DNA of 64,000 nucleotides from Aureispira anguillae. GTDB taxonomy: Bacteria; Bacteroidota; Bacteroidia; Chitinophagales; Saprospiraceae. Every line of letters starts with the position of its first letter. The stretch's first letter is position 1. Both the position numbers and the translations under genes were made by a program. Below the pieces are notes generated by a model. That model did no database searches. It had not been told where the DNA came from and saw nothing but the letters and a program-made list of their open reading frames with translations. The stretch is taken from the NCBI RefSeq assembly GCF_026000115.1, contig NZ_AP026867.1:1829501-1893500 (forward strand). Direction: 5' to 3'. Positions 1 through 64,000 of the stretch are shown here, one piece after another.

Positions 1-803
1 AACTCAACAGCATCCCGCCACGTTTCGACTCCACCAATACCTGAAATGGGCAGCCCAACACCAGCGTCCAAAGCGCAGTTTTTGACCATGTTCAAAGCAA
101 TAGGCTTTACAGCAGGGCCGCAATAACCTCCATTGGTAGATTGCCCTCCAACAATAGGCGTAGGGCAGAGGGTATCCAGATCAATATTAACAATTGATTG
201 AATGGTGTTGATGAGCGAAATGGCATTTCCTCCCCCTGTTTTTGCAGCACGAGCGGGTTCTGTTATATCGGTAATGTTGGGCGTTAATTTTACAATAACG
301 GGAACCGTAGCAACTTCCATTACCCAATTGGTAATCGTTTCCAAAGCACTAGGATTTTGCCCAACAGCAGACCCCATACCTCGTTCACACATTCCATGTG
401 GACAGCCGAAATTTAATTCGATACCATCGGCACCAGCATTCTGGACATCCTTAACAATTTGGTGCCATTCCTCACGAGTATCAACCATTAGAGAAGCAAT
501 GACAGCATGATCTGGAAAATACTTTTTGACCTCTTCCATCTCACGCAAATTGTCAACTAAGGGGCGATCCGTAATCAATTCAATATTATTTAAGCCCATC
601 ATTCGTGTATCTCGATAATTAACAGCACCATAACGGCTAGATACATTAACGACAGGGACACCTAAGGTTTTCCAGACAGCACCACCCCAGCCAGCGTCAA
701 AAGCTTTCATAATTTGGTAGCCTGAATTGGTAGGAGGGGCAGAAGCCAACCAAAAAGGATTGGGCGACTTAATGCCTGCTAAATTTGCGGATATATCAAT
801 CAT
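1..803 (-). CDS. preA: NAD-dependent dihydropyrimidine dehydrogenase subunit PreA (5' part)
   Basis: Partial gene: translation from the ATG complementary to 801-803 gives about 267 residues starting MIDISANLAGIKSPNPFWLA and runs off the left edge. This is the FMN-binding TIM-barrel half of PreA, related to dihydroorotate dehydrogenase. The stretch NFGCPHGMCERGMG and the later VPVIVKLTPN are typical of the family. With PreT it reduces uracil or thymine to the dihydropyrimidine using NADH. The C-terminal 4Fe-4S ferredoxin part expected in PreA would lie outside the window. It is last in a minus-strand run of dihydropyrimidinase, ureidopropionase and PreT, so the whole reductive pyrimidine route is together. 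Confidence 0.9.
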   Translation of the reverse strand, partial: MIDISANLAGIKSPNPFWLASAPPTNSGYQIMKAFDAGWGGAVWKTLGVPVVNVSSRYGAVNYRDTRMMGLNNIELITDRPLVDNLREMEEVKKYFPDHAVIASLMVDTREEWHQIVKDVQNAGADGIELNFGCPHGMCERGMGSAVGQNPSALETITNWVMEVATVPVIVKLTPNITDITEPARAAKTGGGNAISLINTIQSIVNIDLDTLCPTPIVGGQSTNGGYCGPAVKPIALNMVKNCALDAGVGLPISGIGGVETWRDAVE

Positions 804-945
804 TTTATTTTTTTATAGAACATTTCTATCCTAGAATAGAAAATAATTTTAGGTTGAATTAAATACAAGATATTTTTTTTGCTTTTTTACAACTATTCTC
901 ATGAGCATAGCGAACTAAAAAAAGCAAAAAACTATCTCACGAGTG

Positions 946-1009
946 TAACGAACCGACCTCAGGGAGCTCATAAGCGCTAGCGCACTAGCTAATTAACGGA
1001 GTATTATTA
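946..1009. repeat. Intergenic repeat, copy A
   Basis: A 43-base stretch (946-988) matches 32441-32483 at 36 of 43 positions. Both contain AACGAACCGAC, then after 11 bases CATAAGCGCTAGC, then CACTAG, and both are soon followed by AGTATTA. No ORF covers it. It lies in the preT-preA gap. It looks like a dispersed chromosomal intergenic repeat. Confidence 0.6.
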
Positions 1010-2320
1010 AGAAAAGTGTTGATGGATGGTTTGAGCAGCTATTTTAGCTTCCCCAGTCGCATTAACCACTTCGGCGCCGCCATTAACAGCATCGCCTGAA
1101 GCATAGTACATGGGGTTGGTAGTTTGATAACCATCGTTGCAAACAATTCTATTTTTGGCATCCAATTCTAGACCATCAATTAAGCCTAAAAAGTCGGGTA
1201 ATTTTGCTTGACCCGTTGCAAGAATAACCATATCACATGCCAATTCAAATTCTGATCCTGCTATTGTTTGAACCCGACCCGCCTCAACGGTGGTCTTAAT
1301 TAAACGGATTCCTTCTACTTTTTCTTTCCCTAGAATAGCAATTGGATTGCAGTTGAACAGGCCCTGAGTCCCTGCATTTTTTGCCAAGTCATATTCAAAA
1401 GCATAAGCTCCCATTTCTGCCTTGTCTCGTCGATAAACCAACTGAACGGAGGCACCCATTCTAGCGGCTTCAGAAGCTGCATCCATTGCGGTGTTGCCGC
1501 CACCAACTACCACTACTGATTTGCCAACAAAGGTATTCAGTGGATTTAATTTGAAGGCTTCTATAAATTCGGTTGCCCCAATACAATGTTGTAGTTGTTC
1601 TCCCTCAATGCCTAAGGAGCGAGTTCCTCCCATTCCAATGCCCAAAAAGATAGCATCGTATTTATTTTCTAACGCTTGTAATTGTTCTTTCGTACGAATT
1701 GGATGATTGTAATGAACCGTATATCCAAATTGCTCTTGCAGGTAATCCATTTCTGCCAAAATCTCTTCATTGGTTATTTTGTAAGGAGCAATGCCATAAA
1801 GACAGAGCCCAGAGGCATGTTCTTTTGCCTCAAATACATCAACGGTATAACCATATAAACGCAATTCACAAGCGGCACTAATACCAGCAGGTCCCGCACC
1901 AATAACCGCTACTTTTTTACCGTTTTCGGGAGCAGGTTGGTATAATTTTTTGCCTTTTTTTAGGGTATGAGCAGTAGCAAAAGCTTGTAAGCTTCCAATA
2001 TCAATAGGCTGTACATCTTGGTGATTGTAAACGCAAGCCCCTTCACAAAGCACCTTGGTAGGGCAGACTTTTCCGCAGATGTTACCAAAGTAATTGGCAT
2101 CGTAAATTGTCTTAGAGGCTCCATCAATATTCCCTGTGTTAATCTGTTTTATAAACAAAGGAATGTCAATGCTGGTTGGGCAAGCCTGAACACAAGGAGC
2201 ATCGTAACAAAACAAACACCTAGAGCTTTCATAATAAGCCATATTAGCACTCATAGTAGGATGCAACTGCTCAAAATTAGCAGCGACTTCTTCCTGAGTA
2301 GTGGGTGATTTATATTCCAT
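1007..2320 (-). CDS. preT: NAD-dependent dihydropyrimidine dehydrogenase subunit PreT
   Basis: 437 residues, the usual PreT size. It is the electron-input subunit of dihydropyrimidine dehydrogenase: NADH to FAD to iron-sulfur clusters to PreA. Visible features are two N-terminal cysteine clusters for 4Fe-4S centres (C35, C38, C43, C47 and C82, C86, C92, C96), an FAD-binding VAVIGAGPAGISAA near residues 137-150, and a second nucleotide-binding VVVVGGGNTAMDAA near 270. The layout resembles the GltD small subunit of glutamate synthase, the main alternative call, but the adjacent PreA and dihydropyrimidinase settle it. The 203-bp gap to preA holds a dispersed repeat. Confidence 0.92.
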   Translation of the reverse strand: MEYKSPTTQEEVAANFEQLHPTMSANMAYYESSRCLFCYDAPCVQACPTSIDIPLFIKQINTGNIDGASKTIYDANYFGNICGKVCPTKVLCEGACVYNHQDVQPIDIGSLQAFATAHTLKKGKKLYQPAPENGKKVAVIGAGPAGISAACELRLYGYTVDVFEAKEHASGLCLYGIAPYKITNEEILAEMDYLQEQFGYTVHYNHPIRTKEQLQALENKYDAIFLGIGMGGTRSLGIEGEQLQHCIGATEFIEAFKLNPLNTFVGKSVVVVGGGNTAMDAASEAARMGASVQLVYRRDKAEMGAYAFEYDLAKNAGTQGLFNCNPIAILGKEKVEGIRLIKTTVEAGRVQTIAGSEFELACDMVILATGQAKLPDFLGLIDGLELDAKNRIVCNDGYQTTNPMYYASGDAVNGGAEVVNATGEAKIAAQTIHQHFS

Positions 2321-2623
2321 ATTATAATTTATAATAGTCCGTTGCTTTTTCTGTACTATAGAAAAAGTAGGTTGCTAAATCGCATTTTGACGAACTAACT
2401 TTTTTTAGTGAAGAAGAATAAAATGTTTTGGCTGCTACCAATCAACTGCACAACACTCATGCAATAATCTAATAAGGTTTTCACCGAACTAGTAATAAAC
2501 TTGACCGTAAAAATTTATGTCCTTAATTCTTATTTCATCAAGTATAATCAATATAGTACGATTTACTACGTGAGCCTTCGGGTTTTTAACAGAGTAATGT
2601 ATAGTAGCGAACCAATGAACTGA

Positions 2624-3490
2624 CTACAGTTCTGTTAATTTATCATAGGTTTCAGGGCGTCTATCTCTAAAAAATTGCCAAGTAGAACGCACTTCATCAA
2701 TAAGGTCTAAATCAAAGTCTGCAATTAATAGCTCATCATCGTATTCTGAAGCCTGAGAAAAAATTTGTCCCCTAGGATCGACAAAATAAGAAGTGCCATA
2801 AAAGCGACCTAAATCCCATGGTTTTTCTTCTCCAACTCGATTGATACAGCCCATGAAATAACCATTGGCAGCAGCGTGGGCAGGTTGTTCTAATTGCCAC
2901 AAATATTGAGATAAACCAGCAACTGTAGCAGAGGGATTATAGACAATTTCAGCACCATTTAGACCCAAGCAGCGAGCACCGTCTGGAAAATGTCGATCGT
3001 AACAAATATAAACCCCGACTTTAGCGTATTTGGTCTGAAAAACAGGATAGCCTAAATTACCAGGCTTGAAGAAAAATTTCTCCCAAAAACCTGTTGTATG
3101 AGGAATGTGATTCTTGCGGTATTTTCCCAAATAGGTACCATCTGCATCAATTACAGCAGCAGTGTTGTACAAGACACCAGGTTGTTCTTTTTCGTAGATC
3201 GGAACAATGATAACCATGTCGTATTTTTTGGCATATTCTGCCATTAAATCTGTGGTGGGACCAGGAACAGGTTCCGCAGAAGCATACCATGCTTTATCTT
3301 GACCAGGGCAAAAATAAGGCGTATTAAAAATCTCTTGCAGACAAAGAATTTGAACGCCAGCTTTGCCAGCCTCTTCTATATAGGGAATATGTTTTTCTAC
3401 CATAGCATTCATGATTTCTTGAATGCTTCCTTCTCCCTCTGTCATGGGTAGACTCATTTGGATAAGTCCAGATTTGACCATTCTTGGCAT
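2624..3490 (-). CDS. Beta-ureidopropionase / N-carbamoyl amidohydrolase (nitrilase superfamily)
   Basis: 288 residues of the carbon-nitrogen hydrolase family. The catalytic triad is visible as E53 (LQEIF), K126 (GKYRKNHIP) and C163 (VYICYDRHFPDGARC). These enzymes hydrolyse N-carbamoyl-beta-alanine, N-carbamoyl-D-amino acids or N-carbamoylputrescine. The position directly downstream of dihydropyrimidinase, 81 bp away on the same strand, supports the third step of reductive pyrimidine breakdown: N-carbamoyl-beta-alanine to beta-alanine, CO2 and ammonia. No signal peptide, so cytoplasmic. Substrate is inferred from context. Confidence 0.87.
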   Translation of the reverse strand: MPRMVKSGLIQMSLPMTEGEGSIQEIMNAMVEKHIPYIEEAGKAGVQILCLQEIFNTPYFCPGQDKAWYASAEPVPGPTTDLMAEYAKKYDMVIIVPIYEKEQPGVLYNTAAVIDADGTYLGKYRKNHIPHTTGFWEKFFFKPGNLGYPVFQTKYAKVGVYICYDRHFPDGARCLGLNGAEIVYNPSATVAGLSQYLWQLEQPAHAAANGYFMGCINRVGEEKPWDLGRFYGTSYFVDPRGQIFSQASEYDDELLIADFDLDLIDEVRSTWQFFRDRRPETYDKLTEL

Positions 3491-3571
3491 AATTTATTTT
3501 GTTTTATTATTGGAATAATAGTTTTAGTATAATGTGGGCTTTGGAGTTAGCGTCTTCCAGTAAAATAAAGG

Positions 3572-4951
3572 TTAAATAATTCCATTTACTTTATTGCGTT
3601 TGACAAACTGACCGTAGCCTTTATTAATCTTGGTTTCACCTTTATCGATTGCAATCTGTCCCCTCAAAAGTACCGTTTCGCACTTTCCTGTTACTTCCCA
3701 ACCTTCATAACCTGAATAATCGACATTCATATGGTGTGTGTTGACCGAAAGTTGGTGTTGCTTGTTGGGATCGAATATGACTAAATCTGCGTCCGAACCA
3801 ATTGCAATGCAACCTTTTTTAGGATACATACCAAAAAGCTTGGCGGCATTGGTAGAACTTACCTCTACAAATTTATTGAGGGTGATTTTTCCTTTGTTCA
3901 CTCCCTCTGAATAAAGTAATTCAATGCGATGTTCAATAGCAGGGTGACCATTGGGAATTTTAGAAAAATCATCTTTGCCCATTAGTTTTTGTTCCCATTT
4001 GAAAGGACAATGGTCGGTTCCAACTACTTGTATCAAGCCTTGGTTGAGTCCTGCCCAAAGTGCTTCTTGATCCTTGGGTTGACGAAGAGGAGGGCTCATG
4101 ACCCATTTGGCTCCTTCAAAATCATTTTCATACAGAGAAGCGTCTAAAATTAGGTATTGGATGCAGGTTTCAACAAAAACTTGCTGGTTGCGCATGGTGG
4201 CACGACGAACAGCATTTAGGGCTCCTTCGCAGGTCATGTGAACAATATAAGCAGGAACATTGGTATAATGCGCCATGTCAGAAAAACGACCAGATGCTTC
4301 TGCTTCAGTTACTTCTGGTTGCGATAAGTAATGATACAATGGGGATAATTTCCCTTCTGATTTATGCTTGGCTATAAGTTTGTCAATCATATCGCCATTG
4401 GTAGCATGAACCGTAACCATTCCACCTTGCCTCTTAACTTCTTGCATCAAGTCCACCATTTGCCCATCGTCAATCATTAAGGCTCCCTTATAAGCCATAA
4501 ATGTTTTGAAAGAAGTAATGCCCTCTTCTACCATTTCTCGAATCTCAAGCTTGGTATTTTCATTAAAATCGGTAACGGCCATGTGAAAAGAATAGTCACC
4601 ATAGGCATTCCCCTTAGAGCGGCCTTGCCATTCTTCTAGTGCATGACGAAGAGATTTGCCTTGTGTTTGAAGAATAAAATCAATAACAGAAGTTGTTCCT
4701 CCATGCAGTGCTGCCAAGGTTCCAGTTGAATAGTCATCGCTTGAATAGGTGCCCATAAAAGGCATATCTAGATGTACATGAGGGTCAATTCCTCCAGGAA
4801 AGACTAATTTACCAGTTGCATCAATTTCTTGATCTGCTTTAAGACTTAAATTTTGCCCTATAGCAACAATTTGCTCGCCTTCTATATAAATATCTGCAAT
4901 ATAATCTTCAGCAGCAGTAACAATGCGACCGTTTTTAATGAGAATAGACAT
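3572..4951 (-). CDS. hydA: Dihydropyrimidinase (hydantoinase)
   Basis: 459 residues, full length for D-hydantoinase/dihydropyrimidinase. The cyclic amidohydrolase metal site is intact: H58 and H60 (DPHVHLDMP), the carboxylated lysine K149 (TSFKTFMAYKG), H182 (TVHATNGD), H238 (YIVHMTCEGA) and D313 (GTDHCPF). It opens the ring of dihydrouracil or dihydrothymine to the N-carbamoyl amino acid. It is first in the minus-strand pyrimidine cluster, so the operon promoter is expected in the region above 4951. Allantoinase and dihydroorotase are less likely given PreTA downstream. Confidence 0.93.
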   Translation of the reverse strand: MSILIKNGRIVTAAEDYIADIYIEGEQIVAIGQNLSLKADQEIDATGKLVFPGGIDPHVHLDMPFMGTYSSDDYSTGTLAALHGGTTSVIDFILQTQGKSLRHALEEWQGRSKGNAYGDYSFHMAVTDFNENTKLEIREMVEEGITSFKTFMAYKGALMIDDGQMVDLMQEVKRQGGMVTVHATNGDMIDKLIAKHKSEGKLSPLYHYLSQPEVTEAEASGRFSDMAHYTNVPAYIVHMTCEGALNAVRRATMRNQQVFVETCIQYLILDASLYENDFEGAKWVMSPPLRQPKDQEALWAGLNQGLIQVVGTDHCPFKWEQKLMGKDDFSKIPNGHPAIEHRIELLYSEGVNKGKITLNKFVEVSSTNAAKLFGMYPKKGCIAIGSDADLVIFDPNKQHQLSVNTHHMNVDYSGYEGWEVTGKCETVLLRGQIAIDKGETKINKGYGQFVKRNKVNGII

Positions 4952-5478
4952 GTTGTTTGTTGTATTTTGAAGAAATTATTGGCACTTGTCAAAAGGCTTA
5001 CATGCTAAAGATGCTCCTATGGTAGGAATGAGCCTAGGGGCTGTTCAATAACCTCTGTTTTAATGAAGTAATTAAGCTTATTCGTTGTCCAAATCTTGAT
5101 AAATTTAGCGTATAATCAATTTTGCTTCGTTACTTAGATATTTGGTTTCTTTAAAATAGGAAAAAAAAGTTATTGTATAAAGTTCTTAATTAGTAGATTA
5201 GGAATTTTTATCTCTAAAAATAGATTTTATTAACAATAGTTGTTTGCTTAGCCGACTTATGAAGTTGAGGAAAAAGAGCTAAAAAAACAAGTAAAATTAA
5301 AGATTTAAATAAAATTTTATACTGCAAATGAATTTATTGGTGAAATAAACAGTAAGAGAAGGGCTTGAAAATAAAATGAAGTTGCTTGAAAATGATTTGT
5401 AGATAATCTTTTGGTGACTCAAAACATCCTCAAAAAATGGACTTTAGTCGCTCAGCAGCTATATATTTATTTTTCTGA

Positions 5479-5651
5479 CCGTTTTGAGATGGATTTGAAT
5501 ATGGGAGATGATTCTTAGAGCTGTATCCCTTCAACAAAAAAGCCCTCATAAAAAAGGGCTTTTTTGTTGAAAAATACTATTTTTTAATTTTGACGCAGTT
5601 TAGTGAACCTTTCCCGTTTTGAGATAAATTTGAATATAGGAGATGGTTCTT
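5479..5651. repeat. Pair of 38-base direct repeats
   Basis: Copies at 5479-5516 and 5614-5651 share the frame CCGTTTTGAGAT..ATTTGAAT, then AT.GGAGATG.TTCTT, with four mismatches. Start-to-start spacing is 135 bp. They flank the hairpin at 5531-5570. Function unknown. Confidence 0.6.
5531..5570. terminator. Strong bidirectional hairpin terminator
   Basis: A perfect 16-bp inverted repeat: TCAACAAAAAAGCCCT at 5531-5546 and its complement at 5555-5570, with an 8-base loop. The stem carries A-runs and T-runs, so either strand ends the GC part in a T-tract. It may end the minus-strand lipoprotein transcript or an unannotated small RNA. Confidence 0.75.
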
Positions 5652-5768
5652 GAACTCTTTATCTAGAGCTTACCAAAGCTTATTCTTTTAGTCCTGCATT
5701 TGTTAGAGGATTCCTATTAACACTAGGAGCGTACGTACAGTTTTTCTGCTTATAGACCGATATTGTAC

Positions 5769-7109
5769 TTATTCTAAAAGCTTAAGTACTTTATCTTTGG
5801 CATTTTCAATTTTGTCTGTTGGAACAATTGTTTGATAAGCTTTTGAAAACAAGGTAGGGAATTCCATCAACAATTTTCCTCCTTGAGCGTTTTGAAGATT
5901 GGCATACATTTCTGTTTTCTGAAAATGATCAAATGCATACGTTGAAATCAGAGATATTATAAAAAAGCGATCTGAGAAATAGTTAAATGCTGCCTCTGTA
6001 TTTCTTTCATTTAAATAATTTATTGTTTGGTCAATTATTGCCTTTTCATTTTTCCCAATCCATTTACTACCCTGCAATTTTTGGAGCCCTGCAACGGCTT
6101 GATCAATATTTTCTGCTTCTAAATCCAAGTAAACCTCTAAGGACAATATTAATTCATTATCAAGACCTGTTTCTTTTGCACGTTCTAAAAAACGATGGAA
6201 ATCCTCGATTCCTTCTTTTCTTTTCTCATCAGTATTCATTCCTATACGGCTTAGACCTCTCAGCAAATGTGTTATTGTTTTTAAATCATCCAATACGGTT
6301 TGTTTTGATGAATTTGGAATCAATGTCAAAAAAGAAAAATTACTTTTAGGAGTAATCGTTTTTTTCTCTATCAAAAGGAGGATCTGGGTCAATATCTCTT
6401 CTGTAGAATAATTCCACTCATTTTGCATATAAACAATTGCCTTTATCCAAGCACATAAAACCTTATACTCATCGGGGTCTAAGGTTTCTATATCAGTCAT
6501 ATAAGCTTCATACACTCCACAAGAAGAAGGGGCGGGAGCAACTTTTGCGGCCATTAATGAAGCTAATAAAGCATGTTCATAATTATTAGTCCACCTGGGC
6601 ATATCTGATAAATATTGGGGATTTATCATAAATTTATCAATTCCTTGTATATGACCACCTGCAGATACAGCAGTTAAAAGCAGTGATATATTAACAGCTT
6701 GAGCACTTAAATAGGCTAATGCAGGTAACATAGGTGGCAAATCATCTTCCTTTAGCGTTGCCATCTTCTCACGTATTTCATTAAAAATCTGATATAAACT
6801 CATCAAATCTTCTGAGGTTAGAGAATCTAAAGTGTAAGAATAAGAAGTATTCACTGTTTGTAATCCCAATGCGAAAACAAGTAGCTTTAATTTTGCAGTA
6901 TTCTCTTGATCTGCCCCATTCATTTTTTCTAAATCAGCAGGCACAGTTTTTACTAACAACTTTGTTGATTTATAAAAACTCACAACCATTCCATTTACTG
7001 CATTTTCTATTTCAGCTTTCTCCCTTTCCAAAGGGGCTTGTTTGGTTAACAAGTTGCACGAATTAAAAAATAGAGTAACTAATATTATGACTAATAATTT
7101 ACTTTTCAT
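5769..7109 (-). CDS. Predicted lipoprotein, function unknown
   Basis: 446 residues starting MKSKLLVIILVTLFFNSC, a lipoprotein signal peptide with Cys18 as the likely lipidated residue. The mature protein is almost entirely helix-rich with no recognisable motif. A late part (about residues 320-390, with pairs such as LDLEAENIDQAVAGLQKL) has a faint TPR-like look. Monocistronic: neighbours are far away. A TAnnTTTG-like -7 element on the minus strand sits at 7212-7219, but no matching -33 element is visible. I do not recognise the family. Confidence 0.75.
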   Translation of the reverse strand: MKSKLLVIILVTLFFNSCNLLTKQAPLEREKAEIENAVNGMVVSFYKSTKLLVKTVPADLEKMNGADQENTAKLKLLVFALGLQTVNTSYSYTLDSLTSEDLMSLYQIFNEIREKMATLKEDDLPPMLPALAYLSAQAVNISLLLTAVSAGGHIQGIDKFMINPQYLSDMPRWTNNYEHALLASLMAAKVAPAPSSCGVYEAYMTDIETLDPDEYKVLCAWIKAIVYMQNEWNYSTEEILTQILLLIEKKTITPKSNFSFLTLIPNSSKQTVLDDLKTITHLLRGLSRIGMNTDEKRKEGIEDFHRFLERAKETGLDNELILSLEVYLDLEAENIDQAVAGLQKLQGSKWIGKNEKAIIDQTINYLNERNTEAAFNYFSDRFFIISLISTYAFDHFQKTEMYANLQNAQGGKLLMEFPTLFSKAYQTIVPTDKIENAKDKVLKLLE

Positions 7110-7382
7110 TAATGAGGTAATTTGTAAATAGTTTTTCGAAAAAATTTTCTAAGATAACCCAAGCAAGCTGTTGAAGATCGCCTTAAGTATATTTCCAATA
7201 AAATTTATAATCAAATATACAATAATAAGAATAGTCTCTATTTTTTTAAAGAAATAACTAAGAGGGTACTTAATAAACACTAGGTTTAATATACTAGCTT
7301 ACATAATGTTTATTATTCACCTAGGCACTCTTATTAATGATGTACTATTTGAAAAGAAGGGGTGGCAGAACAAAACAGAGGT

Positions 7383-10300
7383 CTATAGCTTAACAAATTT
7401 GGATTGCCAAAAGGGTTCTTCTTTATCGTCTAACAATTCAATGTGGTACACTCCAGCAGGGAGTTTTTCTAAGTGTAATTGTTCTTGCTCATGCTGTATG
7501 GTTTGATGAAAAACTACTCGTCCTTCGAAGGAGTGAATTTTACAGGTTAAGTTGGCTTGAAATGGATGGATAAAAAGGGTGGAAATCCCTTTGGTAGGGT
7601 TGGGACTTAGGCTAATATTTGATGGTTTGATTTTGTCCTGCCCCATTTTTAGGGGAGGAGTTGGAGTTATTTTGAGCATTACAGTATCAAAATCAGATAG
7701 ACATTCATCATCTATAACCTGAAGTTGAAGGGCATAATCAGCTGTTTTTAGTCCCGAAACACTGGTGTTGATAGCGTTAGGATCAGAAATAGACAAGCCA
7801 GTTGTAGTAATGATCATGGCATTTAAATAAGCATAACTAGAAGTAGGTGATTTGGTTACATAGATAACAATTTCGCCATTGGCATCTGCTTGCATCCAAT
7901 TGAGTTGAGCTAAATTTTGGATATTGTAAGCTGCATTTAACTGAACACTGTGTTTCCCAATTCTATAAATGGTTGTTCTATCGCCATTGGTGTTCCTGCT
8001 CGCAAAAAAAGAAATCGAATACAATTGATTGGGCTGTAAACCAAAAATGCGAATAGGATGTATACCAGACTGAAACCAATAATAACTTCGGGCAACTACA
8101 TCAGGAACAATGCCTGTATTGTTGCCTGTCATCACGCCATTTGTATTGCTGCCATTCCAGTTGTTTAACAACTCTATCCCAATAGGAGTTGTATTGCCTA
8201 AGGAGTCTATTAAGTCATGAATAATAGTGCCTTGATGCGTTTGAGTAACATTATTCCATGGGCTTGGGGCAGCATAACGCTGATTGGTAAAGTTCACCAG
8301 CAGTTTGCTTGTAGGGTGTAGAGGAGCCTCTATAATATTCCATTCATAAGAGATAATTCGCCCATTGGGATCACTACTTAAGTTGGCGTTTAGATGATTA
8401 TTGGTATTTCCAAAATCTAAATTGAGATCGGGACCTGCATGTGCAATAGGCTTTTGGGGCATATAAGAAATCAAAAGTTCTGTGGTATCTCTTCCGACAA
8501 GCCCTTGATGTGTATTGACTGTCAATACAAAAGCATATTGTCCTATTGGTGGATTGGAAATGGAAAGCTCTGAGCTATTTTGCCCTGATATAGAAAGTGG
8601 ATTGCCTTGGATTTGAGTCCATTGGTAACTTTGTATCGAATCGGTAGCAGTAGAGCAATAAGCATTGCCTTCTAAGCTTACTGTAGTAACTGGGAAGAAG
8701 TGCGATTGATTGGCTCCTGCATCAACTTCAAGACCAGTTTGGGGACTCACTAAACCAATGTTTTGGGTGTGGTAAAAACTACCAACATCTAATCGAACAT
8801 CATCAGGAGGTAGATAACTAATATTCCCTTTGTTGTTCCATTTTAACAATTTCCAATATTGATTTCCATCAGGGCTGGGTTCTTGTAGTGTGTGGGTTTG
8901 TATACAACGGTAAAAACGGGTTTGTTTACCAACATGATATTGCACAACATCTCCTACCGTATAGGTAACAGCTTGCCCTTTGTTGGTATTGGTAGAAGGA
9001 AAACCATGCTCTTCTCCAACCGTTGCCGTCCATCGTGTCCATCTTAGATAATTAAAATTATCAGATTCTCCAATAAAAGCTCTGAAACAGGGATTGGGCA
9101 GTGCTTTTCGAATGTTGTTAGAATCGTTAATTTGTATTAGCCCGTTGCCCCAAAAACCATAAAAAGTAGAACGGGAATAATCGAAACAATTGTCTAGAAT
9201 ATCAGCTGTAATGTTTAAGTTTCTAAAACCAATATAAACAATATTGGGCAGTGGAGTAGTATTGGGGTATACTCGATCATAATCAAAAAAGAACTTTCCT
9301 GCATAGTTTTTTTTCCATACCCAAGGCGTAACACCATCTGTACTGCCCAAATAGGAACCAACATTGCCTCTGCTACACCAAATGAGGTTATTTTCTACCG
9401 CAATAGGGAGACCATTGGGAATAATGCCCAACTTACTTTTGTTAAAGATATTAATAGCATTGCCTGAAGCGCCCATGATAATGTTGTTTTGGATGGCAAT
9501 ATCACCATTTTTACTTCCTAGTTGAACAATGTTATCTTGCCACTTCTGAAAAGGAGACAACCAGTCAAAAGCCCCCCAAAGTACATTGTGTTCTAGTCGG
9601 CATCCAGCATCTTGTTGGCTGACTTGTATGGCTTCACCGCCTGTCCTAAGGACCGCACAATGATGGATGTGTAAATTTTTAAAAACGTGTTGAGCACCGT
9701 TTTGAGTAGAACCAATATACATTCCTTCTGAGCCAATGTCGTGAATATACAAGTGGTGTACTTCTACATCATCCATACTGTGTATGTCCATATCGTCATA
9801 CTTTAGCATCAGGCCTGCAAAGCCCCCATCAGAAATTTCAAGGTGATCAATTTCAAAACCAGTGGCTATTCCTGAAACTTTTACAAGGTTGCTACCTTCA
9901 TCAATCCATTCACGAGAAACCCAAATTCCATACTGACCACTACTAAAACCGAAATTGGCTGTTGAGTTGCCTTGGCGACACCCTTTATAGGGGGCAGAAC
10001 CTAAGCCCAAAGTAGGGTTGTAATCTCCTGTTAATCGCCAAAAACTTCCCCCTCTCAATTCAATATAATTGGTTACATAGACTTGCCCTAGAAAATTAGT
10101 TACAGGAACACGTTGATGGGTATTGATACCATGTACTTGTGAAAATAAAATGGAAATGGCTTGGTAATGGTCACCACGAATTAAGACTTTATTCGGATAA
10201 GAAACGGATGGATAACCTTTGTTTTGAGCATAAATAGCATTATTGCTGTTTACACCATTAAAATAAATATAATCGCCAACATTTACTTGTGGGTATTTAT

Positions 10301-10706
10301 TGGCAAGGTCTGCATCTGCATAACCATTTTGGTCGTATTTCCCCCAAACATCTGTCACTAAAATCGTAGAATGTTGAAGAAAGGCTTGATTGGTAGAATC
10401 AGTAGCTTTGATTAAAACAGAATAGTTATTTTTGCGTTCAAAATTAAAACTAAAAAAGGTAAATAGGCTATCAGAGCGAATTTTAAAAAAATCATTGTCA
10501 TCTGCTCCCTCAATTAACTGAAAAACGTGGCCATTGTTTTGGTCAGCATCTATAGCCGATAGGGTACCAATAAAGGTGTAGAGATCTTCATTTTCAGGAA
10601 CGTTATTATTGGTCAAAACAATACCTGTTGGTGCTTGGGCAAGGGATGAGATGGTAGATCCAATTAGGAGGAGGGGGAGTAGTACTAGGGATACTGGGAA
10701 TTTCAT
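7383..10706 (-). CDS. Large secreted protein: cadherin-like, beta-helix and PKD regions with T9SS sorting domain
   Basis: 1107 residues. A Sec signal (MKFPVSLVLLPLLLIGSTIS) is followed by a cadherin-like repeat (about 25-115: NVPENEDLYTFIGTLSAIDADQ). Next is a region of short beta-strand turns typical of right-handed parallel beta-helix or pectate-lyase-like folds (about 150-480; HHLYIHDIGSEGMYIGS, HHCAVLRTGGEAIQVS). Two PKD/REJ-like domains follow (about 660-1010). The last 80 residues are a type IX secretion sorting domain (SLSPNPTKG ... LPAGVYHIELL). It is exported across the outer membrane by the Por system and probably surface bound or released. A role in polysaccharide binding or cleavage is a guess; catalytic residues cannot be assigned. 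Confidence 0.88.
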   Translation of the reverse strand: MKFPVSLVLLPLLLIGSTISSLAQAPTGIVLTNNNVPENEDLYTFIGTLSAIDADQNNGHVFQLIEGADDNDFFKIRSDSLFTFFSFNFERKNNYSVLIKATDSTNQAFLQHSTILVTDVWGKYDQNGYADADLANKYPQVNVGDYIYFNGVNSNNAIYAQNKGYPSVSYPNKVLIRGDHYQAISILFSQVHGINTHQRVPVTNFLGQVYVTNYIELRGGSFWRLTGDYNPTLGLGSAPYKGCRQGNSTANFGFSSGQYGIWVSREWIDEGSNLVKVSGIATGFEIDHLEISDGGFAGLMLKYDDMDIHSMDDVEVHHLYIHDIGSEGMYIGSTQNGAQHVFKNLHIHHCAVLRTGGEAIQVSQQDAGCRLEHNVLWGAFDWLSPFQKWQDNIVQLGSKNGDIAIQNNIIMGASGNAINIFNKSKLGIIPNGLPIAVENNLIWCSRGNVGSYLGSTDGVTPWVWKKNYAGKFFFDYDRVYPNTTPLPNIVYIGFRNLNITADILDNCFDYSRSTFYGFWGNGLIQINDSNNIRKALPNPCFRAFIGESDNFNYLRWTRWTATVGEEHGFPSTNTNKGQAVTYTVGDVVQYHVGKQTRFYRCIQTHTLQEPSPDGNQYWKLLKWNNKGNISYLPPDDVRLDVGSFYHTQNIGLVSPQTGLEVDAGANQSHFFPVTTVSLEGNAYCSTATDSIQSYQWTQIQGNPLSISGQNSSELSISNPPIGQYAFVLTVNTHQGLVGRDTTELLISYMPQKPIAHAGPDLNLDFGNTNNHLNANLSSDPNGRIISYEWNIIEAPLHPTSKLLVNFTNQRYAAPSPWNNVTQTHQGTIIHDLIDSLGNTTPIGIELLNNWNGSNTNGVMTGNNTGIVPDVVARSYYWFQSGIHPIRIFGLQPNQLYSISFFASRNTNGDRTTIYRIGKHSVQLNAAYNIQNLAQLNWMQADANGEIVIYVTKSPTSSYAYLNAMIITTTGLSISDPNAINTSVSGLKTADYALQLQVIDDECLSDFDTVMLKITPTPPLKMGQDKIKPSNISLSPNPTKGISTLFIHPFQANLTCKIHSFEGRVVFHQTIQHEQEQLHLEKLPAGVYHIELLDDKEEPFWQSKFVKL

Positions 10707-11000
10707 AACTTAGGTGTGTTTTATAAAGATAAAATAGACTGTTTTTATTCAAATTCAGAGAGTTATATCAATAAAAAATAATGCCTCAAGAAACAAAATA
10801 TTATGGGTAAAATGCGCATTAATGAATAAGAATATAGGCTTTGGTTAGTTGGTCTATTTTTATGGTTTAACCCTTGATTATTATGTAGATAGCTGTGGAG
10901 GTTTTATCTGTCTTATAAACAGTGGTTTAAATATTAAAGTGATAATAATTGATAATTAAGTTGAATTTGTTAAAAAAAGGAGAGCGAAGGGGCGGGGCAT

Positions 11001-11035
11001 AAAAAAAAGCTGTCCAAAAATATTTTGGACAGCTT
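11001..11035 (-). terminator. Rho-independent terminator
   Basis: A 13-bp perfect stem, AAGCTGTCCAAAA at 11007-11019 pairing with 11023-11035, followed on the minus strand by eight Ts. It lies 25 bp past the stop codon of the hotdog thioesterase gene. Confidence 0.88.
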
Positions 11036-11059
11036 CATCTTTTAGATTTGTGATTCTAT

Positions 11060-11494
11060 TTATAATCTTGCCTTGCGAATCATCATAGTCAGGCGACTAA
11101 CACAGGTTAATTTTCCTGCTTCGTTTGTAATATCAATTTGCCAAATATGCGTTTTTTTGCCGAGGTGAATAGGGCTTACCTTGGCTCTAACTTTGTCTCC
11201 CTCAGGAACCGACCGAAGGTGGTTGGCATTGATATCCAAACCAACGGCATGATTGGTCATCGGATCATCAAGACAGAGCACAGAGGCAATGCTGCCAACT
11301 GTTTCTGCAAGCGCAACAGAAGCCCCCCCATGCAAAATTCTCATAGGTTGGACATTTTTGTGGGTAACAGGCATTTCTGCAACCAAATAATCATCCCCAA
11401 AGGCAACAAATTTTATATCAAATGTTTCAACTAGCGTATTTACAGACATACTATCTAGCCCTTCTAAGGTGAATTCTTGTTTCCAAATTTTCAT
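11060..11494 (-). CDS. PaaI/YdiI-type hotdog-fold acyl-CoA thioesterase
   Basis: 144 residues, the normal length for a single hotdog domain. The family signature is MRILHGGASVALAETVGSIAS (about residues 51-71), with the active-site HGG segment and the downstream glutamate, followed by AVGLDINANHLRSVPEGD. Relatives hydrolyse aromatic or medium-chain acyl-CoAs, including 1,4-dihydroxy-2-naphthoyl-CoA in menaquinone synthesis. The substrate cannot be set from sequence or neighbours. It lies just downstream of the response regulator gene, 46 bp after its stop, in the same direction, and ends at a strong terminator. Confidence 0.85.
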   Translation of the reverse strand: MKIWKQEFTLEGLDSMSVNTLVETFDIKFVAFGDDYLVAEMPVTHKNVQPMRILHGGASVALAETVGSIASVLCLDDPMTNHAVGLDINANHLRSVPEGDKVRAKVSPIHLGKKTHIWQIDITNEAGKLTCVSRLTMMIRKARL

Positions 11495-11540
11495 ATTCTA
11501 GTAGCTCCTTTTATGGGATATATTGACGATCAAATAGTAA

Positions 11541-12230
11541 TTAATTCATAACAAATTTGTAGCCCACACCACGGACAGAATGAAAGAAGTTTGGCGATTT
11601 TGGATCTTCTTCAAAATATTTGCGGAAGGATAAAATAAAGTTATCAATTGTACGAGTAGAAGGATAGACATCATAGCCCCAAACACTTTGGAGAATTTGT
11701 TGCCTTGAAACCACTTCTCCTCTACGTTCAATCAGCAATTTTAGCAACATTGCTTCTTTTTTGGTTAACTTAAATTCACCTTGTTTGCCTTTTGCTTCGT
11801 AAGTTTTAAAATTAGCCCTGTTGTTTCCAAATTCAAAACTTTCTAAAGAGGTACTTGTTCTTGCTTGACTACGTTTGAGCAAAATTTGAACCCGCAACAA
11901 CAATTCTTCCAAGTTAAAAGGTTTGACAATGTAGTCGTCGGCACCTTTTTTCAGACCAGCTACTTTGTCGGCAGTGGTATCCTTGGCGGTTAAGAAAATG
12001 ATTGGAATATCGATGTTAACCAATCGAATCTGTTCGCATAATTCTAGACCACTTACCTCAGGAAGCATGATGTCTAGGAGAATAATATCAAAATGCTGTT
12101 CTTTGAATAATTTGAGGACTTGCTTGCCATCACCTGTTGTAACAACTTCGTAGCCCTCTAATTCTAAATTGAGTTTGAGTGCATCTCTAATACTAGCCTC
12201 GTCTTCGACTAAAAAAATTCGTACTGCCAT
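11541..12230 (-). CDS. OmpR/PhoB-family response regulator
   Basis: 229 residues. The receiver domain (1-120) has E9/D10, phospho-acceptor D53 (IILLDIMLPE), T81 and K103 (YIVKPFN). The C-terminal winged helix (about 130-229) ends DNFILSFRKYFEEDPKSPNFFHSVRGVGYKF, the standard OmpR-class DNA-binding tail. It is encoded 152 bp downstream of a sensor kinase on the same strand, so the two form a cognate pair. No sensing input or regulon can be assigned. Confidence 0.95.
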   Translation of the reverse strand: MAVRIFLVEDEASIRDALKLNLELEGYEVVTTGDGKQVLKLFKEQHFDIILLDIMLPEVSGLELCEQIRLVNIDIPIIFLTAKDTTADKVAGLKKGADDYIVKPFNLEELLLRVQILLKRSQARTSTSLESFEFGNNRANFKTYEAKGKQGEFKLTKKEAMLLKLLIERRGEVVSRQQILQSVWGYDVYPSTRTIDNFILSFRKYFEEDPKSPNFFHSVRGVGYKFVMN

Positions 12231-12382
12231 GTTTTCTCAGTTAGGAGTTTTAATATTCGTTCATCCAGCATATCCATCCATAACATCCGTGGGGCAATGT
12301 AGAAGAGAGGAGGAGAACCTTTAATTCGTTTAAAAATAGCAATTGTTAGCTTGTTTTTTGGGTGTTGGTGGTGTATGATGGA

Positions 12383-13384
12383 TTAGGATTTGGGTAATAC
12401 AATACTAAAAATACTTCCAGTAGGATGATTACTACGGACATTAATCGACCCTTTGTGCGCTTTTACAATTTGTTGGGCGATGTACAATCCTAATCCTGTC
12501 CCTTTGGTTTTTCTCGTATCTTCATTACCAATCCGATAAAATTTGTTAAAAATATTTTCACGTTCTGCCTTGGGGATACCTTGCCCAAAATCGGCAATTT
12601 CAATACAGTACATGTTTTCTTTACTAAGCATTAAGTTAACAATAATTTTAGATGTATTTTGGGCATATTTAATCGCATTTTCAATAATGTTTAGGACAAC
12701 AAATGCCAAGGTGGTTTGGTCGCCTTTTTTTAATATAGCTTGGTCTAAACTACTATTAAATTCAATTTCACCAGCGTATTTAGGAGCGGCAATTCGCATA
12801 CACTTTTGAGTTAATTCATTTAAATCTATTGCTTCAAAAGTATATTGATACCCTCCGTCAACGCGAGCTGCCAATAATAAATCTTCGACTAATTTATTAA
12901 GTCGTTCTGTGTCAGCAAGCGCATTGGTGGTAAGCATTTTGCTTTGTTCGGGGGTGAGGGTTCTTTTGTTGAAAGTGTCAAGTGTCAATTTTATAACAGC
13001 AATAGGAGATTTTAACTCATGTGTGATCGACAATAAGAAGTTACGTTGTTGTTCGGCTAAAGCTAATTCTCGTTGGCGGCTTTTAGCAATTCTCCAAATC
13101 CCTAAAACAATTAGAATCAATAAAACAGAGGACTCTCCAAATATCATCCATTTTTGTCGCTCATATTGCTCCGTCAATCGAGTATATTCTACCGATTCAA
13201 GGTAGATTTGTTTATCTTCGACTCCTTGTTCCTTCATGTTTAGCCAAAGAATTTGCTTTTTGGCAGCCAAGGCATCACTATTTTTTATATACAATAGATA
13301 AGACCACCAACCGCCAGCGACCATAACATAAGTGATCACAAAATAGAACAATATATCAGCTCCCTTGATTTTCTTTGACAGCAT
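12383..13384 (-). CDS. Membrane sensor histidine kinase
   Basis: 333 residues. Two membrane segments (about 10-31 and 80-98) flank a short periplasmic loop of about 48 residues, too small for a classical sensor domain. The H-box holds H122 (LLSITHELKSPIAVIKLTLD). The ATPase region has the N-box (VVLNIIENAIKYAQN), G1 (IADFGQGIPK), F-box (FNKFYRIG) and G2 (KGTGLGLYIAQQIV). It autophosphorylates and passes phosphate to the adjacent OmpR-type regulator. The sensed signal is unknown. A terminator at 13504-13533 separates it from the upstream transport operon. Confidence 0.95.
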   Translation of the reverse strand: MLSKKIKGADILFYFVITYVMVAGGWWSYLLYIKNSDALAAKKQILWLNMKEQGVEDKQIYLESVEYTRLTEQYERQKWMIFGESSVLLILIVLGIWRIAKSRQRELALAEQQRNFLLSITHELKSPIAVIKLTLDTFNKRTLTPEQSKMLTTNALADTERLNKLVEDLLLAARVDGGYQYTFEAIDLNELTQKCMRIAAPKYAGEIEFNSSLDQAILKKGDQTTLAFVVLNIIENAIKYAQNTSKIIVNLMLSKENMYCIEIADFGQGIPKAERENIFNKFYRIGNEDTRKTKGTGLGLYIAQQIVKAHKGSINVRSNHPTGSIFSIVLPKS

Positions 13385-13503
13385 TGTTAAAACACTTTTA
13401 TAAAATAATGGTTCGTAATTTTTTAATTTTTTGTTCTTGAATCAAAAAAATTATCTTTTAAGAGTAAGTTTTAACTGAAAAGTTAACATTAATACAACAA
13501 AAA

Positions 13504-13533
13504 AAGCACCAATTCGAGAAAGAATTGATGCTT
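13504..13533 (-). terminator. Terminator of the ExbB-ExbD-TonB operon
   Basis: A 12-bp stem with one mismatch, AAGCACCAATTC (13504-13515) against 13522-13533, followed on the minus strand by a T-run. It is about 70 bp after the stop of the TonB-like gene and before the sensor kinase start. Confidence 0.8.
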
Positions 13534-13604
13534 AATAAAGATATTTTTTAACAATTAGTACATTCCAAGTACGAGTTGTTACAAATTTTCAAGAATTTTA
13601 CTTT

Positions 13605-14405
13605 TTAATTAAGACCTAATTGGATCGTAATGTCACCACAAGCTTCAGGCATACCAGGTGCTTTTTCGTATCGGTATTCTTGAGCGCAGCCAACCACCAA
13701 ATCAATTAACGCTTGACTCGTAATGGTTGATTTTCGGCGATTGAATTTTGCATTTACTACCTTTCCTCTAGCATCAACACAAATGGTTACAACAGCCTTG
13801 CCTTTTTCTTGCCAAGAGGCATTGCCTTTTTTGTAATCCTCGCACTTTCTGATATTGCGACGGCTACCAATTTTTCCTTTTCCATTTCCTTTGTCACCAT
13901 TTCCTGTTCCTCCAAGATCACCCTTTCCATCTGGAGTACCTTGAACACCATTCCCTGTTCCTGTCCCTTTTCCATTGGTTTTGCTATCACCAGGAAACAA
14001 GGCATTGTTATTGACGACAGGTTTGGGTGGAGTAGGCGTTGGTGTAGGTTCTACTTTAGGTTTTTCTTCGACTTCGGTAACCGTAGGGCTTTCATCATCC
14101 TTTACCGTTTCTACCTCTTCTACTTCCTCTTCGACAGGGTCTACTACTGGTTCTTCAACAGGCTGTTCTACGGGTTGCTCAACGGGTTGTTCTTCTACAA
14201 AATCCTCGCTACCACCAGCAATTTCTACATCGCCAAAAGAAGCCATTAAGCCCTCTGCTTCAGGAATAGGATAGATGGTATGAAACCAAGGAAAAAATAA
14301 GATAATTAATACAACGGCTAAAAAAATACCCGCACCAATACGACCTTTTTGTTTGTCTTCTGGTTTTTCGAAGTCTTCTAGACTGCTATAATTATTAGAT
14401 ATCAT
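13605..14405 (-). CDS. TonB-like energy transducer with Glu/Pro/Val-rich linker
   Basis: 266 residues. One membrane helix (about 24-40: GIFLAVVLIILFFPWF) anchors it. A charged, repetitive spacer follows (about 68-130, with EQPVEQPVEEPV repeats and PTPTPTPPKP), then a Gly/Asn-rich segment (140-180) and a C-terminal domain (about 185-266) with VTICVDARGKVVNAKFN, as in TonB or AgmX-type C-termini. It probably spans the periplasm and passes proton-motive energy to outer-membrane partners, or belongs to a gliding or trafficking motor. The stop of the 123-residue gene and this start are 1 bp apart (translational coupling). Confidence 0.85.
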   Translation of the reverse strand: MISNNYSSLEDFEKPEDKQKGRIGAGIFLAVVLIILFFPWFHTIYPIPEAEGLMASFGDVEIAGGSEDFVEEQPVEQPVEQPVEEPVVDPVEEEVEEVETVKDDESPTVTEVEEKPKVEPTPTPTPPKPVVNNNALFPGDSKTNGKGTGTGNGVQGTPDGKGDLGGTGNGDKGNGKGKIGSRRNIRKCEDYKKGNASWQEKGKAVVTICVDARGKVVNAKFNRRKSTITSQALIDLVVGCAQEYRYEKAPGMPEACGDITIQLGLN

Positions 14406-14406
14406 A

Positions 14407-14778
14407 TTATTTGTTTTTTATTTCCCAATCTAAATCCATAGCGGCTACAATCATAATAATATCCGTAATAGACGTAGATTTTTTGGCAGTTGTTGGTACA
14501 GTTAATTGAATTTGGTTATTAAGGTGTTCTTTTTTTGCCTGAATAACACGCTGTTTTAAAGTAGATGCAAATTTATTGTAATTGGTTGTGTCTGTCTGAA
14601 CAACAAATTGATCACGGCTAATCATTTCCACACTTATAATATGCGGTTTAGGGCTTATGGCATAATTCCAAGCCAAATTAATTAGGAGCACCACCAAAAT
14701 AATGGTTCCGATGAGCATAATTACTTTGCGCCGAATTTGCGCATCATCTGCCCTTTCAAAATTTCTTCTAAACGCCAT
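14407..14778 (-). CDS. Small membrane-anchored protein of the ExbB/ExbD operon
   Basis: 123 residues with one N-terminal membrane helix (about 17-38: VIMLIGTIILVVLLINLAWNY) and a soluble C-terminal part. I do not recognise a family. Membrane topology and position, between two ExbD genes and the TonB-like gene, suggest a divergent ExbD-like or accessory stator subunit. It lacks the ExbD membrane aspartate. It begins 101 bp after the preceding ExbD stop. Confidence 0.75.
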   Translation of the reverse strand: MAFRRNFERADDAQIRRKVIMLIGTIILVVLLINLAWNYAISPKPHIISVEMISRDQFVVQTDTTNYNKFASTLKQRVIQAKKEHLNNQIQLTVPTTAKKSTSITDIIMIVAAMDLDWEIKNK

Positions 14779-14879
14779 GTTGTAATGGTTTGTTTTCTAT
14801 AAACGGGTGGCATTTAATTATAACGAAGATGATCTGCAAAAAGGTTCGAATAAATTAAGTATTCGTGGAACCTATCCAA

Positions 14880-15299
14880 TTAAGAAGAAAGTTTGGTTGC
14901 CAAAATCATTTTAACACCAAAATCATTGAGCATATCTACATTGGTAACCAAAGTCTGTGCATCAACCGATTCGTGTATAGAAAGAATGATGGTAATATCC
15001 TCTGGTTTGCGTCTATCTTTGCTAATAATACCCGCTAATTTTCCACGAACGGCATCTTCTGCTAGACGGCGGCCATTGACGGTATATTCTTTTCGTTTAT
15101 TGATGTCCAATTTGATTGGTCCCTCTACCTTTTGCTTACTAGGCGTACTTTTACTAGAATTTGGCAATTTAAGATTAATAGCTGTAGGGCTAACTAAACT
15201 AGAGGTCAACATAAAGAAGATGAGCAACAAGAAAATAATATCCGTCAAAGATGACATATTAAATTCTGCAGATACTTTGGTTCTCTTTTTTAATCCCAT
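14880..15299 (-). CDS. exbD: ExbD/TolR-family biopolymer transporter (second copy)
   Basis: 139 residues. A short cytoplasmic N-terminus leads into one membrane helix holding the proton-pathway aspartate D20 (SSLTDIIFLLLIFFMLTS), then a periplasmic domain. The first 36 residues are nearly identical to the neighbouring ExbD, while the periplasmic parts differ, so the two copies probably make different contacts. It forms an inner-membrane motor with the ExbB-like protein and energises the TonB-like protein encoded downstream. Confidence 0.92.
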   Translation of the reverse strand: MGLKKRTKVSAEFNMSSLTDIIFLLLIFFMLTSSLVSPTAINLKLPNSSKSTPSKQKVEGPIKLDINKRKEYTVNGRRLAEDAVRGKLAGIISKDRRKPEDITIILSIHESVDAQTLVTNVDMLNDFGVKMILATKLSS

Positions 15300-15353
15300 T
15301 TTATATTAAATTTGAAAGCAAAGGTGAATAAAATCGTAGTTTGAAAACAAGAT

Positions 15354-15782
15354 TTATTCATCTCCAGGTTCAGTGGCTAAGATTAGACGAACACCTAATT
15401 TATTACTAAGTTTCATATATTCAACAATGGTACCCGTTGTCTCTGTCATTTCTACATTGAGCACAATGGTCACTTCTGTTTGAATATTTTTTTCACGATT
15501 TTTCTGACGTTCTTTATTAATAGCCTCTAATAACTTCTGTTCCAATTGAGCTCTAGGCACCTCATCTGCATCTACAAAAAACTTGCCTTCAGGAGTAATC
15601 GAAAGCGCTACATTTTGAGGAGAAGGAGTTTTGCTATTAGATTTTGGACGATCTAAGTTTTGTGTGTTTGGACTAGTCAAACTTGATGTCAGCATAAAGA
15701 AAATCAACAACAAAAAGATAATATCCGTCAAAGACGACATATTAAATTCTGCGTTGAATTTATTTCTCTTTTTTAATCCCAT
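15354..15782 (-). CDS. exbD: ExbD/TolR-family biopolymer transporter (first copy)
   Basis: 142 residues, same plan as its paralog: membrane helix with D20, then a periplasmic domain (about 45-142) with the ITPEGKFFVDADEV strand pattern of ExbD. Spacing is 54 bp to the second ExbD and 83 bp from the ExbB stop. Tandem ExbD genes after one ExbB are common in Bacteroidota and suggest a heteromeric stator. Confidence 0.92.
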   Translation of the reverse strand: MGLKKRNKFNAEFNMSSLTDIIFLLLIFFMLTSSLTSPNTQNLDRPKSNSKTPSPQNVALSITPEGKFFVDADEVPRAQLEQKLLEAINKERQKNREKNIQTEVTIVLNVEMTETTGTIVEYMKLSNKLGVRLILATEPGDE

Positions 15783-15865
15783 ACTTTTAACTAAGGTTCT
15801 GTGGTAAAATAATGAAGAGAAAGGTTTTGATTCTAGAAAACACGTTTTCTAGAATCAAAAACAAA

Positions 15866-16561
15866 CTATTGAACAGGCTCTTGCAATAAGTCTAAAAACT
15901 CTACGGTAGCTGCTTCCATTTTAAAAACAACCCGATCCATTTGAGCAATCAAGGTATTATAACCAATGAAGGCAATAATTCCTACCACTAAACCAAAGGC
16001 AGTCGTAACCAAGGCTTGGTAAATACCACCCGCTAAAGACTCTGTACTAACATCACCGCCAGCCATATTCATAAACGACAAGATCATACCCGTTACCGTA
16101 CCTAAGAAACCAATCATAGGAGCAGCACCAGAGATCGTAGCCAATAAAGACAGGCGTTTTTCTAATTTGTATATTTCTAGATTACCAACATTTTGTACGG
16201 CTGTATTAATATCCTCTAATGGTTTGCCAATGCGGTGCAAGCCTTTAGATACAAGTCTAGCAACAGGTGTGTCTGTTGTGTTGCACTTGTTGATGGCAGA
16301 TTTAATATCGCCACTTTGTACAAAATTACCGATTTCTCTCATAAAAGTGTCGTCTACTTCACCAGCACGTTTGATGGTCAAATAGCGTTCGATAAGAATA
16401 TAAATAGCAACAACAGATAAGAACAAAAGAATAATAGCGATAGTGATACCAATTGGACCACCTTTTACTACAACTCCAATCAATGAAAAACTCTCTACTG
16501 TTGGTGTCAAAGTAGAATCTGTTGCAGGTAGCTGAAATAAGAAAAATGGATTAGAAAACAT
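15866..16561 (-). CDS. exbB: MotA/TolQ/ExbB proton channel protein
   Basis: 231 residues with three membrane helices (about 35-58, 145-170 and 185-210). The signature region is SLLATISGAAPMIGFLGTVTGMILSF followed by GGIYQALVTTAFGLVVGIIAFIGYN, typical of ExbB/TolQ. The N-terminus (ATDSTLTPTVESFSLIG) precedes the first helix. It is the pentameric channel that houses the ExbD helices. First gene of the operon, which runs ExbB, ExbD, ExbD, small membrane protein, TonB-like. Confidence 0.95.
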   Translation of the reverse strand: MFSNPFFLFQLPATDSTLTPTVESFSLIGVVVKGGPIGITIAIILLFLSVVAIYILIERYLTIKRAGEVDDTFMREIGNFVQSGDIKSAINKCNTTDTPVARLVSKGLHRIGKPLEDINTAVQNVGNLEIYKLEKRLSLLATISGAAPMIGFLGTVTGMILSFMNMAGGDVSTESLAGGIYQALVTTAFGLVVGIIAFIGYNTLIAQMDRVVFKMEAATVEFLDLLQEPVQ

Positions 16562-16864
16562 AGTGTTATTATTTGTTTTATCTAAGGATGTAAGTTTAAA
16601 AAAAAAGAAATGTAGGTATTACACAGACATTTGAGCGTAATATATAAATTATAAGAAGTACTTACTACAATATTGTAGAATAATTTTAATAGAAAACGGA
16701 TTTTGTATGCTTTTATTTTGTTTGGCTTGCTTTATTAGGATTGTCGTAACATTTTGTCTAAGCCCCTATAGAATATTTGGTTGGTTTCTTCTACCTTTGC
16801 TAGTAATGCACAATTTATGCGCTTAAATATCATTATTTAGGGCATTTAGAAACTAAAAAAATCC

Positions 16865-17827
16865 ATGAAATTTTTATTTTTTTTCCTTAATATTTTGCTT
16901 ACTTATTCTGCATTTCCCCAATTAGACAAGGAAACCGAATATCAAATAAATCAGCTTGTTGAGACGTTTAAACAAAAAGACTATGGGCGAGTGGTTTACT
17001 TTGCGGATGAGTTGCTAAAGAAAAAACCAGATGATTATTATTCATTGGTCTATAAAGGGCAAGCCTTGTATCATCTTGGAAAAAATGAAGCAGCGATTCA
17101 AGCCATTACAGAAGGGATTAAAATTAATCCCCAATATTTTGAAGCTTATGAGTGCAGAGGGCTTATTTATAGTTTTATGGAGGAGTATAACCTTGCGATA
17201 AAAGACATTCAAGTAGCCATAAAAAATGACCCTAGAAATGTAATGTTATTAAATCTTAGAGGGAAAATTTTTCAAAAAAAAGGCGAATTTGATAATGCCA
17301 TAAAAAGTTATGGTCATACCCTAAGTGTCGATTCTTCCAATCACGAAGCCTTGGTTTCTAGAGCCTATTCCAACAAGGCGCTAGAGAATTATTCTAAGGC
17401 ACTTGAAGATTTAGAAAAAGCAATAACTATTGATGCGACAAATGTCCTTCAGTATGAAGTAAGGGCATTTACCTATATTGGAATGGAGGCATACGAAAAG
17501 GCAATAACAAATTTTGAAAAAATCATTCGTTTAATTTCAAAGGTTGATGGAAAAGAGCATGAGGATTGGCTAGCATATACTTATAATAATATAGGATTTG
17601 CTCAATCCAAAATTGGAAAAAATACGCTTGCTTTAAAGTATATCAATCAGTCAATTGATATGCTAGATACCAACCCTTATGCCTACAAAAATAGGGCACT
17701 TGTTTATTTAAATCTCAATGAAAAAGCAAAAGCATGTAATGATCTAGTAAGATCAAAACAGCTTGGTTTTACTAAATTATACGGCAATGAAGTTAATGAG
17801 TTAATCAAAAAAAATTGCGTGAATTAA
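16865..17827 (+). CDS. Secreted or periplasmic TPR protein
   Basis: 320 residues with an N-terminal signal peptide (MKFLFFFLNILLTYSAFPQ) and about seven tetratricopeptide repeats (residues 25-300), for example YFEAYECRGLIYSFMEEYNLA and KNRALVYLNLNEKAKACNDL. TPR arrays are protein-interaction scaffolds, and no catalytic motif is present. Its stop overlaps by 4 bp the stop of the convergent gene at 17824. A TACCTTTG-like -7 element at 16792-16799 is present, without a well-spaced -33 element. Confidence 0.88.
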   Translation: MKFLFFFLNILLTYSAFPQLDKETEYQINQLVETFKQKDYGRVVYFADELLKKKPDDYYSLVYKGQALYHLGKNEAAIQAITEGIKINPQYFEAYECRGLIYSFMEEYNLAIKDIQVAIKNDPRNVMLLNLRGKIFQKKGEFDNAIKSYGHTLSVDSSNHEALVSRAYSNKALENYSKALEDLEKAITIDATNVLQYEVRAFTYIGMEAYEKAITNFEKIIRLISKVDGKEHEDWLAYTYNNIGFAQSKIGKNTLALKYINQSIDMLDTNPYAYKNRALVYLNLNEKAKACNDLVRSKQLGFTKLYGNEVNELIKKNCVN

Positions 17828-18561
17828 TCCATTTGAACGGTAAGTGGTGCATCACCATCTATATCCGCTAAAATCATGATTTTTTGCCAAACTTTGCGAC
17901 TGAAACCACTGGTTAGAGATTCTATTTCATTAACTGTTCGGACAATAACATCATCAGGAAGACTTTGAGAATATAAAGCTGCAACTTTTCCAATTAGCGA
18001 TAACATTTCTGAGCAATAATCTAGATAACGTTGCAATTCAAATTTGCTAAGGCTGCGCTCTGGAGAATTGTACGTTTTAAGTTTGATAACTCCTATCATT
18101 ACAGGATCTTTGGTGAGCTGATGCATGTCAATAACATGCGCCAAACCTCTGAGTTGATCTAAAATTTTAATGGCTTTGTTGCGTTTGAGTCGAACTTCTA
18201 AGGTTACCAAAAAGAAAATAGCTGCTCCCAATAAAACCAAATCATTGATGGTGGCTTCTGCAAGCGTAACGACATCCACAAAACTAAGATTAGAAAACTT
18301 AAAATTAACCAAGGTAAAGCTATAAATAATGCCTACCAGCCCCATTAAGATAATTGCCAAAGCAAAAATTCGAATCGACAAGTTTGGACGACCGATATAA
18401 TTAATGTTTTCTTGGCTGTCGTCGGCTATTTGGATAAAACCTTTGCAGGTTTTTAGTAAACTAGAAGAAGGAAATCGGTCTTCTATGCGTTTTTCCAAAG
18501 CCTTAATGGTTCCCATTATTTTAGCGGAATCAAGGACGAGGTTTACTTCGTTGTGTGGCAT
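17824..18561 (-). CDS. Membrane protein of unknown function
   Basis: 245 residues. The N-terminal 75 residues are soluble (PHNEVNLVLDSAKIMGTIKALEKRIEDRFP). Two membrane helices follow (about 83-107 and 118-143), then a helical cytoplasmic domain (150-245). I know no specific function for this architecture. It converges with the TPR gene and shares a 4-bp stop-codon overlap, so neither has room for a terminator between them. Confidence 0.75.
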   Translation of the reverse strand: MPHNEVNLVLDSAKIMGTIKALEKRIEDRFPSSSLLKTCKGFIQIADDSQENINYIGRPNLSIRIFALAIILMGLVGIIYSFTLVNFKFSNLSFVDVVTLAEATINDLVLLGAAIFFLVTLEVRLKRNKAIKILDQLRGLAHVIDMHQLTKDPVMIGVIKLKTYNSPERSLSKFELQRYLDYCSEMLSLIGKVAALYSQSLPDDVIVRTVNEIESLTSGFSRKVWQKIMILADIDGDAPLTVQMD

Positions 18562-19226
18562 ATATTAGGTGAAAATGAGTGTTAAATAGAATTTAATCAT
18601 AGAAGTTGTTAAAAAATGATCTTAACACCTGCGATCCAACCATAGCAGCCATCGAACTAAAGTGAAACGCTCACGAACGAAGTGAGCTAATCGGCAGCTA
18701 AGGCTTGTTCTGTTGTAGCATTGCTACAAACCACGCAGTTCGCTGTTGCTCATTAGCTCCGTAGCTGCTTCGCAGTTCACAACACACAAAGTCTATCAGA
18801 CTTTGTGTTAGTTCATAGCTACGAAACAAAAAACGAGCTTTGCCCGATAACTACTAGCTTTGATCTCGAAAATCAACAACATTTTTAAACAACTTCTTAA
18901 ACTAATGTAAGAAAGTTTTTGTGATAATACGATTTTAACCTAAAAATCACGCTACTTGACAGTTGAGGCGAGCTTTAAACTTGGGCTAGCTTTTAGCCAT
19001 TTTTAGCTTGTTTCTAACATTTATTATCAAAAAATCAATCGTGTTAATTTTTTTTAACCGTTGGGTAGCGCAAAAATATTGTAACCTTTTTTTTAGAGTA
19101 CATTATGGAGTTGTATCAAATTACAAAAATCATTTTAACCTATCAATACACTAAATTGCTAGAATGTGCAAAAAAAAGTTAGCAAAGCCGTGTAAAGGGA
19201 ATTTATTCTAATAAAAAGAAAATTAT
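18562..19226. other. 665-bp intergenic region rich in short hairpins
   Basis: No gene seen. Perfect small inverted repeats are packed into 18669-18808: GCTCAC/GTGAGC (18669-18687), TTGTAGC/GCTACAA (18713-18729) and ACACAAAGTCT/AGACTTTGTGT (18784-18808). Words such as GAGCTTTGC recur in the intergenic repeat near 32420. This looks like a chromosomal palindromic repeat cluster of the REP kind. Confidence 0.6.
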
Positions 19227-20639
19227 ATGAATGCCAAGAAAACGATTTTACGGCTTTTGGCACCTGTTGCGACAGGGGCTATCTTATTAGTTGCTTGTAA
19301 TAATAGTTCCAATTCCATTGAGCAAACTCAAGTAGCGTTGCCAGAAGAAAACGTAAACGCAGAACAATTAGCTGTTCAACCGCCAATACCAGGAATTGAT
19401 GTTCCTTTTAAGTCTTATGCTGTTCCAGTTGACAAAGGAATGCTTATCGAAACAGAAACGGGAACAACTATTGAAATTCCTGCGAATGCTTTTGTGGATA
19501 AAGATGGAAATCCAATTGAAGGAAATGTGGACATTAAGTTTAGAGAGTTTCATGATGCAAAGGATATCATTGCTAGCGGTATTCCTATGCACAACCCAGA
19601 AACAGGAGAATATATGGAAACCGCAGGAATGTTTGAAATAAAAGGAGCGCAAGCAGGAAAAGAAGTTTTTGTTAGAGGGGATAAAGATATTCATGTCAAT
19701 TTAGCTTCTTTTAACGAAGGAGACAACTTCAATTTTTATCATTTAGGACCTAAGGACTGTCGTTGGGAAGATAAAGGGACAGCAAAATCCAAGCCTAATA
19801 CCAAAAAACAAGCACGTATTGCAGAATTAGATCGCCAATTACCAACTCGTCCTATCCAAGCTAGAAAACGTTCGAATGTAGAAAATTTTGTTTTTGACTT
19901 AGATATTAACTATTCGATGTTTCCCGAATTAAAAACGTTCAAGGGAGTAGTTTGGGAATATGCAGGAGAAGGAGATAATCCTCAGAAGAACGATTGGATT
20001 TTTACATCGGATTGGGATGGTATTGATTTAAAAAAATCAGAAACGGGTTATTTTGAGTTGGTATTGTCTAACTCCGAAAAGTCTTTCAAAACCTTGGTAC
20101 GTCCTGTATTGAGCGATGAAAATTATGAGGAAGCTCTAGCTCAGTTTTCGGCGACTAAAATGGAAGAGTACAATAAAGTAAAAAAAGCACAGCAGGAGGA
20201 GCGCAAGCGTTTGGGGATGCAAGCAGATTTAGTCCGTTCTTTTGCTGTACAAGGCTTTGGTACTTACAATTGGGATATTTGGCATCGACGAGGAAGAACT
20301 CGCTGTGCCGCTAAAGCTCAATTTGATGAATTAGCAGGTGTAGATAAGGATGTCAATAAAATCTCTTTTTTCCTAGTAATGGGAGGAGAACGATCTGTTG
20401 TACGGTACAGTCCCTCTACCTTAAATAAGTTCTCATTTGACGCAAACGATGAAAATATATTATTGGCTATTTTACCAGAGGGAAAGGTTGCTGTTTTTTC
20501 GGCACTAGATTTTAAAAACCTAGATTTAGATAAAATTGTCCGAAGCAAAACGGCATTAATTGAAATGGCAACTTCAACCATTCAAATTTCATCATTAGAC
20601 GATTTGGATCAAGTAATCGACCAAGCTCTGTTGACTTAA
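19227..20639 (+). CDS. Lipoprotein of unknown function, conserved beta-sandwich-like N-terminus
   Basis: 470 residues. Lipoprotein signal with lipobox LLVAC (Cys24). The region from about 65 to 110 (KGMLIETETGTTIEIPANAFVDKDGNPIEG) matches a motif I associate with many Bacteroidota surface lipoproteins of unknown role. The remainder holds no recognised motif. A coiled stretch (about 310-340, ATKMEEYNKVKKAQQEERKR) is present. Followed by a strong terminator at 20672-20711. Confidence 0.78.
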   Translation: MNAKKTILRLLAPVATGAILLVACNNSSNSIEQTQVALPEENVNAEQLAVQPPIPGIDVPFKSYAVPVDKGMLIETETGTTIEIPANAFVDKDGNPIEGNVDIKFREFHDAKDIIASGIPMHNPETGEYMETAGMFEIKGAQAGKEVFVRGDKDIHVNLASFNEGDNFNFYHLGPKDCRWEDKGTAKSKPNTKKQARIAELDRQLPTRPIQARKRSNVENFVFDLDINYSMFPELKTFKGVVWEYAGEGDNPQKNDWIFTSDWDGIDLKKSETGYFELVLSNSEKSFKTLVRPVLSDENYEEALAQFSATKMEEYNKVKKAQQEERKRLGMQADLVRSFAVQGFGTYNWDIWHRRGRTRCAAKAQFDELAGVDKDVNKISFFLVMGGERSVVRYSPSTLNKFSFDANDENILLAILPEGKVAVFSALDFKNLDLDKIVRSKTALIEMATSTIQISSLDDLDQVIDQALLT

Positions 20640-20671
20640 GAAGCCATTTAATAAAAGTCTGTAATAAAATC

Positions 20672-20711
20672 AGTGCCTAGGTTTGTCATAAGATACAAAA
20701 ACCTAGGCACT
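20672..20711 (+). terminator. Hairpin terminator after the 470-residue lipoprotein gene
   Basis: A 13-bp perfect stem AGTGCCTAGGTTT (20672-20684) against 20699-20711 with a 14-base loop, 33 bp after the stop codon. The T-tract is poor, so it may act mainly as a transcript-stabilising hairpin. Confidence 0.65.
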
Positions 20712-20824
20712 ACACTAGAAGCCTTTCGGTCTTAAAATTCAATAAAAAGAGTTAATTTTAGCTAGGCTAGCTCTTACAGGGGCTGTCAATTACCCCATTT
20801 TTTTCATTCCAAAACATACCAATT

Positions 20825-23800
20825 ATGTTACATTTTCTTTTGATAGTTATTGGAGTTCTACTTTTTGATACCGCTAGTGGGCAACAACGCTTGTATCCCG
20901 TTCATGTCAATCAAAAGTGGGGTCTAATGGATGTTGAAGGAGGGCTGGTAGTAAAGCCTATTTATAACAATATTGGATTATTTGAAAAAGAAGGGTATGC
21001 CATTGTGGAAGAGGATGGTTTGTTAGGGGTGGTCGATACCTTGGGGACAATTGTTATTCCCTGTAAATATGCCTTAATGGATTATATCGGCAGAGGATTA
21101 TTTTCTGTAAAAGTTGGTGAGGTATGGCAAGTGATCAATATAAAAGATAAGCTAATCTTGGATAAAATGGCGGGAAAGATTCGCTTTCTGGAGGGCAATT
21201 ACTTGAGTTATGAAGAACTGACAGGGCTGGGATTGGCGCATATTGATCGTGGCGTTCTTTTACCACCTCAATTCAAAAGCTTTAATTTTTTAGAGGGAGG
21301 GTATATTGTAGGAATAGACGAAAAAGAGGTGCAAACAATACATGATAGCAGTGGTCAGTCAATCATAGCCCATGGATTTAGTAAGATTAAGATTAAAAAC
21401 AACTGGATTTGGGGAAAGCGAAATGGCAAATGGGGGAGTTATACCCTAGATGGTCAAGTAAAGCTCCACCATAATTGGAGCTTTTACGAAAGCAAAGGAG
21501 TTAATTTTTATGAATTGATTGATGAAGATGAACGGCACTTTTTATACTCTAGGTTTTTGGATACGATAATCTTACGTAAAGTTCCAAAATTGGAAGCTTT
21601 TGATGTCAATCGTGTTGAATTTGTTCGAAGAGACGGATCTAGAGGTTTGGTAGATCGTAGAGGGAACATTCTTTTTGAAGGAGCCTATGAGTTTATTACA
21701 AAATTTTCTCCAACTACTTTTCGGGTTAAAAAAGAGGATCATCAAGGGGTTATTAGAGCCGATGGCAGTGTTTTGATTCCGTTTATTTATAATTATATTG
21801 GAAATTTGGATGACCAAGTGGCGATTGTTCGTAAAAAAGAGCAGTATGGAGTGATTAATCAACAAGGTAAATTGGTATTACCTCCTGTTTTTCAGACTTC
21901 ACCAGAGCTTAGGGACAACCATGTTCGTTACAAGGACCCTAATGGCGCTTTGCAGTTATTTGATTTTGACGAAAAGGGAGAACTGATTAAGAATACAACA
22001 TTTTCGAACCTAAAATCACTAAAAATTCGCATCTCTAACCGAGGAGCTAATCTTGCTGTTAATAATACTCCAAGGAACACAACCAATCCTTATCAAATTA
22101 GTGATAGTCTGTGCTGGTTGTTTCATTCTGGCTCTAGAATGTGGGGCTTGTGGAATCTCCAAACCAAAAAATATAAATTTGCACCACAATGGTCCAGTGT
22201 GGTCGTTCTTAAACAACAAGGATTAAGCATTGTTGGGCAATCCGATTTGGACATAGGGGGGCGGCTTAATACAGGGCGGATTAAGTTGAGAGTCAATGAA
22301 GTTTTTGGTTTATTTAATAATAAGCACGGTTTGCCAATTTCTAAGATGGAATTTATTGACATTAGAATGTCTGATTTTCAAACCTTAGGTTTGGATATTG
22401 CACGTTGTATTTTTGTTGGTGGTTCGCATGGTTTGCTCAAAAGTAATGGCAGGGTCTTGGCTAGGGGCTATGTGTATATTGGTGAGTTTATAGAAGGCAA
22501 AGCAAGGGCAACCAAAAAGGGGCGTTTAGTTGTTGACTTAGATAGAAAGATCAAACGTCCAATAGGAAAAGCTAGTACCTATTACAATAGTTTAAGAGCA
22601 AGCTATAGTTTTGATAATGATGATGATCCTAAATTTTTTAGGGCGTTAAATACTCATGGTCAGTTGTATTGTGTGGATGCTAAATGGGGGTATATTGATA
22701 GCTTAGGAGGAAAAAATAGTGGTTTTAAGTATGATTATGTAGAAAACTATTCAAACGATCGAGCATTGATTCGTCAGGATGGCAAATGGGGAATGTTAGA
22801 CCATGAGGGAAATGAAGTTTTAGCACCTGCTTATGACAATTTTAATTTTTTGCCCAATGCCAATAAAAAACTCTTCTTTATTACTCGTAATCAGCAACTC
22901 TATGGTGCAATTGATAGCAATGCAAAAATTATTGTGCCCGTTAAATACACCAGAATTAGAACCTACAAAGAAGATAGAATTGCTGTCAAAAATCAGGCTG
23001 GACGCTGGGGCTATGTAGATCGAAATTCCAATGAAATTATTAAGACAAAGTATCGAGTAGCCTATGATTTTAGCGAAGGCTTGGCGGTTATATTCGATCA
23101 ATCAAGATGGGGTGCCTTAGATCAAAATGGAAATGTAGTAATTAAACCTCAGTATCTTAAAATGGGGAGTTTTGTAGAGGGCAAGGCTTGGGTGCATCTT
23201 GCTAGAGGAAAAAAAGGCTATATTAACCAAAAGGGGAAGTTATTATTTTCTGGAAAATACTCTAAACTAACCGACTTTAAGGATGGTATAGCAAGAGTTT
23301 TTGTTCGAAAAAAAGGCTGGGGCTTGATGGATACCACAGGGCACTTGATCCTAAAACCTAAAAGACATTTTAAAAAAATAGAACCATTTAATAACTATGG
23401 TTTAGCTAAGGTAAAAATAGGCAAGAAGTATCGCCTAATTAATCGGGAGGGTAAATTTGTTGGAAAGAGAGCTTATGGAGCCATTAAGGAATTCAATGAA
23501 GGACTCGCTATTGTTCGACTACAAGCATTAAGTGGTTTTCATTTCGGAAGGCCTAATCTTAAATGGACCTTTATTGATACCACAGGAGAGTTGGTTACCA
23601 AGAATGAATTTAGACAATTGCAGGCTTTTTCTGAAGGAAGGGCTGCTTTTACCAACGAAGATTCTAAACGAGGTTATATTAATAAAGAAGGAGCGGTAAT
23701 TATAGAACCAGTTTATTTTAGAGTAGAGGAATTTAAAGAAAATAGAGCAGTCGTTTGGGACAATTATAATCGAACGGGAGTCATTGATACCACAGGAAAA

Positions 23801-24232
23801 GTAATTATACCAATCGAATACAATAAAATCCTTGACATTAATCAGGGGTTGGCATTGGTTCGAAAAAATTCTTGGACTTATTATTTTGTTCGGGAAGATA
23901 CCAAGCGACACACCCCAAATAATTTTTCAGGCGCTCATATTTTTGAAGGTAATGTTACCCCTGTCAAATCCAATAACAAATGGGGCGTTATCAATGAAAA
24001 AGGTTTGCAAATGTTGATTCCTAAATACGCTAAAATTACTCCCTTTGAGGAAGGGGTTGCTAAGGTTTCGGTGACCGATCTAATAGGCGTTGTAGATGTT
24101 AATGGAAAGGTGATTATAGAACCAGAATACGAATACATAGCTTATGTGGGCAAAGGCTTGTTCAGGGTAGAACGAGGCGATAAAATGGGCTATCTAAATA
24201 TGGATGGTGAGTGGGTTTGGTCGATGAAGTAA
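20825..24232 (+). CDS. Giant WG-repeat protein
   Basis: 1135 residues. A signal peptide (MLHFLLIVIGVLLFDTASG) is followed by more than a dozen WG repeats across residues 25-1135. Each has the pattern KWGLMD..G..V..P.Y....F.EG.A.V (for example GKWGMLDHEGNEVLAPAYD and NKWGVINEKGLQMLIPKYA). WG repeats are beta-rich modules of unknown function, common in secreted Bacteroidota proteins. No C-terminal sorting domain is visible; the protein ends in the repeat GDKMGYLNMDGEWVWSMK. It stands alone, between an upstream hairpin and a small outer-membrane protein gene. Confidence 0.9.
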   Translation: MLHFLLIVIGVLLFDTASGQQRLYPVHVNQKWGLMDVEGGLVVKPIYNNIGLFEKEGYAIVEEDGLLGVVDTLGTIVIPCKYALMDYIGRGLFSVKVGEVWQVINIKDKLILDKMAGKIRFLEGNYLSYEELTGLGLAHIDRGVLLPPQFKSFNFLEGGYIVGIDEKEVQTIHDSSGQSIIAHGFSKIKIKNNWIWGKRNGKWGSYTLDGQVKLHHNWSFYESKGVNFYELIDEDERHFLYSRFLDTIILRKVPKLEAFDVNRVEFVRRDGSRGLVDRRGNILFEGAYEFITKFSPTTFRVKKEDHQGVIRADGSVLIPFIYNYIGNLDDQVAIVRKKEQYGVINQQGKLVLPPVFQTSPELRDNHVRYKDPNGALQLFDFDEKGELIKNTTFSNLKSLKIRISNRGANLAVNNTPRNTTNPYQISDSLCWLFHSGSRMWGLWNLQTKKYKFAPQWSSVVVLKQQGLSIVGQSDLDIGGRLNTGRIKLRVNEVFGLFNNKHGLPISKMEFIDIRMSDFQTLGLDIARCIFVGGSHGLLKSNGRVLARGYVYIGEFIEGKARATKKGRLVVDLDRKIKRPIGKASTYYNSLRASYSFDNDDDPKFFRALNTHGQLYCVDAKWGYIDSLGGKNSGFKYDYVENYSNDRALIRQDGKWGMLDHEGNEVLAPAYDNFNFLPNANKKLFFITRNQQLYGAIDSNAKIIVPVKYTRIRTYKEDRIAVKNQAGRWGYVDRNSNEIIKTKYRVAYDFSEGLAVIFDQSRWGALDQNGNVVIKPQYLKMGSFVEGKAWVHLARGKKGYINQKGKLLFSGKYSKLTDFKDGIARVFVRKKGWGLMDTTGHLILKPKRHFKKIEPFNNYGLAKVKIGKKYRLINREGKFVGKRAYGAIKEFNEGLAIVRLQALSGFHFGRPNLKWTFIDTTGELVTKNEFRQLQAFSEGRAAFTNEDSKRGYINKEGAVIIEPVYFRVEEFKENRAVVWDNYNRTGVIDTTGKVIIPIEYNKILDINQGLALVRKNSWTYYFVREDTKRHTPNNFSGAHIFEGNVTPVKSNNKWGVINEKGLQMLIPKYAKITPFEEGVAKVSVTDLIGVVDVNGKVIIEPEYEYIAYVGKGLFRVERGDKMGYLNMDGEWVWSMK

Positions 24233-24413
24233 TGCTCGACGGACAACAGAGTGGACTAGTAGTACCTTGCCAAAATAGACTAAATCAAATAAATTATGGG
24301 GGATTATATTTTTCTAATATGCATGATAATATTTCTTCTTTGAGAATGCAAATTGTATGGCAAGGCTGCCCAATAGATTTCTCTGAGCTTTAAAAAATAA
24401 ATACTTAAATATA

Positions 24414-25067
24414 ATGAAGTACCTTATCTTTGGGGGCATATTATGCGTCTTCCTAAACACCAATCTTTGGGGACAACATAGTATTTCTATTAACGGAGGA
24501 TGGACATACTCTAATTTATATCAACTAGCAACAAAGGAAGCTTTTGAAGCGAGCTATTATCATAAAGAGTTATTTGATTTTGGGGTGGTACACATGCCTT
24601 TTTTAGGAATGAAATATGAATACATTTACCATTCCCTAAGATTGTCAACAGGGATAAATGTATTGTCAATGGGAGCCAATCATTATTATTTAGAGGGAGC
24701 CGAAAATATTTATATGTATTTAACCTTTCCAATCATTGTAGGTTACCAGTTTAACTTCAAAAATAATTATTCTTTAGTCTTGGAAGGAGGAGTAGAAGGA
24801 GGGACTAGTATTGCTAATGTAGGGTCTGTAGTTGCTCTTGCTAGGTATAAACAAACAAGACCTTATATTGGACTTTTGTTGGGGTTAGAGGGGAAGTATA
24901 AACGCTTTAGTTTGGGAGCCAAGTTTCATTTGGGATTAAATGTTTTTGATAAATTTGTTTTTGGTGCTACTTACGATGATGATACTTTGTATTTTAAACA
25001 TATAGGAGGAACAGTCTATTTAGGTTATACGCTTTGGAATTCTAGCCAATCAAAGAAAGAACAATAG
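24414..25067 (+). CDS. Small outer-membrane beta-barrel protein
   Basis: 217 residues with a signal peptide (MKYLIFGGILCVFLNTNLWG). Alternating amphipathic strands are rich in Tyr and Phe, with glycine turns (LRLSTGINVLSMGANHYYL, YIGLLLGLEGKYKRFSLGAKF). This fits the outer membrane beta-barrel or PorT-like group of Bacteroidota. Function unknown. It is 181 bp after the WG-repeat gene, possibly independent of it. Confidence 0.72.
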   Translation: MKYLIFGGILCVFLNTNLWGQHSISINGGWTYSNLYQLATKEAFEASYYHKELFDFGVVHMPFLGMKYEYIYHSLRLSTGINVLSMGANHYYLEGAENIYMYLTFPIIVGYQFNFKNNYSLVLEGGVEGGTSIANVGSVVALARYKQTRPYIGLLLGLEGKYKRFSLGAKFHLGLNVFDKFVFGATYDDDTLYFKHIGGTVYLGYTLWNSSQSKKEQ

Positions 25068-25093
25068 TTACTGGCAAAAAAGACCTAATAATC

Positions 25094-25121
25094 ATTGCAT
25101 CATACGAATTTATGATGCAAT
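25094..25121. terminator. Convergent hairpin between the beta-barrel and thiH genes
   Basis: An 11-bp perfect stem ATTGCATCATA / TATGATGCAAT with a 6-base loop, midway between convergent genes. No long T-tract, so efficiency is uncertain. Confidence 0.55.
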
Positions 25122-25194
25122 CATCTCTTCTGAGTAAAGAACCCGTTTTCGTTCAAAAAACTGTAGATTATACAACAAAAATGCTCATTAAAAA

Positions 25195-26307
25195 TTAGTT
25201 GTAAGCCATTTCCCAATCTTTCCAAACGGGCTCATAGCCTTGGGCTTTGAGCATTTCAACAATTGTTTTAGGAGAACGCTCATCCGAAATTTCAAATTGT
25301 TCCAAGGACTGAGGCTCTACCTTGTACCCACCTGGATTGGTTTTGGACCCTGCGCTCATAGAGGTAATCCCTAATTTGATGATGTTATTGCGAAAAACTT
25401 CTGTTTCACGAGTAGATATAGATAATTCTACCTCTTCGTTAAAGATTCTATAAGCACAAATTAGCTGCACCAATTCTTTATCATTCATCGCAACTTTAGG
25501 CTCTAGCCCTCCCGAAAAAGGACGCAAACGAGGAAAGGAGATCGTATATTTTGTTTTCCAATAGACTCGCTCCAAATAATCCAAGTGCAAAGCTGTAAAA
25601 AAGCTATCGGTTCGCCAATCTTCCAAGCCAATCAAGGTTCCCAATCCAATCTTGTGTACCCCTGCTTTCCCTAGTCGATCAGGAGTGTCTAAGCGATAAT
25701 AAAAATTAGATTTTTTACCTTTAGGATGGTGTTTTTTGTAGTCCTCCTTGTGATAAGTTTCCTGATAGACCAAAACGGTATTTAAACCCAAAGGAAGCAA
25801 TTCTTCATAGTCTTTTTGATCCAAGGGCTGTACTTCCATCGAAATATGCGCAAAGTGAGGGCGAATGATTTCTAATGTCTTTTTAAAATAATCAACCCCA
25901 ACCGTCTTATTGGCTTCGCCAGTGACCAGCAAAACGTGTTCATAGCCCATATTTTTGAGGGTTTCTATCTCTTGAAGCATCTCAAAACCGTTAAGGGTAC
26001 GGCGTGGGATTTTGTTGTCTAAGCTAAAACCACAGTAAGTACAAATATTTTGGCACTCATTGGATAAATACATGGGAATATATAGCTGCATGGTTTTGCC
26101 GAAACGCTTTAGGGTGAGCTGATGGCTAAGTTGTGCCATTTGCTCTAGGTAAGGCTCCGCAGCAGGTGAAATCAAGGCTTTAAAATCTTCTATTGTTCGT
26201 TTTTGCGTAGTCAGTGCTCGTTCTACATCCGTTGCAGTTTTGTTATAGATGCTTGCTTTTACGTTGTCCCAATTATATTGATCAAATATCGTCTTAAAAT
26301 TGCTCAT
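25195..26307 (-). CDS. thiH: 2-iminoacetate synthase ThiH (radical SAM)
   Basis: 370 residues, full length for ThiH. The radical-SAM cluster motif is C85, C89, C92 (ECQNICTYCGFSL). The ThiH-specific C-terminus includes SISTRETEVFRNNIIKLGITSMSAGSKTNPGGY. It cleaves tyrosine to dehydroglycine and p-cresol for the thiazole moiety of thiamin. No other thi genes are in the window and I see no TPP riboswitch in the 229 bp upstream. A TACTTTTG -7 element lies on the minus strand at 26362-26369, without a clear -33 element. Confidence 0.93.
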   Translation of the reverse strand: MSNFKTIFDQYNWDNVKASIYNKTATDVERALTTQKRTIEDFKALISPAAEPYLEQMAQLSHQLTLKRFGKTMQLYIPMYLSNECQNICTYCGFSLDNKIPRRTLNGFEMLQEIETLKNMGYEHVLLVTGEANKTVGVDYFKKTLEIIRPHFAHISMEVQPLDQKDYEELLPLGLNTVLVYQETYHKEDYKKHHPKGKKSNFYYRLDTPDRLGKAGVHKIGLGTLIGLEDWRTDSFFTALHLDYLERVYWKTKYTISFPRLRPFSGGLEPKVAMNDKELVQLICAYRIFNEEVELSISTRETEVFRNNIIKLGITSMSAGSKTNPGGYKVEPQSLEQFEISDERSPKTIVEMLKAQGYEPVWKDWEMAYN

Positions 26308-26551
26308 CGTTATCTCCCTCTAATAGCATTAGTAATGATTCTTATTCTCTTATTTTACTGGCAAAAGTAAACCATAGATGTTAGAAAATCTATTTATTGA
26401 AGGGGTATTTGTTCATGGACAAAAAATAGGGAACAATAAAGCGCTTATAGGAGTGATAAAAGTCATATATATAATTGATTTTTGTCATGACAAAAATCAA
26501 TGCTTTCAACTACTTTTGGAATTGTAAATAATAACCTTGTTAACAACAAAA

Positions 26552-27043
26552 ATGACAATTATGATTAAGGAAGTAGAAGGAGATATTTTATTGACAAACG
26601 CTCAAGCTATAGCACATGGAGTAGCACCAATGGATCATTTTGATAGAGGTTTGGCATTGGCTTTAAGAAGCAACTATCCATCTATGGCAAAAGATTTTAG
26701 ACATTATTGTCACCTTACGAACCCTTCGCCAGGAGGGGCTTGGATTTGGGGTGGTGTTGGAGGTGTGCGCATCATTAATCTAATGACGCAAGAGCCTGCC
26801 AAACAACTTAATGGACACCCTGGAGAGGCTACTTTGCCAAGTGTGAACCACGCTTTGAAGGAATTGGTAAAGATGGTTAAAAAAGAAGACATCAAGAGTT
26901 TGGCATTGCCTAAACTAGCAACAGGGTATGGTAATTTGGATTGGGAGAAGGTAAAACCATTGATTTATGATCGTTTAGGAGACTTAGATATACCCGTCTA
27001 TATTTATAGCTTGTACGTAAAAGACAAAAAAGCAGAAGAATAA
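26552..27043 (+). CDS. Macro-domain (ADP-ribose-binding) protein
   Basis: About 163 residues from the ATG at 26552 (an upstream TTG at 26537 is in frame but less likely). It reads IKEVEGDILLTNAQAIAHGVAPMDHFDRGLALALRSNYP, the N-terminal macro-domain pattern (GDI then N.A), with a later GGVGGVRIINLMTQE and LALPKLATGYGNLDWEKV. Macro domains bind or remove ADP-ribose from proteins or nucleic acids. No adjacent ADP-ribosyltransferase is present, so I would call it a stand-alone hydrolase or binder rather than a DarTG antitoxin. Confidence 0.82.
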   Translation: MTIMIKEVEGDILLTNAQAIAHGVAPMDHFDRGLALALRSNYPSMAKDFRHYCHLTNPSPGGAWIWGGVGGVRIINLMTQEPAKQLNGHPGEATLPSVNHALKELVKMVKKEDIKSLALPKLATGYGNLDWEKVKPLIYDRLGDLDIPVYIYSLYVKDKKAEE

Positions 27044-27077
27044 GCTTATTTGGATTACACAATCTGCCAAGTTGAAT

Positions 27078-27113
27078 AAGAGCCAATTGGAAAATTACTT
27101 CCAATTGGTTCTT
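27078..27113 (+). terminator. Hairpin terminator after the macro-domain gene
   Basis: A 15-bp stem AAGAGCCAATTGGAA (27078-27092) against 27099-27113, one G-T wobble, then a short T-rich stretch. It lies 35 bp after the stop codon. Confidence 0.75.
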
Positions 27114-27181
27114 ATATTTTAAGAAACAAACCCCTCCAAGATAGGGTCTCAAAGGGGCAATATATTGAATATGCAAACTAT

Positions 27182-27844
27182 TCAACTATTTATGTTTTGG
27201 ATATAATTTTGAACACTAGGACTGACCGAAATATTGGGGCGCAACAATTCGTCATCAATCGCTTCTAGGGCGATTGTTTTTAGCGGAATTTGCCCTGCCC
27301 ATACGGCTAAGTCATAATCTTGTTTTTCATCTTTGGGATGTCCTGTTCGAACTTTGGCCGCTCCTTCTTCTATCAATAATTTTAACACGGTAGTTCCTTT
27401 TAGCTCCTTTGTATTTGGACCCCGTACTTCTTCCCAACGATTGGGGATGAGATGATCGGAAATAATTTTTAACCCCAACTCTTTCTCTACTAGGTTTTCT
27501 ACCAAAACGGGTTGCCCCAACAACGAAACCGATTGATAATTCATAGAATGATGAAAGGCTGACCGAGCGAGGACAATGCCATTGACCAAGGAGACACTAA
27601 AGCAAATCGATTGTTCTACAATACTTTTGAGCATTCGACTACTGGCCGCACCGTGAATATATAAATGGTCATCTAGGCGACCATAGAGGGTAGGAATAAC
27701 AAAGGTTTGCCCTTCAATCGTAAACCCAATATTGGCTAAATAGCCTTGATCTAAAATTTGGCAAATACGTTCTTTGTCATAAATGCCTCGTTTGGGAACT
27801 CGTTTGACGGTTGTTCGCTCTGTTTTTAACGTTACTCTTTCCAT
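27182..27844 (-). CDS. Pyridoxamine 5'-phosphate oxidase-family FMN-binding protein
   Basis: 220 residues of the FMN split-barrel family. Visible are IGFTIEGQTFVIPTLYGRLDDHLYIHGAASSRML (about 38-72), where flavin contacts are expected, and CFSVSLVNGIVLARSAFHHSMNYQSVSLLG. It is related to proteins annotated as pyridoxamine oxidase-like or flavin-nucleotide-binding. It is divergent from a MocR-type regulator gene, and the pair shares a short control region with repeated GTCCAG sites. A -7 element TACATTTG is on the minus strand at 27886-27893 with no -33 match, as expected for an activated promoter. Confidence 0.85.
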   Translation of the reverse strand: MERVTLKTERTTVKRVPKRGIYDKERICQILDQGYLANIGFTIEGQTFVIPTLYGRLDDHLYIHGAASSRMLKSIVEQSICFSVSLVNGIVLARSAFHHSMNYQSVSLLGQPVLVENLVEKELGLKIISDHLIPNRWEEVRGPNTKELKGTTVLKLLIEEGAAKVRTGHPKDEKQDYDLAVWAGQIPLKTIALEAIDDELLRPNISVSPSVQNYIQNINS

Positions 27845-27885
27845 TGTTTCCTATTTAGTATTGTGAATCGTCTAGATTGTTAAAG

Positions 27886-27893
27886 CAAATGTA
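27886..27893 (-). promoter_or_regulatory. Candidate -7 promoter element for the FMN-binding protein gene
   Basis: The minus-strand reading is TACATTTG, matching the Bacteroidota TAnnTTTG -7 element, about 42 bp upstream of the start codon at 27844. The -33 position has no TTTG and is instead close to the GGACTAG operator half-site. Confidence 0.5.
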
Positions 27894-27903
27894 TAACTTT
27901 AAA

Positions 27904-27946
27904 GGACTAGTAATCTCGTCCAGATTTAATAAAATAAATAGTCCAG
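27904..27946. promoter_or_regulatory. Putative MocR/PdxR operator: repeated GTCCAG sites
   Basis: GTCCAG occurs at 27918-27923 and 27941-27946, direct repeats 23 bp apart, with an inverted GGACTAG at 27904-27910. They lie between the divergent FMN-protein gene and the MocR-type gene if the latter starts at 27949. Direct repeats of this spacing class and a CTGGAC core are known for MocR-family regulators such as TauR. Assignment here is inference. Confidence 0.5.
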
Positions 27947-27948
27947 TT

Positions 27949-29415
27949 ATGTTGCCTTATAAAAACCTTATCGTTATAAACCGAAAAAATGCACAAGCTA
28001 TTTACTTGCAAATAGCAGAGGCATTGGTGCAATTGATTCAGCAAGGAAAGTTAGCCGCAAGTACCAAATTGCCTGGATCAAGAGCCTTGAGTAAACTATT
28101 GGAAGTGCATAGAAATACGGTTACCACTGCTTATGAGGAGTTAGAAGCACAGGGTTGGGTAGAAATTCTTCCAAAGAGAGGTGTTTTTGTTCATGCTAAA
28201 ATACCCCTGCTAAAAAAACAAACATTAGGCAGGGCAGCGGATAAAACTACTGCTACCATTGGTTATTCACTGGAGCCTTTGGATTTTATTGATCCTGTTT
28301 GTGCGATGCCGCCACATCGTTTACAATTTAACGACGGTGTACCAGATGTACGTTTAGCTCCTTTGGCTTTATTAGGACGAGCCTATCGATCTGTCATACA
28401 GCGTTCTACTTTTCGAAAAGACTTAACTTATGGCAATCCATTAGGAGAACAAACATTAAGATTAGCCTTATTAGAACACCTCCAAAATACAAGGGGAATT
28501 GCAATGGAGTTAGATCATATCCTAATTTCTAGAGGGTCCGTTATGGGGATCTATATGGTTGCGCAGGCCTTGTTAAAAAAGGGAGATGTTGTTGTTGTTG
28601 GAAAATTAAATTATACAACGGGTAATATGATGTTTCAGCATTTGGGAGCAAGGTTGGAACGAATCAATGTAGATGAGCATGGGATTGTGGTAGATGAATT
28701 GGAAATATTATGCCAGCAAATGCCCGTTCGCATGGTTTATGTGGCTTCGCATCATCATCATCCTACAACGGTAACATTAAGTATTGATCGAAGACTTAAA
28801 TTGTTAGCCTTGGCAGAGGTGTATCATTTTGCGATTATAGAGGACGATTACGATTATGATTTTCATTATCAAAGAAATCCTATCTTACCATTGGCAAGCA
28901 TAGACCAATTGAAGCATGTGATTTATATTGGATCACTTAGTAAAGTAATTGCTCCTGCTTTTCGGGTTGGTTTTGTGGTTGCTCATCCCGATTTGATTCA
29001 GAAAATGGGAAACCTAAGAAGAATTATAGATCGGCAGGGTGACTTCCCACTAGAAAAGGCAATTGCTGAGTTATTCCATACAGGAGATATTCAACGACAT
29101 ATTCGAAAATCACTCTTCATTTACGAACAAAGAAGAAACCGATTGAGCGATTTGTTAAAGACCCATTTAGGCGACTGTGTTCAGTTTCAAAAACCTAAAG
29201 GAGGGATGGCAATTTGGACTATTTTTGATCCACAGATTGAACTTAAGAAAACAAGCCAGAAAGCATTAAAAAATGGTTTGTTCTTTTCGGACGGAGAGAG
29301 TTATACCGTTAACACTCCTCATTTAAAGGCAACTCGATTGGGGTTTGCTTCGTTGAGCTTAGAGGAATTGGAGGCTGCTGTTTTGATACTCAAAAAATCA
29401 ATTACAACAACGTAG
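27949..29415 (+). CDS. MocR/PdxR-type GntR-aminotransferase transcriptional regulator
   Basis: 488 residues from the ATG at 27949. A longer frame with TTG at 27877 exists, but it would run through the operator repeats, and the GntR winged helix starts right after 27949 (YKNLIVINRKNAQAIYLQIAEAL). The winged helix spans about 10-80 (LPGSRALSKLLEVHRNTVTTAYEELEAQGWVEI). The rest is a fold-type I aminotransferase-like domain with the PLP lysine at about K332 (YIGSLSKVIAPAFRVGF). MocR proteins sense PLP or its amino-compound adducts. Divergence from a pyridoxamine-oxidase-like gene suggests PdxR-like control of vitamin B6 metabolism. Its 3' end overlaps the convergent hemoglobin gene by 14 bp. Confidence 0.9.
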   Translation: MLPYKNLIVINRKNAQAIYLQIAEALVQLIQQGKLAASTKLPGSRALSKLLEVHRNTVTTAYEELEAQGWVEILPKRGVFVHAKIPLLKKQTLGRAADKTTATIGYSLEPLDFIDPVCAMPPHRLQFNDGVPDVRLAPLALLGRAYRSVIQRSTFRKDLTYGNPLGEQTLRLALLEHLQNTRGIAMELDHILISRGSVMGIYMVAQALLKKGDVVVVGKLNYTTGNMMFQHLGARLERINVDEHGIVVDELEILCQQMPVRMVYVASHHHHPTTVTLSIDRRLKLLALAEVYHFAIIEDDYDYDFHYQRNPILPLASIDQLKHVIYIGSLSKVIAPAFRVGFVVAHPDLIQKMGNLRRIIDRQGDFPLEKAIAELFHTGDIQRHIRKSLFIYEQRRNRLSDLLKTHLGDCVQFQKPKGGMAIWTIFDPQIELKKTSQKALKNGLFFSDGESYTVNTPHLKATRLGFASLSLEELEAAVLILKKSITTT

Positions 29416-29794
29416 TAGGACGATGTAATTTGACTTGTATAACCGTCGCAATAGATAAGGCTTTATTTTTGGCATTATTCGCTACTTTTCCCTCAAAAAG
29501 TTCATCAACTGTTGCTACAAAAAGAAACAGCCAACGTTCAAAATGTACTGCTTTAAGTGGGACTTTTTGGTGTAAGTCCAAATGTGTCTTTAAAACATTG
29601 TGTTTATAGCCATTGGGAGTTAATAAAATATTTTCCCAGAAATCAAACAAGCGAGGAAAGTGCTGTGTTAGATCAATTTGAGCAACAGTTGTAAAAATGA
29701 AACCAATTTGTTCATCCTGCAATGCCTTTTCGTAGAAGGTGCGAACGAGAAGCTCTATATCTGCTCGGTTTTGTATATCTTGTTTCATAGGCAA
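29402..29794 (-). CDS. Group III truncated hemoglobin
   Basis: 130 residues, the size of a trHbIII. The pattern LVRTFYEKALQDEQIGFIFTTVAQIDLTQHFPRLFDFWENILL, then GYKHNVLKTHLDLHQKVPL and HFERWLFLFVATVDELFEG, matches group III globins, with a heme-ligand histidine in the THLDLH region. Proposed roles in the family include handling of oxygen, nitric oxide or peroxide; the role here is not known. It overlaps the MocR-type gene tail to tail and ends a minus-strand run that starts with the enoyl-CoA hydratase. Confidence 0.85.
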   Translation of the reverse strand: MPMKQDIQNRADIELLVRTFYEKALQDEQIGFIFTTVAQIDLTQHFPRLFDFWENILLTPNGYKHNVLKTHLDLHQKVPLKAVHFERWLFLFVATVDELFEGKVANNAKNKALSIATVIQVKLHRPTTLL

Positions 29795-29798
29795 AATA

Positions 29799-30119
29799 TT
29801 ATTGAGGAACCTCTAATTCCATCCTCAGCAGATGGCTAGAAAAATTTTTTCCGAGGGTATCTACTCGCAAAGAACGAGAAGCGCCGCCATCCAAGGCTTC
29901 ATAGCAAACAAAATTGAGTGCCTCTAAAGCGTCCCACTCATAACGAATCACCTTTCCTTTGATAAGCGCCCCAAAGTGTGTTTTGACTTTTTCTGCGGTT
30001 AAATACTCTTTTAGCAGTTTGTAATTTTGAGGATTATTTGCCAAGACACCTATGTTACAAATGTCATTTTTGTCGCCAGAGCGAGCGGCAGCAATATCAA
30101 TGAGTCGTATTTTTTTCAT
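29799..30119 (-). CDS. AtuA-family C-terminal (ferredoxin-fold) domain protein
   Basis: 106 residues. KKIRLIDIAAARSGDKNDICNIGVLA at the start is the signature of the small domain that ends many AtuA-like proteins. Here it is a separate gene directly after the AtuA N-domain gene, 10 bp apart, so the two polypeptides likely work as one unit. I place it in acyclic terpene or branched acyl-CoA catabolism only by family; substrate unknown. Confidence 0.78.
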   Translation of the reverse strand: MKKIRLIDIAAARSGDKNDICNIGVLANNPQNYKLLKEYLTAEKVKTHFGALIKGKVIRYEWDALEALNFVCYEALDGGASRSLRVDTLGKNFSSHLLRMELEVPQ

Positions 30120-30129
30120 GTTATTAATA

Positions 30130-31521
30130 TTAATACAAGGTGATGGTAGGATTTACATAAGTTCTAGGAATAAGTGTTGGAAATAAGCCCAAACGCAATG
30201 AGGCTGCTTTTCCCCAATTCATACTTGCTGCCATACCAGGAGGGCCGTTTAACCCCAAACAAACAATGGATTGGATCAATAACTTGCCTACTTTTTTATC
30301 TTGATGTCTAAAGGCAATGCGTACTCCAATTTCATTCATCGTATCAATTAGCTCTTGGGGCAATGCAGGAGCGGCAGATTCGTGAATGCCATTAATACCT
30401 AGGTAATTAATGCGTAATTCATCGTATTGAAAGGGGAGGGTTGCCCAAGTTTCTTTAACTGCTTCAACAAATGCTTTTGCCTTTTCATAGGCATAGGGAT
30501 ACGAAAAATAAAAAAGCTGTTCGGTCATGTAACCTTCTAGCTGTCCAATACAAAGTTTTAGCATTTCGGGGCGAGGATTGCCTTTGGCATTTTCTACCCG
30601 TACTTGATTGGGAGCAAGCTCCGTTACTTTTATTTGGGTGAAATCGACGGTTACATCAGGCGTGATATAAGCCTGAGGGTTATGAATTTCATATACGAGT
30701 TGTTCTCGAATGGTATTACGGCTAACCTTACCGCCCTGTTGTTCTAGCTTGGTAATCACAGCACTTCCATCCTGTTCTACATGGGCAATAGGATAACCTA
30801 AGTGGCTAAATTTATAAGCTCGACCAAGCCATTCCGAATAAGCATTTCCTCCAGAAGCTTGCCCACCACATTCTAAAATATGCCCTACCATAATGCCATT
30901 GGCCAATTTATTTAAATCTTCGGAGGTCGTAGCGTCCAATTTCCAATCAAATTCATGGGCTAAAATACCAAGAGCCAAGCAAGGGTCTGCAACTCGTCCA
31001 GCCAAAATAATATCTGCACCCTGCGCCAAGGCATCTTTAATGCACTGCGCTCCAATATAAACATTGGCATGGGTCACTGGAAGGGGAGAGTCGGCATAAG
31101 GAAGCCCTGTATCGAGATTGAGCAAAGGCAAACCATCTGATTTGAAGCGTTCTAAGGCATCTAGCATATCATCTCCATCAATTGCTGCAATTTTAGCGGT
31201 TGTAATACCTTGTTGCGCCAAGATTGCTTTAACTTTTTTTGCGGCACTATGAGGGTTTAAGCCACCAGAATCGGTAACTACTTTTATGCCTTTAGCGAGG
31301 GTAATCGGAAAAAGTTTTGCAGCGTGAAACTCTATATCCCTAGCATAACCTAAGTTGGGATCTTTGAGTTTGTCTTTTTGCAAAATAGATAGGGTTAACT
31401 CTGCCAAGGCATCGTGCATCAAATAATCAGCAGCCCCTGCTTTGGCTACGGCAATTGCCCCCATAGGGCTATCTCCATAAAAGCCTTGGGTACCTGCGAT
31501 TCGAACGATCTTTTTTTTCAT
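30130..31521 (-). CDS. AtuA family protein (DUF1446), N-domain
   Basis: 463 residues. The family is recognised by its N-terminal RIAGTQGFYGDSPMGA, and by VVTDSGGLNPHSAAKKVKA, GADIILAGRVADPCLALGIL and GHILECGGQASGGNAYSEW. AtuA-type proteins are encoded with acyl-CoA carboxylase and hydratase genes in acyclic terpene and related branched-chain degradation; the biochemical role of AtuA is not established. Here it sits between an enoyl-CoA hydratase (20 bp upstream) and the separate C-terminal domain gene. No carboxylase gene is in the window. Confidence 0.85.
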   Translation of the reverse strand: MKKKIVRIAGTQGFYGDSPMGAIAVAKAGAADYLMHDALAELTLSILQKDKLKDPNLGYARDIEFHAAKLFPITLAKGIKVVTDSGGLNPHSAAKKVKAILAQQGITTAKIAAIDGDDMLDALERFKSDGLPLLNLDTGLPYADSPLPVTHANVYIGAQCIKDALAQGADIILAGRVADPCLALGILAHEFDWKLDATTSEDLNKLANGIMVGHILECGGQASGGNAYSEWLGRAYKFSHLGYPIAHVEQDGSAVITKLEQQGGKVSRNTIREQLVYEIHNPQAYITPDVTVDFTQIKVTELAPNQVRVENAKGNPRPEMLKLCIGQLEGYMTEQLFYFSYPYAYEKAKAFVEAVKETWATLPFQYDELRINYLGINGIHESAAPALPQELIDTMNEIGVRIAFRHQDKKVGKLLIQSIVCLGLNGPPGMAASMNWGKAASLRLGLFPTLIPRTYVNPTITLY

Positions 31522-31541
31522 GTTTAATATTTATATAACAA

Positions 31542-32366
31542 CTATTCTCCAGACCAATTGGGTAAGCGTTTTTCTTTGAATGCGTTAATTCCTTCCTTGG
31601 CATCTTTGGTTTGTATTAATTCCATCAGTCGTTGATGCAAGAATTTGTGTTGTTCTTGGCTAGGGATAGATTTCATTTCCTGAACGGTTTGCAGACCAAG
31701 ACGAATGGCCGTAGGCGAGTTTTGACAAATCGTATCTACTAAAACGTCAACCGTATGCTCCAAGTCTTGATCCAGCACTAAATGGGTCACAAGTCCTGCT
31801 TCATAAGCAGATTGAGCAGACCAACTCCCACCATGAATGCACCAATTCAGAGCCGTTCGCTCTGGCATAATGCGGAGTAAACTAGCCATAACCTGAAAGG
31901 GCCAGATGCCTCGCTTAACCTCTGATAAGGTAAAGGTACTAGATCCTACTGCAACAACATGAGTACAGCCTGCTAATAAAAGAAAACCACCTGCATAAAC
32001 AGGTTTAGCAACTTTGGCAATACAGGGTTTATGCAAATTATTAAAAAGATCCCCTAAAATAATTTTTTGGTTTTCAATCGGAATCGTTGAGCCCGAATGT
32101 TCGTCTTTTTGCCCCATAAACGTTTTTAAATCTGCCCCTGCACAAAAAATATTTCCTACTGCCCCCAAAGTAACGACCCAAATGTGGTTGTTGTGTTGCG
32201 CATAGGAAATCGCAAAAGCCAATTCTCTAAGGAGCACTTCATTTAAAGCGTTTTTTTGTTGAGGGCGGTTGAGGGTAATATGGAGGCTATGTGCTTTTTC
32301 TTCGAGGATTAAATAGGCAAAAGTCTGTTGGTGAATATCTTGGGTTTGTGCTGGAGTATAAATCAT
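31542..32366 (-). CDS. Enoyl-CoA hydratase/isomerase (crotonase) family protein
   Basis: 274 residues. Crotonase-fold signatures are ITLNRPQQKNALNEVLLRELAFAI (about 30-53), the oxyanion region GNIFCAGADLKTFMGQ (about 72-87) and KPVYAGGFLLLAGCTHVVAVGSSTFTLSEVKRGIWP. The position-3 glutamate of FTLSEVKRGIWP suggests hydratase-type chemistry, though methylglutaconyl-CoA hydratase or isomerase activity is equally possible. First gene of the minus-strand operon with the AtuA pair and the hemoglobin gene. Confidence 0.87.
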   Translation of the reverse strand: MIYTPAQTQDIHQQTFAYLILEEKAHSLHITLNRPQQKNALNEVLLRELAFAISYAQHNNHIWVVTLGAVGNIFCAGADLKTFMGQKDEHSGSTIPIENQKIILGDLFNNLHKPCIAKVAKPVYAGGFLLLAGCTHVVAVGSSTFTLSEVKRGIWPFQVMASLLRIMPERTALNWCIHGGSWSAQSAYEAGLVTHLVLDQDLEHTVDVLVDTICQNSPTAIRLGLQTVQEMKSIPSQEQHKFLHQRLMELIQTKDAKEGINAFKEKRLPNWSGE

Positions 32367-32399
32367 AGTATAAGCTTTTATATCATCTCATTACCCCGC

Positions 32400-32515
32400 T
32401 AGAAACCACGTAAAACCGAGCTTTGCGAACTCATGAGTGGGAACGAACCGACTTTAGAGCGCCCATAAGCGCTAGCACACTAGAACCTAGCAGCGTAGTA
32501 TTAATCATCTGTTAC
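32400..32515. repeat. Intergenic repeat, copy B
   Basis: 32441-32483 matches 946-988 at 36 of 43 positions, with the shared words AACGAACCGAC and CATAAGCGCTAGC. Just before it, GAGCTTTGCGAAC resembles words in the hairpin cluster near 18834. No gene overlaps. Supports a family of dispersed chromosomal repeats. Confidence 0.6.
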
Positions 32516-32616
32516 AAGATAGTTAAAAATAGCTATTCTACTAACAATTTTTAGATTCAATTGTTTGCAGTTTTATTAATGATTAAAAAGTTACCTCATT
32601 CAAAAAAAGTAAAGAT

Positions 32617-33150
32617 ATGAACAAGTTATTTGTGGGAATTACGCTATTGATTACGGTTGTTGTTTTAATTGCTTGCCAATCAAAAAGTAATGCTGTGCAT
32701 CAAGGAATGGAAGCAGCCATTGGTACTGTTGAGGCATTGGATTCTAATGGCGTTGGAAAAATTATAAAAACAGAAGAAGAGTGGAAAAAAGTGCTTAGTT
32801 CTGAACAATATCGTATTTTACGGGAGAAAGGAACAGAACGTGCTTTTACGGGAAAGTATTGGGACAACAAAGCGAAGGGCATCTATTCTTGTGCCGCTTG
32901 TCAATTGCCTTTGTTTGATGCGGAGACTAAATTTAAATCAGGAACAGGTTGGCCAAGCTTTTATCAGCCAATTGGAACACCAAACGTAACAGAACACAAG
33001 GATAACAGTTATGGTATGGTTCGAACAGAAGTAACTTGTGGTCGTTGTGATGGACATTTGGGGCATGTATTTGATGATGGACCAGCACCTACAGGTTTGC
33101 GGTATTGCATCAATTCTGAATCCTTGAGTTTTAAATCAAAAGGAAAGTAG
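32617..33150 (+). CDS. msrB: Peptide methionine-R-sulfoxide reductase MsrB, lipoprotein form
   Basis: 177 residues. A lipoprotein signal peptide ends in LIAC (Cys20), so the enzyme is membrane-anchored outside the cytoplasm rather than cytosolic. The SelR/MsrB domain (about 53-172) has the zinc CxxC pairs C92/C95 ([10 protein letters not shown]) and C141/C144 ([12 protein letters not shown]) and the catalytic cysteine C164 ([10 protein letters not shown]). It reduces methionine-R-sulfoxide in proteins. Exported MsrB needs an electron donor; two thioredoxin-fold exported proteins are encoded downstream, at 34568 and 39432. Confidence 0.94.
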
Positions 33151-33252
33151 AGTTGATCTCTATTTATTATTACTACTGCGTGGTAGCTTATTGGGTAAAC
33201 TAAGAATCAAGTTTTTAAATACCAAATGATAGCCACCCAATCACTTATTCTA

Positions 33253-34455
33253 ATGCATTTATTACAACGACTAGTTATTTTTCTGATGTTAATACAATTC
33301 GCAACTGCCTGCAAAAATTTAAAAAAAATGTTGCCAGAGGGACCTGCTCTAACCGAAAAGGAGCGGCAAGAAACACTAGCACAGCCTAAGCACAACATTG
33401 ATTATAAAGGAGCCCCTTTGGTTCAATTTCCAATTTTACCCCTTCAAGTTTGGGCAGCTACTTATGAATTAGATCTTATTTTGGTGTCTCAGAATCCCGA
33501 TTGGAATATGCATGAATATGCCAAGTTAGAGACCCCAGATGGGGATTTGTGGGTTATGAAAGATGCAGAAGAGGGTTCTTTGGATCAATATATTGTTACG
33601 GATTTGGCAAACGTAGATGCTTGGCTTCCTGAATTGCCTGTTGTGCGGAAATCTTACCCTGTTAAAGTCGTAGACAATAGTACCAATAAAATGCTAGACA
33701 TGTCTTTTTCTTATGAAAATATAAAAGGGCAGAAGGTAGAAGCTTGGTATCAAGGTAAACGCCCAAAAACAGCGCTCAAAAAAAAGAATGGTTCTACAAT
33801 GGGACATTCGAGAAATCAGTTGTTGGTGGCTTTAGATTTACCTTATCGTGATTTTGGCAAAAAAGCGGGTATCTCTTACGATGGCAAACCATACAAAATG
33901 AATAAATTGCTGGGTTTGGTACCTTTTCAGATGGCCTTGACTCAAACGCAGGGAGGGGCAAGTTCTGGTGTCTTTGAGATGGCGGTAAGAGACGAAGGAA
34001 TTTTGACAACGGCTCATCCTGCTCAGGGAAAGCCTACCATTCAAGATTGGACGGTTCAGGTGCTTGATGACAAAACAATTGTGCAACAAAAAAATAATTT
34101 TAGGACATTGTGTTATGAGTTTGAGGGAACTGAAAGTCTGGCGTTAAAAGTGGCTTATGTGCAGCAATGGAATAAAAAAGAAAAGGGTGTCCGCTTAGAA
34201 TTTTCTCCTGCTTTGCCCGACTTAAGACGCCCCTTTGATGGAGCATATACCTCTACCTTTGTAATGGATATTGCAGGACAAAATAACAATGCAACAGGGA
34301 CGGTAACAGCCAGTTGGAAAGAAGGGAAAGCTCAGTTAATCGTTAACCCAACTCAGCCTTGGTGGGTTGTTGATCGTCCTATGAAAACAAGCATTGATTA
34401 TCAAGAAGGAAAAGCGTTAATTGAGATCGAAATGTTGCCAGATCCTACGAAATAG
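33253..34455 (+). CDS. Predicted lipoprotein, function unknown
   Basis: About 400 residues. Two starts are possible: ATG 33226 or ATG 33253. I take the second because it gives a compact signal (MHLLQRLVIFLMLIQFATAC) with lipobox FATAC. The mature part is a beta-rich globular protein with no motif I recognise; one segment (about 225-260) reads LGLVPFQMALTQTQGGASSGVFEM. It lies 75-100 bp after msrB in the same direction, possibly co-transcribed. Confidence 0.72.
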   Translation: MHLLQRLVIFLMLIQFATACKNLKKMLPEGPALTEKERQETLAQPKHNIDYKGAPLVQFPILPLQVWAATYELDLILVSQNPDWNMHEYAKLETPDGDLWVMKDAEEGSLDQYIVTDLANVDAWLPELPVVRKSYPVKVVDNSTNKMLDMSFSYENIKGQKVEAWYQGKRPKTALKKKNGSTMGHSRNQLLVALDLPYRDFGKKAGISYDGKPYKMNKLLGLVPFQMALTQTQGGASSGVFEMAVRDEGILTTAHPAQGKPTIQDWTVQVLDDKTIVQQKNNFRTLCYEFEGTESLALKVAYVQQWNKKEKGVRLEFSPALPDLRRPFDGAYTSTFVMDIAGQNNNATGTVTASWKEGKAQLIVNPTQPWWVVDRPMKTSIDYQEGKALIEIEMLPDPTK

Positions 34456-34567
34456 GCAATAGAATCTATTGTATCTGTTTTATATAAGTAAATTGATGTA
34501 ACGTTTGATAGACTTTGAGTTATAGATGTATAAAATGTTTATTTTTATAAAATATAAAGTCTCAACA

Positions 34568-35953
34568 ATGAAATATCTACGATTCTTTTTTTTGCTTATT
34601 GCTTTTTATTCTTGTACAACGCCAAAAAACAAAATTTCTTATACAATTTTATCAGGAACGATCAAAGCACCCACATCAGACTCCTTGTATTTGTATAGCC
34701 ACCTTAATGAGTTGGAACGGATTATTACTTTAGATAAAGAGCACCATTTTAGAGATACAATTACTGGGCTTGAAGGTTATTATTATTTGATACAGAACAA
34801 GAGGAAAGCGGTTGAAATTTTTCTAAAACCAGCCTTTGATTTGGATCTTGTTTATGACCCCGAAATGACAGAGAACGTTACTTTCAAAGGAAAAGGTGCT
34901 GTCGAAAACAATTACCTTCGATCCAAAGTTAAGATAGAACAAAAGCTGATTCAATCCTTGAATCAGGAAGAGGAGCGTGAAGAAAAAGTTGTAAGGCTTA
35001 GCAATGCTTTGGAAAATGGGCACATTAGCCACCTAAACGGAGTTAAAGATAATATAGATAAAGATTTTGAATATTTAGAAACTCAGAGAATAGATCTTTC
35101 AAAACGGTTAAGGTTAGCTAGCTTTAAAAAAAAGGCAATGTCGAAATCCAATTTAGCGATATCTGATAGCTTTTCAGACCCTTTTGAAGGAGTTGGACGT
35201 TTGTTGGAGAACGAAAAATTACTACTACTGCCGAATTACTTGCCCTATATTGTGAGTAACTATATTGCTCAGCACTATAAGTGTTGCTATAAAGGAGGAG
35301 ATTTGTATATCTGGTATATTCAAACAATGGACAGCTTAATTCAGCATCCTAAGATTAAGGACGAAGCGATTTTTTACTGGAAAAATATAATGTTCCCCTT
35401 TCTGGCAGATGTTGAAGAAAAGGAGGGGATAATTAAGGCGATTCAACCTATTTTATCTAATATAGAATACAAACAAAAATTAGAAGAGGAACTTAAAAAA
35501 TTAAAGAAAAACAGGAAAGGTGCTGTAGTTGAACCGTTTGAACTTTACGATGAAAATAACAATTTAATTTCTCTTCAAAGCCTGAGGGGGAAACTTGTAT
35601 ACATCGATATTTGGGCAACATGGTGTGGGCCTTGCAAAAAACAAATACCTCACTTAGAGCAGTTGCAAAAAAAATTTGAAGGACAGGACATTTACTTTGT
35701 AAGCATTAGTTACAACGACAATAAAAAGAAGTGGAAAAAAATGGTGACAGAGGAGAATATGGGAGGAATTCAATTGTTTGCTCCAGATAGCGAAATTCCT
35801 TTTCTGAAAAATTTAGCCATCAATGGAATCCCACGGTTTGTTTTACTTGATAAAGAAGGGAAAATCTTGGAGGCTAAAGCCAAGTCGCCTTCAAATCCAG
35901 AGATAATACCTTACTTAGAACAATATTTGAAAAGAGAGGGGACAAAAGAATGA
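34568..35953 (+). CDS. TlpA/ResA-like thioredoxin-fold lipoprotein
   Basis: 461 residues from ATG 34568; the upstream ATG 34526 would place 14 polar and aromatic residues before the signal. MKYLRFFFLLIAFYSC is a lipoprotein signal. The N-terminal part (to about 320) is a DUF4369-like beta region followed by helical coiled coil. The C-terminal thioredoxin domain (about 325-461) has the redox motif WCGPC (C353, C356), then PHLEQL and a cis-Pro-type IPRFVL. It probably acts as a reductase or cytochrome-maturation-type thiol protein in the cell envelope. A hairpin at 36033-36081 ends the transcript. Confidence 0.87.
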   Translation: MKYLRFFFLLIAFYSCTTPKNKISYTILSGTIKAPTSDSLYLYSHLNELERIITLDKEHHFRDTITGLEGYYYLIQNKRKAVEIFLKPAFDLDLVYDPEMTENVTFKGKGAVENNYLRSKVKIEQKLIQSLNQEEEREEKVVRLSNALENGHISHLNGVKDNIDKDFEYLETQRIDLSKRLRLASFKKKAMSKSNLAISDSFSDPFEGVGRLLENEKLLLLPNYLPYIVSNYIAQHYKCCYKGGDLYIWYIQTMDSLIQHPKIKDEAIFYWKNIMFPFLADVEEKEGIIKAIQPILSNIEYKQKLEEELKKLKKNRKGAVVEPFELYDENNNLISLQSLRGKLVYIDIWATWCGPCKKQIPHLEQLQKKFEGQDIYFVSISYNDNKKKWKKMVTEENMGGIQLFAPDSEIPFLKNLAINGIPRFVLLDKEGKILEAKAKSPSNPEIIPYLEQYLKREGTKE

Positions 35954-36032
35954 TGGTTATAATCATTTTTTTGAAAGAATACTTTAGAAGTACGGTAATT
36001 TTAAGGCGTTCAGCCGCACCAATAAAAGGTGG

Positions 36033-36081
36033 TGAAGCGATGAAAACAACTTCGTTATAATAATTTATTTTCATCGCTTCA
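36033..36081. terminator. Bidirectional hairpin between convergent genes
   Basis: A 14-bp perfect stem TGAAGCGATGAAAA (36033-36046) against 36068-36081, 21-base loop. The A/T end of the stem serves as the T-tract for either strand. It lies between the TlpA-like gene and the GloVer-repeat gene. Confidence 0.7.
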
Positions 36082-36104
36082 ACGTTATGTCAAATCAAAA
36101 CGCA

Positions 36105-38660
36105 CTATTGTTTTATAAAAGGACTACTGACCTGCCCTTTTTGAGTTTCTAGTTGCAGAAGATAAGCTCCAGCGGGCAAATCTGTAATATTTAATTGCTT
36201 GCTTGGAGAATAGCTTTTTATCCTTTTTCCTGAATAATCTAAAACGTGGATTGCCTCAATAATTAAATTGGGGGCATCTATGGTCAATTCGTCAGCGCTA
36301 GGGTTCGGAAACGTATGAATTTGAGCGGCAGCCTTAGGAAGTAAATTTACACCAACATTTGTAATCACAACCTCCGTAATATCTCCATAAGGAACAGCGC
36401 CAGTATAACTATCAAACGTATGCCTTTTAGCCATTGTACTTGTTGCGGTATTATAAGTAAAAACAATCCCATCCGTGCTATTTCCTGCATTGCCACCAGA
36501 AGTAGTCATACCGAATAAAGTACCATTTCGATTTTCAATTAAGCTGCCTTCAGGGTTACTACCATAATTTCCACCCCAATTAGTTCCTGATTGAAATGAA
36601 ATCTTAACTAAATAAGTATCAGAGGTAATGTCATATTCAAAAAGAACGCCCTGTAAGCTAAATCCCCCTTCCTGAGCCATGCCATACAATCTACCATTGC
36701 TAGCTTGGATAAGATGCCCATGTGGGAATTTTCCATCATATTGCCCATAGTTGATTATTTTTCGATAAGTATTGGTACTTAAGTCGTACTCAAAGAGCAC
36801 CCCGACATTGTTGCTGCCGCCATATTTAGTCATGCCATATAATTTGCCATTATCGGCTTCCAGTAGACTTCCTTGGGGCGAAGCACCATTATTGCCATCA
36901 AAATCCAGTTTTTTTACAAGTGTATTCGTTGCTATATCATATTCAAAAATGATTCCCTTGTCATTGTTTCCACCCCGAGAAGTCATACCATATAGTTTAC
37001 CATTACTAGCAGCCATCAAATTTCCTTTAGGAACTGCTCCTAAATTACTATTTGCTAGATTAAAATCTATTTTTTTGAGAAAGGTATTATTACTAGGATT
37101 ATATTCAAAAAGAACCCCTACATTATTTGTTCCTCCAGCCGAGGTCATGCCATATAACTTGCCATTATTGGCTTCTAACAAACTCCCCAAAGGAACAGCG
37201 CCATTATTCCCATCCAAATCAACTTGTTTGATATAGGTATTGGAAGATAAATCAAATTTAAATAGCACTCCCTTGTTTTGACTGCCTCCAGCAGAAGTCA
37301 TTCCATAGAGGTTGCCATCGCTTGCTTGAGTTAGGCTTCCATGAGGCGCCATCCCCGAAGTAGCCGCTCCAAAATCAAACTCTTTGGCATAGGTATCGGC
37401 AATCGGATCGTAACTAAATAATATCCCTTTTCCATGTGCGCCAGCTTCTAAGGTCATGGCATAAATTTTACCATTACTAGCCATTGTCATGGGGCCGATG
37501 GCATGGGTAGAATTAATGTTGGTTATTAAATCCCGTTTTTTGGTATAAGTATTGGTTGTGAAATCATATTCAAAAATAACTCCCTGATCGTGAGTGCCCC
37601 CCAATGGTGTCTCTCCATAGAGTTTTCCATTGGAAGCCTCCACTAATCTTCCAGCGGGAAAAGCTCCTTTGTTTGTTCCATCAAAATCTATTTTTTTGGT
37701 ATAAACACCAAAAGGCAGCGAATATTCAAAGAGAACACCTTTGTTATGTATTCCGCCCTTGAAGGTTACGCCGTACAAATTGCCATTACTGGCCAACACT
37801 AAACTACCTTTGGGGCTGTGCCCTGGAGCTAGTGAGCCAGCTGAAAAAGCGACCTTGTGTGTATAAGTACTTGTTGTTAAATCATATTCAAAAAGAGTTC
37901 CACGACTATAAGCTCCTCCATTATAGGTTAGTCCAAATAATTTTCCATTGCCAGCATCAACTAAATCACCATATGGATGGGTTCCAGCAGCTAGATGCTC
38001 TACAATTGTACAAACGTCTGATGAGAGGTTACATTTAAAAATCGTGCCTGCACTATAAGTACCTCCAGTAGAAGTCATTCCATACAACAATCCATTACTA
38101 GCTTCAATAAAAGACCCCTTAGGGTAAGATCCTTGAACGCCTATAAAATCTTTTAACTTCGTAAAAACACCTGTTGTTAGGTTGTACTTAAACGCAACTC
38201 CTTGATTGTGTATTCCCCCAGAATAGGTCATTCCATACAACAGCCCATTACTAGCCTGAACAAGTCCTCCTTCTGGATGGGCTCCCATGTGATAGCCATT
38301 AAAATCTAATATTTTAGTGACAATTTTGGTGTTGGGGTCGTATTCAAAAATAATACCTTTTTCGTGTATTCCGCCCCCTTGAGTCATACCATATAACTTT
38401 CCATTACTGGCTTCACATAATAAGCCTTTTCTTAGGGCACCTTCGGCATCCGCCTCAAAAGTATGAACGACCGATTGAGTATAGGCATAAATGTTTTGCC
38501 CAAAAGGGGTGGTGTGTTCTTCCATTTTGAAAATAACTCCAGCATCCGTACTGCCATGAGAGGTCATGCCCCAATATTCGTAAGTTTTTTGCGCTTTTGT
38601 GGTTGTAGAAAATAAAATAGTACTATAAATAACGAATGATAGTATGGAATAGAGTCTCAT
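36105..38660 (-). CDS. Secreted GloVer-repeat protein with T9SS sorting domain
   Basis: 851 residues. A signal peptide is followed by about a dozen tandem repeats of roughly 50 residues across 30-760, each with ASNGKLYGMTS.GG..N.GV.FEYD, the choice-of-anchor tandem repeat known as GloVer. The last 75 residues (HTFPNPSADELTIDAPN ... LPAGAYLLQLETQKG) form a type IX secretion C-terminal domain. A beta-propeller-like surface protein is likely; function unknown. Repeat DNA is diverged, so recent unit duplication is not evident by eye. Confidence 0.9.
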   Translation of the reverse strand: MRLYSILSFVIYSTILFSTTTKAQKTYEYWGMTSHGSTDAGVIFKMEEHTTPFGQNIYAYTQSVVHTFEADAEGALRKGLLCEASNGKLYGMTQGGGIHEKGIIFEYDPNTKIVTKILDFNGYHMGAHPEGGLVQASNGLLYGMTYSGGIHNQGVAFKYNLTTGVFTKLKDFIGVQGSYPKGSFIEASNGLLYGMTSTGGTYSAGTIFKCNLSSDVCTIVEHLAAGTHPYGDLVDAGNGKLFGLTYNGGAYSRGTLFEYDLTTSTYTHKVAFSAGSLAPGHSPKGSLVLASNGNLYGVTFKGGIHNKGVLFEYSLPFGVYTKKIDFDGTNKGAFPAGRLVEASNGKLYGETPLGGTHDQGVIFEYDFTTNTYTKKRDLITNINSTHAIGPMTMASNGKIYAMTLEAGAHGKGILFSYDPIADTYAKEFDFGAATSGMAPHGSLTQASDGNLYGMTSAGGSQNKGVLFKFDLSSNTYIKQVDLDGNNGAVPLGSLLEANNGKLYGMTSAGGTNNVGVLFEYNPSNNTFLKKIDFNLANSNLGAVPKGNLMAASNGKLYGMTSRGGNNDKGIIFEYDIATNTLVKKLDFDGNNGASPQGSLLEADNGKLYGMTKYGGSNNVGVLFEYDLSTNTYRKIINYGQYDGKFPHGHLIQASNGRLYGMAQEGGFSLQGVLFEYDITSDTYLVKISFQSGTNWGGNYGSNPEGSLIENRNGTLFGMTTSGGNAGNSTDGIVFTYNTATSTMAKRHTFDSYTGAVPYGDITEVVITNVGVNLLPKAAAQIHTFPNPSADELTIDAPNLIIEAIHVLDYSGKRIKSYSPSKQLNITDLPAGAYLLQLETQKGQVSSPFIKQ

Positions 38661-38853
38661 AAGTGTTTTTTTATTAATTGTGAATTGATAAATTTAAGGC
38701 AATTAATAAAAATGAACAAGCCTACTTTACGAAAGAAGCATTCTTTCTGATGAATAAGGTAAATGAGGAAATAAAGGTAGATAGTGTGTGGTAAATTTAT
38801 GAAAAGACCGTTTTAAGAATTGCTAATACATAAGCATTATTTCATCTAGTGCT

Positions 38854-39432
38854 CTAATTTTTTAAACATTCATTGATCGATTGCGTCAATATTTTTTCAA
38901 TTTTCTTGCTTGCCTTTTCTGGATCTGTTGCTCCACCAGCTGTGATTTTATGAATTTTTCCCGATTTATCAACGACAATTGTAGTAGGAAAACCCCATCC
39001 GTTTTTAAAGACATTAAATATTGTTTCCTCTGAGTTAGGAATAATTTCAAAGTTTAGCTCATAATTGGGGAGAAAGTCTTCTTCAAGCACCTGTTTGCTA
39101 TCTGTTGTGAACGAGATAAATAGCACATCCTTTCTTTTTTTGTAGTTTTCGACAACTTTGTTAAGCCCATCTAATTCAGCAATACATGGAGCACAAGCCA
39201 TAAACCAAAGATTGATGACCACGACTTTATTTTTGATTGATTGAGGAGTTATTTTTTTTCCCTCATAGGTTACTTCCTCAAAAAGTGGTATTTTTTCTCC
39301 TATCATGCATTCTTGGCTCTCAAAATAGCCCAAACTTCGGCACTCTTCCATTGATTTTTTATAATCATTTTGTCCAAAAGTTACGAATACCAATAATAAA
39401 TTTAGGGTTATAATAAAGGTCGCCTTTTTCAT
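38854..39432 (-). CDS. Exported TlpA-like thioredoxin-fold protein
   Basis: 192 residues with a signal peptide (MKKATFIITLNLLLVFVTFG). The domain covers about 45-190 with the CxxC pair C80/C83 (NLWFMACAPCIAEL), then the cis-proline region GFPTTIVVDKSGKIHKITAGG. The active site CAPC differs from the WCGPC of the neighbour at 34568, and position 79 is Ala rather than Trp. A periplasmic thiol oxidoreductase is likely. A well-formed promoter lies upstream at 39491-39521. Confidence 0.88.
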   Translation of the reverse strand: MKKATFIITLNLLLVFVTFGQNDYKKSMEECRSLGYFESQECMIGEKIPLFEEVTYEGKKITPQSIKNKVVVINLWFMACAPCIAELDGLNKVVENYKKRKDVLFISFTTDSKQVLEEDFLPNYELNFEIIPNSEETIFNVFKNGWGFPTTIVVDKSGKIHKITAGGATDPEKASKKIEKILTQSINECLKN

Positions 39433-39490
39433 ATTGTTGTTGTTTGTTTTGTATAATAGCTTGTTTGTGTGGTGGTATATGAATGGCGTG

Positions 39491-39521
39491 CAAAACTAAA
39501 TTAGATTTTTTTAGAACCAAA
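39491..39521 (-). promoter_or_regulatory. Bacteroidota-type promoter of the thioredoxin-like gene
   Basis: On the minus strand, TTTG (39518-39521) is followed after 19 bases by TAGTTTTG (39491-39498), matching the TTTG / TAnnTTTG consensus with correct spacing. The start codon is at 39432, giving an untranslated leader of about 50 bases. Confidence 0.75.
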
Positions 39522-39670
39522 TTGGTACTTTTATAGTGTTTTATAAAAACCTTAAGATTTTGAAGGGGGCTTGCAACAATTGAGTAAATGATGTTAGGCA
39601 GATGTTAACTTAGCTTCCATTATTTTATCTATTGCTTAAAATGACACTCCGTTGTTTTTATAGAGTGCTG

Positions 39671-40930
39671 TTAAAAGCTGTTTCTATTTTTTCTTAATGG
39701 AGAAATCCTAAATTGAACTTGTAATTGTAAGGCATGTTGTTGCAAAATGGCAAAGTTAGCTAGGGTAGGCAATAAACCGTAGTGGTATTTTAATTCTGCT
39801 CGAATTCCACAAGCCGAGAACGGAATATCCACACCTACAAAAAGCCCTAATCCAACTTCTCCTGCATATCGTTTATAATTTTTAGGCGCAACAAGAATAG
39901 CCGTTCCAAAGTCAGTAGGATGGGTAGAAATAAAGGCATCATTTTGGTTCATCAAAATTCCTCTGGTTAGTTCTGTTCCCCAATAAGGCTTAATTTTTCC
40001 AAAAGGATAATGGTAACCTAACGATAAACCCAAATTCAGATAATGTTGTTCAAAGCGAGTCTCAGAGATTTCAGAATAAGCCCCTTTGAGACTGTAAGAA
40101 CTGCTAATGCCTAAAAAAAATGTATTTCTGATGAATGGAGGATAATAATAGAGAGATAAACCAAAAGGAGTTCCAACTAAAGGTTGAGGATCTTCCATGC
40201 TTTTCCACCAACCTGAGCGACGATAAGTGACCATTTCGGTAGAGACATAACTAATACCTGCTCCAAAGACAATTTGCAAATTCCCTTTGTCCTTCCATGC
40301 AGCAGACTCGTGTAGAATTTTTTCGCCAAGACAACGACTTGATTTTGTGAAAAAGTTAGCAATAGCCCCAATCGTAAAACCTAAGTTATCTAGTTTATTT
40401 TGGGTTGCATCTTTACAGTCTTTAAAACAAATTTTTAGAAGGCCAATGTATTTCTTATTTACATAAACAAAATTAGAACCATTTACCTCCTTATTTTTTA
40501 CTTCTCGAATTAACTCCTTAAGCTTTATCTCTGGCGTTTGGATAAATAATCTTCGATTGCTGTCAATTGGTTTGTAAAAAAATAAAGTGCGCTTAGGCGT
40601 TTCTACCAATACCTCTGCAAAGACATTCTGAATGGTATCCGTTATGGTGGTAGAATCAAGCCTTGGTAGCGTAATTTGTTTAAAAATTCGATTTAAGTTT
40701 TCAAATTTGAATTCTTTAATCTCTGAGGGATAATAAACCGTTTTTTTTGTTTGGTCACTGCTTAAAAAGGTAATTTGTTGGCATAGGCTTTTGTTTAGAC
40801 TATACTTTATATAGCCTTTTATTTTTTCTCCTTGTTTTTTTATAATGTATCCTTTCTCATATTTTGATTGACAAATTATAGAAAGAGGGATGAATAACAG
40901 CAGTAAAAGGGTTAATGTTTTAGAGTACAT
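39671..40930 (-). CDS. Probable outer-membrane protein, function unknown
   Basis: 419 residues with a signal peptide (MYSKTLTLLLLLFIPLSIICQ). The N-terminal half (about 22-180) is a soluble domain starting SKYEKGYIIKKQGEKIKGYIKY, a pattern I have seen at the start of other Bacteroidota proteins of unknown role. The C-terminal half (about 215-415) shows barrel-like strands (NLGLSLGYHYPFGKIKPYWGTEL, GEVGLGLFVGVDIPF). Monocistronic. Confidence 0.72.
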   Translation of the reverse strand: MYSKTLTLLLLLFIPLSIICQSKYEKGYIIKKQGEKIKGYIKYSLNKSLCQQITFLSSDQTKKTVYYPSEIKEFKFENLNRIFKQITLPRLDSTTITDTIQNVFAEVLVETPKRTLFFYKPIDSNRRLFIQTPEIKLKELIREVKNKEVNGSNFVYVNKKYIGLLKICFKDCKDATQNKLDNLGFTIGAIANFFTKSSRCLGEKILHESAAWKDKGNLQIVFGAGISYVSTEMVTYRRSGWWKSMEDPQPLVGTPFGLSLYYYPPFIRNTFFLGISSSYSLKGAYSEISETRFEQHYLNLGLSLGYHYPFGKIKPYWGTELTRGILMNQNDAFISTHPTDFGTAILVAPKNYKRYAGEVGLGLFVGVDIPFSACGIRAELKYHYGLLPTLANFAILQQHALQLQVQFRISPLRKNRNSF

Positions 40931-41212
40931 TTTTTGATTAAGGTGTTTAGTGTTTTTTTATTTTAAGTGAATTTAAGAATGGATAGGAAATTAAAAAAAT
41001 AAATATTGATAATCTATCAATTTTCATTTGTTATATTTTATACTTTTTTATCAAACAGATTAAAGAAAGTTTATTTTTTGACCACTAATTCAGATTTTCT
41101 TTATTAAAAGAATGCCAAGTTTGATATTCATTTTTTTGAGCGAATGAAAATGGTAGATAATGCTTATATTGAGTTGTTTAATAGTTTTTTAGAACAGAAT
41201 AAAAGCAATATT

Positions 41213-41425
41213 ATGCCTTACATTTCATTTGAGTCAGGACAACTTGACAAAAAAACGAAGCAAGCGCTAATTCAGAAACTAACAGAAGTATCTGTTGAAA
41301 TCACGGGAATTCCGAAAGAATTATTTCTTGTTTCCATCAAAGAAATACCAGATGATGACATTGCAGTGGGAGGGAAGACCGTAACAACAATGAAAAAAGA
41401 ATTGAATGAACAAAAAAATACATAA
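41213..41425 (+). CDS. 4-oxalocrotonate tautomerase-family enzyme
   Basis: 70 residues from the ATG at 41213. A longer frame from 41144 exists, but this family uses an N-terminal proline, exposed by Met removal, as catalytic base. Only the 41213 start gives MPYISFESGQL, with Pro at position 2. The rest (KKTKQALIQKLTEVSVEITGIPKELFLVSIKEIPDDDIAVGGKTV) fits the small tautomerase superfamily in length and pattern. Natural substrate unknown. It stands alone between two unrelated genes. Confidence 0.82.
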   Translation: MPYISFESGQLDKKTKQALIQKLTEVSVEITGIPKELFLVSIKEIPDDDIAVGGKTVTTMKKELNEQKNT

Positions 41426-41546
41426 TTCGAAGTGTTGCTAATAGGAAGGGTACAAATAAGTTGTTCCATCACTTATACTTAAAATAGAAGTAGTTTTTGT
41501 AAAAAAAAAAGTTTATTTTTGAATCTTATTTTTTTACTTAAAAACA

Positions 41547-42512
41547 ATGATTATGTATCCTGTTCTTCCAAAAAGAAGTTGCTTCTACTTCTTACTAATT
41601 TTTCTATTTGTCCAAACAGCTTGTGAAAAAACGTCTAGTTCGAGTATCGTAATATCTTCATTTGCAGTGACCCAATCTTCGAATCAATTGGAGTTTACCT
41701 TTGCTTCATCTGGAGGTGTGGTACAATATTATGAACTATCTTACATGCCTACAGCAAATAATACAACAGGTGAGTCAGGATATAAATTTATTACCAATAA
41801 TGCCAATTCCATCACAAAGGAAATAAAGGAATTAAATATAACTACAGGAAACTTATACTCTTTTTATATCCGAGTTGTCGGAGATGACAATGCCAGTTCA
41901 GAATGGTATGGTCCTAAGACCATTAATGTTGATGCTTTTTGTGAAAGCCCCTACAGTCTGTCTTTTTCAAATGGGTTGTCTTGGCAGACAAGTACCAATA
42001 CAACAACTGCATCCTACCATGAAATTAGTTATGGATTAAGTGGTTTTCAGGTTGATTCAGGTACTATTATTACCGTTAATAACACTTGGCACAATAGCAG
42101 TATGGTACTGCAACAGGGAAATGTCTATGATTTTTACATGCGTAGTTATTGCAACCAAACATTGGGCTGGAGCGAATGGGAAGGACCCTTGACGCATTAT
42201 GCTTCAAATAATATGAATACTTGTATACCTCCTTCTGGTTTAAAATTTTATGTTGTTAGAAACAGCTTATCACAAGCCGTTGGAGCAGAATGTCATTGGG
42301 ACGATTTAGGAGGAAACAGCAACTATGAAGTTAATATGGTTAGAAATGGTTTTGCTCCTAACTATGGTAATATTGAAACGGCCTCCTCACAGCAAACAAC
42401 TTATATGCCTATGGTTCAAAATACAGAATATGATTTTTATGTTCGAAGTGTTTGTCACGACGGAAGTAAAACTGCTTGGGCAGGACCTTTGGATGTAAAT
42501 ATTGGACAGTAA
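41547..42512 (+). CDS. Lipoprotein with fibronectin type III-like repeats
   Basis: 321 residues. Signal with lipobox VQTAC (about Cys26). The mature part carries three Fn3-like beta-sandwich repeats, each ending in a Y.FY.RS.C..... W.GP motif (LYSFYIRVVGDDNASSEWYGP, VYDFYMRSYCNQTLGWSEWEGP, EYDFYVRSVCHDGSKTAWAGP). This is an adhesion or scaffold-type surface protein. No enzymatic domain. It ends at a bidirectional hairpin. Confidence 0.78.
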   Translation: MIMYPVLPKRSCFYFLLIFLFVQTACEKTSSSSIVISSFAVTQSSNQLEFTFASSGGVVQYYELSYMPTANNTTGESGYKFITNNANSITKEIKELNITTGNLYSFYIRVVGDDNASSEWYGPKTINVDAFCESPYSLSFSNGLSWQTSTNTTTASYHEISYGLSGFQVDSGTIITVNNTWHNSSMVLQQGNVYDFYMRSYCNQTLGWSEWEGPLTHYASNNMNTCIPPSGLKFYVVRNSLSQAVGAECHWDDLGGNSNYEVNMVRNGFAPNYGNIETASSQQTTYMPMVQNTEYDFYVRSVCHDGSKTAWAGPLDVNIGQ

Positions 42513-42523
42513 CATTTTGTAAG

Positions 42524-42548
42524 CCATAGGCAATTAAATAGCCTATGG
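42524..42548. terminator. Bidirectional hairpin terminator
   Basis: An 8-bp perfect stem CCATAGGC / GCCTATGG with a 9-base loop between convergent stop codons at 42512 and 42564. Confidence 0.6.
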
Positions 42549-42563
42549 TTTACTATTTTGGTG

Positions 42564-43190
42564 TTATAACATTAACTGATCACTATCCAACAGCGTAATG
42601 CCAGCCGTTTGCAAAAGCTCAAGGCTGTTGGCTCCATCCTTTGGACTATCTAAATTAGCAGCTCGACAAGCGTCTTTGATAAGATGCGTTCGAAAACCAA
42701 ATTTTTGAGCATCTAAGGCACTTTCTTTGATTCCAAATTCAGTCATAAAACCTAACAAAAAAACATCCTCTACTTTTGACGCTTTTAGATAAGTCAATAA
42801 TTCCGATTTTTCATTAATCTTAGGCGGAAAAAAACAACTATAACTGAAATTATCTTTATCTGCCCTTTTAGACACGATCTTATCAATTGGAGCTAATTCT
42901 AAAGCATCAATAAATGAAGCTCCAAAGCTGTCCTGCACACAATGAATAGACCACAAACGCTCTGAATGCCCGTCTATATCAACGAGCTGATTGGGATAAC
43001 GAAAAAAATGGTTAGCAGCAAAAATTTTATGATCAGCAGGTTGCCAATATCGACTGGCAATAACAAGGTCAAAAAAGCCAGTATGCATGAGTTGGTTGGC
43101 AATAGCAATAACCTCATTTGCTTCTTTCAGGGCTAAGGCTCCAAAATTGCCAAAATCATTTTGTAAATCAACTAGAATCAATGCTTTCAT
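42564..43190 (-). CDS. Isochorismatase/nicotinamidase-fold protein lacking the catalytic cysteine
   Basis: 208 residues from the ATG at 43190, which gives the family start MKALILVDLQNDF; a longer frame to 43259 would overlap the cyclase gene. The fold is clear (D8, the lysine near 108 in SKRADKDNFSYSCF, and GFMTEFGIKESALDA). However, the position of the nucleophilic cysteine, usually T(D/E)YCV, is Gly153. The metal-site Asp and first His (usual DWHP) are Tyr48 and Gln50. Catalysis of the normal kind looks impossible, so it is a pseudoenzyme or has a different role. It follows a cyclase gene by 10 bp. Confidence 0.85.
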   Translation of the reverse strand: MKALILVDLQNDFGNFGALALKEANEVIAIANQLMHTGFFDLVIASRYWQPADHKIFAANHFFRYPNQLVDIDGHSERLWSIHCVQDSFGASFIDALELAPIDKIVSKRADKDNFSYSCFFPPKINEKSELLTYLKASKVEDVFLLGFMTEFGIKESALDAQKFGFRTHLIKDACRAANLDSPKDGANSLELLQTAGITLLDSDQLML

Positions 43191-43200
43191 AAGGATAGGT

Positions 43201-43950
43201 TTAATCGATAGCGTACAACGTCGGCTTGCTAGGAGTTGCGTCATTCTCAAAAGCAGCAACTTGAAGATTTAAAAAATAGATGGCATCTTTTATGGTATCA
43301 GGAACATAGATCAATTCTGTAATGGTTGCATCTAAACGGGGATTGCTAGGATAATTCCAAAAAGCATGATGAGCGGCTAAAACACCATCATCTACTTCCT
43401 TATCTACAGAAGGCGTGTCAATAAGAAAATGGCGAACTCCTTGTTCGTAAAGCCAATTCATAGCCTGAGGCTCTACAAATGGTGGATTCGTATTCGTGTA
43501 TTGTTGTTGTTGTTTAGATGCGGAATTGGGTAAGGTTCGAACAATAAATGCCTGAGGGGAAGGAGATTTTTCAAAAACAGCTTGAATTTGTTCTAATGTA
43601 ATCACCAAATCTTCTCCTAGTGAAAAGGGAGTAATACTAACAAGTTGAGCCAAAAAGAAAAACTGATCTAATAGCTTATTAATAGAATAAAATTCTTTAG
43701 CAATATGCCCAACACATTCTGTATGAGTACCATTTCCATGTGGGTTAAATACTATGTTGTTAAAATTGACAGAGCCACCTTGTTGAACAGAACCCACAAA
43801 ATGCTCTGTTATAACAGGGCTAATTTCAGAAGGAGGGCAATACCATGCACTTGCCGCATCTATTCTACTTTGGATTGGTAGAGTAAGATCAAGTGGTTTT
43901 AATAAGTTTATATTGTAATTAGAATTCTTGTAATAAATTGTCGCTTTCAT
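43201..43950 (-). CDS. Cyclase-family protein (kynurenine formamidase-like)
   Basis: 249 residues. The motif FNPHGNGTHTECVGHI (about 68-83) is a variant of the HxGTHxDxPxH metal-binding motif of cyclase-type amidohydrolases, with Glu where Asp is usual and no Pro. Later PFVEPQAMNWLYEQGVRHFLIDTPSVD is typical of the family. Members hydrolyse N-formylkynurenine, isatin or related amides; the activity here is not predicted further. It begins 1 bp after the acyltransferase stop, so it is translationally coupled. Confidence 0.8.
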   Translation of the reverse strand: MKATIYYKNSNYNINLLKPLDLTLPIQSRIDAASAWYCPPSEISPVITEHFVGSVQQGGSVNFNNIVFNPHGNGTHTECVGHIAKEFYSINKLLDQFFFLAQLVSITPFSLGEDLVITLEQIQAVFEKSPSPQAFIVRTLPNSASKQQQQYTNTNPPFVEPQAMNWLYEQGVRHFLIDTPSVDKEVDDGVLAAHHAFWNYPSNPRLDATITELIYVPDTIKDAIYFLNLQVAAFENDATPSKPTLYAID

Positions 43951-43951
43951 C

Positions 43952-45154
43952 TTATTTAAAAGGTTTTCCTAACTCATCTAATTTTTTCCATTTTTTATTG
44001 CCATAAAAGGTCAAAATAAACCAACCAATAATTGGAATAAAATAAGCAATCGTAATTGGGTTGCGCCAAATTAGTCGCAAAAAGGTTCCCCATCCTGTGC
44101 CAATTTCTATAGGTTCTTGGGTCTCATATTTGCGTTCTTTGAGCCATTGGCGCTCAAACTCATGAAACAATAAAGGCCAGAATAAAGGTAAATTATAAGG
44201 AAAATACTGCCGTTTTTGCCACATGACTTTAATTAACTCTTTAACTTGAAAAGGAGCTTGACCATATTTTTCAACCGCAGCATCCAAATCCTTTTGCATA
44301 ATTGCTTTTACACGATCTCTGATGTCGCTTATTTCAGCTTCGGTGAGCTCTTCATAGGGTTTGTCAATCCATTTATAAGGGCTAATTCGGGTTCCTCGCA
44401 CAAAATGCATTTTAACAGGAAAAGCTAGATAAAAAGCCCAAGGGAAAACAAGCGCTACCGTTAGTACCCCTAATGCCATAAAAGGTACTCCTATTTTATT
44501 AAATTGACGATTAACAAAATCAAAGCTATATACATAGGGAACAACGTATTCTGCATTAACAGTAGAGTACGGTAAAATATCTGTTTTATATTTTAAGCTC
44601 ATTCGAATAAAGGACGTAGCAAAACGCTGCAATTGATATTTTCTATTAAAGCCCTTCCCAATACCAGGAACACCTTCTGGGTAAATCAATAAATGCCCCT
44701 TAGGGTACTGCATCATTGTTTCAAAATTAAGAAAAGTAGCATCAACCCCTCCAGAGACTTTCCAAGAGCCTTTCATGTAGAAGGGGTGCATGGCAGGAAT
44801 TCCCGAAAGCCCAGGAGCAATGATTGCTCTAAAAATTTTATTTTCATCATAATTGAAACGTTTGAGCATGCCACAGCCAAATACCATAGCATCCCAAGGA
44901 AAGGCCATTCCAGAATGGTTGCTTGCCAAAATGATTGGATGGGCAGGGTTATTGCGCTCAGGCATTTCATCAAAGCCAATATAAACAGGGCGGAAGTAGG
45001 TTTCTTCCACAATCTTAAACAAGGCATTGTTGATCTGACGGACATAGTTTGCATCAAAATGGTCGTAGATAAATTTGTTGGCATCAATTTCTTCCTGTGT
45101 ATAAACACGTTTCTTTTTTGTTGTAATGGTATTGGATGCAGTATTTTTGGTCAT
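43952..45154 (-). CDS. Membrane-associated glycerophospholipid-type acyltransferase
   Basis: About 400 residues from the ATG at 45154 (an upstream ATG at 45175 adds seven residues). The acyltransferase active-site box is ILASNHSGMAFPWDAM (about 75-90), an NH...D motif with a longer gap than the usual HX4D. PKGHLLIYPEGVPGIGKG is the conserved second block. Hydrophobic segments lie near 210-230 and 375-395. A role in acyl transfer to a lipid is likely; substrate not known. First gene of a three-gene operon with the cyclase-family protein and the cysteine-less isochorismatase-fold protein. Confidence 0.82.
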   Translation of the reverse strand: MTKNTASNTITTKKKRVYTQEEIDANKFIYDHFDANYVRQINNALFKIVEETYFRPVYIGFDEMPERNNPAHPIILASNHSGMAFPWDAMVFGCGMLKRFNYDENKIFRAIIAPGLSGIPAMHPFYMKGSWKVSGGVDATFLNFETMMQYPKGHLLIYPEGVPGIGKGFNRKYQLQRFATSFIRMSLKYKTDILPYSTVNAEYVVPYVYSFDFVNRQFNKIGVPFMALGVLTVALVFPWAFYLAFPVKMHFVRGTRISPYKWIDKPYEELTEAEISDIRDRVKAIMQKDLDAAVEKYGQAPFQVKELIKVMWQKRQYFPYNLPLFWPLLFHEFERQWLKERKYETQEPIEIGTGWGTFLRLIWRNPITIAYFIPIIGWFILTFYGNKKWKKLDELGKPFK

Positions 45155-45387
45155 GTATAACTTTTTATAGCGCAATATTAAAATGACGAAGACTAGAATC
45201 TTTAATATATCAATCTTTAGATAAAATGTGTGGGTCTAAGGCTATATTTTTTTGGATAAAAACAACTACACGACTAAAAAGACATAAGCTCAAATATTTT
45301 TTAAAAAAAATATAACTTTTTTTAGTTCTTATAATGAATGAGTTAGCCTAAAAGTGTGTTTTTTTTTCTTAAAAAGAAGAATTAAAA

Positions 45388-45419
45388 TTTGCAAAAACGA
45401 AACCACTGCCGTATATTTG
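45388..45419 (+). promoter_or_regulatory. Promoter of tRNA-Leu(UAA)
   Basis: TTTG at 45388-45391 and TATATTTG at 45412-45419, 20 bases apart, match the Bacteroidota TTTG / TAnnTTTG pair. The mature tRNA starts at 45457, about 30 bases after the expected transcription start. Confidence 0.8.
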
Positions 45420-45456
45420 CACTGCACTAACAAAAAACAATGTGCCAATTCAGGTA

Positions 45457-45541
45457 GCCCGGATGGTGGAATTGGTAGACACGCAGGACTTAAAATCCTG
45501 TTCCCGTTGAGGGAGTGCGGGTTCGATTCCCGCTCCGGGTA
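45457..45541 (+). tRNA. tRNA-Leu (anticodon UAA)
   Basis: An 85-base class II tRNA. The acceptor stem GCCCGGA pairs with TCCGGGT (one G-T wobble), discriminator A at 45541, no encoded CCA. The anticodon stem CAGGA/TCCTG encloses loop CTTAAAA, giving anticodon TAA. The long variable arm GTTCCCGTTGAGGGAGTGC and T-arm GCGGGTTCGATTCCCGC complete it. Its 3' half is the likely integration site of the element that begins with the recombinase gene 217 bp downstream. Confidence 0.96.
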
Positions 45542-45566
45542 CAGTTGAGATGTGCAAACGTCTCCT

Positions 45567-45619
45567 AGAGAAACAAAAAAGCTAGTAACCATCGAGGTTC
45601 TAGCTTTTTTTGTTTCTCT
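45567..45619 (+). terminator. Terminator after tRNA-Leu
   Basis: A long stem: AGAGAAACAAAAAAGCTAG (45567-45585) pairs with 45600-45619 with one bulged T, followed by a run of eight Ts. It lies 26 bp after the tRNA. Confidence 0.88.
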
Positions 45620-45757
45620 TTTTTTTTGTTCCACCTTTTTTGTGGAACACGGTTTAAACGCTCTCTGCATAGGTTTACATGGGTCTATGTTCCATTTTTG
45701 TTCCACTTTTTTAGTCTAGATTTTGTATATTATAATTCTACTAAAAAAGCAAAACAA

Positions 45758-46921
45758 ATGATACAATTCACGATTTCGCACAATTTTAAAAACAGATTAA
45801 AAAAAGACGGTACAGCTCCCGTACAGATTCGGGCTTACCACAACAAAGCAAGAAAATATATTCCTACAGGAATTTTTGTAACCCCTGCTCAATGGAGCAA
45901 GAAATACAATAAGGTAATCGACCATCCCAACGCCTTGCAGTATAATGCTGAAATAAGAAGGCAATTGGACGAGCTGGAGGCTTATGCCTTAGAATGGATC
46001 AAAAAGCACGGGTCGATGACCTTGGAGCAGCTAGACAGCTATTTTAATTATGGCAATGTTCAATCCTTTACAGAGTTTTGGGAATACGAGCTGGCGCAAG
46101 ATACCAAGCTGGAGAAAATTACCAAGAAAAAGCATCGCACGGCTTTAAATTATTGGAAGGGCTTTCAAAAAGATGTCAAATTTTCGGAATTAACCTATTC
46201 TTTAATTCACGATTTTGATACCTACCTCTATGCGCATAAGCTGCATGTCAATACGGTCTACACGCATCATAAGCAGGTGAAAAAATACATTAATTTGGCG
46301 ATCCGAAAAGATTTATTGGACAGCAATAAAAATCCTTATCTGAAATTTAAGGCCAAGACGGTTCCTACAGAGCGGCTGGTTTTGTCTGAAGAGGAGGTAA
46401 AAAAAATAGAGGGGCTGACCTTTCGAGAGGAGGAGTCTTATTTGGATCTTATTCGAGATATGTTTTTATTCTCTTGTTATACGGGCTTACGCTTCTCTGA
46501 TACTTGCGCTATCAGCTACGAAGATATAAATCATAGCGAAGAGGGCATGGTCTTAAATATAGTGGCTAAGAAGACGAGTAAACAGCTTCTACTGCCGTTG
46601 TACAAATTATATGAGTGCAAACCTGAGGCCATCATTAATAAGTACCGTGCTGAGGTGTTATATGATAAGGGCTTGGTCTTTCACAAATACTCCAATCAGT
46701 ATTTTAACCGTGCTTTAAAGAAGTTGGCAAAACGGGCTGGCATCCAAAAGGCAATCACGAGCCACGTGGCTCGTCATACCTTTGCGACTAATTTGGCATC
46801 CAAAGTACCGATTCATATCTTAAAGGCAATTCTACAGCATTCTAAGATCGAAACGACCATGGTTTATTTGCATCTTTCTAATAAGCTGGTGAATGATGCT
46901 TTGGATAAGGTGGATTGGTAG
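45758..46921 (+). CDS. Tyrosine recombinase / integrase of the mobile element
   Basis: 387 residues from the ATG at 45758. An Arm-type DNA-binding N-terminus (IQFTISHNFKNRLKKDGTAPVQIRAYHN) is followed by a SAM-like core-binding domain (about 105-200) and a catalytic domain (about 215-385). Visible active-site residues are R245 (TGLRFSDTC), the lysine of AKKTSKQ, H336 and R339 (SHVARHTFATNL), H361 (LQHSKIETT) and nucleophile Y370 (MVYLHLS). This is the Bacteroidota mobile-element integrase type. It sits right next to tRNA-Leu and points away from it, typical for an element integrated at a tRNA 3' end. Confidence 0.94.
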   Translation: MIQFTISHNFKNRLKKDGTAPVQIRAYHNKARKYIPTGIFVTPAQWSKKYNKVIDHPNALQYNAEIRRQLDELEAYALEWIKKHGSMTLEQLDSYFNYGNVQSFTEFWEYELAQDTKLEKITKKKHRTALNYWKGFQKDVKFSELTYSLIHDFDTYLYAHKLHVNTVYTHHKQVKKYINLAIRKDLLDSNKNPYLKFKAKTVPTERLVLSEEEVKKIEGLTFREEESYLDLIRDMFLFSCYTGLRFSDTCAISYEDINHSEEGMVLNIVAKKTSKQLLLPLYKLYECKPEAIINKYRAEVLYDKGLVFHKYSNQYFNRALKKLAKRAGIQKAITSHVARHTFATNLASKVPIHILKAILQHSKIETTMVYLHLSNKLVNDALDKVDW

Positions 46922-47188
46922 AACGATAGAAACAGGTCGCTTTGATTTATAAGTGACTTGTTTGTTTTTGTAATGGATTGCTAAGATGGATTTTAGCTTT
47001 AGCCCATATGTGGTATTGACGTATATCTCTTGTTTGCCCGCAGTTTTATTTTTTTATGAATACTCTGCTTGTATAGGAATCTTTTAATAGGTCAATTTTG
47101 GGGATTAATTTCCATGCTTCATACATTTTGTTTTCCATTTTAACTAAATTACACAGGGGCTATTTTTCAACTGTACTCAGGGCGTTCA

Positions 47189-47256
47189 GTACAACAACAT
47201 GATAAAATTAGTGGGATCCCACGACCCCACTTAATTTTGATCGCTAATTGTTGTAC
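47189..47256. repeat. Nested inverted repeat 3' of the integrase gene
   Basis: Outer arms GTACAACAA (47189-47197) and TTGTTGTAC (47248-47256). Inner arms AAAATTAGTGGG (47204-47215) and CCCACTTAATTTT (47226-47238) carry one bulge. It lies between the convergent integrase gene and the 221-residue gene. It could be a convergent terminator without T-tracts or a recombination-related site. Confidence 0.55.
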
Positions 47257-47305
47257 AGTGCTTTTTGTTTTATATGGTTGATATTTTAGAAATTTATGAA
47301 AAAAA

Positions 47306-47971
47306 TTATTTCTCTCTTAATTGCTTTTTATCTTCGATGTCCTTTACCCATTTATCTAACTTTTCTTTCCATGATAGCTTTACAGGATGTTGAAAAGTTT
47401 CATTTTTAGTTTGTTCTTTTACAAACTCTAGTGTCTTGTCCATTGCATTTAGAAATAGTTCCTTATTTTCAAAGTCAGCTTCTATTTTAAATAAGAATGA
47501 TGTATTTTTATCTAACCTATGTTCGAGGCTAAAAGTTGATTTTTCTTTGATGATTTTCCCTCCACTGATTTTGTTATGCTTTTTGCCAATAACTGATGAA
47601 GAGATTTTTTCAGCACAATCTTTAATAACGTCCCATAAAGCACTTCCACTTGCACCATATAGTAAGTTTTGTAAAACGCCCTCATTGATAAGAAGTAAGA
47701 CTGTTATTTCTTCAAATGAGTTATAAGGTACTCCACTTTTATCATAAGAGCTAAACTCAATTTTTTGATTTTTGAACTTTGATTCAAATTGTTCTAAATC
47801 TTTAATATCAATCAATCCTTTGATATAATTTAGATGAATTACATTAGGACCTGTTTTTACACTTTTTTGTTTATCAAGAAGTTCTTTTAATTTTTCTTCT
47901 ATTTGCTCTTCGCTTGAATGCTCTCCATACATTGCTTTTAGAGTCTGACGATATATGTCTTCCATATTCAT
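47306..47971 (-). CDS. Unknown protein of the mobile-element cargo
   Basis: 221 residues, soluble, lysine-rich and with strong helical character. No family recognised. There is a possible conserved core around NLLYGASGSALWDVIKDCAEKISSSV (about 100-125) and a charged C-terminus (KLSWKEKLDKWVKDIEDKK). It is the last gene of the minus-strand cargo block, separated from the 603-residue gene by a 250-bp region holding a palindromic element, so it may be a separate cassette. Confidence 0.6.
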   Translation of the reverse strand: MNMEDIYRQTLKAMYGEHSSEEQIEEKLKELLDKQKSVKTGPNVIHLNYIKGLIDIKDLEQFESKFKNQKIEFSSYDKSGVPYNSFEEITVLLLINEGVLQNLLYGASGSALWDVIKDCAEKISSSVIGKKHNKISGGKIIKEKSTFSLEHRLDKNTSFLFKIEADFENKELFLNAMDKTLEFVKEQTKNETFQHPVKLSWKEKLDKWVKDIEDKKQLREK

Positions 47972-48027
47972 AATTGAAGGTTTTGTTCTTAATAAAAAAG
48001 TTTATAATTTAAATGCTGTGCAACGGC

Positions 48028-48205
48028 CTCTGTATATGCTTTGGCACAAAGCATGCGCCATACAATATAGCTTTTCGGGAAGCAAAATCGTAGGTTTTGC
48101 AAGTAATTTACTTTCTAGTACTGGCAAAATCTATGATTTTGCGCTGTGTCACATGCGTTCATTCTTATAACGCTGTTTCCGGGATGTGCCATTGCCATAT
48201 ACAGA
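48028..48205. repeat. MITE-like or cassette-site-like palindromic element
   Basis: Terminal inverted repeats of about 21 bases (48028-48048 and 48185-48205) share TCTGTATATG and TGGCACA, with one small indel between them. Inside are two further palindromes: GCAAAATC..GTTTTGC (48082-48100) and GCAAAATCTATGATTTTGC (48124-48142). The whole 178-bp unit can fold into a cruciform. It is intergenic, between two cargo genes. I could not match it to the attC consensus. Confidence 0.6.
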
Positions 48206-48221
48206 TTGCTTAGATGCAGTT

Positions 48222-50033
48222 CTATTTTTTACATAAAATATGGGGTTGAACATTATAATCTCGACATGAACTAATAAAACTATTGATAAGCCAAATTATT
48301 TGAATGTGGTGAGAATTTTTGGAAGTTCCATTTGCAATTTTTTCCAATTTGTCTTTTAGTTTGCTTTTACTAAAAAATGGTGTAGCTAATATTACTTTTC
48401 TATTTGAGTTTGGAGTTGAATTAACTTTGTTATAAGCTTTTTTTATATCACTCCAATTATTATTTGTTCGAATACGTTTTATTGATGTGCTTTCATAGTT
48501 ATTTTTCCATTTATTATCATATTTCTTTTTGTATTCAGAAAGTTCGGAGTTTAATCGGCCTAAATTTTTAAGAGCTTGTGAAACAACTTCATGGAAACTA
48601 CTAGCACCATATGTATCTTTTGAAGTATATTTTGAATGTATAAACGAAATAGTTGGTTGACCCAATTCTGTAGAAAAAATAATGTGATCAGCCCATTCAT
48701 TTCCCATATCATCACAAATAACTATTTCATCTTTTTTTATGAAGTTATTTTCAACAGCATAAAAAAGAGATTTATCTGGGAATTCCGTTATAGTATTGTC
48801 TCCAAATGGTTTTTCTTTTTCAGATACAACATCAGAAAAATCCATGCTGTCATCAAATACAGACATCATCCCCTCTATATTATTAAGCAACTGTTTGTCT
48901 TTGAATGTGTATCTAGAAACATACATGTAATTAGGGGTGTCAAAAACTACAGAAAAATTCTTTTGAGAATTAATAAATTTTGAGAGGGAGATAGTTTCGG
49001 TAGGTGTCTTGATTAAAATATTTTCACCAACTTTCGATTTAAATGTTATTTGTATTTTGTTGAGTTTTATTTCACCCAACCCATCTTGACCTTTTAATAT
49101 AATAGAGAATACATCAGATTTTGGTATCTTTCTTAAATTTAAAGGAGATCTAAATAGTTCAAAAAAATTATTAAGCTCTTTATCTTCCTTAATCTCAACC
49201 TCAGTCTGATTTTCTTTACTAATGAGCTTATAAGGAGAACTGGAATCTCTGAGATTTATATCTAATTCTTCAAGATGAAAAAGTATTGCAGTAGGAGAAC
49301 ATGTGGATTTAATTTGCTCTAATTTAATTGGAGCTGCAAAACTTTTAATGAATGAATTAATAGTAGCAGGTGTAATTGAATTTAATTCTTGTGTTAGTAA
49401 TAAACACCATTCTGCTAGGTCATCTAGACTAGATTTCTGAGAACGTAAAGCCAAACGAGATGTATTAGGGTTTATCAAATAAATTTCACCATCTACATTT
49501 AATCTAAAATTATTTGGAATCGACCTACTAGCAGAGTTTGTTGGTAAAATACCATCAATATTTCTACCTTCAAAAGACCTGTTTCTTATTTGCATATCTG
49601 AAACAGTCATGCTTTTCATTGATATTCGTTCATACTTAGCGTTAGGTTTTGCTTTTAAACTTGTGAATTTGCCATATTCTATGGGCTCAATGTAAAGTTG
49701 GATTTTTGATTGAAAGGAATCTATGTTTCTTTTAAATACAAATAAATAATTATTATACTCAATTAGTAATAAGAAAGCGTATTTCGTCTCTTTAACTTTA
49801 GTATTTAACAGGAAAGAAGGTTCTTGCTCAAGTGCAAAAGCTTTGCATGAATATATTAGAGTATTTCCATTTATATTAAGTGATGTTTTAACTTCATCTA
49901 TAATAAAATTACTTGTTTTATTTTTTGAACACTCAATAAAAATTTTTTCTACTGCTGTTTTAGAAAGGGGAGTCTTGATTTTAAAAATTTGAGCATTTTT
50001 AGGGAAATGGAAGCTAGAAATGGAAATTCTCAT
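48222..50033 (-). CDS. 603-residue cargo protein with nuclease-like C-terminal region
   Basis: The N-terminal 400 residues show no known domain. The segment about 438-495 reads VICDDMGNEWADHIIF, then TISFIHSKYTSK, then SFHEVVSQALKNLGRL. That spacing (acidic D441/D442/E446/D449, then H466-S-K468, then Q486) resembles PD-(D/E)xK-like nuclease cores seen in restriction- or helicase-linked defence proteins; the assignment is by eye. The last 100 residues are charged (NNYESTSIKRIRTNNNWSDIKKAYNK). It lies 130 bp downstream of a HEPN-type gene. Role in defence is inference. Confidence 0.6.
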   Translation of the reverse strand: MRISISSFHFPKNAQIFKIKTPLSKTAVEKIFIECSKNKTSNFIIDEVKTSLNINGNTLIYSCKAFALEQEPSFLLNTKVKETKYAFLLLIEYNNYLFVFKRNIDSFQSKIQLYIEPIEYGKFTSLKAKPNAKYERISMKSMTVSDMQIRNRSFEGRNIDGILPTNSASRSIPNNFRLNVDGEIYLINPNTSRLALRSQKSSLDDLAEWCLLLTQELNSITPATINSFIKSFAAPIKLEQIKSTCSPTAILFHLEELDINLRDSSSPYKLISKENQTEVEIKEDKELNNFFELFRSPLNLRKIPKSDVFSIILKGQDGLGEIKLNKIQITFKSKVGENILIKTPTETISLSKFINSQKNFSVVFDTPNYMYVSRYTFKDKQLLNNIEGMMSVFDDSMDFSDVVSEKEKPFGDNTITEFPDKSLFYAVENNFIKKDEIVICDDMGNEWADHIIFSTELGQPTISFIHSKYTSKDTYGASSFHEVVSQALKNLGRLNSELSEYKKKYDNKWKNNYESTSIKRIRTNNNWSDIKKAYNKVNSTPNSNRKVILATPFFSKSKLKDKLEKIANGTSKNSHHIQIIWLINSFISSCRDYNVQPHILCKK

Positions 50034-50163
50034 TAGAAGGATATTACAATTGGTTATAAATGTTTTGTATAAATTTAAGCTTTTTTACTTAAATCTAGCT
50101 GACACAGTTTTATGAACAGTCTCACAATGAACGCTGATGCATTGTTCTCAACAGTCTTCTTCT

Positions 50164-50982
50164 TTATCTCAACCAAGCTCCAACAGATGATTTAACTTCA
50201 AATAGTTTATTAATTCTATCAATATCTACTTGTTTTGTTCCGCTGATTAATCTGGTTTTATATTTTGTACCTATTCCCTCTGTTGCTTTTTTTACGACTG
50301 GGTGTAATTTTCTTGCTACTTCAAAAATAAAGTTTTTTTCAAATGCAATAGTTTGTCTCCCATAACTTTTGAGTTCATCAACTTTTTGTGCGTCTGGAAG
50401 AGTAATTGTTCCTCCTGTATGAACAACTGAATGCCTGAGTTGCCATAATACTTTTAATCTTCTACAATCATCATTACTAAATAATCTGTATCCTAAATTA
50501 AAGGCTGCGAAATAGCTATTTACTCTTTCCGGATTATGCCACCCTGAAAGACTATCACTCAAAACATTACCAATAGATGCAGTGCCAATATTTCTATATG
50601 CAGCCAATCTTCCAATATCAACTGAAACTATAGTTTCTTTTGATAGTTTGTTCAAGAATTTGCTTACATCAAAGTTATTCAAATGCACTGAATTATCGAA
50701 CATCAATCCAAAGAGAATTCGTTGGTATGTTTCAAAATGCCCCATTATCGAGGGTAAAATTGCAACAGTTAGATGTTGTAAACTATCCAAGCTATCACTG
50801 CTATAATTTCCGTCTTGATTTGTAGGGAATTTCCTTGCACATAAATCAATTGCACTTTTAGCTTCAATTGCATATTTTAAAAATGCAGTTGCAGGAGACA
50901 CTAAATAGTCATTTAGAGTTGTATGTTTATTTGTAGCAGTTGTTAAATACTCGTGGAAATCTTTTACTCGTCTTCCTGCCAT
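50164..50982 (-). CDS. HEPN-domain-like putative RNase
   Basis: 272 residues, mainly helical. The motif R183-H-S-V-V-H188 (LWQLRHSVVHTGG) is the RX4H active-site motif of HEPN RNases found in toxin-antitoxin, abortive infection and other defence loci. Such motifs are short, so this call rests also on the surrounding helical pattern (YFAAFNLGYRLFSNDDCRRLKVLWQLRHSVVH). A TAACTTTG -7 element is on the minus strand at 51026-51033. It is upstream of the 603-residue gene and could be co-expressed with it. Confidence 0.6.
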   Translation of the reverse strand: MAGRRVKDFHEYLTTATNKHTTLNDYLVSPATAFLKYAIEAKSAIDLCARKFPTNQDGNYSSDSLDSLQHLTVAILPSIMGHFETYQRILFGLMFDNSVHLNNFDVSKFLNKLSKETIVSVDIGRLAAYRNIGTASIGNVLSDSLSGWHNPERVNSYFAAFNLGYRLFSNDDCRRLKVLWQLRHSVVHTGGTITLPDAQKVDELKSYGRQTIAFEKNFIFEVARKLHPVVKKATEGIGTKYKTRLISGTKQVDIDRINKLFEVKSSVGAWLR

Positions 50983-51133
50983 TTGTTTTTCTTTTTTTGG
51001 GTTGTTGAGAATTTACCTGTATACACAAAGTTAGTTTTTTAGTATTTAAAACTTTAGATAAAGTTGGTCATAATACCTTGATATTTAAGGTCTATTTTTA
51101 ACCCCTGATTCGCATATATACAACTCTTCTTGT

Positions 51134-52033
51134 TTAAGAATCAAAATTTAAACTCATTTGATAAACTTTTTTAAATATTTTATTGAAATTATTCTTAAAG
51201 TCTTCTATGTCTTCTGATAATTCCATCACTGTTATTAATTTCAATAAATGTTTATCTAAGTGAGGTAATCCAACTTCTTGAGTTAGGTGCTGGTGATGTT
51301 TTCGTGGTCTTTGCCCTTTTAGGTTCGGTGGATTAATTTTTTTCAATTTATCAAGAATACCAGGAGGCAATTGTTCATATACATATTTATTGGTAAACGT
51401 TCCTAAACAACCAGGACGTTTTAAGGAGAAAGGATCATATTTCCAATTATATAGCCTAAAAACTTCTTGATAAAATTTTCTAGGAAACCTGCTTTGCCAT
51501 TTTAGAAAATCTTCTAGGATATATTTTGATAAAATCTTTTGAAGTTCGTTCTTTTCTCTATCATATTGATAACCTGTTGCTTCGTCAATTAAAGCTGTAA
51601 TACCAACCTTTGCTAAAGAACGAATCAGAATGTTTGCTTGTACTACCATTTTATCTTGAGAGCTTACAGTTGCGTTGGCATCTTTAGCTTTTAAGTAAAG
51701 TTCACAGACCAGTGGAATTAGCTCTGCGTCATACCCCACAGCATGGGTGCCATTAGTATGATAATAGTGAATAGGATTACATTTTTCTTTTACTTCTTCA
51801 GTAACAAAAGGAAGTAGGTTTTTTGCACCGATAATTGATGGAAGTCCTTTTTGCCTTTTCTCTCCTTTTCTTGGGCGTTTAAATGCTGCAAATAAGCCAG
51901 TTTGCGATATAATTCTTTTCTTACCTTCTAATACAGCACAAGGAATCTTTACAAAGCCATATTCTTCGCTTCCAATGTTTAGGTACCCCCGGTGAGTCGC
52001 ATGATAAATTTCCATGGATTTTTCTTCTTTCAT
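51134..52033 (-). CDS. P63C-domain protein (phage/mobile-element type)
   Basis: 299 residues. The C-terminal half has the P63C pattern: LQKILSKYILEDFLKWQSRFPRKFYQEVFRLYNW, then GTFTNKYVYEQLPPGILDKLKKINP and RPRKHHQHLTQEVGLPHLDKHL. The N-terminal half contains FAAFKRPRKGEKRQKGLPSI. P63C proteins are found in phages and integrated elements; their function is unknown. It lies alone, 151 bp after the HEPN-type gene start region and 222 bp before the methyltransferase stop. Confidence 0.82.
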   Translation of the reverse strand: MKEEKSMEIYHATHRGYLNIGSEEYGFVKIPCAVLEGKKRIISQTGLFAAFKRPRKGEKRQKGLPSIIGAKNLLPFVTEEVKEKCNPIHYYHTNGTHAVGYDAELIPLVCELYLKAKDANATVSSQDKMVVQANILIRSLAKVGITALIDEATGYQYDREKNELQKILSKYILEDFLKWQSRFPRKFYQEVFRLYNWKYDPFSLKRPGCLGTFTNKYVYEQLPPGILDKLKKINPPNLKGQRPRKHHQHLTQEVGLPHLDKHLLKLITVMELSEDIEDFKNNFNKIFKKVYQMSLNFDS

Positions 52034-52255
52034 GATTTTATTTTTAATGGTCTTATGAAGCGAATGTAGTCACATGACTATTTAAAAACAAATTTTTTAA
52101 GAAATATATTAAAAAAAAACATAAAATAGATTGTACTCAGAGGATGAATGTAGTATCAAATAGATAAAAACTGTTTAGTGGAAAAAGTATATTATACTTA
52201 ATAAAAGGTAATTAAGGAAAAGAAGATAGACTCTAAACCTACCTTCTTTTCTTTC

Positions 52256-53482
52256 TTATTTCTCAATTTTATTCAAAAAATCAATAGCACTAAGTCCAAT
52301 AGCATAAGCAAGGTTTACAGGAACAGCATTTCCAATTTGTTTATATTGTTGACCTTTGGCTCCCTGAAATACCCATTCATCAGGAAAAGTTTGTATTCGA
52401 GCACTTTCTCGAATAGTTAAAGGTCTTGTTTCTGTCGGATGGCACCGCTCGGTTTGTTTCATAGCAGGGGAGCAAACAATAGTAAGAGCAGGGGTCTTTA
52501 GAGATAACCTTCTTGCTAAACCAGTTTTTCCTCCACCCAAATAATAACTTCCTCCCATATATTCCTTCTGTAAATCATCGGGCAGGTCCTTCCAATATCC
52601 ACCTTCTGGAACTTTTTCCATAATTTCTTTTTTCCTTTGAGGGTAAGAAACCCCAAGGCTTTCAGGGACATTTGTTTTGTATAGAATTCCTTTTTTAAAA
52701 GCATCATTTACTGTTAAAACTTTAGGGTATTTTTCTGGAAATTTAAACAGATGAGCTTTATCTGCAAAATCATTTCGTATTCCAACCAAAATGAGCCGTT
52801 CTCTTTTTTGAGGTACTTTATAATACATTGCTTTCAATACTTTAGGCTCAATTAAAGTGTATCCTAAATCTTTTATTGCTTGCTTAATGACACTTAAAGT
52901 ATTTCCTTTGTCATGATTTAATAAACCTTTGACATTCTCACCTATGAAAATTTTTGGCTTTACTTCATTAATGCATCTCGCAAATTCAAAAAATAAAGTT
53001 CCTCTTGTATCTTCAAACCCTAGTTGTTTACCAGCATGAGAAAATGCTTGACAGGGGAAACCTCCTGTAATTATGTCAATTTTATTATTATAAGATTTGA
53101 AATCAACTTTTTCAATATCACCTTCTATTACTTCCCATTTCGGTCGATTATGTCGCAAAGTAGCACAGGCTTCTTTATTATTTTCATTCAATAAAATATG
53201 CTTGAATCCAGCCTTTTCCATGCCAATTGCCATACCTCCTGCTCCTGCAAACAACTCAATAGATGTATATTTTCTTTTTGGCTTAATTTTAGTAAAGTCA
53301 GTCCAGTTTGTATTAAAAACTTCTTGTGCGATATTAAAATTTAGTAAACTTTCCTTAGTGTATAATTTTTCATCTTTATTGATTTTAAAAGGAATTAGTT
53401 TACCATTTCTAGCCCATAAATCTAATCTATGTAATGGGGTATCAAGAAGATTACTTACTTCAAATTGGTTATACAATTTCAT
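52256..53482 (-). CDS. C5 cytosine DNA methyltransferase with N-terminal helix-turn-helix (GGNCC type by context)
   Basis: 408 residues. The N-terminus (about 1-60: YNQFEVSNLLDTPLHRLDLWARNGKLIPF) looks like a MerR-type winged helix, followed by motif I SIELFAGAGGMAIGMEKAGF (about 74-93), motif IV GGFPCQAFSHAG with catalytic C144, motif VI GENVKGLL (E182) and motif VIII QKRERLILVGIR. It protects host DNA from the adjacent Eco47II-type endonuclease; the GGNCC specificity is inferred from that partner. The extra helix-turn-helix may repress the system's own promoter, since no separate controller gene of the classic kind is present. Confidence 0.92.
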   Translation of the reverse strand: MKLYNQFEVSNLLDTPLHRLDLWARNGKLIPFKINKDEKLYTKESLLNFNIAQEVFNTNWTDFTKIKPKRKYTSIELFAGAGGMAIGMEKAGFKHILLNENNKEACATLRHNRPKWEVIEGDIEKVDFKSYNNKIDIITGGFPCQAFSHAGKQLGFEDTRGTLFFEFARCINEVKPKIFIGENVKGLLNHDKGNTLSVIKQAIKDLGYTLIEPKVLKAMYYKVPQKRERLILVGIRNDFADKAHLFKFPEKYPKVLTVNDAFKKGILYKTNVPESLGVSYPQRKKEIMEKVPEGGYWKDLPDDLQKEYMGGSYYLGGGKTGLARRLSLKTPALTIVCSPAMKQTERCHPTETRPLTIRESARIQTFPDEWVFQGAKGQQYKQIGNAVPVNLAYAIGLSAIDFLNKIEK

Positions 53483-53549
53483 TAAAGTTTATTATGTTAT
53501 TTATGTGTTTTGGTGCTCAAAGTAAATTTTATTCTTAATGGGAAAAAGA

Positions 53550-54299
53550 TTATTTAGTATCTAAATTAAAATCATTAAATCCTTCGTAATTTTTAAAGGA
53601 TAATAAATAGATACTAGTTAACAAATCTGGTGATAATTTGTTTAATTCATCAAAAACAGTATTTGCTTTTTCAGCATTTTTTAATTTACTTGTGGCATCT
53701 TTTATAACAGTAGGGAGTGCTTTACATAATTTTTGAAAAGCATTTTTGTCTCCTGTTACTAATTCGTAAAACTTATCTATAGAAACTCTTCTGATTTGAT
53801 GGTTTGCACTCTGTTTTTGTCCATCTAGGGTTACCACCCAAGGGATATTTTGACTTTTTTTAGCGATAACTTCTACTAATAAACATGTTGCGTTAGGATT
53901 TTTGATAATGCTATTTTGCATTCTCATATATGTTTTTGCACTAGATGAAGAATTCATTGTATTGTGTTTATTTTTCATTTCTACAAAAATTGCTTCCCGA
54001 GTGTTTTCTATATCATATCCTTGTTGAGGAACATGCCAATCAGAAGAAAAATATTTGAAAATATTTTGATGAAAATACCCAATAAGGTTTGAGTTAGATT
54101 TATCCAATTGTCTTAAAACCTCATTTTCGATGGTTTCTTCGTATGATTGGTTATATACGATAGAATCAAATGTGAGCTTAATTGGATCTATTAGGTTTTT
54201 GTTAAATTTTCTTAGGTCCATACTGAAACTGTACTTTTTAACAGTATCGTAAACATGGTTAAGTAATTCTTTATCACTGATGAATGTTAGGTTGTACAT
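53550..54299 (-). CDS. Eco47II-family type II restriction endonuclease
   Basis: 249 residues, full length. The family pattern is strong: FNKNLIDPIKLTFDS, then RQLDKSNSNLIGYFHQNIFKY, then IFVEMKNKHNTMNSSSS, then CLLVEVIAKKSQNIPW and RRVSIDKFYELVTGDKNAFQKL. The PD-(D/E)xK catalytic set is D96, E107 and K109. Eco47II cuts GGNCC. It is encoded upstream of the methyltransferase (67 bp) in the same direction, an arrangement in which methyltransferase expression must keep ahead of the nuclease. Confidence 0.92.
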   Translation of the reverse strand: MYNLTFISDKELLNHVYDTVKKYSFSMDLRKFNKNLIDPIKLTFDSIVYNQSYEETIENEVLRQLDKSNSNLIGYFHQNIFKYFSSDWHVPQQGYDIENTREAIFVEMKNKHNTMNSSSSAKTYMRMQNSIIKNPNATCLLVEVIAKKSQNIPWVVTLDGQKQSANHQIRRVSIDKFYELVTGDKNAFQKLCKALPTVIKDATSKLKNAEKANTVFDELNKLSPDLLTSIYLLSFKNYEGFNDFNLDTK

Positions 54300-54336
54300 A
54301 TCACTATTGTATCTTTATTTCCAATTTGGACATAAA

Positions 54337-54365
54337 GGGCACCAAGTAAAATATACTTGGTGCCC
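54337..54365 (-). terminator. Hairpin terminator between regulator and endonuclease genes
   Basis: A 12-bp perfect stem GGGCACCAAGTA / TACTTGGTGCCC with a 5-base loop, about 35 bp after the regulator stop on the minus strand. The T-tract is short on that strand (TTTATG). Confidence 0.72.
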
Positions 54366-54398
54366 TCATTCTTTGTTTATTATAATTGTGCTTTATTT

Positions 54399-54821
54399 TT
54401 ACTTCTCTTCTAAGCTTTTTTCTAAAAAAGCAATGAGCTTATCTTTGTCTTTTAGCCGCCCTTCCCTGTCTTTTAGCCATTCCTCCTTGTCTTTTAGTCG
54501 TTCCTCTTTATCTTCTAATGATTTTTCTAAAAACTCAATTTTATTCTTTAGTTGTTCAATTTCTGTAGAAATTATACTATTACTAGGTTCACTCTGAGAT
54601 TTTGAAATTAACATTTCTCCTTGACCGTTTAAAATCCAGTCAAAACTAATATCGGGACTATGTTTTTTAATAGCCTTAACCATTCTCATTGATAGGTTAT
54701 TACTACCATTTAGGTAACTTGTATAACTTTGAGGAGTAGTGTAGCCTAGGACTTTAGCAAAACTTGTCTTGTTTAGATTTAGATAAAATCTAATCTTTTC
54801 AATTCGTTCTCTCTCAGACAT
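54399..54821 (-). CDS. Xre-type regulator with coiled-coil tail
   Basis: 140 residues. The helix-turn-helix (about 10-60: IRFYLNLNKTSFAKVLGYTTPQSYTSYLNGSNNLSMRMVKAIKK) is followed by WILNGQGEM, as in phage-type repressors. From about 85 the protein is a pure heptad coiled coil (EQLKNKIEFLEKSLEDKEE) made of near-identical units encoded by a 21-bp DNA repeat. It is divergent from the backbone genes that start at 55442 and is separated from the restriction genes by a terminator, so it more likely controls the element than the nuclease. Confidence 0.82.
   Translation of the reverse strand: MSERERIEKIRFYLNLNKTSFAKVLGYTTPQSYTSYLNGSNNLSMRMVKAIKKHSPDISFDWILNGQGEMLISKSQSEPSNSIISTEIEQLKNKIEFLEKSLEDKEERLKDKEEWLKDREGRLKDKDKLIAFLEKSLEEK
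54447..54530. repeat. 21-bp tandem repeat encoding coiled-coil heptads
   Basis: Four units, 54447-54467, 54468-54488, 54489-54509 and a diverged 54510-54530. The first three begin GTCTTTTAG. Each unit encodes seven residues (one heptad), so gain or loss keeps the frame and changes coil length. Confidence 0.8.
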
Positions 54822-55033
54822 TTATCTTATTTCAGTTAAAAACCAAATAAAAAATTGACTCGAAAAGGTCTTTTAATTTTGTTTTTCCCAATTTTTTAAT
54901 CTAGCTTTGTTATATCAAAGGGGAATAGGTTATGAAGTTAAAACCCCTTTAACAAGAAAAATATTAACAATAAAAACAGCCCGACAATAACAAATAGAGC
55001 AGCAAATCAACAAGACATATTAAATTAAATAAC

Positions 55034-55092
55034 ATGTAGACAAATGTAGACCATGTAGACCAATGTAGACGGGCATGTAAACAAATGTAGAC
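55034..55092. repeat. Iteron cluster, six copies of ATGTAGAC
   Basis: ATGTAGAC begins at 55034, 55044, 55053, 55063, 55075 (variant ATGTAAAC) and 55085. Spacing is 9-12 bp, about one helical turn, so all copies face the same side of DNA. This is typical of iterons in plasmid origins or of tandem operators. Confidence 0.75.
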
Positions 55093-55285
55093 AAAATGTT
55101 AAGAAAAGGCAAAGGAAAAGAAACAAAATTCAATCAGGGAATGGGGATTGAATAGGCTTGGTCGTGCCATGTGGCATTGTTTATTTCTATGGGGATAGAA
55201 ACAGCAACTAGGGGGCGACCTCTGGCGATCAACTGTTAAGTGCAGGCACATCAAAAGGGTGTGCTGGTCAAATTTTGAGTGTTTC

Positions 55286-55353
55286 TCTAGGATCTAGTTC
55301 CTTAGCAGGAAGGACATTGCTAAAATGAGAGGGTTCGACTCCCTTTACTAGAG
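55286..55353 (+). other. tRNA-like leader element 1
   Basis: TCTAGGA (55286-55292) pairs with TACTAGA (55346-55352) with one mismatch. A D-arm-like hairpin GTTC/GGAC (55297-55315) has GG in its loop. A T-arm GAGGG-TTCGACT-CCCTT (55329-55345) matches the tRNA TTCRANN loop. Only 13 bases remain where an anticodon arm and variable loop should be, so it is not a normal tRNA. It lies about 88 bp upstream of the gene at 55442. Confidence 0.55.
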
Positions 55354-55441
55354 CAAACCAATTACAAATAAACAACGGTATACAGCGACTTACTATGCTA
55401 AGTGGTGAGGCGAAGCTATGCCCCAAATCAAGTAAATTAAT

Positions 55442-55735
55442 ATGAATACAGAGACAGACAACAACAGTAGTGCTGAGTCAGATGCTCAAGCGGCTAATTT
55501 TCATGAGCATGTAAAAAATACCTTGTCGGTATCGGCTTATAAGAATTTGCCAAAGGCTTTGGGCTATGGTAGACGAAAAACAACGATGTTATTATTAGAT
55601 CCCAGTAAAATGGAACTAGAAACCATGGAGAAAATGGCGGAGTTCTTAGGGGGCAATCTGCGTACGATGATTGACCGTTATCAAATGGGGTATGATGTAT
55701 TGAGCATCAGAGCATATAAAAAATTAATGAGCTAA
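55442..55735 (+). CDS. Small putative DNA-binding protein, backbone gene
   Basis: 97 residues. The first 20 are disordered (TETDNNSSAESDAQ). The middle (KNTLSVSAYKNLPKALGYGRRKTTMLLLDPSKMELETMEKMAEFLG) reads like a helix-turn-helix of the Xre kind. Not recognised further. First in a plus-strand run with the next gene, 18 bp away. Confidence 0.6.
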   Translation: MNTETDNNSSAESDAQAANFHEHVKNTLSVSAYKNLPKALGYGRRKTTMLLLDPSKMELETMEKMAEFLGGNLRTMIDRYQMGYDVLSIRAYKKLMS

Positions 55736-55753
55736 ACTAAAAAAAGTAGGCGC

Positions 55754-56065
55754 ATGGATGAAACACTTAAGGCCCATTTGATGGACCTGATAGATCGACA
55801 AAATGAAATAATAATTCAGCAGGGAGCGAAACTGGATGCATTAGAAGAGGAGATCGAAAAAGGAGAGATCTATAAAAATAATTTTGTAACCACAAGGGAG
55901 GTGTCCCGAATTTTAGGATTAAAGCCAAGAACAATAAGGAAGTACAACTATGACGGGCTTTTGACAGGAAAGAAGCGAAAAAAAGAAGGAATGCTTTATT
56001 TCCCGTTAAAACAGGTCATGGAATACCGAAGGGAAAACTTCAAACATTGGGCTTTTTTTGAATGA
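55754..56065 (+). CDS. Helix-turn-helix (excisionase/MerR-like) protein
   Basis: 103 residues. A coiled N-terminus (about 10-35) is followed by a winged helix (FVTTREVSRILGLKPRTIRKYNYDGLLTGKKRKKEGMLYFPLKQVMEYRR), the pattern of the Bacteroidota mobile-element HTH family, often linked to excision or rep-gene regulation. Confidence 0.8.
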   Translation: MDETLKAHLMDLIDRQNEIIIQQGAKLDALEEEIEKGEIYKNNFVTTREVSRILGLKPRTIRKYNYDGLLTGKKRKKEGMLYFPLKQVMEYRRENFKHWAFFE

Positions 56066-56083
56066 TTAAAATTAAAAAAGACT

Positions 56084-56332
56084 ATGAACAGAATAACAAA
56101 ACGGCTCTTCTTTGGAGGAACGCTCTTGCTGGTCGTCACTTTTATACTGAGCTATGAAGTTAGCGCTTCGTTTACCAATAGCATCAAGGAAGAAGTGCGA
56201 GCGGTCAGGGTAGAAATTCAAACGATCAAGGCTCAAAACAAAGCCATCAAAGCAGAACTCAAAGCGATTGACCAGAGAATATTTAATCGCAGAATTTCAA
56301 ATCGTATAGCGCAGCGTTTCCCACCTCAATAA
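56084..56332 (+). CDS. Small membrane-anchored coiled-coil protein
   Basis: 82 residues. One membrane helix (about 8-28: LFFGGTLLLVVTFILSYEV) is followed by a coiled coil (about 35-65: EEVRAVRVEIQTIKAQNKAIKAELKAIDQRI). Function unknown. It is 18 bp after the helix-turn-helix gene. Confidence 0.68.
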   Translation: MNRITKRLFFGGTLLLVVTFILSYEVSASFTNSIKEEVRAVRVEIQTIKAQNKAIKAELKAIDQRIFNRRISNRIAQRFPPQ

Positions 56333-56367
56333 TCATCTTTTAAAATCATAAAACAAAATGCTAGACA

Positions 56368-56598
56368 ATGGATAAATCCATAAAAATAGTAGAAGGCACG
56401 ATTAATATAGAAGCTTATATAGCCTGCCCACATTGTGATACTTATATCGATCTATTTGAAATAGACCGCTTAAACGATGATATGCAATTGAGTAAGGTTA
56501 TCGCTAATGAAGATAACGAAGAGCAAGACAATTACAAAGAAATGATTACTTGCCCAGACTGTTATAAAAAGATTCAGATAGAAGGCTTGGCTTACTAA
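56368..56598 (+). CDS. Small zinc-ribbon-like protein
   Basis: 76 residues with two CxxC pairs (ACPHCDTYIDL near 18-28 and TCPDCYKKIQI near 60-70), 41-42 residues apart, enough for a zinc ribbon. Acidic middle (NEDNEEQDNYKE). Function unknown. Confidence 0.68.
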   Translation: MDKSIKIVEGTINIEAYIACPHCDTYIDLFEIDRLNDDMQLSKVIANEDNEEQDNYKEMITCPDCYKKIQIEGLAY

Positions 56599-56654
56599 GC
56601 AAAATATCAAAACTAAATAGTTAAATCACCTTTTAAAACGATCATAAAACAAAA

Positions 56655-57440
56655 ATGGAACAATACGAATTTTATATCCTTGTGGTCATCAATACGCCCA
56701 AAGAAGAAAACGCTTTGTGTTTTGCAACAGAAGCCGAAGTTAATGGGGTATTACCTGCGGATACGGATCTAAACAAAGCTTATGTCACCAAGGATTATTA
56801 CGACAACGACAAAGAGCTAATCTACCTTAAAAGATCAGCAGTAGACGCTTTAGCGATTGGTGTGGAAGGAGGCAGAAAGATCGTGCCCAACAATAAGGAA
56901 AACCGCAAGGAATTGGGCTTGAAGTACAAAAAAGGCTTCCTAAAAAAGAGAAAAGTAAAAGAGCCTAAAGAAGCCGCAACTCAAAAGCCACGCTTTGCAG
57001 AATGGCTGGAGGTGTTAAAGATGGGGTTGAATTTATTGTTGACCATGAAGGAAGAAAGTAAGGCAAAAAAGCCAAGCTCCTCCGCTGCTCCCTCTAGGAA
57101 TTTAACCGTTTTAGCACAGAAAATTCATGCCCTAAATCAAGTCAAGGGATTTTGGAACAAAGAGCGCAATATCGGGGAACTGTTAATGGGAGTTACCGCA
57201 GAGCTGAGCGGAGCCATGGAGGCTTACCAAGAAAGTACGCCTGCCAATTGGGATTTGTACGATGCAGGTATTTATAGCCCCAAAGAAGCTTTTGAACACT
57301 ACATTCAACATACCTTCGAGGATAAAATTGCTGGTGCCATTATTCGGCTCTTAGATTTAGCGGCAGGAATGAACATAGATATTGAGCGCCATGTTCGGGT
57401 TAAGTTGGCTTACCATTATCTGAAAGAAAATAAAGATTAG
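56655..57440 (+). CDS. Unknown backbone protein
   Basis: 261 residues. The N-terminal 100 residues form a compact domain (EQYEFYILVVINTPKEENALCFATEAEVNG), then a basic linker (GFLKKRKVKEPKEAATQKPRF) and a helical C-terminus (about 150-261) ending LDLAAGMNIDIERHVRVKLAYHYLKENKD. The last part resembles nucleotide pyrophosphohydrolase (MazG)-like helices, EKIAGAIIRLLDLA being suggestive, but without the ExxE motifs I can confirm. The stop codon overlaps the possible acceptor arm of leader element 2. Confidence 0.55.
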   Translation: MEQYEFYILVVINTPKEENALCFATEAEVNGVLPADTDLNKAYVTKDYYDNDKELIYLKRSAVDALAIGVEGGRKIVPNNKENRKELGLKYKKGFLKKRKVKEPKEAATQKPRFAEWLEVLKMGLNLLLTMKEESKAKKPSSSAAPSRNLTVLAQKIHALNQVKGFWNKERNIGELLMGVTAELSGAMEAYQESTPANWDLYDAGIYSPKEAFEHYIQHTFEDKIAGAIIRLLDLAAGMNIDIERHVRVKLAYHYLKENKD

Positions 57441-57626
57441 GGGTTTATAATTGTGAAGAGCTGTGTTTTGCTTTGGCAGAATGCAGCTCCATTTTAAAAC
57501 GAACTGGATTGGATGCAAAAAGGGTTCGATTCCCTTTCTAGTCACGAGGAAGCAAACAGTTGTTTGCAAGTTACGGCGACTATATGCCGATTTAAAAAAG
57601 AGGGGTTTGGGAGCAACCCCCTCTTT
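57435..57626 (+). other. tRNA-like leader element 2 and structured leader of the replication gene
   Basis: A perfect T-arm AAGGG-TTCGATT-CCCTT (57520-57536) is followed by TCTAGTC (57537-57543), which can pair with GATTAGG at 57435-57441 with two wobbles. Between them is a strong GAGCTG / CAGCTC stem. Downstream are GCAAACA/TGTTTGC (57552-57567), CGGC/GCCG near 57574-57589, and a terminator-like stem AAAGAGGGGTT / AACCCCCTCTTT (57597-57626). The gene at 57671 follows. Confidence 0.55.
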
Positions 57627-57670
57627 AACATACTATCTAATCTATAAAAACACACAAGGTTTACAATAAA

Positions 57671-59206
57671 ATGCAAACTCAATCTAACATACACCCTGAG
57701 GTTAAAAATAGTTCCCTGAGTCCTAGCTTTTATGAAATGATTGATAAAAAGGCGACTCAGAAGGCAGGAAAAGATATGATGGCGGCTTATCAAGCCAAGC
57801 GCAAAAAGGCAGGAAAACGGGGCGGTGTAACGCCGTATACCTTTGATCTGTTTCATGCGATCATTCGCAGCGTTGCCCCTACCATGGAGAATTTAAAGAA
57901 GCATCAAGATGGTTTGTACGAGGAATGTCGTATGCATGGAGAGTATTGCTGTTTTACGACCATTCCTAGCCTGATCACGCTCTTAAATGACACAGCGAAG
58001 CATCGAGTACTATCACCCAATAAAAAGACCGTCTACAACCAAATTAAGAAGCTCATGGACATTGGCATCATTACCGAAAAGGTCAACCATGTACATACAG
58101 GTCTAAGAAATCCTTATCCAGACGAACAAAGCCCCAAGGGACGAGGAAAAATCCAACTGTGGATAAGCCCTCAGGTCTTGTGTATAAAGCCCTGTTACGA
58201 GGGTTCTGGGGCTTCTGATACCCCCTCTTTTTTTGACGTTAAAGGGGAAACTTTACCGCAGTACGAACAAAGTTCTTTACTATATAAAGATAAAGAACTA
58301 GAATCAATCATTAATAGTCCTTTGGTTGTGGATAAAGCGGCTTTGGCTGTCGCCAAGCTTAAACCATCCAATATTCAAGATGGAGGACAAGGAAGCAAGT
58401 TTACCTCCTCCAATTCTCCAACTATTGCGGTGCTTAATGCTCAGAAATCGGGTGAAGGACAAGGAAGCAAGTCTATTTCCTCTGATTCTCCAAAGATTAC
58501 GCCCCGAAAAGCGTCTAAAAAGGAGCATGTTTGCGCAAAATTATGGGATTTGATGCGTTACAACCTCTATCAAAACCAAGTGTACAACGAACAAACCAAC
58601 ACGGATTGCAAATTGATGCTTGGCGAGCTGTTGGATCTAGCAGCGCAGCATGTAACGGCTTATCGACAAGCTAAAATCCAGTCGTTCCGTGAAAATCCTG
58701 CTTATTTGGCCAGCAGGCAACAAACTAAGTTGCTTAAGAACTTTGCAGCAGGACTCCCCCATGAGGAGCGCTCTGCCATTGAGATCGTTTCTCATGCCAT
58801 CATCAAACAACAAAAACACGCCGACAAATACGGCTATCCACTGTATTATCCAGTCGATTATCTCAGCTCAACGGCTGCGGTCAAGGCTCTGAATTATTCC
58901 ATGGACGATTGGGATCGAATACAAGCCAATTATTTTGATAAAAACAAAACGGCTAAAGCCTATTTCCAGCAAGTGCAATGGATCAACAAGCGTTACAGCA
59001 ATGCCATTGAGCAAATGGAGCAGGAAGGTGCAAAGGTAGTCTACAAAGACATTGCTCAGCATTACAACCACTGGTATCAAAGCTTGAAAGATAATCCTTA
59101 TTTGAACGAAGATAAAATGAAAGCCTTAGGCGATTTATTCATACAAAAATTTAAACCACTGCTCAACGATGAACATCTCCAACGCCAAAGAAATGGCAAC
59201 TACTAA
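57671..59206 (+). CDS. Probable replication initiator or primase-like protein of the element
   Basis: 511 residues. A basic N-terminus is followed by a winged-helix-like region (about 60-145: TPYTFDLFHAIIRSVAP, then NKKTVYNQIKKLMDIGIITEKVN). A low-complexity middle (about 230-285) carries two related segments with GQGSK, encoded by a DNA direct repeat (58388-58403 and 58457-58472 share GGACAAGGAAGCAAGT). The C-terminal part (about 290-511) is helical. The domain order fits mobile-element replication initiators, but no catalytic motif is visible. It follows the structured leader directly. Confidence 0.6.
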   Translation: MQTQSNIHPEVKNSSLSPSFYEMIDKKATQKAGKDMMAAYQAKRKKAGKRGGVTPYTFDLFHAIIRSVAPTMENLKKHQDGLYEECRMHGEYCCFTTIPSLITLLNDTAKHRVLSPNKKTVYNQIKKLMDIGIITEKVNHVHTGLRNPYPDEQSPKGRGKIQLWISPQVLCIKPCYEGSGASDTPSFFDVKGETLPQYEQSSLLYKDKELESIINSPLVVDKAALAVAKLKPSNIQDGGQGSKFTSSNSPTIAVLNAQKSGEGQGSKSISSDSPKITPRKASKKEHVCAKLWDLMRYNLYQNQVYNEQTNTDCKLMLGELLDLAAQHVTAYRQAKIQSFRENPAYLASRQQTKLLKNFAAGLPHEERSAIEIVSHAIIKQQKHADKYGYPLYYPVDYLSSTAAVKALNYSMDDWDRIQANYFDKNKTAKAYFQQVQWINKRYSNAIEQMEQEGAKVVYKDIAQHYNHWYQSLKDNPYLNEDKMKALGDLFIQKFKPLLNDEHLQRQRNGNY

Positions 59207-59645
59207 AAAGAGAAAATACAAAGCGCCCTCGGTTGCTTATTTGCAGATAAAATTTAAAAACAACAGCAAGCCCAATGGTTTTAAAATAAGCGACTTTGGC
59301 AAGGATTTAAAGAAGATTGAACGGTATTTGGCAAGCGTAGAAGGAAAATGGTCTTGGGCGATTTTACGGCAAGTTAAAACAGGGAATATTTATCATTATT
59401 ACCACCCCAAAACAGGGCTACAGCGATTGGATCTAAAGGACTACAAAAAACAGCTTACTTCCTACTCCTTGTACATCATTCCTACCCAACAATACAAAAA
59501 CCGCCATGGCAGCCAAAAGGGCATCAGTAAACGGGTTTATGATCTTAATGAGGTGACAAAATACTGGAATAAAGATGTTTTACGGATTGATATTTACCAG
59601 GAGAAAAAATTGATTAACCGCTACCAAGGAAGATTTTTGATGTAA
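59169..59645 (+). CDS. Unknown basic backbone protein
   Basis: 158 residues. It overlaps the replication gene by 38 bp if it starts at 59169; ATG 59193 is equally possible. Basic N-terminus (TTKKRKYKAP) and aromatic-rich body (GNIYHYYHPKTGLQRLDLKDYKKQL). Not recognised. The stop codon and the next start overlap (TAATG at 59643-59647), so translation is coupled. Confidence 0.65.
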   Translation: MNISNAKEMATTKKRKYKAPSVAYLQIKFKNNSKPNGFKISDFGKDLKKIERYLASVEGKWSWAILRQVKTGNIYHYYHPKTGLQRLDLKDYKKQLTSYSLYIIPTQQYKNRHGSQKGISKRVYDLNEVTKYWNKDVLRIDIYQEKKLINRYQGRFLM

Positions 59646-60052
59646 TGGATTATTATCGACAACATTCCATCCTAATTCAAGATAAGATCCCCTTACAATT
59701 ACAGCGCTCCCATTGGCATAAATTCCATTACTGGTTAGGTCAATATCTAATTGAAACCAAAGCGCAAAGCACGATTGAAAAATTAATACAAGCTACGCTC
59801 TTACAAGCGTTCATCAAAATTTCAAAGCTGATTCAACGCCTAGAACGAAGTGGCAAACCGATGAAAAGCAAAATAAGCCTACAACTTAGCCCCTCTGAAA
59901 AATACGGTTTAGAGCACAGCATCCAAGCGGTAGCCGAAGAAGTAGACAACGATTTTTTTGAACCCTTTTATTTAGCCTATTTACAACCCATTTTAGACCA
60001 ATTTCACCAACACGACATCAATCAACCCAATCAAGGATTGAGCTTATTATAA
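59645..60052 (+). CDS. Unknown helical backbone protein
   Basis: 135 residues, all helical by pattern (IEKLIQATLLQAFIKISKLIQRLERSGKPM). Start ATG 59645 is fixed by the TAATG overlap. No family known. Followed 22 bp later by a membrane protein gene. Confidence 0.62.
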   Translation: MDYYRQHSILIQDKIPLQLQRSHWHKFHYWLGQYLIETKAQSTIEKLIQATLLQAFIKISKLIQRLERSGKPMKSKISLQLSPSEKYGLEHSIQAVAEEVDNDFFEPFYLAYLQPILDQFHQHDINQPNQGLSLL

Positions 60053-60074
60053 CCGCATTTAAAAGACAATAGAA

Positions 60075-60344
60075 ATGACCAACAAACAATTTATAAAGAT
60101 GGGCCATTCGGCATTCCTCATCTGGATCATAACGCTCTTAGGCATCTATTTAATTTACCAGTATGGAATAATTGTAATTTTTTGCTTGGGGCTGCTTTTT
60201 TGCTGCCTTTGGGGGCTGCTCTATTCCTTTGTAACAGTGACTTATTTTATCAATTTCCTACATTTTAAAAACTGGGTAGAATCAACGCCCTTAGACATTT
60301 ATTTACTACTTGACAATAAAGAATCTGACTCCAAACACGATTAA
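60075..60344 (+). CDS. Small membrane protein
   Basis: 89 residues with two hydrophobic helices (about 12-30 and 33-57: AFLIWIITLLGIYLIYQYGIIVIFCLGLLFCCLWGLL). Function unknown. The next gene begins directly after it, at 60346. Confidence 0.65.
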   Translation: MTNKQFIKMGHSAFLIWIITLLGIYLIYQYGIIVIFCLGLLFCCLWGLLYSFVTVTYFINFLHFKNWVESTPLDIYLLLDNKESDSKHD

Positions 60345-60345
60345 A

Positions 60346-60645
60346 ATGTACTACAAAAAACAAATTAACACCTTAGAAGAAGCAGAACAACTCGCACTCT
60401 TTTTAAAAATGTCTATTCGACAATTGCTAAGAAAAAAGAGGATGTACGATGGTTTATTAGCTAAAAGGATCAGAAGGAAAACTGGATGGGCAGCAGTTTG
60501 GCCAGTTGGTTTAAACCGAATTAAGCTACTAAACGATCCTCGATGTAAATCCATTCTGCTAAACCTATTTTGTTTAAAGGAAGCCATTCGAATCAAACGC
60601 TTTATCCAAAAATTAAACAAGATTAGAAGCGCATTTACCAATTAA
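60346..60645 (+). CDS. Small basic helical protein
   Basis: 99 residues from the ATG at 60346; an in-frame TTG at 60310 would overlap the membrane protein gene. Basic C-terminus (FCLKEAIRIKRFIQKLNKIRSAFTN). One part (TLEEAEQLALFLKMSIRQLLRKKRMYDGL) is reminiscent of small helix-turn-helix proteins. Not recognised. A stem at 60650-60680 follows. Confidence 0.58.
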   Translation: MYYKKQINTLEEAEQLALFLKMSIRQLLRKKRMYDGLLAKRIRRKTGWAAVWPVGLNRIKLLNDPRCKSILLNLFCLKEAIRIKRFIQKLNKIRSAFTN

Positions 60646-60649
60646 AAAA

Positions 60650-60680
60650 AGGAGCTGCTTAGGGATAATAAGCCGCTCCT
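60650..60680 (+). terminator. Hairpin between backbone genes
   Basis: Stem AGGAGCTGCTTA (60650-60661) against TAAGCCGCTCCT (60669-60680), one mismatch, 7-base loop. No T-tract follows, so it may be a processing or attenuation hairpin. Confidence 0.5.
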
Positions 60681-60706
60681 ATTCAAAAGAATTAAAAGAC
60701 AAAGAT

Positions 60707-61846
60707 ATGACAACTTTCACAAAAAATCCCTACGCAGAAATGCGAAAAAAGATCAACCGCATTGTATTTCGGGATAGACTAGACAAAACCTTAGACGGAA
60801 AATTTAAACACAAGCGTTTTTCTGAGCGGTTTGCCTTGGCAAATACCGCCTTTATCGGCATGAGCGGCATTGCTCAACTCGCAAGCATGGGAACTGCTTT
60901 TGTGATGCTCTCCTACTTATTTGAAAGCTCGCCAATGCTAATTCGGGTAATCTTTTCCGCTGCTTTGGTTAGCATGATTGAAGTGGTTAAACGAGAAGCC
61001 ACCAACGATGTAATGAAGAGTTTAAACCAATACAAAGAGGTTGAAAAATTCCCTACCTTTTTAGCCTTGTTGATGGTGGGCACCAGCATTTACATTTCCA
61101 TTGAAGGTGCCAAGATCTTACCCAGTCTTTTTATTGCTGATGCCATGGAGCTGTTCCCTGAAGAAAAAGAAGCAGAAGCAGTCAAGGCAACCTACGATAC
61201 GAAAATTGAAACCTTGACCAAAGAACGAGAAAATTATATCCAAACTCGCTTGTATCATGGTAGAATTCGCACCGAAGATTCCGAAGAGGTGATGCGCATT
61301 AATGAAAGGATTGCGCTTACAGAACATAAAAAAGATTCTGCGCTTCAAGTATTAGACAAAAAAAATGAAGCAGCTCAAACAGCTACCCTATTGCAAAATA
61401 AAGCGGCAAAAGCGGCGGTTGAAAAAGAGCGAATGGAGTTAGGAGAACAGCTCGTTATTGCAGCCATTGGTTTTGAGGTTTTGTTTCTCTTTTCGCTCTG
61501 CTTTTCTTGGTGGTATTATACCGAATGTGAAAAGGAAAGACAAAAGGCGAAGGAGAACAGCTCCCCTTCTAGTGATCCTGAAAATATGCCGAAAGTGGAC
61601 AAGGAAATTCCTGCTGAAGAAGCGAAGGTTTTAGAGGTGGAAACGATTGGTGTTAGAGCAACCAAGAAAGTTAGTTTTAAGGATTACGAGCAGGAAGAAA
61701 ACTTGACCGAAACCGAAAAGGTTAAGAAGGATTATACTCGAATTTGTCCTGAATGTAATACGCCTTTTATTCATAAAAACCACAATCATACTTTTTGTAA
61801 TCGGGAATGTTATTTGGCTGCTAGGAAAAAAAATAAAATCAAATAA
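60707..61846 (+). CDS. Membrane protein with C-terminal zinc-finger-like motif
   Basis: 379 residues. Membrane helices lie near 47-70, 77-95, 115-135 and 250-272. A long charged coiled-coil loop (about 155-245: EAVKATYDTKIETLTKERENYIQTRL) lies between the third and fourth. The last 45 residues hold CPECNTPF and HTFCNRECY, a CxxC...CxxxC treble-clef-like motif, after an acidic tail. This is an unusual combination. Possible role in membrane attachment of plasmid or element DNA; not known. Confidence 0.68.
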   Translation: MTTFTKNPYAEMRKKINRIVFRDRLDKTLDGKFKHKRFSERFALANTAFIGMSGIAQLASMGTAFVMLSYLFESSPMLIRVIFSAALVSMIEVVKREATNDVMKSLNQYKEVEKFPTFLALLMVGTSIYISIEGAKILPSLFIADAMELFPEEKEAEAVKATYDTKIETLTKERENYIQTRLYHGRIRTEDSEEVMRINERIALTEHKKDSALQVLDKKNEAAQTATLLQNKAAKAAVEKERMELGEQLVIAAIGFEVLFLFSLCFSWWYYTECEKERQKAKENSSPSSDPENMPKVDKEIPAEEAKVLEVETIGVRATKKVSFKDYEQEENLTETEKVKKDYTRICPECNTPFIHKNHNHTFCNRECYLAARKKNKIK

Positions 61847-61865
61847 ACTGCCTTTTCACGCTCGA

Positions 61866-61968
61866 ACTTCCGCAGTAACACTCCGTTACTTCCGAAGTAA
61901 CAGCACACCTTCAAACACCGATATATAAAGGATTACTTCCGAAGTAACGCTTGTTACTTCGGAAGTAA
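61866..61968 (+). repeat. Palindromic repeat leader before the gene at 61996
   Basis: ACTTCCGAAGTAAC occurs at 61888-61901 and 61935-61948, with a variant ACTTCCGCAGTAAC at 61866-61879 and an inverted copy at 61953-61968. TTACTTCCGAAGTAAC (61933-61948) pairs perfectly over 16 bp with 61953-61968, loop GCTT. The gene starts 27 bp later. Confidence 0.8.
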
Positions 61969-61995
61969 AACAACAAAAAAAACAATTCTAAAATA

Positions 61996-62388
61996 ATGAT
62001 AGAGATAGAAGAATTACCAGATGTTATAACCGTGAGTGAACTCATCGCTCAAGTAATTGGAGAAACTGTTTTTATGATCTCAGGCGAAAGACCAGGAGAC
62101 AAGGAATATGAGTATTTGCAAAACTTGGATTTAAATAAAATGAGACAAGAAGCTGAATTGTATTTCTTGAAATTTACAGACGAACCCAAAAAACAAACAA
62201 GGCTTATTTACACTAAAAAACATCGTCTAGAAGACAAACTAGAGCTTTTTCTCAGTAACTATCCTTTGTTGGATGAATATGCTATTATCCAAAATGTCAA
62301 AAACAACCTCGAAGCTTTAGACCAACTTTATGAAACTGTTAAAAAGCAAAAAGAATCGTTAAAACGACCTGCTTTACTGCCAAAGTAA
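61996..62388 (+). CDS. Unknown backbone protein
   Basis: 130 residues, acidic N-terminus (IEIEELPDVITVSELIAQV) and basic helical C-terminus (YETVKKQKESLKRPALLPK). No family seen. It is preceded by a 16-bp hairpin closely matching, in position and form, the one before the methyltransferase gene at 62513. Confidence 0.6.
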   Translation: MIEIEELPDVITVSELIAQVIGETVFMISGERPGDKEYEYLQNLDLNKMRQEAELYFLKFTDEPKKQTRLIYTKKHRLEDKLELFLSNYPLLDEYAIIQNVKNNLEALDQLYETVKKQKESLKRPALLPK

Positions 62389-62449
62389 AACGGGCAGATT
62401 TTCGCTACTTTGTAAATTCTTTAAAACGCCCGAAACCCCTATAAATAAA

Positions 62450-62489
62450 GGAAGTACTTCCAAAGTACGTTGGCAGTACTTTGGAAGTA
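62450..62489 (+). repeat. Palindromic leader before the adenine methyltransferase gene
   Basis: GGAAGTACTTCC (62450-62461) is a perfect palindrome. TACTTCCAAAGTAC (62455-62468) pairs over 14 bp with 62476-62489, loop GTTGGCA. The methyltransferase start is 23 bp later. Related in sequence to the hairpin at 61933-61968 with compensating base changes. Confidence 0.8.
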
Positions 62490-62512
62490 AAAATGAATAA
62501 CAACAGTAAAAA

Positions 62513-63283
62513 ATGATACTAACCCGATTAGGCAACAAACGCCAATTAGCCCAGACCATTTACCGCCATTTTCCAAATCATCGAATGCGAATTGATTTAT
62601 TTTTTGGAGCAGGAGGTTTGTTCTTTTACAGCCCCAAAGCAGCATTCAATATTTTGAATGATTTGGATGATGATGTTACCAATTTATTTTTGATCCTTAA
62701 AGAACGAAAAGAAGATTTATATCAAGCCTTAGAATTATTGCCCATTAGCAGTTCCTTGGTTCAGCATTGGAAAAAACAACAAGAGACAGATCCCCTGCAA
62801 AAAGCAATTCGATTTTTGTTCTTGAGCAATTTCACTTATTTGGGAAAAGGGGACACTCTGCGTTTAGGTTTAGACAATACCAAAGCTAGATTATTAACAA
62901 GGATAGAACCAACCTTTGAAGCCCTAAAAAACACCAAAATTACGAACTATGATTTTAGGGAAGTCTTGGGCAAAATCTCCTTTTCTAGAACAGTTTTAGA
63001 CAAAGAAAAAGCCTTTGTCTATTTAGATCCTGTCTACCTTGAAACAGAACATTGCTATAAGGTGCCCAACTGGACACAAAAAGAAAGTCTGGATTGCTTT
63101 GATATTATGAGCCATTCAGGAATCAAATGTGCTATGAGTGAATTTGACCATCCCTTTATTCTTGCAGAAGCCAAAAGGAGAGGGTTTAATATCATACCCA
63201 TTCGGGAACGCCAAAACATCAAGAACAGAAAAATGGAACTGCTCATTACCAATTATCAACCCATTCAAAGAACTTTATTTTAA
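62513..63283 (+). CDS. D12-class N6-adenine DNA methyltransferase (Dam-like)
   Basis: 256 residues. The D12-class start TRLGNKRQLAQTIYRHF is followed by SAM motif I RIDLFFGAGGLFF (about 26-38) and SNFTYLGKGDTLRLG. Catalytic motif IV, normally DPPY, reads D172-P-V-Y175 (AFVYLDPVYLETEHCYKV). The codon is GTC, so this is a real substitution if the sequence is right. The enzyme may methylate adenine in a short site, protecting the element from host restriction or regulating it; the recognition site is unknown. Activity with DPVY is not assured. Confidence 0.85.
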   Translation: MILTRLGNKRQLAQTIYRHFPNHRMRIDLFFGAGGLFFYSPKAAFNILNDLDDDVTNLFLILKERKEDLYQALELLPISSSLVQHWKKQQETDPLQKAIRFLFLSNFTYLGKGDTLRLGLDNTKARLLTRIEPTFEALKNTKITNYDFREVLGKISFSRTVLDKEKAFVYLDPVYLETEHCYKVPNWTQKESLDCFDIMSHSGIKCAMSEFDHPFILAEAKRRGFNIIPIRERQNIKNRKMELLITNYQPIQRTLF

Positions 63284-63288
63284 TTGTA

Positions 63289-63780
63289 ATGATGTCGATA
63301 GAAGAACAACCAAGCGATTATAACAAGACTCCTGAATACCAAGAAGGACGAATGAAATTTGAGGTGCATCTCAAGACAGGCGCTTACCGATTTGGCACCG
63401 ATTATAAATACATTCCACTTCGTATAGCAAATGATTATCCATCCAAAGAAATACAAGAATTATTAAATCAAGGATTGAGCAACAAAGCCATTCAGAAAAT
63501 CATTTATGGAGATTCCTTATCCATCCTAAAACCTTATTTTAAAGGTGATCTAAATAGAATTAACAACATGACAAAAGAAGAAAAAAAGGCAGCCTTAGAA
63601 GCCAAAATAGAAGAATTACAAGCCGAATTAAAAAAGATGCGAAAGCTTAAACGAGCACAAAAGATTCCTTTAGTAAAATTGAGTATAGACCTGAGTATAT
63701 CGGTTTGTCAAGGTCAATTAAAAGGCTATCAACATTGGTTAGAACAACTTGAAAATCCATTAGAAAAACAAGCAAAATAA
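63289..63780 (+). CDS. Unknown coiled-coil protein, last gene of the methyltransferase operon
   Basis: 163 residues (ATG 63289 or 63292). Starts 5 bp after the methyltransferase stop. Contains a helix-turn-helix-like segment (YPSKEIQELLNQGLSNKAIQKIIYG, about 48-73) and a coiled coil (about 95-123: EEKKAALEAKIEELQAELKKM). Not recognised. A strong terminator follows. Confidence 0.65.
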   Translation: MMSIEEQPSDYNKTPEYQEGRMKFEVHLKTGAYRFGTDYKYIPLRIANDYPSKEIQELLNQGLSNKAIQKIIYGDSLSILKPYFKGDLNRINNMTKEEKKAALEAKIEELQAELKKMRKLKRAQKIPLVKLSIDLSISVCQGQLKGYQHWLEQLENPLEKQAK

Positions 63781-63796
63781 AAAAAGTCAAAAAAAT

Positions 63797-63824
63797 ACGC
63801 CATTAGTTTCTAGTGGCGTTTTTT
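63797..63824 (+). terminator. Rho-independent terminator
   Basis: A 10-bp stem ACGCCATTAG (63797-63806) with CTAGTGGCGT (63810-63819), one wobble, loop TTT, then six Ts. It is 17 bp after the stop at 63780. Confidence 0.9.
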
Positions 63825-63895
63825 ATTTGCTTGCATATAGCCTTACAATGCTTTATTTTAGGGCTTTTACATTTATTTACAAAATTCTAATTCAC

Positions 63896-64000
63896 ATGAA
63901 AAAGCTAAAAAAAACGAGAGCTAAACTAAGACCAGGAGAAGAAGTCGTGGGCATGGCTGTCCCTGATTTTTTATTAAACGAAGAGCATCAAAAAAAGCTC
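63896..64000 (+). CDS. Partial gene running off the right edge
   Basis: From the ATG at 63896 the frame stays open for 35 codons to the window end: KKLKKTRAKLRPGEEVVGMAVPDFLLNEEH. Too short to identify. It starts after a strong terminator, so it begins a new transcription unit. Confidence 0.55.
   Translation, partial: MKKLKKTRAKLRPGEEVVGMAVPDFLLNEEHQKKL

Follow-up and report, generated by a model that had tools for sequence, protein, structure and literature searches.

The question raised by this locus is what a tRNA-like element that lacks an anticodon arm is doing in the leader of a mobile-element gene. The window, i.e., the whole stretch of 64,000 nucleotides analysed here (C1:1829501-1893500 of a 7.8-Mb genome), carries a tyrosine recombinase gene after tRNA-Leu(UAA) at 45457-45542. 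Because the last 13 bases of this tRNA recur at C1:1910119 and C1:1946938, we read the region as two tandem elements of 35.1 and 36.8 kb and the start of a third at C1:1946938. The first element spans 45530-64000 of the window, continues to C1:1910118 and holds both tRNA-like sites, A and B (Table 1). Site A lies in the first leader, the approximately 600 bases from the HTH repressor-like gene to 55442, and site B in a second leader 2 kb on, before the rep-like gene. The original prediction of a tRNA-like regulatory RNA without an anticodon arm, present as two related copies in the leaders of one mobile element, is supported by conservation and covariation, both of which were found in related elements (22 sites and the core alignments described below).

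Table 1. Positions of the features of the first tandem element that are discussed in the text (window coordinates).
Feature	Positions	Strand	Basis or remark
Attachment core, 13 bp, which marks the element's left end within the 3' end of tRNA-Leu(UAA)	45530-45542	+	Identical 13 bases at C1:1910119 and C1:1946938
HTH repressor-like gene	54399-54821	-	Divergent from the first rightward gene (55442)
ATGTAGAC-type repeats 5' of the first leader, candidate operator/promoter region	55033-55092	+	Family of 3 copies; similar repeats precede the cores of relatives
Hairpin ATTCAATC...GATTGAAT, 5' side of the leader RNA	55128-55153	+	Minimum-energy fold of 55120-55269, z -3.14
Core RNA, four-way junction	55157-55233	+	Fold z -3.54; homologues with covariation
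Hairpin P5, CAAAAGG loop region	55246-55264	+	By eye; stem letters differ among the window, L003 and L079
Site A, tRNA-like element, best register	55293-55356	+	78.6 bits with model R2 (built partly from site A); covariation
Site A acceptor, 7 bp	55293-55299 (TCTAGTT) with 55346-55352	+	6/7 paired, innermost T-T
Site A D-like hairpin CCTT-AGCAGG-AAGG	55300-55313	+	GG in loop
Site A linker	55314-55328	+	No anticodon arm
Site A T-arm GAGGG-TTCGACT-CCCTT	55329-55345	+	Abuts the acceptor
Site A G73	55353	+	Followed by CAA
GGCG...TGCC hairpin GGCGAAGCTATGCC, shortly 5' of the first gene	55409-55422	+	Kept in relatives' leaders
97-aa gene directly 3' of site A, first rightward gene	55442-55735	+	Alignment of 6 elements; 31-40% identical to the copy in the window
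Site B, shortened tRNA-like element	57502-57544	+	Acceptor AACTGGA 57502-57508 / TCTAGTC 57537-57543; T-arm 57520-57536
Hairpin GCAAACAGTTGTTTGC 3' of site B	57552-57567	+	Fold; counterparts of different sequence in relatives
CGGCGACTATATGCCG hairpin, the best-conserved word in rep leaders	57574-57589	+	Comparison of rep leaders
Strong hairpin 5' of rep	57598-57627	+	Fold; followed in elem6, L065 and L070 by a T run, intrinsic-terminator-like
Rep-like gene, 511 aa, named by position only	57671-59206	+	Homologues found

The tRNA-like element is indeed present on the + strand, but not in the register first given to it: the TCTAG at 55286 is missing at the same place in the relatives L003, L004, L019 and L025, and the register in Table 1 was fixed by alignment with relatives. 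ARAGORN calls no tRNA at site A and no tmRNA, and the Rfam tRNA model (RF00005) has no match there at E values up to 10, while it scores site B at 20.6 bits, under the cut-off of 29. Compared with that family, the mimics have the 7-bp acceptor on a 5-bp T-stem with T-loop and, at both window sites, lack the 29-bit score and the anticodon arm. In isolation, both window sites fold no better than shuffles (z of -0.63 for site A and -0.36 for site B), so that the case rests on comparison.

The comparison covers 22 distinct sites, 11 of B type and 11 of A type, the first mimic of L030 being counted among the latter, with registers set by hand, the letters of every site confirmed in its locus, each acceptor taken as the best or homologous partner, and with identical or near-identical repeats as well as the T-loop-less site A of L044 and site B of L071 omitted. 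Standard pairs fill 142 of 154 acceptor positions and 107 of 110 T-stem positions, the latter figure being partly by construction since the sites were picked for having a T-arm. The non-standard cells are 12 in the acceptors (8 A-C, 4 other) and 3 in the T-stems, and even the weakest acceptor (L233) has five of its seven pairs. There are 17 acceptor duplexes, with three or four Watson-Crick types at each of positions 1-6, and 21 sites have a T-loop of TTCGA followed by two letters that vary, the remaining one having TTCAATT. The distance from acceptor start to T-stem ranges from 18 to 59 nt, and by eye a clear D-like stem of 4 or 5 bp with a loop ending in GG is seen in eight sites (site A of the window, L005, L052, L054 and L079; site B of L079, L080 and L233). 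An anticodon arm with a 7-nt loop, absent at both window sites, was seen by eye among the relatives' sites only at site A of L005. An alignment of seven A sites has 97.6% of cells paired and 3 of 12 pairs changed on both sides, with 6 of 500 shuffles as high, which is modest alone. It is clear from the aligned sequences that the stack of a 7-bp acceptor and a 5-bp T-stem with a TTCRANY T-loop, the anticodon arm being absent in most copies, is conserved, and that the mimics stand 5' of the rep-like gene as well as of the first rightward gene, beside other conserved hairpins. Since relatives keep this shape while the letters change, the tRNA top-half shape in the leaders is probably functional.

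Two related copies had been said to argue against chance, and a direct count bears this out. A 5-bp T-arm with a TTCRANY loop and an acceptor partner of at least 6 of 7 pairs within 60 nt should turn up 0.067 times per strand by chance, as judged from 60 dinucleotide shuffles of the 71.9 kb of the two tandem elements, and was found five times on the + strand and never on the - strand. Four of the five matches are sites A and B of both tandem elements; the fifth, at C1:1912668 (83168 in the window frame), is a lone T-arm-like hairpin downstream of the second integrase, with the loop TTCAATC. Because 40% of chance T-arms in the shuffles had such a partner, little weight can be put on the acceptor of any one site.

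The second T-arm-like element, pointed out at 57520-57536, proved to belong to site B of the rep-like gene leader. A T-arm is present in 16 of 17 leaders with a rep homologue downstream, with a plain hairpin instead in L071; these leaders come from G000 (6), G003 (7), G008 (2), G228 (1) and G002 (1) and include several near-identical copies. The rep-leader sequence of G008, a genome of the same genus, is shared with Aureispira sp. CCB-QB1, which makes it probable that the window host is an Aureispira. Site B was not found in L068 and L074, where a core is present and a rep match is absent in the stretch examined, and the fold of site B in L080 consists only of acceptor, D-arm and T-arm (z -1.46). 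After the T-arm, most rep leaders have a hairpin and the word CGGCGAC..ATATGCCG, L080 and L233 being divergent there, and the GGCG...TGCC hairpin is common to both window leaders (55409-55422 and 57574-57589). The words once thought to be shared after both sites, GCAAAC and the GCGACT/TATGC match, are not kept at site A in relatives. The copies at C1:1587k and C1:3610k have a leader approximately 360 bases longer, holding a 66-aa reading frame, and a longer version of site B; since AGGGTTCGATT flanks the extra stretch on both sides in the C1:1587k copy, the site B form of the window looks like a deletion between AGGGTTCGATT repeats.

The core model matches 2 of 298 genomes drawn from the order and the site-A model 3 of 298, including G236 (E 0.0099). 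Relatives of rep occur in 5 of 396 genomes and at 3 loci in a genome-contig collection, with none in viral contigs or phage records, and the Rep protein identity between elements is as low as 25-28%. The rep-leader word occurs in 25 of 398 genomes of the family; 23 of its matches, in 21 genomes, were taken as chance as no T-arm lies within 160 nt, and among 60 stretches with the word in viral contigs the single T-arm-like hairpin was also judged to be chance. Neither the 97-aa gene nor the rep-like gene gave a Pfam match (for the latter, none above cut-off).

As for the nature of the element, its products include two endolysin-like proteins and one resembling an ATPase, along with many small frames of membrane-protein type, and no tail or terminase family match was obtained for any of 10 element proteins scanned with PHROGs; it is possibly a tailless, membrane-containing provirus. 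For a coat-like protein at L056:8540-9265 the predicted structure (mean pLDDT 32.5) was too poor to be used. Between integrase and HTH gene lies a cargo region (47306-54299) with a candidate defence protein PDC-S71 (48222-50033), a cytosine methyltransferase (52256-53482) and, at 53550-54299, a product that matches a type II restriction enzyme. Between two genes, at 61864-61969, the palindrome TTACTTCCGAAGTAAC is repeated. The ATGTNNAC-type repeats at 55033-55092 have similar words at the att junction C1:1946910-1946938, and the two are perhaps shared binding sites of the integrase or a regulator.

The original prediction missed a core RNA upstream of site A that is better conserved than site A itself. 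It is a four-way junction with P1 of 7 bp, P2 of 4 bp, P3 with a GGGG loop, and P4 of 7 bp with a GCGA tetraloop. We found 20 copies in four of ten chosen genomes (G000 6, G003 8, G008 5, G228 1), and none in the other six same-genus genomes searched, by DNA as well as covariance-model searches. Over 14 distinct sequences, 97.0% of cells are paired and 8 of 24 pairs are changed on both sides, values that none of 500 shuffles reaches, in an alignment that was fitted to the model and so leans to the structure (slid versions reach at most 50.9%); the count of further pair types is not above shuffles (42 of 500). When seven sequences are aligned without structure, 95.2% of cells are paired with 6 of 24 two-sided pairs, and 2 of 500 shuffles do as well. 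The coding strand of the 14 distinct sequences has 32 G-U cells and 3 A-C cells, an excess that points to an RNA of the + strand; the same signal in the 22 mimics is weaker, with 19 G-U vs. 8 A-C.

Behind these 20 cores, site A with a T-arm follows in 12, a GNRA form in one (L044) and none in seven (L035, L043, L045-L048 and L055, of which L043 and L045-L048 are nearly identical). Given these seven cores, the GNRA-capped one and the one rep leader of 17 without a T-loop, the mimic is dispensable in some lineages. In L044 and L018 (G008:C3) a GCAA-capped hairpin stands exactly at the place that the T-arm has in site A.

The account that we tentatively prefer, while holding it slightly likelier to be wrong than right, is that RNase P and/or RNase Z cut the early transcripts at the mimics and so release a leader RNA. 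The element would make two early transcripts whose leaders carry tRNA top-half mimics; host RNase P would cut on the 5' side of a mimic and/or RNase Z on its 3' side, and the cut would both free the upstream four-way junction as a small stable RNA and give the downstream mRNA a defined 5' end. The freed RNA may then act back on the early transcripts, like the RNase P-processed C4 RNA of P1/P7. Passages of a review of RNase P report that hairpins of acceptor stem, T-stem and T-loop alone are cleaved at the canonical site, and list the phage C4 RNA as a substrate (PMC11143913). These nucleases fit better than synthetases because what is kept is the stacked length and the T-loop, whereas the acceptor letters and position 73 vary freely; the synthetase-recognised RNA of the original prediction is unlikely for the same reason. 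We count in favor of processing the C that follows position 73 in 18 of the 22 sites. We count against it that CCA occurs in only two sites (GCCA at site A of L005 and L019; the window sites have GCAA and ACGA), that the mimic is absent or altered in some lineages, as the 7 of 20 cores without site A indicate, and that in 5 of 20 copies the core RNA already stops at an intrinsic terminator short of site A. The position of the leader beside the divergent HTH gene resembles that of an immunity region, while a search by eye for antisense pairing between the leaders gave none that held in all copies and established no conserved target.

An extension of this processing account, which we regard as doubtful, takes the core to have once been a tRNA-like cloverleaf and to be released as an RNA of the immunity type, with the anticodon-less mimics as processing marks on the mRNAs of a provirus-like element and the T-arm replaceable by a GNRA hairpin. 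The unconstrained minimum-energy fold of the L079 leader is a complete cloverleaf (z -2.19; 5 of 200 shuffles as good) with a 7-bp acceptor, a 5-bp arm whose 7-nt loop ends in GG, a long arm with the tip CATGGGGATG and a 5-bp T-arm with the loop TTCGACT; it reaches 17.3 bits as tRNA-Sec (E 1.6, sub-threshold). The window core follows the same plan: its junctions have no spare bases, its P3 ends in the tip CTATGGGGATAG, and the GCGA-capped P4 occupies the T-arm position. It is because of this shared plan that we consider a remodelled cloverleaf at all. In this doubtful scheme P1 would correspond to the acceptor, P2 to the D-arm, P3 with its kept GGGG loop to the anticodon arm, and P4 to the T-arm position. 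Since the core model gives the L079 cloverleaf a weak score (8.1 bits, the best of 13; E 0.043 over 501 bases with filters off), a shared origin rests on the plan and the loop letters. L079 (1-2870, Aureispira CCB-QB1) is also a locus where an element of the same family starts right after 18 tRNA genes in a run; the window genome has a dense tRNA run near C1:5289235-5292841.

It is unlikely, in our judgement, that the mimic is instead a landing site for a host protein of the tRNA elbow (such as PNPase or the T-arm enzymes TruB/TrmA) that alters leader stability or translation without cleavage. In its favor, D-like stems with GG-ending loops are seen in 8 of 22 sites, although a clear D-like arm is missing in the other 14 and the acceptor stack would be superfluous for a T-arm enzyme alone. 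A search of the host's own genome for a Ro/TROVE protein gave no match (the control matched 1 of 14), which also speaks against this reading. A bacterial Y RNA would need a Ro protein, and we rejected that class for want of a TROVE protein, though the acceptor, D and T arms without an anticodon arm fit (the D arm being clear in those same eight sites). The precedent for an elbow protein is YrlA, whose tRNA-like domain, according to passages of PMC8394870, resembles D, T and acceptor arms and binds PNPase, and which is modified by DusA and TruB. Like the mimics it has acceptor, D- and T-like arms and lacks the anticodon arm (same passages); it differs in that it exists as a free RNA and has a basal stem that binds Rsr/Ro, whereas the mimics lie in mRNA leaders.

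It seems to us quite unlikely that the junction, the mimic and the GGCG...TGCC hairpin decide whether downstream terminators are read through, by acting on RNA polymerase or on folding. In 5 of 20 copies a T-run terminator does separate the core from site A (one found by scan, L060 6983-7007), in some relatives one follows site B, and by eye a loop ACGTCCC after the D-like part of site A can pair with the 5' strand of P1 (GGACGT/GGGCGT). This loop is found in L030, L044, L049, L052 and L053, only in copies with a terminator between core and site A. Against attenuation or antitermination, most copies have no terminator at A, the B hairpin of the window has no good T run on the + strand (a terminator scan of that strand does not list the hairpin at 57598-57627), and the need for a tRNA shape would be left unexplained.

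We hold it very unlikely that the hairpins act as single-stranded DNA in an origin, transfer or recombination signal: a mobile element with many hairpins and the repeats at 55033-55092 would suit such a role, but the G-U and A-C counts favor an RNA of the + strand, less clearly for the mimics than for the core, and the hairpins always stand just 5' of genes, in the same direction.

A decayed host tRNA left behind by integration is highly improbable, this reading being largely refuted by the covariation seen in the alignments. The element does integrate in tRNA-Leu, host tRNA-Lys(UUU) starts with GAACTGG, the same seven letters as 57501-57507 at site B, and both the 20.6 bits of that site and the 20.5 bits of site A at C1:3607782-3607848 are sub-threshold tRNA-model scores, the latter the best below the cut-off in a genome scan in which 150 of 634 candidates were scored (66 over the cut-off, 3 below). 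The tRNA fossil of the original prediction is nevertheless not supported: the real attachment core lies in tRNA-Leu(UAA), whose arms are unlike sites A and B. None of 60 distinct tRNA sequences called from the tRNA loci examined starts with TCTAG, the acceptor letters swap by compensating pairs, and no tRNA gene is among the 10 and 12 matches that blastn of the two leaders gives in their own genome. Compensating changes keep the stems, at fixed leader places, in elements down to 25-28% Rep identity.

Among known RNA families, Rfam gives none over threshold in the window leaders, only true tRNAs in the loci of eight relatives, and seven low-score matches in the window leader at E values up to 10. 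None of the latter is a C4 match, in a library which we take to include the C4 model. The C4 RNA (P1/P7) and CI RNA (P4) resemble the core in being structured RNAs encoded in the leader of a prophage-like element, and the window leader has an early-operon position beside a repressor gene, where both the early timing and the repressor role are inferred. CI RNA is itself processed by RNase P. Excerpts of the literature describe C4 as cut out of a longer phage transcript by RNase P (PMC5320573) and CI as processed from the leader transcript that it terminates (PMC4825925). C4 differs in that the passages on it in PMC5320573 and PMC11143913 do not describe a T-arm mimic, and antisense pairing is putative here. 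The tRNA-like domain of tmRNA, too, consists of acceptor and T-arm without an anticodon arm, whereas no tag reading frame or pseudoknot body was recognised here and the ARAGORN tmRNA search was negative. The model hairpins of the RNase P review (PMC11143913, in part) have the same acceptor/T-stem/T-loop helix but are synthetic, whereas here the shape is kept by evolution in natural leaders. The thrS operator and T-box leaders share a tRNA resemblance (passages of PMC8394870); they mimic or bind the anticodon side, which is missing in the window mimics. In the literature on phages and Bacteroidetes we found no published description of such tRNA-like leaders.

The 76-nt junction would be an additional RNA family, matching nothing in Rfam. 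Natural leader RNAs reduced to the tRNA top half, with compensating changes along the acceptor stem, would mean that a mobile element borrows the host tRNA machinery for its own gene control, and the natural variants (full cloverleaf, D-arm plus T-arm, T-arm alone, GNRA in place of the T-loop, or none) offer a ready-made set on which to test the requirements of RNase P and RNase Z.
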